From a virus, in the IMG/VR virus record IMGVR_UViG_3300007554_000447, positions 1-32,833 of that record: a stretch of DNA of 32,833 nucleotides. The stretch is one strand, 5' to 3'. Shown here piece by piece: positions 1 to 32,833 of this stretch. The position numbers and the translations under genes are program-made. The notes under the pieces were generated by a model, which was given only the letters and a program-made list of their open reading frames with translations, ran no database searches and was not told the DNA's origin. Each line of letters begins with the position of its first letter. Within the stretch, counting starts at the first letter, position 1.

Positions 1-2
1 CA

Positions 3-863
3 CTTGATATTCCTGGGTACGATGGATATAAAGCACTATTATATTTTGACGCATTAGCTACTTGGTATATTGCTGGTACTCAATCTGGTAAACATGCTTT
101 CTTTGATCTAAGTCATAGAACTACAATGCCCGGAAAGTATAAAGAAAAAGTAGACCACATGCTTAATCAAGTATGGTACCCAGATACTCTACCTTATACT
201 TGTGCTGATGAAAAAAGATTTAAGTTTCCATTTGATGGACTAGAGAATGTTGAGAAAAACTATTCTAAGCATTTTCAAGATCTGTTTGTATTATCGTTAT
301 TTAATGGTAAAGAGAATGGATCTTATCTTGAGATTGGTTCAGGTGATCCATTTGTTCACAACAATACTGCGTTGCTTGAAACTGAGTTTGGATGGAAAGG
401 TATTTCTGTTGACAGTTCAGAAGCTTTATGTTATAATTTCAAACAGAATAGAAATAATGTAGTTATTTGCGCTGATGCTACTGAAATCGGATATGAAGAA
501 TTATTCAATCTTCATTGTGTAGATCCAGTTATTGATTATTTACAAATTGACTGCGATGAAGCAAGTATTAAAATACTTAATAAACTTCCGCTTGATCAAT
601 ATAAATTTGGTGTTATAACCTTTGAGCACGACTCCTATAGATTAGGAACAGATATCCGCGATCAAGCACGTAAACTATTAAAGAAAGCAGGTTATGTTTT
701 AGTAGTTAATGATGTTGCCTTTTCACCTCAGCACGCATACGAAGATTGGTATGTACATCCTGACGTGGTTGATATTCCAAAAGAAATGATTACTTCACGG
801 AATATTAACTTTATTTGGGATTACATGATTGACGAATTAACTGAGGATAATGAATCATTATGA
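3..863 (+). CDS. FkbM-like SAM-dependent methyltransferase, 5' end outside window
   Basis: The reading frame is open to the left edge of the window, and the first ATG (126) has no Shine-Dalgarno sequence, so the gene almost certainly begins upstream. The segment YLEIGSGDPFVHNN followed by TEFGWKGISVD is the glycine-rich SAM-binding motif I plus the acidic end of strand 2 seen in FkbM-type methyltransferases. IDYLQIDCDEAS fits motif IV. FkbM proteins O-methylate sugars or other small substrates; the substrate here is unknown. The stop overlaps the next start (ATGA at 860), so it is translationally coupled to the nucleotidyltransferase-cupin gene. Position next to fibre-like genes suggests modification of a surface glycan or virion glycan (inference). 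Confidence 0.75.
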   Translation, partial: LDIPGYDGYKALLYFDALATWYIAGTQSGKHAFFDLSHRTTMPGKYKEKVDHMLNQVWYPDTLPYTCADEKRFKFPFDGLENVEKNYSKHFQDLFVLSLFNGKENGSYLEIGSGDPFVHNNTALLETEFGWKGISVDSSEALCYNFKQNRNNVVICADATEIGYEELFNLHCVDPVIDYLQIDCDEASIKILNKLPLDQYKFGVITFEHDSYRLGTDIRDQARKLLKKAGYVLVVNDVAFSPQHAYEDWYVHPDVVDIPKEMITSRNINFIWDYMIDELTEDNESL

Positions 864-1621
864 TTACTGTAGTTGCAACCGGCGGCTTTGATCCAATTCA
901 CTCAGGTCACATTAATTATTTAAAAGAAGCAGCACTAAGTGGTACAAGATTAGTTGTTGGCGTTAATTCTGATGAATGGCTTTCTCGCAAAAAGGGCAGA
1001 TCTTTTATGCCATGGGAAGAACGCGCAGCAATCGTAAGAGAACTTGCTTGTGTTGACGACGTAATATCTTTTGATGATTCAGATAATAGTGCAATACATG
1101 CTTTAGAACAAGTTAAGCTCTATTATCCTAATGACAGGATTGTTTTTGTAAACGGTGGTGACAGAACTTCAGATAACATTCCTGAAATGAGTGTAGAAGG
1201 TGTTGAATTTGAATTTGGTATTGGTGGGAATAATAAGGCTAATAGCAGTAGTTGGATATTAAAAGAATGGGCTCAACCTACAGTCCAACGCAAGTGGGGT
1301 ACATATACTGTACTTGCTCAAAACGGACAATGGGCCGTTAAAGAATTAAGTTTTGATATCGGAGAATCATTAAGCGACCAAAAACATTTCCATAGATCTG
1401 AACATTGGCATGTCGTGAATGGTTGTATCTTGATGGAAACAGATAGAGATGACGGCGCTCCTAGCCCTACTGCGTCTAAAATGTATTGGGCAGGACAAAG
1501 TGTTGATATTCCAAAAGGTACTTGGCACAAAGCAACAAACGTAGGATCAGAAACCGCTAAAGTAATCGAAGTCTGGTTAGGCGATATATTAGAAGAATCT
1601 GATATAGAAAGAAGAGATTAG
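860..1621 (+). CDS. Nucleotidyltransferase-cupin fusion protein
   Basis: Two domains in 253 residues. Residues 1 to about 130 form a cytidylyltransferase-like Rossmann domain: GGFDPIHSGH is the HxGH nucleotide-binding motif, NGGDRT matches the GGD motif of HldE/RfaE-type enzymes, and GGNNKANSSSWIL is the C-terminal signature. Residues about 135 to 253 form a cupin like the C-terminus of mannose-6-phosphate isomerase/ManC: HFHRSEHWHVVNG holds the metal ligands, IPKGTWHKATN is the second cupin motif, and VIEVWLG with DIERRD is the usual ending. The likely role is activation or isomerisation of a sugar for a surface or virion glycan; the exact substrate cannot be told. It starts inside the stop of the FkbM-like gene. 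I do not recall this fusion as a standard architecture. Confidence 0.8.
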   Translation: MITVVATGGFDPIHSGHINYLKEAALSGTRLVVGVNSDEWLSRKKGRSFMPWEERAAIVRELACVDDVISFDDSDNSAIHALEQVKLYYPNDRIVFVNGGDRTSDNIPEMSVEGVEFEFGIGGNNKANSSSWILKEWAQPTVQRKWGTYTVLAQNGQWAVKELSFDIGESLSDQKHFHRSEHWHVVNGCILMETDRDDGAPSPTASKMYWAGQSVDIPKGTWHKATNVGSETAKVIEVWLGDILEESDIERRD

Positions 1622-1629
1622 TATAAATA
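1622..1629 (+). promoter_or_regulatory. T4-type late promoter before fibre-like genes
   Basis: Exact TATAAATA, the T4 late -10 element read by a gp55-type sigma factor, lies right after the stop of the fusion gene and 38 nt before the next ATG. No matching -35 is needed in this class. It probably drives the fibre-like genes and perhaps the neck genes. Confidence 0.7.
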
Positions 1630-1667
1630 ACTATATAACTTAAACGCTAATAGTCTGGAGGACGAAG

Positions 1668-2609
1668 ATGGCAATTAAGATCGGCGGTACAACCGTCATT
1701 AACGATTATCGTGCGCTGGCATCGATTAGTGATATGGACGGCACGTATACGTCATTTCACCCATACGTTCAAGCTATTGCTGGAACTGTGATAGACTTGT
1801 CACAGACAATGTTATCTAAAACTCTTTCGGGTGCAACAACATTTACTTATATTAACGGCGCTACTGGTAGAACTGCAGTATTGCTATTAGATATATCTAC
1901 TTCAAATCATGTACCTACATTTCCGGGCGATTGGTCGTTTCAGGCTACTCCTACTTGGTCGTCTAATAGATATTGGATAATTACTACTGTATGTTTTGGT
2001 CCAAATGATATTTACGCATCTGCTGTAGGATATGACGATACACCTTCCGCACCAGCGATGGATGCTTCGTTTTCAATATCAGACTGGGATCATCAACAGA
2101 TGCGTACAGCAGGCGGTGGCATTGCTACTGAAGCGTTTGCTAGAGTTTCTTTTTCTAACGACGTTTCTAACAATAGAATAGATGTTGCATATGCTGGTGG
2201 AACAAACGCAGCTTCAGCAACAGTTTATCATACTTATATTAGTACATCAGGTTTAACTAATATTACTTCAATGGAAGCTCAGTATAACGTTCAGGCGCAA
2301 TCTGTCTCTGGCAACACTAATGCTAGTGGCTACCCGTATGGTCCGTTGCCAACGTCTGATGGATATAATTCAGGCACTTACTATAGTGTTCCTAATTCGA
2401 GCGGCGCGCTGACGTTTGGATGGATGGCGAAATCTTCTACCGGCGGGTCTGGGCAACAAATAACGAGTACAACCTTCAGTTTAAATACAGCTAATCCAGA
2501 CTTTAGAATTAAAGTTGTGTGCGATCAAGGAACTTTATATTCAACATGTGAATTTACACAAGGCAGCGGTTCGTGCTATGCGGCAACGTACTCTGGCAGT
2601 ATACCTTAA
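1668..2609 (+). CDS. Fibre-like structural protein, paralogue 1
   Basis: 313 residues. The N-terminal 120 or so residues (MAIKIGGTTVIND..., LDLSQ-type strand, ATTFT, TGRTAVLLLD, HVPTFPGDW, then W and VGY) are shared with the two paralogues at 2621 and 3789, whereas the C-terminal half (about 130-313) is unrelated to them, rich in S, T, G and aromatic residues. This common-base, variable-tip plan is typical of phage adhesins or whisker-like proteins. In T4 the fibritin gene wac lies immediately before gene 13, so the position fits a whisker or fibre component, but no fibritin similarity is visible. The start has the ribosome site GGAGGA 8 nt upstream. GC content rises in its last 250 nt. Function is inferred from position and architecture only. 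Confidence 0.6.
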   Translation: MAIKIGGTTVINDYRALASISDMDGTYTSFHPYVQAIAGTVIDLSQTMLSKTLSGATTFTYINGATGRTAVLLLDISTSNHVPTFPGDWSFQATPTWSSNRYWIITTVCFGPNDIYASAVGYDDTPSAPAMDASFSISDWDHQQMRTAGGGIATEAFARVSFSNDVSNNRIDVAYAGGTNAASATVYHTYISTSGLTNITSMEAQYNVQAQSVSGNTNASGYPYGPLPTSDGYNSGTYYSVPNSSGALTFGWMAKSSTGGSGQQITSTTFSLNTANPDFRIKVVCDQGTLYSTCEFTQGSGSCYAATYSGSIP

Positions 2610-2620
2610 GGATAATATAA

Positions 2621-3547
2621 ATGGCAATTAAAATAGCAGGAACTGAAGTTATCAACGGGTCTCGTGCAGTAGTTAACATGAGCAATATTGAAGGTAAATA
2701 CAGTCAGTTCCACGGTTCAGCAACAATAATAACGACAGTCTTAGACATGTCTAAACCAATCATGAGGCGGACTTTATCTGCACCTACTACATTTACTGCG
2801 TCTAATATCGCCACAGGAAAATGTGCTATACTTATGCTAGATGTATCTGCAAGCGGACATCTTCCAACTTTCCCTTCTTCAATACAATGGCCAGGAGATG
2901 GTACTGAACCAGATTGGGATGCAACTGGAGTACAGCATTGGTTAGTTGGATTTACTTGTTGGGATAACACTACGATTAGAGCAACAGCAACAGGCTGGGG
3001 CACAGGATCAGGTACTCCTGCTAATGATATGGAATATACATTGACTGTTGGTACCTACGGTGCAACGGCAACGGCGCTTCAAGGTAAAAATGATGGTGGT
3101 ACTGGAAGTCCGAACGGCGCTCCGGCATTTGGTTCATTGGATAGTAATGCAGTTCCTACTGGTGTATATTCAGATGTGACATACGGTGGTGGTCTTATAC
3201 GATCAATGACTTTTAGAGATGGATATCTTTATATGAGTAATCAGCAAGATGATGAGTTTTGGTTACAATTTAGCGGCAGCCAATATTTTCCTAATCAGGC
3301 TCCAACGACTTCAGGTGATGGAACTGGATGGTCTATTTTAACCTGGGATACTGATAGCGATAGTACTAACGGAGCACAGGTTCAGTCAAGATCCGCCTCA
3401 ACATATTCAACTTTTATGTCTGGCAGTACTTTTGTAACACAGTGGAAAAGAAGTTATAGCGGCTCAGGTTCAGGCGGTGGTGATTCGCCACGAAATCCTT
3501 TCATTGGTCAGACAGGCGGTGGATCTGTAAAAATGACGTTTACTTAG
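2621..3547 (+). CDS. Fibre-like structural protein, paralogue 2
   Basis: 308 residues. It begins MAIKIAGTEVINGS and repeats the N-terminal module of the neighbouring proteins: LDMSKPIMRRTLSAPTTFT, TGKCAILMLD, GHLPTFPSSIQW. From about residue 130 it diverges into a G/S/T/W-rich region (for example GGGLIRSMTFRDGYLYMS) that looks beta-rich. The ribosome site AAGGA lies 8 nt before ATG, 11 nt after the previous stop, so the genes are co-transcribed. The product is most likely a virion adhesin or whisker with a receptor-specific tip (inference). Three such genes in a row mean either several different proteins on the virion or a reservoir for recombination. Confidence 0.6.
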   Translation: MAIKIAGTEVINGSRAVVNMSNIEGKYSQFHGSATIITTVLDMSKPIMRRTLSAPTTFTASNIATGKCAILMLDVSASGHLPTFPSSIQWPGDGTEPDWDATGVQHWLVGFTCWDNTTIRATATGWGTGSGTPANDMEYTLTVGTYGATATALQGKNDGGTGSPNGAPAFGSLDSNAVPTGVYSDVTYGGGLIRSMTFRDGYLYMSNQQDDEFWLQFSGSQYFPNQAPTTSGDGTGWSILTWDTDSDSTNGAQVQSRSASTYSTFMSGSTFVTQWKRSYSGSGSGGGDSPRNPFIGQTGGGSVKMTFT

Positions 3548-3560
3548 AGAGAAATAAAAA

Positions 3561-3773
3561 ATGGATTACGAATACGAATTTAATACAAGAATTGAAAATA
3601 TAGACGGTGAAGATCATACATGGACTACATGTAGAGTATTAGAACACCCAGCACAAATTTATGTTGAGGCACCATCTATATACGACGGCGAAGGTAATAT
3701 AGATACTGCTGCATCTCAAGCATCTGCTCAAGGTAGTGCAGATGAGATAATCGAAGAACTTGCCGAAGAGTAA
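3561..3773 (+). CDS. Small acidic hypothetical protein between fibre paralogues
   Basis: 70 residues, strongly acidic at the C-terminus (DEIIEELAEE), no signal peptide or membrane segment. It starts 14 nt after paralogue 2 with a GAGAG ribosome site and ends 15 nt before paralogue 3, so it belongs to the same operon. I do not recognise a family. A small acidic protein between fibre genes could be an assembly chaperone or a minor virion part; the sequence alone does not decide. Confidence 0.55.
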   Translation: MDYEYEFNTRIENIDGEDHTWTTCRVLEHPAQIYVEAPSIYDGEGNIDTAASQASAQGSADEIIEELAEE

Positions 3774-3788
3774 TAGAGGAAACTAAAA

Positions 3789-4607
3789 ATGGCAATTAAA
3801 ATATCAAACTCTACTATTATAGATGATAGTAAAAATTTTATAAATGTTCAGTCTTGTAGTGGCACGTATGGAGACTTACACGCTTCTCCATCTTCTGTTA
3901 CTTCAAACATTACTATGTCTAATTCTATTCAGACTTGTATTATGACCGGAAACGTAACATTCACTTTAAGTGGCGGAGACGAAGGTAGAACAACTGCGTT
4001 ACTATTAGATACAACATCTTCTGGCCACACTCCAACATTTCCTTCTAGTATAAAGTGGGTAGGTGCAGAACCAACCTGGAGCAACTCTAGATATTGGCAA
4101 GTAACACTTCTTTCAAGAGGAACTTATCAGGCGGGGTCTGCTGTAGGCTATGCAGGATCTTCACCAACAGAAGCCGTTACTTTAGGTGGAACCACAAGCA
4201 GCCCAGTAAATAATTTTGATGCAACTGGAGTAGTTCCATTTGAAGCAGGTTGGAGATTTAAAGCAGACGGTAATGTATATAAATGGCAACATCCAAATAA
4301 TGCTGGTGGAGATGGCGAAACTTTATATTCTACTACAACTTGGAATAACATTACTCCATCGCAAACATATTATATAAAAGCGTCTAACTACTCAGGCACT
4401 GTTAACTTAAACGCGGCTAATAGTTCTACACTCAACACGTGGATAGCTTTAAACACAACAAGAGAATTTAACGTATACGACACTAGACAGTCCAATAGCT
4501 ATGCCGATGAAAATTGTGTTATGAAAATAGAAATATCGGCGAATAGTAGTGGATCACCAGTATTAGCAACCGGCTATTATAAAGTCTCATACGTTGGAAC
4601 AGCATAG
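3789..4607 (+). CDS. Fibre-like structural protein, paralogue 3
   Basis: 272 residues. The shared module is clear: MAIKISNSTIIDDS, TGNVTFTLSGGDEGRTTALLLD, GHTPTFPSSIKWVGAEPTW, SRYWQVTLL, SAVGYAG (about residues 1-125). The rest (about 130-272) is a separate beta-rich domain ending KIEISANSSGSPVLATGYYKVSYVGTA, unlike the other two paralogues. An AGGAAA ribosome site precedes the ATG. Probable virion adhesin or whisker component (inference from paralogy and its place before gp13). Confidence 0.6.
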   Translation: MAIKISNSTIIDDSKNFINVQSCSGTYGDLHASPSSVTSNITMSNSIQTCIMTGNVTFTLSGGDEGRTTALLLDTTSSGHTPTFPSSIKWVGAEPTWSNSRYWQVTLLSRGTYQAGSAVGYAGSSPTEAVTLGGTTSSPVNNFDATGVVPFEAGWRFKADGNVYKWQHPNNAGGDGETLYSTTTWNNITPSQTYYIKASNYSGTVNLNAANSSTLNTWIALNTTREFNVYDTRQSNSYADENCVMKIEISANSSGSPVLATGYYKVSYVGTA

Positions 4608-4616
4608 GAAAATAAA

Positions 4617-5126
4617 ATGGCACTGTCACATGTAATGAATGTTATTAGTAATGCAGGAATAGTAGGAGCAGGCACGGGTAGCGGTGGCGGCGGTGGCGGC
4701 GGCAGTAACTTGGACAGCCAAACTGTTACTGTTGGTACAGCGTCCGCAGCAACAGGCGGTAGCGGTGCACCTACAGGCACAACCACTCGTAGAGGCTACT
4801 CCGGCATCTATGCCTTTGGCTCTGTCTCTGATGGAACAAGCAATCTTTATAGTGGCGCAGCATTCTCAGAGATTCAATATAGTTGGGATACTTATTATCC
4901 TATCTCTGCGGTTACCCTACGGATTGTCGGGAACGGTCTCGCAAATAGTGGCTGGACTACTTTAACTATAGGCACTACAGCTTATCAAAGATCGAGCGCG
5001 AGCTATAGTGCAACATACGCTGGCCAAAATATTACGACTTGGTATTGGTACAGCGGATCCGATAATACCGGTGCAGCTAATCCATTCGCAGCCACTGGGC
5101 AAACCACGACTTGTGTGTTTACATAA
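4617..5126 (+). CDS. Glycine-rich small structural or adhesin-like protein
   Basis: 169 residues. A short N-terminal helix-like part (MALSHVMNVISNAG) is followed by a GSGGGGGGGS linker at about residues 21-30 and a beta-rich S/T/G/Y domain ending in a TTCVFT strand, similar in style to the ends of the fibre paralogues. It lacks the MAIKI module. The linker plus tip plan fits a short tail-attached adhesin. Base composition is visibly richer in G and C than the flanking genes, which hints at separate acquisition. Start has AGGAAA 6 nt upstream. No family recognised. Confidence 0.5.
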   Translation: MALSHVMNVISNAGIVGAGTGSGGGGGGGSNLDSQTVTVGTASAATGGSGAPTGTTTRRGYSGIYAFGSVSDGTSNLYSGAAFSEIQYSWDTYYPISAVTLRIVGNGLANSGWTTLTIGTTAYQRSSASYSATYAGQNITTWYWYSGSDNTGAANPFAATGQTTTCVFT

Positions 5127-5151
5127 TAACTAATTATAAAGAGATATAAAA

Positions 5152-6120
5152 ATGGCAATACCAAATTCAAGATCATTATTCAAAGATTATATTCTTAGAA
5201 AAATTGGCGCGCCGGTCATTGAGATTAATGTATCTGATGAGCAAGTAGAAGATCGTATAGATGAAGCTGTTTCTTTTTGGAGAGACTATCACTATAATGG
5301 TAGTCAACAAGTGTATCTCAAACACCAAATTACAGCAAGTAAACTAACTCTTGATGCAGCAGTAGGTAGTAACTTTATAATAGGTGAGACTATTACAGGA
5401 GTTATTTCTGGTGCAACTGCTAAAGTTTCAACAAATCAAGTAGGCGGTTCGGTTGTTGTTTATGACAATCTTACACACAAAGAGTTAATACCGTTTCAAA
5501 CAAATGAAGGTGTTATTGGTGCTAATTCTGGTGTAAATGCTACCATTACAGGAGTTGCTAAAGGGGATAGAGAAAACGGTTATCTTACTTTACCACAAGG
5601 ATTACTTGGTATATCTGGTGTCTTCCCGTTAACATCAAATCTTTCAACTGGTTCTGGTATATTTAATGTTCAATACCAATTTGTATTAAATAACATTGAA
5701 GATATCACTGGATATAATATTCAAAACTATTATATGTCAATGAGCCACTTACAATTCCTGCAAGAGATTCTTGTAGGTAAACCAATGATTCGTTATAATA
5801 AACACGTTAATCGCTTATACCTTGATGTTAATAAAGACTTTATGGTTCCTGGTGAGTATGTTATTATTGAAGCTTATGATGTTATTGACGGTGATACTTA
5901 TTCAGATGTTTGGGGCGATCGTTGGTTACAAAATTATGCAACTGTTTTAGTCAGAGAAAATTGGGGTTTAAATTTAACTAAGTTCAGCGGAATGCAATTA
6001 GTTGGCGGTGTTACTTTTAATGGAGAACAGATTCTTTCAGAAGCAAAAGCAGAACGAGAGAAGATGGAAGAAGAAGCAATTCGTTCTTACCAGCCTCTTA
6101 CCTATAACTTTATTGGATAA
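5152..6120 (+). CDS. 13: gp13-like neck protein (head completion)
   Basis: 322 residues against 309 in T4. The start MAIPNSRSLFKDYILRKIGAPVIEIN followed by VSDEQVEDRIDEAVSFWRDYHY is the conserved N-terminus of T4-type gp13, and the C-terminal half (YYMSMSHLQFL, MIRYNKHVNRLYLD, DGDTYSDVWGDRWLQNYATVLVRENWG) is also typical. A segment of about 75 residues (roughly 60-135: TGVISGATAKV and NSGVNATITGVAKG repeats) looks like an inserted beta domain. gp13 joins the filled head to the tail together with gp14. It begins the neck-to-head block, with AGAGAT before ATG. Confidence 0.9.
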   Translation: MAIPNSRSLFKDYILRKIGAPVIEINVSDEQVEDRIDEAVSFWRDYHYNGSQQVYLKHQITASKLTLDAAVGSNFIIGETITGVISGATAKVSTNQVGGSVVVYDNLTHKELIPFQTNEGVIGANSGVNATITGVAKGDRENGYLTLPQGLLGISGVFPLTSNLSTGSGIFNVQYQFVLNNIEDITGYNIQNYYMSMSHLQFLQEILVGKPMIRYNKHVNRLYLDVNKDFMVPGEYVIIEAYDVIDGDTYSDVWGDRWLQNYATVLVRENWGLNLTKFSGMQLVGGVTFNGEQILSEAKAEREKMEEEAIRSYQPLTYNFIG

Positions 6121-6127
6121 TGTTTAG

Positions 6128-6817
6128 ATGGCAACTAATGTATTCTTCAGAAACTACGATAACTTTAACGAGCAGAGCTTAATTGATGACTTAGTTATTG
6201 AAAGTATTCGTATGTATGGTGTTGATGTTATGTACATTAAACGTACCATAGGCGCTCGCGACGATGTTTTAAACGAAGACGATTTACCATTATATGATGA
6301 GATGTTTCAGTTTGAAGCATATGTTAAAAATGTTGACGGGTTTGAAGGTGAAGGTGATTTCCTTTCTAAATTCGGTTTACAAATACGCGATAGTATTACA
6401 TTCACTGTAGCTAACAGAACATTTGAAAGACATGTTACTAGAGAAGTTGTTGAGATTATAAGACCTCGTGAAGGCGATTTAATATACTTCCCACTCAACG
6501 AAAAAATGTTTGAAATCAAATTTGTTGAACATGAGAGTGTATTCTATCAAACAGGTGCTCTACAAGTACAAGACATGAGATGTGAGTTAATAGAATATAG
6601 TGGACAGAGATTCTCAACTGGCCATCCAAATATTGATAATTACTTTGATTCTATTGATACTACATCAACTACCAGTTTACAAGACCTTGCTAATACAGAA
6701 ATTGATGGAAGTGATTCTCTTGCTAGAAACTTCACATTTGAGCAAGAAGGCGATAACATCCTAGATTTCTCAGAGAGCGATCCCTTTACTGAAAACATTA
6801 CTATAAGTGATACCTAA
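6128..6817 (+). CDS. 14: gp14-like neck protein (head completion)
   Basis: 229 residues against 256 in T4. MATNVFFRNYDNFNEQSLIDDLVIESIRMYGVDVMYI is the conserved gp14 start, and RPREGDLIYFPLNEKMFEIKFVEHESVFYQTGALQ is the diagnostic central block. It partners gp13 in the neck that seals the packaged head and docks the tail. It is 7 nt downstream of gp13, and its stop TAATGG overlaps the gp15 start by one base. Confidence 0.9.
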   Translation: MATNVFFRNYDNFNEQSLIDDLVIESIRMYGVDVMYIKRTIGARDDVLNEDDLPLYDEMFQFEAYVKNVDGFEGEGDFLSKFGLQIRDSITFTVANRTFERHVTREVVEIIRPREGDLIYFPLNEKMFEIKFVEHESVFYQTGALQVQDMRCELIEYSGQRFSTGHPNIDNYFDSIDTTSTTSLQDLANTEIDGSDSLARNFTFEQEGDNILDFSESDPFTENITISDT

Positions 6818-7635
6818 TGGCCATAGCTAACTATTTCTATAACGAAACCACACGCAAATATGTTGCCCTTTTTGGTACATACTTTAATCAATTGCAAGTT
6901 CAGAGAGTTGATAATGGTGGAGTAACACAACAAACAATGATTGTGCCGATCTCTTATGCGCCTTATCAAAAGATATTATCTCGTCTAGATCAAAATCCAG
7001 ATTATAAAGCAAAAGCTGCTGTTACTTTACCGCGTATGTCGTTTGAAATGACAAATATGTCGTATGATGCAGAACGTAAAATCTCACCAATTACTAAAAT
7101 AAGAAAAACAGTAGTTGATGATGCATTAGGTGGTCGTAAGTTTGTTTACGCAGGTGTTCCATATAATTTAGATTTCCAACTGTTTATTATGACTAAATAC
7201 CAAGAAGACGCAGTTAAGTTATTAGAACAAGTTATTCCATTCTTTAATCCAGACTATACACGAACAGTAAGACTTATGACTGGTTTAGAACCAATTGATA
7301 TCCCTTTGATATTAAATGGTGTTTCGATGGACGAAGTATACGAAGGAAGTTTTGACGAACGAAGAGCAATAGTTTATACACTTAACTTTACTATGAAAGC
7401 ATGGTACTTCGGGCCTGAGAAATCAAGTGAAGTTATTAAGTTTATTGATATACGATATGCTACAGACTCAACTACTAATACTGAGCCAGAAGAGTTTTAC
7501 ACATTACAACCTGGTATGGATGCTAATAATGCTGCAACTACAGACCAAGATCTTTCTGTTGATTACAGCTTAATAGACTATGACGATGATTGGGATTACG
7601 CACCTCAGATTGCAAATACTGCACCTTCATCTTAG
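6817..7635 (+). CDS. 15: gp15-like tail terminator / sheath stabiliser
   Basis: 272 residues, the same length as T4 gp15. MAIANYFYNETTRKYVALFGTYFNQLQVQR and the YAPYQKILSRLDQNP and LPRMSFEMTNMSYD blocks are characteristic. gp15 forms the ring that caps the tail tube and sheath and meets the neck. The last 45 residues are acidic and low in complexity (DYDDDWDY near the end). TAATGG start-stop overlap with gp14. Confidence 0.9.
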   Translation: MAIANYFYNETTRKYVALFGTYFNQLQVQRVDNGGVTQQTMIVPISYAPYQKILSRLDQNPDYKAKAAVTLPRMSFEMTNMSYDAERKISPITKIRKTVVDDALGGRKFVYAGVPYNLDFQLFIMTKYQEDAVKLLEQVIPFFNPDYTRTVRLMTGLEPIDIPLILNGVSMDEVYEGSFDERRAIVYTLNFTMKAWYFGPEKSSEVIKFIDIRYATDSTTNTEPEEFYTLQPGMDANNAATTDQDLSVDYSLIDYDDDWDYAPQIANTAPSS

Positions 7636-7638
7636 GGG

Positions 7639-7667
7639 TTGACATTTGCACCAAAGTGTGTTATAAT
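7639..7667 (+). promoter_or_regulatory. Consensus sigma70 promoter before nucleotidyltransferase gene
   Basis: TTGACA at 7639-7644, a 17 nt spacer, and TATAAT at 7662-7667: both hexamers and the spacing match the bacterial vegetative consensus exactly. It starts 4 nt after the gp15 stop and leaves a leader of about 27 nt. It should let the nucleotidyltransferase gene be read early by host polymerase although it lies inside the late structural block. Confidence 0.85.
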
Positions 7668-7700
7668 ATATAATTAGATCTATAAGATGACGGAGATATT

Positions 7701-8114
7701 ATGAGTAGAATTGGATTTACGTGCAGCGCATTTGATTTGTTACATGCAGGACACGTGCAAATGTTAAGAGATGCAAAATCTCAGTGTGACTATTTAATGG
7801 TAGGATTACAAATGGATCCTGCTAAAGATAGACCAAAAGACAAGAACCCGCCCATACAAACAATTGTTGAAAGATACACACAGCTCAAGGCAATATCATA
7901 TGTCGATGAGATTATACCTTATAACACAGAACAAGATCTTTTAGATCTGTTAGAATTGTATCATATTGATGTTCGTATCTTAGGAGACGAGTATAGAGAC
8001 AAAGAGTTTACTGGTAAAGATATTTGTCGAAAACGTGATATTGAATTGCATTTTAATAAAAGAGATCATAGGTTTAGTACTTCTGGGCTACGAAAAGCTT
8101 GCGCCCTTAAATGA
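7701..8114 (+). CDS. Glycerol-3-phosphate cytidylyltransferase-like protein
   Basis: 137 residues, a single nucleotidyltransferase domain of the TagD type. GFTCSAFDLLHAGH carries the HxGH motif, VDEIIPY and LGDEYRD fit the central strands, and HRFSTSGLRK matches the RTxGISTS motif at the end of the active site. Such enzymes activate glycerol- or other sugar-phosphates with CTP. A gene of this kind between gp15 and gp16 also occurs in related marine T4-like phages as I remember them. It has its own consensus sigma70 promoter, so it is probably expressed early, with a purine-rich ribosome site (GACGGAG). Substrate unknown; a role in host envelope change or virion glycan is inference. Confidence 0.8.
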   Translation: MSRIGFTCSAFDLLHAGHVQMLRDAKSQCDYLMVGLQMDPAKDRPKDKNPPIQTIVERYTQLKAISYVDEIIPYNTEQDLLDLLELYHIDVRILGDEYRDKEFTGKDICRKRDIELHFNKRDHRFSTSGLRKACALK

Positions 8115-8203
8115 AATACGACAGACTAAGATCAGCAGCTTATGGAGAAGGCCGTCGATGGTTTCGATGGTGGTTAATATTTACAGGTCAACGAAGGTCA
8201 TAA
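8111..8203 (+). CDS. Putative 30-residue basic micro-protein
   Basis: ATG at 8111 overlaps the stop of the nucleotidyltransferase gene (ATGA), giving a coupled 30-codon frame. The product is basic and tryptophan-rich (GRRWFRWWLIFTGQRRS at the end) and could bind membrane or nucleic acid. It lacks its own ribosome site and its stop lies inside the gp16 late promoter. It fills the only gap between two genes. Coding status is plausible but unproven. Confidence 0.35.
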   Translation: MKYDRLRSAAYGEGRRWFRWWLIFTGQRRS

Positions 8204-8206
8204 ATA
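8199..8206 (+). promoter_or_regulatory. Late promoter before gp16/gp17
   Basis: CATAAATA, one mismatch to the TATAAATA late element, ends 5 nt before the gp16 ATG at 8211. The expected start of transcription would give little or no leader, so it may serve gp17 more than gp16, or the true gp16 start may lie slightly downstream (an ATG at 8244, codon 12). Confidence 0.45.
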
Positions 8207-8210
8207 GATA

Positions 8211-8717
8211 ATGAAACAAGATAAAATAGCTGAGGTTCTTAACATGCGATCGCTAGAAGACGCTGACGAGAGAAAACAAGCAATATTAGATGGAGTCAGA
8301 GAGAATGATCCTGAAGTTCTTCCTATTGTTATTGCTGAAGACGAGGAAGTTGATAACTTACCTGTAGAAGGTGTAGTACAACCTCTCGCAGTTGTAGATA
8401 GCCAGGCTGATGAGAATCTAAAAGATATTGAGTTAGCCAAAGAAAATATCGAGAATATTATTAACTTGGGTGATGAGTCAATCAAAGAAATGGTTGAGAT
8501 TGCAAAGCAGTCTGAGTCACCAAGAGCCTTTGAAGTTGTATCCACTTTAATGAAAACACTACTTGACGCTAACAAAGATTATGTTGAAATGTCAACAAAG
8601 AAAAGATATGCTAAAGAAGAAGCAAATCCTTCTAAAACTGAAGTTACTAATAATAATTTAATATTATCTACTGCCGACTTACTTAAAATGATAAATGGTG
8701 AACAAGATAAAACATGA
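8211..8717 (+). CDS. 16: gp16-like terminase small subunit
   Basis: 168 residues (164 in T4). The central part, from LKDIELAKENIENII to EMVEIAKQSESPRAFEVVSTLMKTLLDANKDYVEMSTKKR, is the helical core typical of T4-type small terminases, and the tail NLILSTADLLKMI is conserved in marine T4-like phages. It forms a ring that recognises DNA and regulates the gp17 motor. Its stop overlaps the gp17 start by the ATGA arrangement at 8714. Confidence 0.85.
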   Translation: MKQDKIAEVLNMRSLEDADERKQAILDGVRENDPEVLPIVIAEDEEVDNLPVEGVVQPLAVVDSQADENLKDIELAKENIENIINLGDESIKEMVEIAKQSESPRAFEVVSTLMKTLLDANKDYVEMSTKKRYAKEEANPSKTEVTNNNLILSTADLLKMINGEQDKT

Positions 8718-10321
8718 GTAATGGATATTTAGGAAACTCATATCTCAAGCGATCAGCTGAAGCTATAGAGTATACGCCTGAACAAATAAAAGAATTTATG
8801 AAATGTGCTAAGGATCCCATATACTTTGCAAAAAGTTATATTAAGATTGTGCACGTTGATAGAGGCTTAGTACCATTTGACATGTATGATTATCAAAAAG
8901 AAATTTGCAATAAAATCTTTGCAAATCGACGTGCTTGTGTTTTAACGGCTCGTCAGTCTGGTAAAACAACTACTGCTGTTGCTGTTATATTACATTACAT
9001 ATTGTTTAACGAATTTAAGACTGTTGCTATCCTTGCTAACAAAGGAGATGCTTCTAGAGAAGTTATGGGTAGGCTCAAGTTAGCATATGAAGCGTTACCG
9101 AAATGGCTACAACAAGGTATCGAAGAGTGGAATAAGGGTAATATAGCACTAGAGAATGGTTGTCAAGTATTAGCAGGAACAACATCTTCAAGCGCTATTC
9201 GTGGTAAGTCTGTAAATTTCCTATATCTAGATGAGGTTGCATTCATTGAAGGTTACGATGAGTTTTTCGCTTCTGTATATCCTACTATTTCATCTGGTGA
9301 ATCTACCAAACTATTAATGACCTCCACCCCCAACGGCTTAAATCATTTTTGGAAAACTTGTAAAGGTGCTGAAGAAGGTACTAATGGTTACGAGTTTACT
9401 AAAGTAATGTGGAACGATGTACCAGGTAGAGATGAAAAATGGAGAGCCGAAACGCTCGAAGCTTTAGATCATGACGAACAAAAGTTTAAACAAGAATATT
9501 GTTGTGAATTTTTAGGTAGTTCAGGAACACTCATTGATGGTTCTAAATTAAAAGAATTAGCTTATTCACGGCCAATACAAGAAAGAGAATTCTTAACACA
9601 ATACGAAGCAGCTTTAGAAGATCATACGTATGTAATAACAGTTGACGTATCTCGTGGTAAAGGATTAGATTATAGTACGTTTAATGTAATAGATATAACA
9701 ACTATGCCTTATAAGCAAGTCTGCACTTTTAGAGACAACACTGTCTCACCAGTGGATTTCGCGGCAATTATATATAGAATAGGATTAATGTACAATGAGG
9801 GCGCGGTACTTATCGAAATCAATGATATCGGTGAACAAGTATCAGATGTGCTCTTAATGGACTATGGTTATGAAAATCTGTTGTTTACTGAAAACGCAGG
9901 AAGATCTGGTAAAAGGATTTCAAGCGGGTTTGGTAAAAGAACAGATAATGGAATAAGAACAACAAAAAGTGTTAAAAGTATCGGTTGTTCTATATTAAAA
10001 ATGCTGATTGAACAGAATCAGTTAATTTTACAGGATTATAACACAATACAAGAGTTATCGCGATTTTCTAAACGAGGATCATCATACGAAGCGGAATCTG
10101 GTGCACACGACGATTTGGTAATGAATTTAGTTATCTTTTCGTGGTTAACGGATCAGGCCTTCTTCAAAGATCTTACTGATATTAATACTATGATGCGCTT
10201 AAGGCAAAAAACAGAAGAACAAATCGAACAAGATTTATTACCATTCGGATTTATAGATGATGGTGGTGAAACTATAGAAGACGATGGGTATGGTTTTGCT
10301 AGAGAGTCATGGCAGATATGA
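8714..10321 (+). CDS. 17: gp17-like terminase large subunit
   Basis: 535 residues (610 in T4). ATPase domain: Walker A ARQSGKTT at residues 79-86, Walker B FLYLDE at 169-174, coupling motif LLMTSTPNG at about 201-208. RNase H-fold nuclease domain: VITVDVSRG with Asp311, LIEINDIG with Glu368 and Asp371, and GAHDDLVM with Asp466/467. It cuts the concatemer and pumps DNA into the prohead through the gp20 portal. Coupled to gp16 by a 4-nt overlap. The shorter length reflects a reduced N-terminus compared with T4. Confidence 0.95.
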   Translation: MSNGYLGNSYLKRSAEAIEYTPEQIKEFMKCAKDPIYFAKSYIKIVHVDRGLVPFDMYDYQKEICNKIFANRRACVLTARQSGKTTTAVAVILHYILFNEFKTVAILANKGDASREVMGRLKLAYEALPKWLQQGIEEWNKGNIALENGCQVLAGTTSSSAIRGKSVNFLYLDEVAFIEGYDEFFASVYPTISSGESTKLLMTSTPNGLNHFWKTCKGAEEGTNGYEFTKVMWNDVPGRDEKWRAETLEALDHDEQKFKQEYCCEFLGSSGTLIDGSKLKELAYSRPIQEREFLTQYEAALEDHTYVITVDVSRGKGLDYSTFNVIDITTMPYKQVCTFRDNTVSPVDFAAIIYRIGLMYNEGAVLIEINDIGEQVSDVLLMDYGYENLLFTENAGRSGKRISSGFGKRTDNGIRTTKSVKSIGCSILKMLIEQNQLILQDYNTIQELSRFSKRGSSYEAESGAHDDLVMNLVIFSWLTDQAFFKDLTDINTMMRLRQKTEEQIEQDLLPFGFIDDGGETIEDDGYGFARESWQI

Positions 10322-10346
10322 TAAATGAATACAACCTTTCTGTTTT

Positions 10347-10393
10347 TATAAATAGAACTGTGATAACTAATTTTAGACAAAAAGTTTTAAATA
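10347..10393 (+). promoter_or_regulatory. Two late promoter elements before gp18
   Basis: An exact TATAAATA at 10347-10354 and a TTTAAATA variant at 10386-10393 lie in the 95 nt gap before gp18, which also has a strong AAAGGAG ribosome site. Double late elements fit the high demand for tail sheath protein. Confidence 0.65.
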
Positions 10394-10416
10394 GATAATA
10401 TTAAAGGAGAAATAAT

Positions 10417-12339
10417 ATGGCTTTTTCCGTAAGTCCTTCGGTTATAGTTCGCGAAGTGGACGCATCAGCCGCGGTACCGGCCATCGCTACGCCACCTGCT
10501 GCAATTGCTGGTGTTTTTAGATGGGGTCCGGTAGGTGAAACAGTACTAGTTTCTTCAGAGAATGAATTAGTAAACCGTTTTGGCGAACCAAATAACGATA
10601 ACTATGAGACATTCTTTGTTGCAGCAGACTACCTTTCATACTCAAATGCTCTTTATGTAGCTCGTGTAGATAACGGTGCTGTCACAGCCTCTGCTAGTGA
10701 TATTTCAAGTGCAAATACACAACTACACACTTTTGGTGCATTCGATGCATTATATCCAGGAGATCTGGGTAATTCATTGGAAGTAGCATACGTACAAAAT
10801 ACTGCGTTTGAGAACAATGTAATTGCTGTTGCTGATATAGCAGCGTCAAGATTAACTGGTAATACACAAATCGGTCAAACACTTGCATTTAATGCATCTT
10901 CGATTGTATTTGAAGTACTTCCAAGTGCTGCTCTAGCAGCTGATACCTTTGCAGAAGGTGATATTGTTGAAGTTGGTAACGAATCTGTTGGATATCAAGA
11001 CATTGCTGTAAGCACATTTACAGAGAGAACCTTGACTGCTGCTGGTGATGCCACCGCTAACACTTCACTTATTGCTTCACACGAATACACAATCGGTCTT
11101 GGAACAAACTACAAGCTTGCAGAAGACGATTTAAATAAGTTGAGTTTGGCACGTAAGTGGAAATACCACAATTCATTCGGTAAAGCACCGCAAACTGGTA
11201 ACTATCACGTCTTAGTTAGAGACGAAGATGGAGTTATTACTGGTGAAGCAGGTACTATACTAGAGCTTTATGAAGATGTAGGTACATCTCAATCTGCTGT
11301 ACTACCTGATGGAACAACAAATTACTACAAGCAAGTGATTGAAAACAAATCAAGTTGGGTTAAAGTTGCTAATACAGCACACTTTGAAGGCGTTGCTCAA
11401 TACAGCACATACGAGAGTTTAGCACTTGGTACTTCAGGTACTTCTGAATCAGCTACATCTCTTGGTGCTAAAGCAGCTGGTTACGACTTGTTTAAATCGT
11501 CAAATGAAATTGATGTTTCATTCATTCTTCAAGGTAAAGGTGACAACTCAGGTAATCTTGCTAACTATATCATTTCTAATATCTCAGATTATAGAAAAGA
11601 TTGTGTTGCATTCCTATCACCTTCTAAAGAAGCAGTAGTAGACGAAAATAAAACAAACGCAAAACTTACTAAAACGATTGCATATAGAAATGCCCTTCAG
11701 AATAGCTCATACTGGTTTATGGATTCTGGATATAAGTACAGATACGATAAGTATAATGATTTTTATCGTTGGGTACCACTTAATGGTGATACTGCTGGTC
11801 TGGCTTCAAGAGTTGAACCTTTTGAATCTCCTGCTGGTTTCCGTAAGGGTGTAATCAAGAATGTTGTTAAACTTGCGTTTAATCCTAATAAAGCTCATAG
11901 AGATCAACTCTACAGCAAAGATATTAACCCAGTAATGAGTCAAGTAGGTCAAGGAATTGTACTATTTGGTGATAAAACAGGACTTGGTTTAACTTCAGCA
12001 TTTGACAGATTAAATGTACGAAGACTGTTTATCTCGGTTGAAAAGGCGATTGCTAATGCAGCTCAAACATTCTTGTTTGAATTAAACGACGAATTTTCTC
12101 AAACACAGTTTAAGAATATCGTTGAACCTTTCCTAAGAGAAATTCAAGGACGAAGAGGTATAATTGACTTTAGAGTTATTGCTGACGCTACTGTTAATAC
12201 TCCTGCGGTAATTGATCAAGGTAAATTTAAAGCTAATATCTTTATTAAACCGGCCCGTTCAATTAACGTTATTGAATTAACCTTTGTGGCAACACGAAGT
12301 GGGATTGAGTTTGAAGAAATTGTCGGCTCAATCGGTTAA
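10417..12339 (+). CDS. 18: gp18-like tail sheath protein
   Basis: 640 residues (659 in T4). The N-terminus (FSVSPSVIVREVDASA, then PAIATPPAAIAGVFRWGPVGE) and C-terminus (RLNVRRLFISVEKAIANAAQTFLFELND, FIKPARSINVIELTFVATRSG) are the conserved handshake and core regions of contractile sheath subunits. About 138 copies would surround the tube in a T4-sized tail and contract at infection. Preceded by late elements and AAAGGAG. Confidence 0.95.
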   Translation: MAFSVSPSVIVREVDASAAVPAIATPPAAIAGVFRWGPVGETVLVSSENELVNRFGEPNNDNYETFFVAADYLSYSNALYVARVDNGAVTASASDISSANTQLHTFGAFDALYPGDLGNSLEVAYVQNTAFENNVIAVADIAASRLTGNTQIGQTLAFNASSIVFEVLPSAALAADTFAEGDIVEVGNESVGYQDIAVSTFTERTLTAAGDATANTSLIASHEYTIGLGTNYKLAEDDLNKLSLARKWKYHNSFGKAPQTGNYHVLVRDEDGVITGEAGTILELYEDVGTSQSAVLPDGTTNYYKQVIENKSSWVKVANTAHFEGVAQYSTYESLALGTSGTSESATSLGAKAAGYDLFKSSNEIDVSFILQGKGDNSGNLANYIISNISDYRKDCVAFLSPSKEAVVDENKTNAKLTKTIAYRNALQNSSYWFMDSGYKYRYDKYNDFYRWVPLNGDTAGLASRVEPFESPAGFRKGVIKNVVKLAFNPNKAHRDQLYSKDINPVMSQVGQGIVLFGDKTGLGLTSAFDRLNVRRLFISVEKAIANAAQTFLFELNDEFSQTQFKNIVEPFLREIQGRRGIIDFRVIADATVNTPAVIDQGKFKANIFIKPARSINVIELTFVATRSGIEFEEIVGSIG

Positions 12340-12345
12340 TAAATA
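12338..12345 (+). promoter_or_regulatory. Possible late promoter before gp19
   Basis: AATAAATA, one mismatch to TATAAATA, overlaps the gp18 stop and lies 21 nt before the gp19 ATG, which has an AAAAGGAG ribosome site. A variant element, so weaker support. Confidence 0.35.
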
Positions 12346-12366
12346 ATATAAAAGGAGAATACGAAC

Positions 12367-12900
12367 ATGGCATTTAACATTAACGAATTTAAGTCACAGC
12401 TTACTGGTGGCGGTGCCCGTCCTAGTCTGTTCCAAGTTCAAATTCTTAACCCTGTTGCTCCTGAAGCAGACTTTAAAGTTCCATTCATGGTACGAGCTGC
12501 TGGTTTACCAGCCTCTACCGTGGGTTCTTTTAATGCTAACTACTTCGGAAGACAGATTAAGTACGCAGGTGATAGAACATTTGCAGATTGGACAGTAACT
12601 TGTATTAATGACGAAGATTTCGTAGTTAGAAATGGTATGGAAGCGTGGATGAATGCTATCAATACACACGATAGCAACCTACGTGCTTTACCACAAGATT
12701 ACAAATCAAACGGAATTATAACACAGTACAGTAAAGATGGTGACGCAATTAGAACTTACGTCTTTGAAGGAATGTATCCAACCCAAGTAGACCAGATTAC
12801 TATGGACTGGGGCACAACTGATCAGATCGAAGAATTTACGGTCAACTTCAGTTATGACTTCTGGCGAGTAGAGGGCGCTACTGGAATTCCTACAACCTAA
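12367..12900 (+). CDS. 19: gp19-like tail tube protein
   Basis: 177 residues (163 in T4). MAFNINEFKSQLTGGGARPSLF, VRAAGLPASTVGSF, NYFGRQIKYAGDRTFADWTVTCINDEDF and FEGMYPTQVDQITMDW are the hallmark segments of T4-type tube proteins. Subunits stack as hexamers inside the gp18 sheath to form the DNA channel. Lies 27 nt after gp18, the usual order. Confidence 0.95.
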   Translation: MAFNINEFKSQLTGGGARPSLFQVQILNPVAPEADFKVPFMVRAAGLPASTVGSFNANYFGRQIKYAGDRTFADWTVTCINDEDFVVRNGMEAWMNAINTHDSNLRALPQDYKSNGIITQYSKDGDAIRTYVFEGMYPTQVDQITMDWGTTDQIEEFTVNFSYDFWRVEGATGIPTT

Positions 12901-12915
12901 ATTAGGTAATATAAT

Positions 12916-14448
12916 ATGAAATTATTTGGCTTTGAAATATCGAGGCCACAGGACGAGAGTAACAAAGATGTTGCATCGTTCGTGGCCCCACAAAATGATG
13001 ATGGTGCAATTACCGTTAGTGGTAATTCACTTGGTGGTTTTTATAGTACTATACTTGATATGGAAGGTGCAGCTAAGTCTGAATCTGAACTTATCACAAA
13101 GTATAGAAATATGGCCATGCAACCTGAAATTGCACAGGCAATTGACGACGTAGTTAACGAAGCTATATCTGTTGATGTAGATGAAAGCGTTGTTAAGGTT
13201 ACTTTAGGTGAGGCTGATTTACCTGATAAAGTAAAAGAGCGAATTGTAGAAGAATTTGACAACGTATTGGCTATGATGGACATAGCTAATAACGGTTATG
13301 ATATGTTTCAGAAGTTCTATGTTGATGGTAGATTAAACTATCACATAGTAATTAATCCTAAGGATTTAAAAAAGGGTATCATAGAATTAAGATACTGTGA
13401 TCCTAGAAAACTGAAACTAATTCGTGAAGTAGACAAAAAGAGTAAGGATCCTCATAGTGGAGTCCCTACTAAAAAGATTAAGAATGAGTATTATATGTAC
13501 TCAGAAAGTGGGTTTGGTTCTAATAAGTCTGGCGGAGACGGATCTACATCAGGCTTTAAGATTACTAAGGATAGTATAGCTAGAGTAACATCTGGCATGA
13601 TGAATGAAAATAATAGTTTAGTATTATCTCATTTACATCCTGCGATCAAGCCATTAAACCAACTACGTATGTTAGAAGATGCTACTGTTATTTACACATT
13701 AACAAGAGCACCTGAAAGAAGAATTTTTTATATTGATGTCGGTAACTTACCGAAGGCGAAAGCAGAACAGTATCTTAGAGATATGATGACTCGCCATAAG
13801 AATAAGTTACAATATAATTCGTCAACTGGTGAGATTAATGATTCTCGCAAGATGATGACAATGACTGAAGATTTTTGGTTCCCACGAAGAGGTGGTGAAC
13901 GAACAACTGAAGTTGATACACTTGCAGGAGGCTCAGCCGCCGGTTTAAGTGATGATACAAACATGTTGTACTTCCAACGTAAATTATACAAAGCGTTGAA
14001 AGTACCTTTAACACGTTTAGAGCCAGAGAGTCAAGCGACCTTTGGTAGAGCTTCAGAAATTACACGTGATGAACTTAAGTTTGGTAAGTTTATCAAAAGA
14101 ATTAGATCACGTTTTTCTTGGTTATTTACTACTATCCTAGAAAAACAGTTAGTTTTAAAAGGTGTTTTGACACCTGAAGAATTTGATGCTATACGTAATG
14201 ATATTCGATACGAATTTGCTAGAGATAATTATTACGATGAGCTGAAGCAATCTGAAATACTACGTGAGCGTATGACTACACTCAGAGATATTGAAGATAA
14301 TATTGGAAAGTATTATTCTAGAGAATGGGTTATTAGAAACATTCTTCAGATGACAGAAGAAGAATTTATAGAAATGACTGATCAGATGGAAAAGGAAAAG
14401 GCTGAAGCTCCTTCTGATGATGAAGGAGAAGATGATACTTCTTTCTAG
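12916..14448 (+). CDS. 20: gp20-like portal vertex protein
   Basis: 510 residues (524 in T4). Diagnostic blocks: MAMQPEIAQAIDDVVNEAIS, DGRLNYHIVINPKDLKKGI, APERRIFYIDVGNLPKAKAE, MTEDFWFPRRGGERTTEVDTL and LTRLEPESQATFGRASEITRDELKF. Twelve copies form the portal through which gp17 packages DNA, and it nucleates prohead assembly with the core proteins. The C-terminus is an acidic tail (DDEGEDDTSF). This is the widely used cyanophage marker gene. Confidence 0.95.
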   Translation: MKLFGFEISRPQDESNKDVASFVAPQNDDGAITVSGNSLGGFYSTILDMEGAAKSESELITKYRNMAMQPEIAQAIDDVVNEAISVDVDESVVKVTLGEADLPDKVKERIVEEFDNVLAMMDIANNGYDMFQKFYVDGRLNYHIVINPKDLKKGIIELRYCDPRKLKLIREVDKKSKDPHSGVPTKKIKNEYYMYSESGFGSNKSGGDGSTSGFKITKDSIARVTSGMMNENNSLVLSHLHPAIKPLNQLRMLEDATVIYTLTRAPERRIFYIDVGNLPKAKAEQYLRDMMTRHKNKLQYNSSTGEINDSRKMMTMTEDFWFPRRGGERTTEVDTLAGGSAAGLSDDTNMLYFQRKLYKALKVPLTRLEPESQATFGRASEITRDELKFGKFIKRIRSRFSWLFTTILEKQLVLKGVLTPEEFDAIRNDIRYEFARDNYYDELKQSEILRERMTTLRDIEDNIGKYYSREWVIRNILQMTEEEFIEMTDQMEKEKAEAPSDDEGEDDTSF

Positions 14449-14466
14449 AGACGAATTTAAATTGAT

Positions 14467-14495
14467 AATAAATATAGATTAGATAAGATTAAATA
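14467..14495 (+). promoter_or_regulatory. Late-type elements between gp20 and the core protein gene
   Basis: AATAAATA (14467-14474) and ATTAAATA (14488-14495), both one mismatch from TATAAATA, sit in the 57 nt gap before the ATG at 14506. One or both could serve the prohead core genes. Confidence 0.35.
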
Positions 14496-14505
14496 GGGAC
14501 TAAAT

Positions 14506-15780
14506 ATGAAAAACTTTAAAGACCTGCTTTCAGAGGTGGCGCAACCAAAATCGCCAGAAGAGAAAGCATTTAAAGATCAGCATAAGATTGAGTTGATAAA
14601 ACACCCGGTCGCGCCTGACCATGTTCATACTGGAGAAATTCCAGGTGTAACAAAGAAGAAAAGGCCTGCTGACCAAGAAGGTGACGACAACTACGATCAA
14701 GCATACGACAAGGCACAGAAAAAGAAAGTTTTTAAAATGCCTCGTAATATAGACGAATCTGAAGAGTCAGGAATCGAACGTTTCTCTGATAGAGAAGTTA
14801 AGATGGCAATCGGTATTGCTTCTGATAAGAGATACGCTGGTGGTAATTATTCAGGTGCTGTTGAAGCGATCAACAAACTTGCAAAAGGTTTATCTAGACA
14901 CCCTCAAGTTGCAGCAGTGCTTAAGCGTCAAAACGAAAGCAATTCAATTTCATTTAAAAGTTTAATGAGTAAAGTATCTCATTCAGAAGATCTTCTGGAA
15001 AGTCCCCAAGAAGAAGTCTCAATGATGATGAAGCAACTCAACTTTATATGTTACGCTTCTGAAGAAATCCAAGAGTATTTAGAAATTGACGGTTTGGATC
15101 CAGAAGAATGGTGGCAGTCAAAATTAGCACAAGTATTCAGTCAAGTAAAATCCCTATACGCTTATGCTAAAGGAAACGAAATCACAAACAAAGCAATCGA
15201 CTTAGACAAAGACGACGACGATGTTGAAGGCGATGATGATGCAGTAGATGTTGAATTAGAAGCTGGATATATCAACTCAGGAATGTACGAAGAAGTTGAA
15301 GGCTTAAACCAAATAACAGAAAAGTTTGACTTAAGCGAATCTAAGATTGATGTAGATTTTATTGGTAGCGATAGTCAAAAAGCTTCTCAAGAAAAAAGAT
15401 TCAATGTTAAAATCTCAATGCACGGTGATGGACAAGCATTTGTAAGTGGCGAACCAAAAGACGTTTGGAAATTTGCTGTAAGTCACTACGGTGATGAAGA
15501 CGATGCTGCTGATGTACATAAATCATTAGCTAAATCAGTTGGTGTTGTAAAAGAATCTTTAGAAAAAAAAAGTTTCTTAGACGAAGCCAATTTCAAGCCG
15601 GGTAATTTAAGACTTAAGAATGGTCAATCTATTAAGTTAGATTTTAAAGATGTTAAGGCTCTTAACGCGATGATGAAAGGATTAAATCCTAAAAATCGTA
15701 AAGAGATGGAAACTAGCATGATGAAAGATCAAAAAGGATTTGGCGAAATCTTAAAATTCGCTACTCAGGCAGGAGTTTAA
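14506..15780 (+). CDS. Probable prohead core / internal head protein (unnamed)
   Basis: 424 residues, highly charged with lysine-rich and DDDD-type acidic stretches. It occupies the gp67/gp68 position of T4, between portal and protease. Near the N-terminus LLSEVAQP (residues 7-14) offers an L-x-E site of the kind cut by the gp21 protease, and NIDESEE and DLLESPQEE offer more, as expected of an internal core protein. A conserved-looking block, MKQLNFICYASEEIQEYL with DPEEWWQSKLAQVFSQVKSL (about residues 176-213), resembles proteins at this place in other marine T4-like phages as I recall. A second region (about 284-345) looks like a small alpha-beta domain. Function is inferred from position and processing sites. 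Confidence 0.6.
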   Translation: MKNFKDLLSEVAQPKSPEEKAFKDQHKIELIKHPVAPDHVHTGEIPGVTKKKRPADQEGDDNYDQAYDKAQKKKVFKMPRNIDESEESGIERFSDREVKMAIGIASDKRYAGGNYSGAVEAINKLAKGLSRHPQVAAVLKRQNESNSISFKSLMSKVSHSEDLLESPQEEVSMMMKQLNFICYASEEIQEYLEIDGLDPEEWWQSKLAQVFSQVKSLYAYAKGNEITNKAIDLDKDDDDVEGDDDAVDVELEAGYINSGMYEEVEGLNQITEKFDLSESKIDVDFIGSDSQKASQEKRFNVKISMHGDGQAFVSGEPKDVWKFAVSHYGDEDDAADVHKSLAKSVGVVKESLEKKSFLDEANFKPGNLRLKNGQSIKLDFKDVKALNAMMKGLNPKNRKEMETSMMKDQKGFGEILKFATQAGV

Positions 15781-15785
15781 AGAGA

Positions 15786-16025
15786 ATGGCTTGGGTTGAC
15801 GTACTAGGATCAGAAGACGCAGCCAATGTTTGTGTTTGGGAATATGAAAACACAGCTATAGCTTCAGATACTTATTCAGATGCTAATGGTACCACAGCAA
15901 ATGGAGTTAGAACATTTACTCCAACTGGTGGTAATGCTCAATACACATATGTTAAGTGTAGAAAAAAGGGGCAGACTACAGAGCGTGGTGAACTGAATAA
16001 GAATTACTATGATGCTAGAATATAA
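15786..16025 (+). CDS. Small hypothetical protein in the gp68 position
   Basis: 79 residues, starting MAWVDVLGSEDAANVCVWEY and containing a central T/G-rich region with FTPTGGNAQYTYVKCRKKG. Five nt after the core protein gene with an AGAG ribosome site, so co-translated. No family recognised; the context suggests a small head or core component. Confidence 0.55.
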   Translation: MAWVDVLGSEDAANVCVWEYENTAIASDTYSDANGTTANGVRTFTPTGGNAQYTYVKCRKKGQTTERGELNKNYYDARI

Positions 16026-16032
16026 CGAAAGT

Positions 16033-16040
16033 TATAAATA
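16033..16040 (+). promoter_or_regulatory. Late promoter before gp21
   Basis: Exact TATAAATA 30 nt upstream of the gp21 ATG, leaving a leader of about 20-25 nt with an AAGGTG ribosome site. A good T4-type late promoter. Confidence 0.7.
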
Positions 16041-16070
16041 AAATAAAGAAATTTTAATTAAGGTGATAAT

Positions 16071-16754
16071 ATGCAACTTATTACAGAACTAAATGAGAAC
16101 CTTGAAGTAATTACTGAAGCTAAAGAGGACGGAACTAAGTCCCACTTTATCGAAGGTATCTTCATGCAAGGCGATCTAAAAAATAGAAACGGACGTACTT
16201 ATCCGAGTGATACTCTTGAGAAAGAGATGGCGCGCTATGACAAAGAATTTATTCAACCAAAGCGAGCGCTTGGAGAACTGGGACACCCAGACGGACCAAC
16301 TATTAACGGTGACAGAGTATCACACCTAATTACTTCAATGAGACGTGAAGGTAATGACTTTTACGGTAAAGCAAAAATCTTATCCACTCCAATGGGTGAG
16401 ATTGTTAAATCTTTACTTGACGAAGGTGTTAAAATCGGAGTTTCAACCAGAGGATTGGGTTCAGTTAAGCAGTTATCAGATGGTGTTATGGAAGTTCAAA
16501 AAGACTTTCATCTTGCTACTGTAGACATTGTAACTGATCCTTCAGCTCCTAATGCATTTGTAAATGGCATTATGGAGAATAGAGAGTATTATTACGATAT
16601 TGCTTCTTCATCTTGGAGGCCTCAAGCAGTAGCTGAAGCTATCGAAGAAATAGTTGAAGAAGTTGAGAGAAAAGTTAATCGTGTAGTGCGAACAATTGAC
16701 GAAGCAACGGCCGCAAGGATGTTTCAATCATTCGTTCGTTCTTTAAGAGATTAA
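16071..16754 (+). CDS. 21: gp21-like prohead core protease
   Basis: 227 residues (212 in T4). EGIFMQGDLKNRNGRTYP, the catalytic histidine region RALGELGHPD and the catalytic serine region KIGVSTRGLGSV identify the T4 prohead protease family; LATVDIVTDPSAP supplies the third acidic position. It cleaves scaffold, core and capsid proteins at L/I-x-E sites after shell assembly. The order portal-core-protease-scaffold-capsid is intact. Confidence 0.95.
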   Translation: MQLITELNENLEVITEAKEDGTKSHFIEGIFMQGDLKNRNGRTYPSDTLEKEMARYDKEFIQPKRALGELGHPDGPTINGDRVSHLITSMRREGNDFYGKAKILSTPMGEIVKSLLDEGVKIGVSTRGLGSVKQLSDGVMEVQKDFHLATVDIVTDPSAPNAFVNGIMENREYYYDIASSSWRPQAVAEAIEEIVEEVERKVNRVVRTIDEATAARMFQSFVRSLRD

Positions 16755-16760
16755 ACAATT

Positions 16761-16811
16761 AATAAATAATTTGTTAAGAAACAATTTACAATAAGTTTAA
16801 GAATTTAAATA
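16761..16811 (+). promoter_or_regulatory. Late-type elements before gp22
   Basis: AATAAATA at 16761-16768 and TTTAAATA at 16804-16811, each one mismatch from the late consensus, in the 78 nt gap before gp22. The second lies 21 nt before the ATG and has the same arrangement (element, ATTAAAGGAG, ATG) as the gp18 gene. Confidence 0.5.
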
Positions 16812-16832
16812 GATATTAAAGGAGAAATAATT

Positions 16833-17795
16833 ATGGCAGACGACAAAACTAAATTCGTTGCTGACGACGGTTACTCAGAAGTACCTCAGCCTGTAAAGCC
16901 TGAAGGTGGAGAAATTGTCAAGAAGAAAAAAGGCGAAGTCGAAGTCAAGAAATCAGATGTAAAGACTCCTGGCCAAGAAAAAGCCGGTGAGAAAGTACCA
17001 ACTGCAGAAGAAGTAGAAACTACTGACGAAGTTGTTGAAGAAGTTGTACAGATTGAAAATTCAATCGAATCAATCTTTGAAGGTACTGATCTTTCAGAAG
17101 ATTTTAAAGCAAATATTAAACTAGTATTCGAAGCAGCTGTTAATGAGCAAGTTGCATCAAAGACAGACTCTTTGAAAGAAGATCTAGAAAGTAAACTCGA
17201 AAGTGAACTAAGTGAAGCTATCGATAACCGTATGAAAGATGTTGTTGAAAATGTAGACAAATATCTAGACTACGTTGTTGGTGAGTGGATGGAAGAGAAT
17301 AAAATCGCTGTAGAAGCCGGTATCAAAGTTGAAATGGCAGAATCTCTACTAGACGGTCTTAAAGGTCTTTTCACAGAGCACAACATTGAAGTATCAGAAG
17401 AGACTTTCGATGTAGTTGAGAGTTTAGAGAAACAAGTTTCAGACCTTGAAGAAGGTACTAACACTGTAGTCAATGAAAATATTGAACTTAAAGGTGTTAT
17501 CTCTTCTATGAAGGCTGAAAAAGTATTTGAAGGTATGATCAGCGGTTTATCTGAAAATCAGGTAGAACGTTTTAAAGTACTTTCTGAAAAGCTTGACGTT
17601 GAAGATGCAGATGCTTACGCAGAAAATCTTTCAGTAATCAAGGAATCCTTCTTTAGCGAGGGCAAAATTGCCACCCCTAAAGTAGAGGATGTCGAAGAAG
17701 ACGAAATTATTCTAGAAGAACAGGAAGTAAAAAAACCAACTTCTGATTACACTTCTATAAATGCTCTAGTTGAAGCTTTCAACACTAAGAAGTAA
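16833..17795 (+). CDS. 22: gp22-like prohead scaffold protein
   Basis: 320 residues (269 in T4), very rich in E, K, D and V with long predicted helices and coiled coil across about residues 60-260. The N-terminal 65 residues are a K/E-rich disordered stretch (GGEIVKKKKGEVEVKKSD). KVFEGMISGLSENQVERFKVLSE and the C-terminal YTSINALVEAFNTKK are typical of marine T4-like scaffolds. It forms the prohead core and is degraded by gp21. Strong AAAGGAG ribosome site; directly before the capsid gene. Confidence 0.85.
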   Translation: MADDKTKFVADDGYSEVPQPVKPEGGEIVKKKKGEVEVKKSDVKTPGQEKAGEKVPTAEEVETTDEVVEEVVQIENSIESIFEGTDLSEDFKANIKLVFEAAVNEQVASKTDSLKEDLESKLESELSEAIDNRMKDVVENVDKYLDYVVGEWMEENKIAVEAGIKVEMAESLLDGLKGLFTEHNIEVSEETFDVVESLEKQVSDLEEGTNTVVNENIELKGVISSMKAEKVFEGMISGLSENQVERFKVLSEKLDVEDADAYAENLSVIKESFFSEGKIATPKVEDVEEDEIILEEQEVKKPTSDYTSINALVEAFNTKK

Positions 17796-17858
17796 AGAAT
17801 AATTAAAATTGGTTTGTTTAAAAAACTTAATTTAATTTAATACAAAAGGAGATAGAAA

Positions 17859-19172
17859 ATGAGTAACTATCAAGCATTGGTGGAAAAGTGGAGCCCTATC
17901 TTAGAGCATGCATCTTTTTCCCCTATTACTGATTCTCATAAGAAAGCGGTAACAGCAACAATCCTCGAAAACACAGAGAGAGCTCTGTCAGAAACTGGTG
18001 ATTTATCAGCAAATATGACAAGCCTTCTTTCAGAAGCAGCACCAACTAACGATGCTGGTACTGGTGGTTTCGGTTCAGCTTCAACAGCTGCAGGACCTAC
18101 AGCTGGTTATGACCCAATTCTTATAAGTTTGGTACGAAGAGCGGTTCCTAACCTAATCGCATATGACATCTGTGGCGTACAGCCTATGACTGGTCCTACT
18201 GGTCTAATCTTTGCTATGAGAGCAAGATACGGTGCACAAAACGGTGATGAAGCATTCTACGCGGAAGCGGATACTGACTTCACAGGTGCTGGCACACACG
18301 CTAACACTCTACCTAACGCTAACCCTGCACTAGTAACATCTGGTACTGGACTTGACACAGGTGCTGGTGAAGCACTTGGTGATGGTGTTGGTGCTGGCTA
18401 CGCAGAAATGGCCTTCTCAATTGAGAAAGTAACTGTTGCTGCTAAGACTAGAGCTCTGAAAGCTGAATACACTACTGAGCTTGCTCAGGATCTACGTGCT
18501 GTTCACGGCTTAGACGCTGAAACTGAACTTGCTAACATTCTTCAATCTGAAATCTTAACAGAAATCAACCGTGAAGTTGTTAGAACAATTTACAAGACTG
18601 CTGAAGCTGGTGCTCCTGGTACTGCTGCTGCTGGTGTTTTCGACTTGGATGTCGACGCTAACGGTCGTTGGTCTGTAGAGAAGTTCAAGGGACTTATGTT
18701 CCAAATCGAGCAAGAAGCAAACGCTATTGCGAAAGGTACTCGTAGAGGGAAAGGTAACATGGTTATCTGTTCTTCAGACGTAGCATCTGCATTGCAAATG
18801 GCTGGCGTACTAGACTACGCACCTGCTCTTAACTCTAACACTCTTGAAGTTGATGATACTGGTAATACTTTTGCTGGTGTTCTTAACGGAAGATTCAAAG
18901 TGTATATCGATCCATTCGCCGGTGCTAACTACCTAGTAGTTGGTTATAAAGGTTCTAGTGCGTTCGATGCTGGCTTGTTCTACTGCCCATACGTTCCATT
19001 GCAAATGGTTCGTGCTGTTGGTGAGAATAGCTTCCAACCAAAAATCGGATTCAAAACTCGATACGGTATGGTTGCTAATCCATTCGCAGAGGGTACTACG
19101 CAAGGTGTTGGTGCATTAACCGACAATGCGAACAAGTACTACAGACGAGTTCGTGTAATTAACTTATTCTAA
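17859..19172 (+). CDS. 23: gp23-like major capsid protein
   Basis: 437 residues (521 in T4). GYDPILISLVRRAVPNLIAYDICGVQPM, TGLIFAMRARYG, RALKAEYTTELAQDLRAVHGLDAETELANIL and the C-terminal KIGFKTRYGMVANPF mark the T4 HK97-fold capsid protein. A likely gp21 cleavage site is SLLSE59|AAPTN, giving a mature N-terminus close to the expected place. AAAAGGAG ribosome site. No clear TATAAATA element is visible in the 63 nt before it, so it may be read from the gp22 promoters. Transcription ends in the terminator at 19198. Confidence 0.95.
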   Translation: MSNYQALVEKWSPILEHASFSPITDSHKKAVTATILENTERALSETGDLSANMTSLLSEAAPTNDAGTGGFGSASTAAGPTAGYDPILISLVRRAVPNLIAYDICGVQPMTGPTGLIFAMRARYGAQNGDEAFYAEADTDFTGAGTHANTLPNANPALVTSGTGLDTGAGEALGDGVGAGYAEMAFSIEKVTVAAKTRALKAEYTTELAQDLRAVHGLDAETELANILQSEILTEINREVVRTIYKTAEAGAPGTAAAGVFDLDVDANGRWSVEKFKGLMFQIEQEANAIAKGTRRGKGNMVICSSDVASALQMAGVLDYAPALNSNTLEVDDTGNTFAGVLNGRFKVYIDPFAGANYLVVGYKGSSAFDAGLFYCPYVPLQMVRAVGENSFQPKIGFKTRYGMVANPFAEGTTQGVGALTDNANKYYRRVRVINLF

Positions 19173-19197
19173 GAATAATAAATTACATTGGTACTTT

Positions 19198-19229
19198 AAG
19201 GGGGATCTTCGGATCCCTCTTTTTTTTTC
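19198..19229 (+). terminator. Rho-independent terminator after gp23
   Basis: A ten-pair stem around GGGATC-TTCG-GATCCC with the very stable C(UUCG)G tetraloop, followed by a run of nine or ten T. It closes the structural block. The opposite strand lacks a T-run, so it works only in the + direction. Confidence 0.9.
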
Positions 19230-19246
19230 TTTGGAGTTTGTAAATA

Positions 19247-19414
19247 ATGACTATTGTGTTTTGGGTTATTCTTGTTGTGGGTACTATTAGTGCTACGAAT
19301 AATACAGTTGAGTTGAATAAGAAATGTAAAGTAGAAGTAGAAGCGGGTGTGTCAGAAACTATTCGCGAATGCAAACAGTATTACTTTGATACTAAAATCA
19401 AAAGTGGATGGTAA
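19247..19414 (+). CDS. Small exported protein, 55 residues
   Basis: ATG at 19247 with GGAG 10 nt upstream opens a 55-codon frame that ends 7 nt before the convergent hemC gene. The N-terminus, MTIVFWVILVVGTISA, is a short signal peptide or membrane anchor, followed by a small charged region with two cysteines (KKCKVEVEAGVSETIRECKQ). Both cysteines could form a disulfide in the periplasm. It lies directly behind the gp23 terminator, so expression needs read-through or an unseen promoter. No family recognised. Confidence 0.6.
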   Translation: MTIVFWVILVVGTISATNNTVELNKKCKVEVEAGVSETIRECKQYYFDTKIKSGW

Positions 19415-19421
19415 ATCCTGT

Positions 19422-20249
19422 TTAAATTAGCGATCTGCCTAACGCAGAACCTATTTCTTGGAATTGGTGTATAGGGCCTTCTTGTACACTGATTTTCATT
19501 GTCTCAAAGTTCCTTCCTATTATTTTTATATTACCATTTGTTATTATAGATAACATACCAATAGGTGTTTGACAATCTCCATCTATTTCTTTAAGTGCTT
19601 GCTTTTCAGCCATAGCCATATACCAAGTATCCCAATGATTTACATTAGATAAAGCGGTTGACATACGATCGTCTATTCTCATTTGTAAAGCAATAACACC
19701 TTGACCTGGTGCAGGTAACATATCAGCAGTTCCAAATACTCTTGATATCTTATGTGTTAATCCGAGAGCATCAAGTCCTGCTTTTGCTAAGATTATCGCG
19801 TCGTATTCTCCATTCTCTTGCTTATTAATCCTTGTATCTATATTACCTCTTATGGGAACAACTTCAGCATTAGGATATAACTCACGTATCTGCTGGATCC
19901 TTCTAGGACTACTTGTGCCTATACTCCTTGGGTTAATATTATTACCTACAAGGCAGTCGTGGTGGTCATTTCTGGGGAGTACACAAGGTATGTGTAAGTG
20001 AGCATCGTTATCTCGAGTGAGATCTTTAAATGCGTGGATAGCAATATCTATTTGTTTATCCATTAAGCTTTGTTCTATCTCTTTACAGAACACACCTTTA
20101 CCACCCATTTCTTCAATGGCAGTAGTAGGGTTTAGATCTCCAGTAGAGTCTATTAATATCGTGTTCGTTTGAAAAGGAATAAGCTTAGTAGCTTGTTCAG
20201 TATACGCAAGAGCTAGCTTAGACTTGCGAGTTCCAACAAGTGGTATCAT
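19422..20249 (-). CDS. hemC: Porphobilinogen deaminase (hydroxymethylbilane synthase)
   Basis: 275 residues, shorter than the roughly 310 of E. coli HemC. It would join four porphobilinogens into hydroxymethylbilane, a step of heme synthesis. Conserved features: GTRKSKLALA at residues 6-15, HAFKDL at 72-77 (Lys75, Asp76 at the catalytic place), GTSSPRR at 111-117, IRGNIDTR at 133-140 (substrate-binding arginines), LPAPGQGVIALQ at 178-189, and Cys226 in GDCQTPIG, the attachment residue for the dipyrromethane cofactor. The usual GGC is GDC here and the C-terminal domain is short. The start has AAGGA 7 nt upstream and lies 13 nt after the tRNA-Glu gene on the same strand. All key residues are present, so it is probably active. 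Confidence 0.93.
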   Translation of the reverse strand: MIPLVGTRKSKLALAYTEQATKLIPFQTNTILIDSTGDLNPTTAIEEMGGKGVFCKEIEQSLMDKQIDIAIHAFKDLTRDNDAHLHIPCVLPRNDHHDCLVGNNINPRSIGTSSPRRIQQIRELYPNAEVVPIRGNIDTRINKQENGEYDAIILAKAGLDALGLTHKISRVFGTADMLPAPGQGVIALQMRIDDRMSTALSNVNHWDTWYMAMAEKQALKEIDGDCQTPIGMLSIITNGNIKIIGRNFETMKISVQEGPIHQFQEIGSALGRSLI

Positions 20250-20262
20250 AATATATCCTTTT

Positions 20263-20337
20263 TGGCACTCCGTAGGAGAGTCGAACTCCTGTTGCCGAGA
20301 TGAAAACCCGGTGTCCTAACCACTAGACGAACGGAGC
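20263..20337 (-). tRNA. tRNA-Glu, anticodon UUC
   Basis: A complete 75-nt cloverleaf: acceptor GCTCCGT/ACGGAGT with a G-U first pair, D arm GTCT/GGAC with loop AGTGGTTA, anticodon stem CCGGG/CTCGG with loop TTTTCAT (anticodon TTC), T arm AGGAG/CTCCT with loop TTCGACT, discriminator G and an encoded CCA. It lies between a small phage gene and hemC in the - strand operon, so it must be cut from that transcript. Phage tRNAs usually support translation of the phage genome; Glu codons GAA are abundant here. Confidence 0.95.
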
Positions 20338-20346
20338 AGAGTGAGT

Positions 20347-20544
20347 TTATTCTTCTTCCGACCATTTGACCAGATGACAGTTGTCACCGGTACCAGTAGT
20401 CTTAAGGAATCCTTGGTCAATAAGAGATTCTATAGTTGCAGCTACAATTTCTTTCTTGGATTCTGCCCATTGAGCAAAATATCCAAATACACTAAAAATA
20501 CTAGCAGTAATTATGAATTCTATTACACCAAAGTCTATTTCCAT
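20347..20544 (-). CDS. Small membrane-associated hypothetical protein
   Basis: 65 residues: one hydrophobic segment (VIEFIITASIFSVFGYFAQW) followed by a cytoplasmic-type domain, KEIVAATIESLIDQGFLKTTGTGD, that reads like a short winged-helix or marR-like wing. Proteins of this layout occur in marine T4-like phages as I remember them. The ATG overlaps the preceding stop (TAATG) and has GGAGAT upstream. Function unknown. Confidence 0.7.
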   Translation of the reverse strand: MEIDFGVIEFIITASIFSVFGYFAQWAESKKEIVAATIESLIDQGFLKTTGTGDNCHLVKWSEEE

Positions 20545-20873
20545 TATTCATGATCTCCGTATCTAGCTAAGACCTTTTCGATGATTTTTTGCTGAGCCGT
20601 TAATTGATCATCTGCATCAATCTCTCTTTCGATCCTAACTCGAACATCATCCTCGTAGTCATCAGCGATAATAAAACCGTTTTCCACTGCCATAGTGAGC
20701 ACAGCACGATCGTCTAGTTCAACTAACTTACTTAAAGTTGCTTCTAGAACTTCATCGACATCGAGTTTTCCTCTCTTACAATCTTCCATCAAAGACTTTA
20801 CTATTTCATTATTCACTTTTGATTCCTCCTTAATATACTTATAAAAGTTTAACATTTGCTTACGTAATCCCAT
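20544..20873 (-). CDS. Hypothetical acidic helical protein
   Basis: 109 residues, mostly charged helices (VNNEIVKSLMEDCKRGKLDVDEVLEATLSKLVELDD, then VRVRIEREIDADDQLTAQQKIIEKVLARYGD). No membrane segment. It overlaps the upstream gene by 14 nt and the downstream gene by one base, so the operon is tight. An internal TTG or GTG near the AGGAGGAATC-like site before KVNNEIV is an alternative start. No family recognised. Confidence 0.65.
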   Translation of the reverse strand: MGLRKQMLNFYKYIKEESKVNNEIVKSLMEDCKRGKLDVDEVLEATLSKLVELDDRAVLTMAVENGFIIADDYEDDVRVRIEREIDADDQLTAQQKIIEKVLARYGDHE

Positions 20874-21447
20874 CTAAAAGTTCCTCCTTATTGTAACTTT
20901 CAAATCCTTGCCACCAGCTAGGTGCTGGTCGCCCCCAGTCCCACTTAGCAAAGGGTTTTGCTGCATGGTAATAGTTTCTATAAGCCTGAACTGCATCTTC
21001 ATTTTTGCAGTCAGGATACTGGCTCATCGCTTGTGCAAACGGTGTGAGCCCAATGTCTTTTATATTCTTAGGAGGCATACTAAGCATTGCGCCGAGTTTC
21101 TGCCATGTAAGATGTGGCTTGTTTCTGCGGTACTCAAATTCATTTGCTAGTCCGCGAAAGTGTTCGTAGTGCCACTCGTAGTTAGTTTTACTTTCCATAG
21201 TCCAAGTTGTACACGGATGGAATTTGTGTACTGCCAAATAGTAAAGATCATCTCTTTCGTCGCCAAAAGAGTAATATTGTTGCATCGTTTTACCAGATCG
21301 TGATCTTCTTCTTTCTGGTATTCCGTCAAGCATTCGATGTGCTGTTGAAAGCATCTGAGCACTTTCAACAATCATTTTAGGTACGTGTCTGTCACAGCAC
21401 ATTTGTGCAGCGGTGATAGGATCTGAATCTAAAACAAATATGTTCAA
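20860..21447 (-). CDS. Conserved phage protein of unknown function, His/Cys/Trp rich
   Basis: 195 residues. MNIFVLDSDPITAAQMCCDRHVPKMIVESAQMLSTAHR, HPCTTWTMESKTNYEWHYEHFRGLANEFEYR, and the C-terminal FAQAMSQYPDCKNEDAVQAYRNYYHAAKPFAKWDWGRPAPSWW form a pattern I recognise from many phages and some bacteria, always without a firm function. Conserved His, Cys, Asp and Lys suggest an enzyme, perhaps acting on nucleic acid, but I would not assign one. It is read from the early-type promoter upstream of 22162. Confidence 0.75.
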   Translation of the reverse strand: MNIFVLDSDPITAAQMCCDRHVPKMIVESAQMLSTAHRMLDGIPERRRSRSGKTMQQYYSFGDERDDLYYLAVHKFHPCTTWTMESKTNYEWHYEHFRGLANEFEYRRNKPHLTWQKLGAMLSMPPKNIKDIGLTPFAQAMSQYPDCKNEDAVQAYRNYYHAAKPFAKWDWGRPAPSWWQGFESYNKEELLDGIT

Positions 21448-21448
21448 A

Positions 21449-21670
21449 TTATTTTACCCACACTTTGTTATACTTAGTAGGCATATTCTCACAAGAGTAA
21501 ATGTCTTCGTCAGTATAGTTAATTACTGTAACACACTCATCGGTAGAATGTGACACAAGAACATCAGGAATTGCAGCATAAAAGGAAAAACCATATGCAA
21601 AAACACAAGTTACAATTACAAATGCACCTACTGTCTTAATAAGACCTTTTATACTATTGCTCATATTCAC
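21449..21670 (-). CDS. Small single-pass membrane protein
   Basis: 73 residues: a transmembrane segment at about 9-31 (LIKTVGAFVIVTCVFAYGFSF) followed by an exported-looking part with two cysteines in STDECVTVINYTDEDIYSC and an aromatic end, NKVWVK. Similar small proteins are common in cyanophage-like genomes (from memory). It overlaps the upstream gene by 17 nt. Function unknown; location in inner membrane with the C-terminus outside is inference. Confidence 0.7.
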   Translation of the reverse strand: MNMSNSIKGLIKTVGAFVIVTCVFAYGFSFYAAIPDVLVSHSTDECVTVINYTDEDIYSCENMPTKYNKVWVK

Positions 21671-21848
21671 CTACCTTTTTGAACTTACGTCGTGATTTAG
21701 AAAACTGTTTCATTGGTTTGTTAAACACCTTTAGATCTCCACCTGTAGCTTTGTAAGCGTAGAGTTGGCCAAGACCATTGACGTGGTATTCACCGTTGGA
21801 TACATTCTCAGTACCCCAGTCAGTTACTTCTTGTAAAATCTCAATCAT
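21654..21848 (-). CDS. Small hypothetical protein
   Basis: 64 residues: an N-terminal compact part with WGTENVSNGEYHVNGLGQLYAYK, then a strongly basic tail (KQFSKSRRKFKKVGEY). The basic tail suggests nucleic-acid binding. Start and stop overlap neighbours (shares base 21848 with the upstream gene stop), fitting a translated operon member. No known function. Confidence 0.65.
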   Translation of the reverse strand: MIEILQEVTDWGTENVSNGEYHVNGLGQLYAYKATGGDLKVFNKPMKQFSKSRRKFKKVGEYEQ

Positions 21849-22162
21849 TATGCAGCCTTCCTTGAAAAGTATCTTCCTTTTCCTGAGTAACCAATTTTAT
21901 TAACAGCTTCTAATGGAGAAGATGATTTAACTTCTGCGAGGTATTCTTCAACAGTGTAGTTTTCAACGATTGCATTAACCCAAGATTTCCAAGGCTTTGA
22001 GCCGTACTTGAACCTAGCAATAAATGATGGCTTAACTAGACCGACCCAAGATGGGTGACAGTCAGGATGTACCTCGTTCATTAGAGGTGCATTCTCAAAC
22101 CCGCCTCTATACATTAAGTACATTCCATCCCAAGTAAATTGGTCTTTATCAAAGTTAGTCAT
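21848..22162 (-). CDS. Hypothetical protein, first gene of an early-type operon
   Basis: 104 residues from ATG 22162 (MTNFDKDQFTWDGMYLMYRGGFENAPLMN...). I prefer this start because GGAG lies 9 nt upstream and the promoter -10 at 22197 leaves a normal leader; an in-frame ATG at 22183 would be almost leaderless. WDGMYLMYRG, FIARFKYGSKPWKSWVNAIVENYTVEEYL and a basic C-terminus (GYSGKGRYFSRKAA) are seen. Related small proteins occur in marine myoviruses as I recall. Function unknown. Confidence 0.7.
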   Translation of the reverse strand: MTNFDKDQFTWDGMYLMYRGGFENAPLMNEVHPDCHPSWVGLVKPSFIARFKYGSKPWKSWVNAIVENYTVEEYLAEVKSSSPLEAVNKIGYSGKGRYFSRKAA

Positions 22163-22196
22163 AATCATTTCTCCATTTTTCATAATTTATAAGTAT

Positions 22197-22225
22197 ATTA
22201 TATCATATCAAAAGGTATTTGTCAA
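22197..22225 (-). promoter_or_regulatory. Consensus sigma70 promoter (early type)
   Basis: On the - strand: TTGACA, a 17 nt spacer, TATAAT, all exact. It should drive the 21848-22162 gene and the following genes through the tRNA to hemC. The spacer and the bases after -10 resemble those of the two other - strand promoters nearby. Confidence 0.9.
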
Positions 22226-22253
22226 CCCTTTTTGACATTTATTTTCACTTATT

Positions 22254-22532
22254 TTAGCAAGCCTTGAGAAGTATTGGAGATACTCTCCAGATGCCACCTT
22301 CTGCAGTATCAACTTGAATGTTCTTAATCATTACCTTAGTAACAACACCTTCTTGACGTTGGCCAAGCTTAGTCATAAAGAAGACTTTCTGCCCTTTGAC
22401 GAAAGAGTTCTTAGCCATCTGCTGCTTAGCTTTGTGCTGATCGTTAAACATGCCATTGATCATTCGCATCTGAGAAGAGTCAGCCTTAGCAAGTAGTGAG
22501 TTCATTTTGTTCAATTCGTTTTGAGTTAGCAT
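22254..22532 (-). CDS. Small conserved phage protein with SH3-like C-terminus
   Basis: 92 residues. N-terminal helix (MLTQNELNKMNSLLAKADSSQM) and C-terminal small barrel-like region, SFVKGQKVFFMTKLGQ then EGVVTKVMIKNIQVDTAEGG and WRVSPILL, resembling a KOW/SH3-like fold. Common in marine T4-like phages from memory; function unknown. It has its own consensus promoter 45 nt upstream and GGAAACTAC before ATG. Confidence 0.75.
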   Translation of the reverse strand: MLTQNELNKMNSLLAKADSSQMRMINGMFNDQHKAKQQMAKNSFVKGQKVFFMTKLGQRQEGVVTKVMIKNIQVDTAEGGIWRVSPILLKAC

Positions 22533-22576
22533 AATGTAGTTTCCTTTAGTTTTAAATTTTCATATTTGATGGGTAT

Positions 22577-22605
22577 ATTATATCAAATCAAATGGTGTTT
22601 GTCAA
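22577..22605 (-). promoter_or_regulatory. Consensus sigma70 promoter (early type)
   Basis: Exact TTGACA, 17 nt, TATAAT on the - strand, upstream of the gene ending at 22254. Followed by ATAC as in the other two promoters of this block. Confidence 0.9.
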
Positions 22606-22624
22606 CTGTTTTTTATATCAATTT

Positions 22625-22640
22625 GTTATAAGCTTATAAC
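22625..22640. repeat. 16-bp perfect palindrome
   Basis: GTTATAAGCTTATAAC overlaps the stop region of the gene ending at 22640. There is no loop and no T-run after it on either strand, so it is not an obvious terminator. It lies just downstream of one gene and about 20 nt upstream of the -35 of the next promoter, so it could be a protein-binding site or simply slow polymerase. Confidence 0.5.
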
Positions 22641-22936
22641 TATAATGAATAACCAGCAGATTTACCATAAAAGCCGATTTCTTCGAGCATTAACACGATG
22701 CTGTCCATATTAGTCTTGCCGACCATAGGATAGATGCCTACAGTCATAGGATCTGTAAGATTAAACTGGCAGCCTTCCAGAGTTGGATCATTCTTTTTGA
22801 TCCATAGGTCAACTAGGGTCTTACCATGCTCAAAGGTTTCTAAGTCTTTAGTTCTGACCTCGAAGTCTGTGATGTAGTAAGCATCATCTCTAGTTAAAGT
22901 TGGTTCTGGTTGGTTTCCAAGTATTCTTACGTTCAT
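22640..22936 (-). CDS. Hypothetical protein
   Basis: 98 residues, mixed alpha-beta, no membrane segment: MNVRILGNQPEPTLTRDDAYYITDFEVRTKD, then HGKTLVDLWIKKNDPTLEGC and a C-terminal helix, MDSIVLMLEEIGFYGKSAGYSL. AGGAAA precedes the ATG, and a consensus promoter lies 33 nt upstream. No family recognised. Confidence 0.65.
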   Translation of the reverse strand: MNVRILGNQPEPTLTRDDAYYITDFEVRTKDLETFEHGKTLVDLWIKKNDPTLEGCQFNLTDPMTVGIYPMVGKTNMDSIVLMLEEIGFYGKSAGYSL

Positions 22937-22968
22937 TTAGTTTCCTATTTAATTTAATTTATAAGTAT

Positions 22969-22997
22969 ATTATAACATATCAAAACGAATTTGTCAA
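22969..22997 (-). promoter_or_regulatory. Consensus sigma70 promoter (early type), divergent from the curli late promoter
   Basis: Exact TTGACA, 17 nt, TATAAT on the - strand. It fires leftward into 22936, while a TATAAATA late element 34 nt away fires rightward. The 138-nt gap is thus a divergent early/late switch region. Confidence 0.9.
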
Positions 22998-23030
22998 CTG
23001 TTTTTTTCACTTTTTTAAGTGTATTCTCAT

Positions 23031-23038
23031 TATAAATA
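23031..23038 (+). promoter_or_regulatory. T4-type late promoter of the curli-like cluster
   Basis: Exact TATAAATA 37 nt upstream of the first ATG (23075). It is the only promoter visible ahead of the seven-gene cluster on the + strand and implies late expression by phage-modified polymerase. The leader contains an 11-nt repeat of the AGCC/AGCT type (GAAGCCCTAGATAGCTTC), which can form a short hairpin before the ribosome site. Confidence 0.75.
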
Positions 23039-23074
23039 GAACGAAGCCCTAGATAGCTTCACACTGGAGCAAAA

Positions 23075-23371
23075 ATGGAACAGATTTTACAGTTGATCTC
23101 TGACGTCGGACTGCCGATCGCCGGAGCTCTTGTAATGGGATTCTTTATCTTTATTATTATTAGACAGATTTTTGAAGGAATCGTTGATAGTATTAAGACA
23201 TTAACAATATTTTCGGAGGGCTTGGAGAATCGAGCTAGGTCTATGAGCAACGAAATTATCAAGATAGACTTACTTGTTAGTTCGGCATTAGGACTGACGC
23301 CGGACACTGATCGTATAGCTAGAGCCGAAAATTTTATTGAAGACGGAAAAGTGGATGTAAGGAGAGATTGA
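23075..23371 (+). CDS. Small membrane protein with helical tail (first gene of curli-like cluster)
   Basis: 98 residues. One transmembrane segment at about 12-31 (VGLPIAGALVMGFFIFIIIRQ), then an amphipathic helix (EGIVDSIKTLTIFSEGLENRARSMSNEIIKIDLLVSSALGL) that could form a coiled coil. The layout and the start LISDVGLPI resemble both the third gene of this cluster and small YvrJ/holin-like phage proteins. It may sit in the inner membrane and support export or lysis; neither is shown. GGAGC ribosome site 7 nt before ATG. Confidence 0.65.
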   Translation: MEQILQLISDVGLPIAGALVMGFFIFIIIRQIFEGIVDSIKTLTIFSEGLENRARSMSNEIIKIDLLVSSALGLTPDTDRIARAENFIEDGKVDVRRD

Positions 23372-23375
23372 AGTG

Positions 23376-23573
23376 ATGTATGTAGATTACAAGTTTAATA
23401 TAACTGAAGAAGGTTTACTGCTGAGTGATGTCGATACAGCCCTGGAACCAGACAGTCAAGTAAGAGTAGAGAAAACATCTTTGAGCGTTGGCGATAATTT
23501 TGTACTTGAGCTAGATCAAAATGGATGTATGTTTTTTAAGAAGACGGACGTTCAACTCAGTTTGGACTTCTAA
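23376..23573 (+). CDS. Small hypothetical protein
   Basis: 65 residues: MYVDYKFNITEEGLLLSDVDTALEPDSQ, then a beta-like part ending FFKKTDVQLSLDF. No signal peptide. ATG 23376 has GGAG 11 nt upstream; an in-frame GTG at 23373 is nearer the best spacing and is an alternative start. It sits between the two related membrane proteins and ends 3 nt before the next start. No family recognised. Confidence 0.55.
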   Translation: MYVDYKFNITEEGLLLSDVDTALEPDSQVRVEKTSLSVGDNFVLELDQNGCMFFKKTDVQLSLDF

Positions 23574-23576
23574 CAT

Positions 23577-23885
23577 ATGGAAGGATTAGACTTAGCTGCC
23601 TTAGTGCAGGAATACGGGTTTCCGACTATAATGGTTTGTGGTTTAGGATATTTTGTTTATTTCGTTTGGAAGTTTATCAACGAAACTATTGAACCGGCCA
23701 TCGACAAACATCATATGCAATTAATTAAAGTAATTGATCGGGTCCGCATGTTAGATCAAGACTTAATTAGATTGCAGCAAAAAGTGAATGTGGTTTTAGA
23801 ATATAAAGCTAAGGACGGTCTTATTAAAAAGGCTGAAGAAGAGCTTGAAAGAAAGACGAGGAAGAAAAATGAAGCTAAGGATTAA
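23577..23885 (+). CDS. Small membrane protein with coiled-coil tail
   Basis: 102 residues. N-terminal transmembrane segment (GFPTIMVCGLGYFVYFVWKFI, about 14-34) followed by a long helix with heptads (LIKVIDRVRMLDQDLIRLQQKVNVVLE) and a charged K/E tail. The plan, and the similarity of VQEYGFPTIMV to SDVGLPIAGAL, point to paralogy with the gene at 23075. The tail overlaps the csgF start by 17 nt. Possible inner-membrane partner for the curli pore or a holin-like protein; undecided. Confidence 0.65.
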   Translation: MEGLDLAALVQEYGFPTIMVCGLGYFVYFVWKFINETIEPAIDKHHMQLIKVIDRVRMLDQDLIRLQQKVNVVLEYKAKDGLIKKAEEELERKTRKKNEAKD

Positions 23886-24378
23886 AGTATTAATAGTATC
23901 ATTTGTAATAGGGGCACTTTTTACTGCTAACGATTTAGCGGCAGAACCCATAGTACACAGTTTTAAAAATCCATCGTTTAGTGGTATAGGAACAGGAGCT
24001 CACTACTTAACTGTTGAAAACCAAGAACATGGTAGAAAGAAAGCAATTAAAGATGCGATGGAAGCAGCGCAAAGAGCAGCACAACGAGCCGAAGAAAATA
24101 CAACATTGGCCAAATTCATTAGGAACTTGGAATCACGTATTTACGCTCAATTATCAAAACAGCTAGTAGACAACATGTTCTCTAACGACAACCCAGTTAG
24201 ATTTGGATCGTTTGTACTAGAAGGTTCCACAGTAACTTATGAAATAATCACAGCTGCTGATGGGACAGAATTTATAAAAATGACTATTGTTGATGAGAAT
24301 GGTTCAACAACTGTTATTGAGATCCCTATTGGATCTGGAAATTTTGGAAGCGACGATGGTACGACTGACGGCGGCTAG
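23869..24378 (+). CDS. csgF: CsgF-like curli assembly factor
   Basis: 169 residues from ATG 23869, chosen because GAGGAAG lies 5 nt upstream and the sequence opens with a signal peptide (MKLRIKVLIVSFVIGALFTA, cut near LAA-EP). The mature start, VHSFKNPSFSGIGTGAHYL, matches the FRNPNFGG...GAFLL segment of CsgF that plugs into the CsgG pore. The C-terminal part (LESRIYAQLSKQLVDNMF, then FGSFVLEGSTVTYEI and STTVIEIPIGSG) matches the two-strand domain of CsgF. Longer than E. coli CsgF (138), with an A/R/E-rich insert at about 55-75. CsgF couples secretion to nucleation at the outer membrane. Followed by csgG with a 23-nt overlap. Confidence 0.88.
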   Translation: MKLRIKVLIVSFVIGALFTANDLAAEPIVHSFKNPSFSGIGTGAHYLTVENQEHGRKKAIKDAMEAAQRAAQRAEENTTLAKFIRNLESRIYAQLSKQLVDNMFSNDNPVRFGSFVLEGSTVTYEIITAADGTEFIKMTIVDENGSTTVIEIPIGSGNFGSDDGTTDGG

Positions 24379-25318
24379 TTTAACCTTCCTGTTATTGTTA
24401 ACAGGTTGCGCTCAAATGCCACAGTGGTCTGATGGACCGGCTAACTGTGAGTATGGTAAAGGCCAATACGAAGAAGGTTGGAGTAAAGATCTATACACAG
24501 GTGTAAGACAATACACCGAAAGCAAACAGATTTGTATAGAATCTCCTGAAGTTATTAAGCTACCTTCGTATATTGATTTATTAGCTTTACCAAAAGCTAA
24601 GTCTATGCCAGTAGTTGCAGTATACGGATTTGCAGATAAAACCGGACAAAGAAAAGATTCACAAAGCGGACAGAGTTTCTCTACAGCAGTAACACAAGGC
24701 GGAACAGAGTTACTAATTGATGCTTTAAAGACAGCTGCAAACGGACATTGGTTTAGAGTAGTTGAACGAGAAGGTATTGACTCTCTTGTTCGTGAAAGAC
24801 AAATTATACGATCAGCTCGTGATGAGGCAGCTAAGAAGTTAAATACAAAGACTCAAGGAGTCGGGCCACTTCTTTTTGCAGGTATGATTATAGAAGGTGG
24901 AATTATTGGTTATGATAGTAATATTAGAACTGGAGGAAGAGGAGCAAGAACGTTAGGTATTGGTTTTAGTAATCAATATCGACAAGACGTAGTTACTGTT
25001 TCAATCCGTGCCGTTTCAGTATTAACCGGTGAAATATTATTGAATGTTCAAACTCGAAAAACTGTACTGAGTGTAGGCTCAGGTGGTGATCTGTTTAGAT
25101 TTATCGAACAAGGAACACAATTGATTGAGTATGAAGACGGAGTTGGTAATAATGAATCAGTGACTTACGCAGTACGTTCAGCTATTGAAGCTGGAGTATT
25201 AGAAATGGTATACCAAGGACACGATAGAGGTTTTTGGGAAATCGAGGCAGGCCATCGTCACCCCCATCAAAAAGATCATGATGGAACAAACGAAAAGCAT
25301 AGCCTCGATGAAAAATAA
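24356..25318 (+). CDS. csgG: CsgG-like curli secretion channel lipoprotein
   Basis: 320 residues from ATG 24356 (277 in E. coli). That start gives a lipoprotein signal MVRLTAASLTFLLLLTGC with Cys18 in the lipobox, and GGAAG lies 6 nt upstream. Nearly the whole CsgG domain is visible: MPVVAVYGFADKTGQRKD, SGQSFSTAVTQGG (the pore constriction loop, with Ser where E. coli has Asn55), VVEREGIDSLVRERQIIR, FAGMIIEGGIIGYDSN, GARTLGIG, VSIRAVSVLTGEILLNVQTRKTVLS and FRFIEQGTQLIEYE, then SAIEAGVLEMV. It should form the nonameric outer-membrane pore. A charged C-terminal extension (about 300-320, HRHPHQKDHD) is extra. Overlaps csgF. Confidence 0.94.
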   Translation: MVRLTAASLTFLLLLTGCAQMPQWSDGPANCEYGKGQYEEGWSKDLYTGVRQYTESKQICIESPEVIKLPSYIDLLALPKAKSMPVVAVYGFADKTGQRKDSQSGQSFSTAVTQGGTELLIDALKTAANGHWFRVVEREGIDSLVRERQIIRSARDEAAKKLNTKTQGVGPLLFAGMIIEGGIIGYDSNIRTGGRGARTLGIGFSNQYRQDVVTVSIRAVSVLTGEILLNVQTRKTVLSVGSGGDLFRFIEQGTQLIEYEDGVGNNESVTYAVRSAIEAGVLEMVYQGHDRGFWEIEAGHRHPHQKDHDGTNEKHSLDEK

Positions 25319-25330
25319 AAGGGAAAAATA

Positions 25331-26062
25331 ATGAAACATAAAATATTAGGCTTATCTTTATTATGTTTATTTTCTTTCAACGCAATTGCTCAGGCAACTG
25401 ATGATAATGAGATTAACATCGACCAAACTGGTGATACATTAACATTGTATATTGATCAGTATGGATACGGTAACAAAATTGGATTAGACGACTTTTCAAG
25501 TTCTTCATCTCCAATGGCTGTTACTGGTTCTTCGTTAAACATTAACATCGATCAAATAGGTAATGAGAATTTACTATTTGGTACAATCGTTGCTGATAGC
25601 TCGACTTATAATCTTCTTTTTACAGGAGATAGTAATTCGTGGGATTGGAATATAGGATATGTTGGATCAGCCGATAGTTCTACTATAGACGTAGACATCA
25701 CAGGCGACTCAAACACTATGGACTTTGACCAAGGCTATAATGCAAGTGCAGAAAGATTAGATATGGATTTAACATTATTGGGAGATACGAATATTTTTGA
25801 TGTTGACATCGACGTAGATGACGCCATTTGGAATTTCGATATCACAGGTGCATCAAACAATATCAACACCATGCAAAAAGATGGTGGAGAGCAGGAAATC
25901 AACGTAACTTTAACCGGTGATTCAGCTGACATTGATATTAATCAAATGAGTGGTACTTGTGCTACGGGTGTTACTACTTGTAACGGTATCATAACTTTAG
26001 ATGTGACTTCAGATAATGCTACTATTCAAATCAATCAGAAAGACAGCTCTAACGACAGTTAA
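25331..26062 (+). CDS. Curlin-like secreted repeat protein 1 (CsgA/CsgB-like)
   Basis: 243 residues. Signal peptide MKHKILGLSLLCLFSFNAIAQA, then strand-turn repeats of the type (G)D-S/T-N-x-(hydrophobic)-x-x-x-Q that recall curlin repeats: NEINIDQTGDTLTLYIDQYG, SLNINIDQIGNEN, STIDVDITGDSNTMDFDQG, INVTLTGDSADIDINQMSG and a final ITLDVTSDNATIQINQ. Periodicity is about 20-25 residues but less regular than in E. coli CsgA, and Asp is far more common (DVDIDVDD near the middle). It directly follows csgG with GGGAAA before ATG, so it is the natural substrate of the pore. A late-stage amyloid or fibre outside the cell is inferred. Confidence 0.8.
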   Translation: MKHKILGLSLLCLFSFNAIAQATDDNEINIDQTGDTLTLYIDQYGYGNKIGLDDFSSSSSPMAVTGSSLNINIDQIGNENLLFGTIVADSSTYNLLFTGDSNSWDWNIGYVGSADSSTIDVDITGDSNTMDFDQGYNASAERLDMDLTLLGDTNIFDVDIDVDDAIWNFDITGASNNINTMQKDGGEQEINVTLTGDSADIDINQMSGTCATGVTTCNGIITLDVTSDNATIQINQKDSSNDS

Positions 26063-27182
26063 ATGCTTGATGGCGCTATCAATAGCGATTTCTTCGGGAG
26101 TCGTTATTGCAGCCCCGTCTATCGGCGAAATTGTTGAACATAAGGGCAGCTCCAAACTAGTTAGAGAGGCTGGAGATGAGCTTTTAGTCAGTGACACGCT
26201 TATTCCAACCGTTGAGCTTAATGATACAGCAGAAACATCCAATGGTCGTATGCTTATTCAGTTCTTGGATGAAGCAGAACTATCATTAACAGAACATACC
26301 AAAGTATACATCGATAAAGTATACTACGATCCCGACCCAAGCAAATCAAAAATGGCAATGAGAATGGCCATGGGCACTGCTCGCTTTGCTTCAGGTCGAT
26401 TAGGAATGGTCAATAAAAGTAATATTGACATTAAAACTCCCACGGCCTCAATAGCAGTTCGTGGAACAGATTTTACAACAACAATAGATGAGCTTGGGCG
26501 ATCGCTCGTGATTCTATTACCCGATGAATTCGGAAACTCTTCTGGTGAAATAACAGTATCCAATCTTGGTGGCTCAATTGTTCTTAATGAAGCCTATGCT
26601 GCTACGATGGTTTCCTCACTCGATACTCAACCAACAAAAAAATTATCATTACGTGGTATTACAACATCAATGATTGATAATATGTTTATTGTATCGCCTC
26701 CGCCCGAAGTTAAAGAAGCACTTGACGAGCGTCTTCAAAATGATTTAGATCAAGACAAAGGTTTATTAGATATTGACTTCTTAGATTTTGACGGATTAGA
26801 TGTCGATTACCTTGAAGACGACTCATTAGAATTTACTGAGCTCGACATCGATTATTTAAATGTTGATTTTCTTAGTGATGTTCTTGACGTTGTTGAGGCC
26901 TTAGTAGCATCCGCAGCAACTCTTGATGATAGTGCAATAAGCCAAACGTCATTAGGTGCAGAATTAAAAGGTGCTGCATTTGGTTTAAATCCAGATTCTC
27001 AATATAACATTTACGAAAGCGACGGTAAGATAGTATTCTATCGTGCTGTTAATGAAACAATCACAATTTATTTGGCTGTTGATGCAAGAGCAAGTATAAG
27101 AACAACGGTTGATGGATACGAAGGTATCATATTACTTAATGGTGGAGATGACACATTAATTGATCTAAGACAAGGGGGATAA
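26016..27182 (+). CDS. FecR-domain periplasmic protein
   Basis: 388 residues. A long signal sequence (basic KSIRK then MALSIAISSGVVIAA) is followed by a FecR domain at about 36-165: IGEIVEHKGSSKLVRE, GRMLIQFLDEAELSLTEHTKV, GTARFASGRLGM, and the hallmark IKTPTASIAVRGTDFTTT. FecR domains normally link a transducer to an ECF sigma factor, but no fecA or fecI is here. The C-terminal half has an acidic repeat of LDxD type (LLDIDFLDFDGLDVDYLEDD, about 250-290) and a final beta-like region. It overlaps the curlin 1 gene by 47 nt and has no ribosome site; ATG 26070 is a possible later start but would lose the basic n-region. It lies between two curlin genes, so it may bind or sense the fibre. Confidence 0.82.
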   Translation: MLLFKSIRKTALTTVKCLMALSIAISSGVVIAAPSIGEIVEHKGSSKLVREAGDELLVSDTLIPTVELNDTAETSNGRMLIQFLDEAELSLTEHTKVYIDKVYYDPDPSKSKMAMRMAMGTARFASGRLGMVNKSNIDIKTPTASIAVRGTDFTTTIDELGRSLVILLPDEFGNSSGEITVSNLGGSIVLNEAYAATMVSSLDTQPTKKLSLRGITTSMIDNMFIVSPPPEVKEALDERLQNDLDQDKGLLDIDFLDFDGLDVDYLEDDSLEFTELDIDYLNVDFLSDVLDVVEALVASAATLDDSAISQTSLGAELKGAAFGLNPDSQYNIYESDGKIVFYRAVNETITIYLAVDARASIRTTVDGYEGIILLNGGDDTLIDLRQGG

Positions 27183-27185
27183 ATA
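27178..27185 (+). promoter_or_regulatory. Possible late promoter before curlin-like gene 2
   Basis: GATAAATA, one mismatch to the late element, overlaps the FecR gene stop, 5 nt before the next ATG. That gives no room for a leader, so it is a weak candidate. Confidence 0.2.
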
Positions 27186-27190
27186 GAGTT

Positions 27191-27994
27191 ATGAAAACAG
27201 AACATGAAGAAAGAGCTTGGGAAAGATTTAGAAAGGCTACAGGTCCTCAAATTTGGACGGGCAGAGATTTAGGTACCTGGTTCGCGATGGGCGTATTTGT
27301 AGGTGCCATGATTATCGCACCTTTTACTTTTTCAGACGATAACGTCATTACAATGGAACAAACTGGTGATACTTTTCAATTAGGTATAGATCAATATGGT
27401 CACGCTAATGAAGTCAGTATGTTAGATGGTAATTCATATATTACAGCATCAAGTTTAGATATGTATTTGGTTCAGTACAATACCAACCCATCTGCAATGA
27501 CTAATAAGATTATATTCGACGAAGTAAGTGGTTCAGGTAATCAAATGAAACTTGCACAAGGTGTTGCGTGGACTACATTAGATTCTGATACAGATTTAAC
27601 TTGGTATGGTGATCTTTATGAATCAGGTGGACATGATATTGGTATCACAATGTATGGAGACAACAATCAATTAGCAGTTCAACAAACGAACCAAACAGGC
27701 GCGAGCGATGGACATAATTTTGATTTACATTTAGCAGGTGATAGTAATGAAGTTAAAATTAAACAACAAAGTAATGGAAGAAAGAATACTGATTTAACAA
27801 TTTACAATGACTATAACGATGTATTCGTTCGCCAAAAAGGTACTGGTGCAACTCACAACGCAACGATAACACTTGATGGTCTATATGGAACGGATCTTAC
27901 TTTAATTCAAATGAGTGATACAAATCAAACATATTCAGTATCAGTTAACTGTATGACTGTTGGTGGTTGCTCAACATCGGTAACACAAGACTGA
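27191..27994 (+). CDS. Curlin-like repeat protein 2, with N-terminal signal anchor
   Basis: 267 residues. It shares the module D-N-x-I-x-x-x-Q-T-G-D-T-x-x-L-x-I-D-Q-Y-G-x-x-N with curlin 1 (VITMEQTGDTFQLGIDQYG) and has further repeats: GSGNQMKLAQG, GDNNQLAVQQTNQTG, GDSNEVKIKQQSNG, YNDVFVRQKGTG. These G-x-x-N-x-x-x-x-x-Q units are closer to CsgA/CsgB than those of curlin 1. Instead of a plain signal peptide it has about 28 hydrophilic residues and then GTWFAMGVFVGAMIIAPFTF, which could be an uncleaved anchor, as expected of a nucleator held at the cell. Starts 8 nt after the FecR gene. Confidence 0.78.
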   Translation: MKTEHEERAWERFRKATGPQIWTGRDLGTWFAMGVFVGAMIIAPFTFSDDNVITMEQTGDTFQLGIDQYGHANEVSMLDGNSYITASSLDMYLVQYNTNPSAMTNKIIFDEVSGSGNQMKLAQGVAWTTLDSDTDLTWYGDLYESGGHDIGITMYGDNNQLAVQQTNQTGASDGHNFDLHLAGDSNEVKIKQQSNGRKNTDLTIYNDYNDVFVRQKGTGATHNATITLDGLYGTDLTLIQMSDTNQTYSVSVNCMTVGGCSTSVTQD

Positions 27995-28025
27995 ATCTAT
28001 TGTAGTATTAAGATTGGATAAATCT

Positions 28026-28054
28026 ATTATAACACAATTTAGAGCACTTGTCAA
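28026..28054 (-). promoter_or_regulatory. Consensus sigma70 promoter antisense to the curli-like cluster
   Basis: On the - strand: exact TTGACA (28049-28054 complement), 17 nt, exact TATAAT (28026-28031 complement). It lies in the 90-nt gap between curlin 2 and hemE and points back into curlin 2. No - strand gene follows for about 5 kb, so the transcript would be antisense. Confidence 0.75.
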
Positions 28055-28084
28055 CACTTAAATGAAAATGGAACAATATAAATT

Positions 28085-29026
28085 ATGAAAACATTATTAC
28101 AAAGAACTATCAAGGATAAAGAAACGAACCTATATCCTGTTTGGCTTATGAGACAAGCCGGAAGATACATGCCAGTATATATGGCAATGAAAGCTCAATC
28201 AAATGGATTTCTCGACATGGCCCTCACACCATGGAAGGCAGCTGAAATAACAATGCAACCTATTCTTGAGTTTGATATGGACGCAGCCATTATCTTTTCA
28301 GACATACTTATTATAAATCACGCTCTTGGCCAAGAATTAGATTATAATCCGAGTCCCGTTCTAGGACCTTATAACGAATCTTTTTGGGATACAACTTTTG
28401 AAGAATTCAGTCTAAAATGTCAACCAGTATATGAGGCGATCAAGCTGGTTCGATCTGAACTTGACGAAAGTAAGTCACTAATCGGCTTTGCTGCAGCTCC
28501 TTATACACTCTGTAAGTACATGTATAACTCCCCACGGCTTGATATAGTTAATAAATTAATCCCTTATATAGTAGAGCATCTCTCCTCACAGATTGAGTAT
28601 GGATGTGATACGATACAAATCTTCGACAGTTGGGCTGGAGATATACCAGCTAATCAGTTTGATGATTATGTTATCAATCCAACAAAAGAGATTGTAGACG
28701 CTATTAGAAACCGTTATCCTGACGTTGGTATCATTGCATTCCCAAGATTAGTAGGTACTAAAATCAATGAATATATTGAAGTAGTAAATGCTGATTGTAC
28801 TAATATTAGTGACGACTTACCAGTTGACGAAATCAATGGTGAAGTACTTCAGGGTGGTATTGCTATCAAGAGATTAATTAAAGGAGAAGATATTACTCCT
28901 GTACTTGATAAAATGAGAGATAAAGCTTATGTTGTTAATCTTGCTCATGGAATTGATAAGACAACTCCAGTTGAGAATGTAAGACAGTTTGTAAATACAG
29001 TAAAAGAATATCGTAAAGGTGTTTAA
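28085..29026 (+). CDS. hemE: Uroporphyrinogen decarboxylase
   Basis: 313 residues, about 30-40 shorter than cellular HemE. It would remove four carboxyl groups from uroporphyrinogen to give coproporphyrinogen in heme synthesis. PVWLMRQAGRYMPVY (18-32) holds Arg23 and Arg27, FSDILIINHALG holds Asp73, LIGFAAAPYTLCKYM holds Tyr145, IQIFDSWAG holds Ser182, and NLAHGIDKTTPVENV holds His289. These match the five catalytic or substrate-binding positions of the family, so activity is likely. The ribosome site is poor. The stop overlaps the GTG start of the cyclase gene, so the two are coupled. A TATAAATT right before ATG is too close to be its promoter. Confidence 0.94.
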   Translation: MKTLLQRTIKDKETNLYPVWLMRQAGRYMPVYMAMKAQSNGFLDMALTPWKAAEITMQPILEFDMDAAIIFSDILIINHALGQELDYNPSPVLGPYNESFWDTTFEEFSLKCQPVYEAIKLVRSELDESKSLIGFAAAPYTLCKYMYNSPRLDIVNKLIPYIVEHLSSQIEYGCDTIQIFDSWAGDIPANQFDDYVINPTKEIVDAIRNRYPDVGIIAFPRLVGTKINEYIEVVNADCTNISDDLPVDEINGEVLQGGIAIKRLIKGEDITPVLDKMRDKAYVVNLAHGIDKTTPVENVRQFVNTVKEYRKGV

Positions 29027-31061
29027 ATATTTAACAAAATGGTGGACTGTACTATTTACGATTGCTGGTTTTGCAGCTCTTAGTATATCTAATCCATCAT
29101 TTATACAATCATTAGAATATAGTTATTATGACGCGTTACAGCAGAATAAAGAAAAAAAGAATATTGAGGAAGTGGTACTTGTCAACATTGACGAAAGAGC
29201 TATTGCTGCCGAAGGTCAGTATCCGTGGCCCCGTGGGTCTATTGCTAAGTATATTAATAGTGGGCCTGACGATTCTTTATATGTCTTCAACGTAATTTAT
29301 TCAGAAGAAGATAGATTTAAAGAAGATCATTTATTACAGGAAGCAATGGCAACTAAAGCTGTTGTATTAGCTTCGGCTCCAACTCAACAAACAACTGGAG
29401 GTGTAGGCAACTTTGTCGGTGTTGCTACATTTGGTGACCAAGATGAAAACTGGCTCTACAATATTCCGGGATTACTTTATCCCATCGATAGTCTTTCTAG
29501 TTATGCCTTTGGCATTGGCGGTGTTCTTGCAGTACCTGACGAACCAACTGGGGTTGTGCGAAGAAGCCCACTTGTTGTCAATGCAGCAGGAAATCAATAT
29601 CCCAGTCTCGCTCTTGAGACTTTGCGGGTCTTCTCTGGAGAGTCTTCCTATCAAATGAAAGTAGGCACCAATGGTGTCGAGTGGATTCGTATGGGTCGTC
29701 AAGATCCAATCACAACAAATAGCTTTGCTGAAGTGCCTATTTCTTTCTGGAATCAGTTCGAGCAAATAAGCATAACAGACCCACTACCAGCAGGGAAAGT
29801 ATTACTATTTGGAATAACCGCAGAAGGCTATTCTAATCCAGTCGCAACCCCAATGGGTGCAATGTATCCCCACGAAGTTCAAGCTCAGCTGATCCAGACC
29901 TTGATTTCAGGAGAACAAATAACGATTCCCGACTGGCAGCCAGTACTTGAGCTTGTGTTTCTGGTTTTAGTGAGTCTAGGTATCCTTGCAGCGGTCTATA
30001 TTTTGCCCACAATTCCAGGGGTGGTAGTGTCTCTCGGTCTACTCTTTGCTGCATTCGCATCGAGTTATTACCTGTGGACTTCTGCCTTAGTATTTTTTGA
30101 CGCAACCTTATGTTCATTAGCTTCCTTAGTAGTATTTGCACAATCAAACTTTAATGTATATTATATCACATTCCAACAGAAACGTCAAATAGAAAAACAA
30201 TTTGCTGGGTATGCTTCGCCCACTGTCGTACGTCTATTAAAAGAGAATCCTACTCTAATAAAAGATGGTATGAAACGAGAGGTCAGTATTTGCTTTTCTG
30301 ATTTGAGAGGGTTTACACCACTTGGAGAAAGCTTCGGCGATGATGTTAAAGGTTTAACAAAATTAATGAATGGATATATGGATGCCATTACTGAGCCTGT
30401 CCTCCAAGCAAATGGAATGATTATAAAGTATATAGGCGATGCTAGTATGCATATCCACAACGCTCCTTTGGAAGATCCAAACCACCCAACGGCAGCAGTA
30501 GAAACCGGTTTGAGTATGCTTAGAGCAGTGGAGAAATTTAATGAAGAAATTACAAGAGACGGAAGACCACCCATTGGTATGGGTGCTGGGATCAATACTG
30601 GGCTTGGTTATCTTGGCGAGATGGGGTCTACCAAGCGACACAGCTACGATGTTCTCGGAGATGCTGTTAGCACAGCTGCTCGAATTGAATCAAAATGTAA
30701 AGAATATGGGTGCCTACTTTTAGTTGGTGGAGATACTGTTAAACAGTGTGATAATAAATTCTTTTTCTTAAAGGTCGACGATCTTGCTGTAAAAGGTAAA
30801 ACAGTTGGAATTGAAATATTTACAGTATTAGACTTAAAGAAAGATAAGTATCTTAAACCAGCAGAGATGCATCAACACATGTATGATAACTATCAGAAAC
30901 AAGATTTTGATAAAGCAATTAAAATGTGTAATGATTTAATGGAATGTTTCGAAGGTCAAATGTCAGGATATTATAACATGTGGATTGAGCGTTGTGAATA
31001 CATGAAGACGCAAGATCTACCCAAGGATTGGAATGGAATCTTTATCGCAACATCTAAATAA
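29019..31061 (+). CDS. CHASE2-domain transmembrane class III adenylate cyclase
   Basis: 680 residues from GTG 29019, which overlaps the hemE stop. Membrane segment at about 9-24, extracytoplasmic CHASE2 sensor at about 30-305 (VVLVNIDERAIAAEGQYPWPR, GVVRRSPLVVN, LFGITAEGYSNPVATPMG, MYPHEVQAQLIQTL), three closely spaced membrane helices at about 308-376, a linker with FAGYASPTVVRLL, and the cyclase domain at about 420-600. Metal aspartates are Asp428 in CFSDLRGFT and Asp474 in KYIGDASMHI. Lys470 and Asp544 (YDVLGD) are the ATP-selecting pair, and Arg555 is the transition-state arginine. The usual Asn between them is Ser551. The C-terminus, ending DWNGIFIATSK, is that of bacterial CHASE2 cyclases. 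It should make cAMP in response to an external signal. Confidence 0.93.
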   Translation: MFKYLTKWWTVLFTIAGFAALSISNPSFIQSLEYSYYDALQQNKEKKNIEEVVLVNIDERAIAAEGQYPWPRGSIAKYINSGPDDSLYVFNVIYSEEDRFKEDHLLQEAMATKAVVLASAPTQQTTGGVGNFVGVATFGDQDENWLYNIPGLLYPIDSLSSYAFGIGGVLAVPDEPTGVVRRSPLVVNAAGNQYPSLALETLRVFSGESSYQMKVGTNGVEWIRMGRQDPITTNSFAEVPISFWNQFEQISITDPLPAGKVLLFGITAEGYSNPVATPMGAMYPHEVQAQLIQTLISGEQITIPDWQPVLELVFLVLVSLGILAAVYILPTIPGVVVSLGLLFAAFASSYYLWTSALVFFDATLCSLASLVVFAQSNFNVYYITFQQKRQIEKQFAGYASPTVVRLLKENPTLIKDGMKREVSICFSDLRGFTPLGESFGDDVKGLTKLMNGYMDAITEPVLQANGMIIKYIGDASMHIHNAPLEDPNHPTAAVETGLSMLRAVEKFNEEITRDGRPPIGMGAGINTGLGYLGEMGSTKRHSYDVLGDAVSTAARIESKCKEYGCLLLVGGDTVKQCDNKFFFLKVDDLAVKGKTVGIEIFTVLDLKKDKYLKPAEMHQHMYDNYQKQDFDKAIKMCNDLMECFEGQMSGYYNMWIERCEYMKTQDLPKDWNGIFIATSK

Positions 31062-31569
31062 GTTCTTAATACTTATTTTAATATCACTACCTGCTATGGG
31101 TGGTAAACCAACAGAAGTACAAATAGGAAATTGGAATCACGGATGGACGGCTCCATATAAGGATGAGTATGTATCTAAGTATACGAGTGATCCTATATCA
31201 TATCTACCATACGATCTTAACTTTGAAATAGAACTTAGTACTGATCGCCAAATAACAAAAGAACAGTACGCATTAACGGCAATGATCATTGCGAATATTG
31301 CTGACGTACATTCAACTCGTCGAGGTATGAGATACGATTGTTTGGTAGAAGCAAATCCTTTTCTACCAGAAAGACCTAACGTTGCAGAGATGGTTATTTT
31401 AAAAGGCGCAACCATATTACCTATAAGACATTATTTGTGGCCTACAAAAGAAGAGAAGTACTATTACGATAGGTTTACTAGTGTGTTGGTAGCAGCTGCT
31501 GCATATAACAATTATAAATTAGTTAAGAAGGCTCGAGATAATCCTTTCTGTAAAAAATTAGGACAATAA
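31033..31569 (+). CDS. Small exported or membrane protein (DUF5658-like pattern)
   Basis: 178 residues. N-terminal hydrophobic segment FLILILISLPAMG (signal peptide or anchor), then a soluble part and ALTAMIIANIADVHSTRRG followed by CLVEANPFLPERPNVAEMVILKGATI, a D-x-x-S/T...EANP pattern recalling DUF5658-type membrane proteins. A further weakly hydrophobic segment lies at about 150-160. It overlaps the cyclase gene by 29 nt with AAGGA 7 nt upstream. Because it is coupled to the cyclase it may be a partner, but function is unknown. Confidence 0.65.
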   Translation: MESLSQHLNKFLILILISLPAMGGKPTEVQIGNWNHGWTAPYKDEYVSKYTSDPISYLPYDLNFEIELSTDRQITKEQYALTAMIIANIADVHSTRRGMRYDCLVEANPFLPERPNVAEMVILKGATILPIRHYLWPTKEEKYYYDRFTSVLVAAAAYNNYKLVKKARDNPFCKKLGQ

Positions 31570-31572
31570 AAA

Positions 31573-31598
31573 AAGGTCCAGTTTTTACACTAGACCTT
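31573..31598 (-). terminator. Terminator at convergent gene ends, best for the - strand
   Basis: Ten-base arms AAGGTCCAGT/ACTAGACCTT with one mismatch around a six-base loop. Read on the - strand the hairpin is followed by TTTTTTTATT, a good rho-independent terminator for the micro-gene cluster. On the + strand it is followed only by CAGGGTTTTATT, so it may also stop the cyclase operon, less strongly. Confidence 0.75.
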
Positions 31599-31644
31599 CA
31601 GGGTTTTATTGCTCAACTCAACGATGCGATCTCATCACGTCAGC

Positions 31645-31758
31645 TTACGCCAACGATGCAACTTCTGCAATCATTACTCCTAAAAACAGAGTAACTATTA
31701 GGCACTCGACACAAATCTCACCATTTAGCTTCTGCAAAATATTTTTTGCTTTCTGCAT
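31645..31758 (-). CDS. Small membrane peptide, 37 residues
   Basis: ATG at 31758 with an ideal AAGGA ribosome site 6 nt upstream. The product has a basic N-terminus (MQKAKNILQKLNGE), two cysteines (ICVEC) and a hydrophobic stretch (LIVTLFLGVMIAEVASLA). A single-pass micro-protein, last of the - strand cluster and just before the terminator. No family recognised. Confidence 0.55.
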   Translation of the reverse strand: MQKAKNILQKLNGEICVECLIVTLFLGVMIAEVASLA

Positions 31759-31776
31759 GGTAATTCCTTAATTAAG

Positions 31777-31884
31777 TTAATTATGGTTATTGTTTCGAGC
31801 TTGTCTGCCAGAGGCGTATGGACTCTCACCATATCCGTTGCCTTTAATCTTTAGAGATGCTTTATAGCTCCCTGCGGACTCCAT
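31777..31884 (-). CDS. Small protein, 35 residues, SPYASGRQARNNN motif
   Basis: ATG at 31884, GGA 9 nt upstream, 35 codons. The product (YKASLKIKGNGYGESPYASG, then RQARNNNHN) reads like a real small basic protein, and a YASG-x-QAR-N motif is something I associate with tiny cyanophage proteins, from memory only. It overlaps the preceding micro-ORF by 34 nt in another frame. Confidence 0.45.
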   Translation of the reverse strand: MESAGSYKASLKIKGNGYGESPYASGRQARNNNHN

Positions 31885-31931
31885 GGTTGAATCCAATGTT
31901 TATAGAATGATCTAAACCATTTTCTAGACAT
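31851..31931 (-). CDS. Putative 26-residue basic aromatic peptide
   Basis: ATG at 31931 overlaps the end of the previous micro-ORF (ATGTCTAG); GGGAG lies about 10 nt upstream. Product MSRKWFRSFYKHWIQPWS plus eight residues is basic and tryptophan-rich, in style like the 30-residue frame at 8111. Its far end overlaps the 35-residue frame. Coding status is uncertain. Confidence 0.3.
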   Translation of the reverse strand: MSRKWFRSFYKHWIQPWSPQGAIKHL

Positions 31932-32016
31932 TTGGACTCACTCCCAGTAAAGAAATACAAAAGACGCAAATTAGAGTCACTAGTTCTATTCTGTCTTTAA
32001 TCTTAATTGTATTCAT
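31924..32016 (-). CDS. Putative 30-residue membrane peptide
   Basis: ATG at 32016 overlaps the stop of the EF-hand gene (ATGA), so it can be translated by coupling. Basic start (NTIKIKDRIE) and one hydrophobic segment (LVTLICVFCISLLGV). Single-pass membrane micro-protein if expressed. Confidence 0.45.
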   Translation of the reverse strand: MNTIKIKDRIELVTLICVFCISLLGVSPNV

Positions 32017-32264
32017 TTTACTTTAGGACACTTGCTTTTCATAACATACTCAGAAGCTTTTTTAGCTTCCTTTCGATCTAGAAAAGAGTCTCTGTTTTTA
32101 TCGGCGTGGTTAAAAAGGTGTTTCTTAACAACACAGCCAGATGCTTTCAGCTCATTAACACTGATTAGACTGTCACGGTTTATATCAAATCGTTCCATTC
32201 TCCAGTCAGCGAATGCTGGAGTTGCTATTACGCATGCAACTAATGCGGTTACTGCTTTAGACAT
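32013..32264 (-). CDS. Secreted two-EF-hand calcium-binding protein
   Basis: 83 residues. Signal peptide MSKAVTALVACVIATPAFA cut before DW. Two 12-residue EF loops: DINRDSLISVNE (27-38) and DKNRDSFLDRKE (55-66), both with D-x-N-x-D at positions 1, 3 and 5 and Glu at 12; position 6 is Ser instead of Gly in both. Two cysteines (44 and 79) outside the loops may form a disulfide in the periplasm. Role unknown; binding Ca2+ outside the cytoplasm is well supported by the motifs. First gene of the - strand micro-cluster behind a late promoter, with GGA 7 nt before ATG. Confidence 0.85.
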   Translation of the reverse strand: MSKAVTALVACVIATPAFADWRMERFDINRDSLISVNELKASGCVVKKHLFNHADKNRDSFLDRKEAKKASEYVMKSKCPKVK

Positions 32265-32277
32265 ATATTTCCATAAA

Positions 32278-32299
32278 GTGTCATACTAGTGTCATACTA
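32278..32299. repeat. Tandem 11-bp repeat in the EF-hand gene leader
   Basis: GTGTCATACTA occurs twice in direct tandem, and the next bases (GT) continue the pattern. It lies between the late promoter and the ribosome site of the EF-hand gene, so it would be in the mRNA leader. Possible protein-binding or RNA element, or a slippage product. Confidence 0.6.
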
Positions 32300-32357
32300 G
32301 TAAGTAAAAATAAACCAACAGTGGCTAGGCCATTACGCTGATTTATAATTACCCAAC

Positions 32358-32365
32358 TATTTATA
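32358..32365 (-). promoter_or_regulatory. Late promoter (- strand) before the EF-hand gene
   Basis: TATTTATA on the + strand is an exact TATAAATA on the - strand, about 93 nt before the EF-hand ATG. It shows that this - strand cluster, unlike the early block at 19422-22936, is late. Confidence 0.65.
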
Positions 32366-32426
32366 CCATAAATGTATAAAGCATTATAAAAAAGTAATAT
32401 ATTGCCATTACTTTTCGTCATAGCCG

Positions 32427-32555
32427 CTATTCGTCGTCGAACTCCTGATTTACTTGCTCAACACGAACAACTAGCTCTTTGAGAAGTTGAACCAATTCGT
32501 AGCCAATATCTTTATCTGTTTCTGTGTCTATTTCGACATCAAATCTAATTTTCAT
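32427..32555 (-). CDS. Small acidic protein, 42 residues
   Basis: ATG at 32555 with AAGGA 6 nt upstream. MKIRFDVEIDTETDKDIGYE then a helix (LVQLLKELVVRVEQVNQEF) with an acidic end. A well-formed small gene between the EF-hand promoter and the next gene, 9 nt from the latter. No family recognised. Confidence 0.6.
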   Translation of the reverse strand: MKIRFDVEIDTETDKDIGYELVQLLKELVVRVEQVNQEFDDE

Positions 32556-32564
32556 TTTTGTTCC

Positions 32565-32816
32565 TTAGAAAGAAGATCTTCTTTGAATGTAAACATCAAC
32601 AGCAGCAGCATTAGCCATTCCACCGATAACATCTCCATGGTAAGTATGACCAATCATGTTTCCAGTTCTTTTGTTAAGAACTTTGTGGATTGGCTTTCTT
32701 GCTTTAACACAAACTCTATATCTAAGAGGATATCCTCTACGATCAACAGCTCCGGAATATTTAAGTTCTTTGTTCATGCTTTTCACGTAAGTCTTGATAG
32801 TCTCAACACTCAACAT
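32565..32816 (-). CDS. Hypothetical basic protein, possibly continuing past the right edge
   Basis: 83 residues from ATG 32816: LSVETIKTYVKSMNKELKYS, then a basic part (RRGYPLRYRVCVKARKPIHK) and GNMIGHTYHGDVIGGMANAAAVDVYIQRRSSF. The frame stays open to the window edge (five more codons) and ATG 32816 has no good ribosome site, so the true start may lie outside. No signal peptide. Function unknown. Confidence 0.65.
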   Translation of the reverse strand: MLSVETIKTYVKSMNKELKYSGAVDRRGYPLRYRVCVKARKPIHKVLNKRTGNMIGHTYHGDVIGGMANAAAVDVYIQRRSSF

Positions 32817-32833
32817 ATCTTCAGCACAAAAGA

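Follow-up and report, generated by a model that had tools for sequence, protein, structure and literature searches.

Judged from its sequence, the catalytic domain of a membrane CHASE2 cyclase encoded by a marine T4-like phage, like that of most phage copies recovered, is a phage-specific form of the class III cyclase domain with an altered active site. The gene lies on an IMG/VR contig of 32,833 bases, referred to here as the window. Identity patterns and trees indicate that this derived form has spread among phages by domain replacement at residues ~385–396, beneath otherwise unrelated sensors.

The cyclase gene and its curli–FecR cluster

The window phage encodes T4-like neck, tail-sheath-stabiliser, terminase, sheath and capsid genes, and its capsid protein is nearest, among isolates, to those of Melnitz and of Sinorhizobium phages such as phiN3 and phiM12 (64–65% identity). 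The cyclase closes a run of genes on the plus strand:

23031–23038, +: T4-type late promoter element TATAAATA, at the head of the cluster and 44 nt ahead of its first gene
23075–23371, +: small membrane-protein gene, phrog_18771
23577–23885, +: second small membrane-protein gene, phrog_18771
23845–24378, +: csgF (Pfam CsgF, E 3.9e-15)
24356–25318, +: csgG, with its probable start at 24356 inside the ORF 24287–25318 (Pfam CsgG, E 1.2e-52)
25331–26062, +: curlin-repeat protein, CsgA/B-like (Pfam Curlin_rpt, E 7.7e-4, slightly below cut-off; position as in Melnitz and HTVC008M)
26016–27182, +: FecR-domain protein with signal peptide, the proposed partner of the CHASE2 sensor (Pfam FecR, E 1.2e-8)
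27191–27994, +: second curlin-like protein (no Pfam match; position and repeat pattern as in the second curlin of Melnitz)
28085–29026, +: hemE-like uroporphyrinogen decarboxylase, a subclade insertion (Pfam URO-D, E 1.8e-68; under the NCBIfam hemE cut-off)
29019–31061, +: CHASE2 adenylate-cyclase-family protein (GTG start, 680 aa, no internal stops)
31033–31569, +: exported protein of no known family, overlapping the 3' end of the cyclase by 29 bases and present in the window subclade only

The original prediction had the cyclase next to curli genes; the curli neighbourhood stands, but the gene sits inside the curli–FecR operon and is not merely near it. A search of other phage contigs for CHASE2 plus cyclase recovered the same gene order in dozens of them, and in HTVC008M, Melnitz and independent contigs the cyclase likewise closes a csgF–csgG–curlin–fecR–curlin run, and it is last in nearly every case. 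Where viral loci offer upstream sequence of 6 kb or longer (n=56), curlin genes occur in all 56, CsgG in 54, FecR in 53 and CsgF in 51. All four plus-strand copies of TATAAATA in the window lie 38–70 nt upstream of an ORF start, a placement for which 5.2% of positions qualify; the total number of such copies is not above chance. Across phage loci, a late promoter element is found within 900 nt upstream of csgF in 27 of 55, against about 5 expected, some of these loci being near-copies of one another.

Several neighbouring features vary among relatives. The hemE-like gene separates the second curlin gene from the cyclase in the window and in L002, L006, L007, L008 and L103, with one more hemE match in L148; in the window its end shares 8 bases with the GTG start of the cyclase. 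It is one of two heme-pathway genes of the window phage, the other being hemC (hydroxymethylbilane synthase; 19422–20337, minus strand, above the NCBIfam cut-off), which has a tRNA-Glu gene 13 nt upstream. A porphobilinogen deaminase has been reported in a pelagimyophage (PMC7029224). Look-alikes of phrog_18771 adjoin the cyclase, downstream on the opposite strand, in L009 and L139, and the phrog_18771 pair may therefore belong to the curli module. The exported protein downstream of the cyclase carries a conserved D-V-x-S/T-T...ANP motif. Elsewhere in the window are two nucleotidyltransferase-like genes of the RfaE domain II/glycerol-3-phosphate cytidylyltransferase type (860–1621 and 7701–8114), one of them fused to a GMP_PMI-like C-terminal domain.

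Curli genes had already been reported in pelagimyophages (PMC7029224) and in Melnitz (PMC9004378), and the combination of curli genes, FecR and cyclase in marine phages has been known since 2022, when the available text of PMC9599517 described pelagiphages of the Podoviridae and Myoviridae whose curli genes are accompanied by FecR and an adenylate cyclase, and assigned these two an alphaproteobacterial origin from single-gene trees. The original prediction that no described phage system joins a membrane cyclase to curli genes is thus wrong, given that account and the annotations of HTVC008M and Melnitz. As far as that text describes the pelagiphage T8SS module, of which HTVC008M and Melnitz are examples, the window shares its genes, its order (CsgF, CsgG, curlin, FecR, cyclase), its setting in marine T4-like phages and its alphaproteobacterial origin, and differs in the hemE-like insertion before the cyclase. 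The histidine kinase upstream in the podovirus form is absent in the window, where the two phrog_18771 proteins are found. The terms 'CHASE', 'catalytic' and 'active site' do not occur in the main text of PMC9599517, and the CHASE2 type, the FecR–CHASE2 pairing, the altered active site and the sensor/catalytic mosaic were not found in the available published accounts of the pelagiphage T8SS.

Architecture and active site of the derived form

Pfam matches and an AlphaFold2 model (mean pLDDT 87.9) give the layout of a CHASE2 receptor cyclase, with an N-terminal membrane helix, a mixed sensor fold, three further helices (307–328, 331–356 and 363–396) and a cyclase domain. The parts and the active-site residues are as follows:

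29043–29090, +: membrane helix 1, residues 9–24 (AlphaFold2 model)
29073–29975, +: CHASE2 sensor, residues 19–319 (Pfam CHASE2, E 1.3e-31, over the curated cut-off)
29937–30167, +: membrane helices 2–4, residues 307–383 (AlphaFold2 model)
30171–30206, +: recombination junction between sensor and catalytic halves, residues ~385–396 (identity switch)
30273–30803, +: class III cyclase catalytic domain, derived phage form, residues 419–595 (Pfam Guanylate_cyc, E 5.6e-16, over the curated cut-off)
30300–30302, +: metal-binding Asp428, invariant in 169 of 169 sequences
30426–30428, +: adenine-specifying Lys470, invariant
30438–30440, +: metal-binding Asp474, invariant
30648–30650, +: adenine-specifying Asp544, Ser/Thr in bacterial relatives (alignment)
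30669–30671, +: Ser551, replacing the canonical ribose/transition-state Asn (alignment)
30681–30683, +: transition-state Arg555, invariant

The complete membrane cyclase in a phage genome foreseen in the original prediction is thus present, as are the paired metal Asp residues, the ATP-type Lys/Asp pair, the Arg and a C-terminal tail of the bacterial kind (W(D/N)GV type); the prediction overlooked Ser551. The Guanylate_cyc domain, the fold, the two metal-binding Asp and the Arg mark a class III nucleotidyl cyclase. Its fold can be laid over those of CyaB (3r5g; Z 26.4, rmsd 1.7 Å over 189 residues) and CyaC (1wc4; Z 25.4) in the catalytic domain, and RhGC with converted specificity (5oyh) is also among the structural matches. 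Neither the sequence matches nor the fold matches included a PDB structure of a CHASE2 sensor, a result uninformative by itself. Both halves of the gene are under purifying selection, the catalytic half (dN/dS 0.06–0.13) being more constrained than the sensor half (0.13–0.28), which places the gene far beyond chance.

Five residues (D428, K470, D474, D548 and R555) show zero variation across 92 viral and 77 bacterial sequences (n=169), and K592 is also present in the window cyclase. A Lys/Asp pair is the standard ATP-specifying pair in cyclases, and K470 and D544 form such an adenylate-type pair here. Against this background, eight positions are changed jointly in 81 of the viral sequences, the window included, relative to the bacterial ones: I469 for D, S/T476 for I/V/L, H478 for A, I/V479 for F, H480 for W, E534 for N, D544 for S/T and S551 for N. 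The remaining 11 viral sequences, which include HTVC008M, agree with the bacterial ones at nearly all eight. Viral sequences were ranked by likeness to the window, and the 81:11 ratio of derived to canonical forms (40:8 in a thinned set) is therefore no estimate of prevalence.

Asn occupies position 551 in 77 of 77 bacterial relatives and 11 of 92 viral sequences, and Ser in 81 of 81 derived ones; the equivalent residue of adenylyl cyclase binds ribose (PMC3591389). The window cyclase thus lacks the Asn that lies four residues before the Arg in a canonical class III site, and homology and fold therefore place it as a relative of the class III enzymes without making it one with the canonical site. 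No precedent for an Asn-to-Ser change at this ribose/transition-state position was found in the literature. Residues 476, 478 and 480 alternate along the strand that immediately follows Asp474 in the secondary structure of the AlphaFold2 model, and their side chains therefore probably face the side of D474.

The exact derived motif occurs in at least 120 viral stretches and is absent from all 398 cellular genomes examined from one phylum. Its sole cellular record (L093) is a contig in a Pirellulales (Planctomycetota) MAG, in which a phage-type cyclase follows fecR and curlin; it is taken as a probably mis-binned phage contig because its gene order is phage-like.

Exchange beneath the sensor and the pairing with FecR

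The two halves of the window cyclase have different nearest relatives. Its sensor half is 62–72% identical to those of phages with canonical domains (L169/L133) and 36–42% identical to derived ones outside its own subclade, whereas its catalytic half is 82–90% identical to derived domains and 42–50% identical to those of canonical phages. HTVC008M shows the opposite pattern, and in both cases identity switches at residues ~385–396. In the catalytic tree, which was computed after masking of the trait columns, all derived domains group together (100) on a single stem of 3.0 substitutions per column; in the sensor tree, a single clade of derived rows is rejected (delta lnL 296, AU p = 1e-4). These trees come from 'quick' searches and some branches are long, but the identity pattern alone suffices to establish the exchange of halves. 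The exchange is visible between the near relatives L002 and L103 too, which differ at synonymous sites by 0.24 in the sensor half and 0.75 in the catalytic half. The eight-position change, together with swapping beneath retained sensors, suggests selection on the strength or control of the output and not on the input.

FecR appears to travel with the sensor. Window and L169 are 61% identical in FecR, 67% in the sensor and 39% in the catalytic half; for HTVC008M and Melnitz the values are 51%, 58% and 37%. FecR divergence tracks that of the sensor beyond CsgG (partial r 0.32; CsgF 0.08), and its partial correlation with the catalytic half is also non-zero (0.25), making the FecR–sensor link just modestly specific.

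The pairing recurs in bacteria. In a set of 77 CHASE2-cyclase loci, FecR lies directly upstream (offset −1) at 30 of 75, compared with 2 of the 306 positions farther than three genes from the cyclase (Fisher p 1e-21), an enrichment with fewer independent cases than counted because the set is rich in Bradyrhizobium. In annotated plasmid relatives, fecR adjoins the cyclase or stands one gene away. Over half of the bacterial loci examined have no match to the FecR profile within three genes; in some, the cyclase instead has genes for type I secretion or giant adhesins beside it, and a fusion of a cNMP-binding domain and HlyD is also found next to it. We infer that the common theme of these loci is the monitoring of secretion to the surface. 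In one marine alphaproteobacterial locus (L058, 4076–10334), a C39 ABC transporter, a cNMP-binding–HlyD adaptor fusion and a CHASE2 cyclase stand in a row; gene order is similar in L069, L076 and L081, the domains having been scanned in L058 only. In loci of this type, cAMP may gate type I secretion directly.

Published systems share parts of this arrangement. FecR adjoins a CHASE2 cyclase in Campylobacterota clusters (PMC9239204) and a CHASE2 kinase in a Burkholderia operon (PMC5192318), where curli genes are not reported and the partners are TPR/phosphodiesterase or kinase proteins. The Sinorhizobium cyclases CyaD1, CyaD2 and CyaK are of the same CHASE2 receptor type; they take their input through the envelope, fed by the outer-membrane barrel NsrA, and raise cAMP, for which Sinorhizobium has its own receptor, Clr (PMC13001267). 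Bacterial CHASE2 cyclases are ~30% identical to that of the window and keep Asn551, Ser/Thr544 and DK...AFWNAP.

In bacteria, a complete run of this kind is found in L023 (CANGEH010000001.1), from a Caulobacteraceae MAG, which carries csgF–csgG–curlin–curlin–fecR–CHASE2 cyclase at 3992–11084, followed by a PycTM gene (Pfam E 8.8e-25) 442 nt after the cyclase. It shares csgF, csgG, two curlins, fecR and the CHASE2 cyclase with the window but differs in being cellular (a contig of GC 56% that also encodes a TonB receptor and further genes of cellular type), in its canonical active site and in the PycTM gene. In the tree, the L023 cyclase is the sister group of the phage cyclases as a whole (SH-aLRT 99). 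The architecture of the phage protein is bacterial, as the original prediction says, and so is its origin. On the strength of this one MAG, the phage operon has a counterpart in cells. Of 299 genomes of the L023 order, 34 have CsgF; the loci covered, 30 of the 34, contain CsgF/CsgG, a few with curlin, and show no FecR or cyclase, but they span only ~3.4 kb each, so that a distant cyclase would escape. The full-length L023 FecR does not recur beyond its FecR domain in 385 genomes of its class.

Proposed role of the cyclase and competing readings

It seems somewhat probable, from gene order and residue conservation, that the protein is a late-expressed, curli/FecR-gated sensor cyclase that makes cAMP from ATP and forms the signalling end of the phage curli (type VIII secretion) module. 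The cluster would be transcribed late in infection from the T4-type late promoter element, and the periplasmic CHASE2 domain would read the exported FecR protein, the state of the curli pore or fibre, or both. The signal would travel through the helices at residues ~363–400 to homodimeric catalytic domains converting ATP to cAMP, which would act on a host cyclic-nucleotide receptor. No cNMP-binding domain (PF00027) was found in 15 related phage records, HTVC008M and Melnitz included, so the signal would have to be picked up by a protein of the host or by one of the phage that has escaped recognition. The most likely purpose of the cAMP would be to report or gate completed curli secretion ahead of lysis.

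A fairly unlikely alternative is the 2022 proposal, modelled on the enteric cAMP–CsgD route, that cAMP raised by the phage cyclase turns on or adjusts the expression of curli in the course of infection. The available text of PMC9599517 and the constant co-location of the cyclase with curli genes favour it. CsgD, however, is absent from these phages according to the same text, and a late promoter element of its own heads the cluster. That text also treats FecR as a ferric-citrate regulator, whereas FecR usually adjoins CHASE2 cyclases without curli genes.

The derived domain might instead be weak or dead and act as a structural or dominant partner in the receptor. The fixed replacement of the ribose-binding Asn (PMC3591389) by Ser in all derived sequences, with seven more fixed changes around the cleft, is consistent with this idea. 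We consider it unlikely, given that both metal Asp residues, Lys470, Asp544, Arg555 and Lys592 are kept and that the catalytic half is the more constrained.

It is improbable that the derived domain gives another product or uses another nucleotide, by which the phage would escape host or competitor control of ordinary cAMP. Its single long stem and the coordinated, non-conservative changes I476S, A478H, W480H and N534E on cleft-lining strands would fit such a shift, but Lys470/Asp544 is the standard ATP pair, and the structural matches include RhGC with converted specificity (5oyh).

The PycTM gene of L023 raises the thought that the operon senses the surface, is related to Pycsar defence and is kept by the phage for superinfection exclusion. 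This is very improbable, since PycTM was not found in the related phage records searched and the cellular case is a single one. Membership of Pycsar itself was rejected: the PADLOC PycC models match only the shared class III domain, and no effector lies beside the cyclase. The chance that the contig is a phage–host chimera or assembly artefact, an outcome that would have undone the original prediction, is negligible, because the curli–cyclase gene order is shared with the isolates HTVC008M and Melnitz and with dozens of independent contigs, and nothing was found in its support.

A broader and speculative reading, which we hold to be unlikely, is that a class III catalytic module evolved by marine phages themselves, its active-site chemistry re-wired or its product a different one, is handed on as a cassette under a variety of CHASE2 sensors that read curli/FecR, giving a phage-owned late-infection second-messenger circuit.

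The synthesis of second messengers by phage-encoded enzymes has rarely been put to the test. Should FecR and CHASE2 act together as a single sensing module, the 'iron regulator' label given to FecR in the 2022 model, as set out in the available text of PMC9599517, needs revising. L023 points to a possible curli-linked cyclic-nucleotide circuit in a bacterium. The natural swaps of sensor and catalytic halves at a single junction are ready-made chimeras for studying how CHASE2 drives cyclases. If the derived cyclase is active, it would be a phage-specific cyclase form whose product could be tested with one expressed domain. The part worth following is this exchangeable, phage-specific catalytic module with its altered active site.
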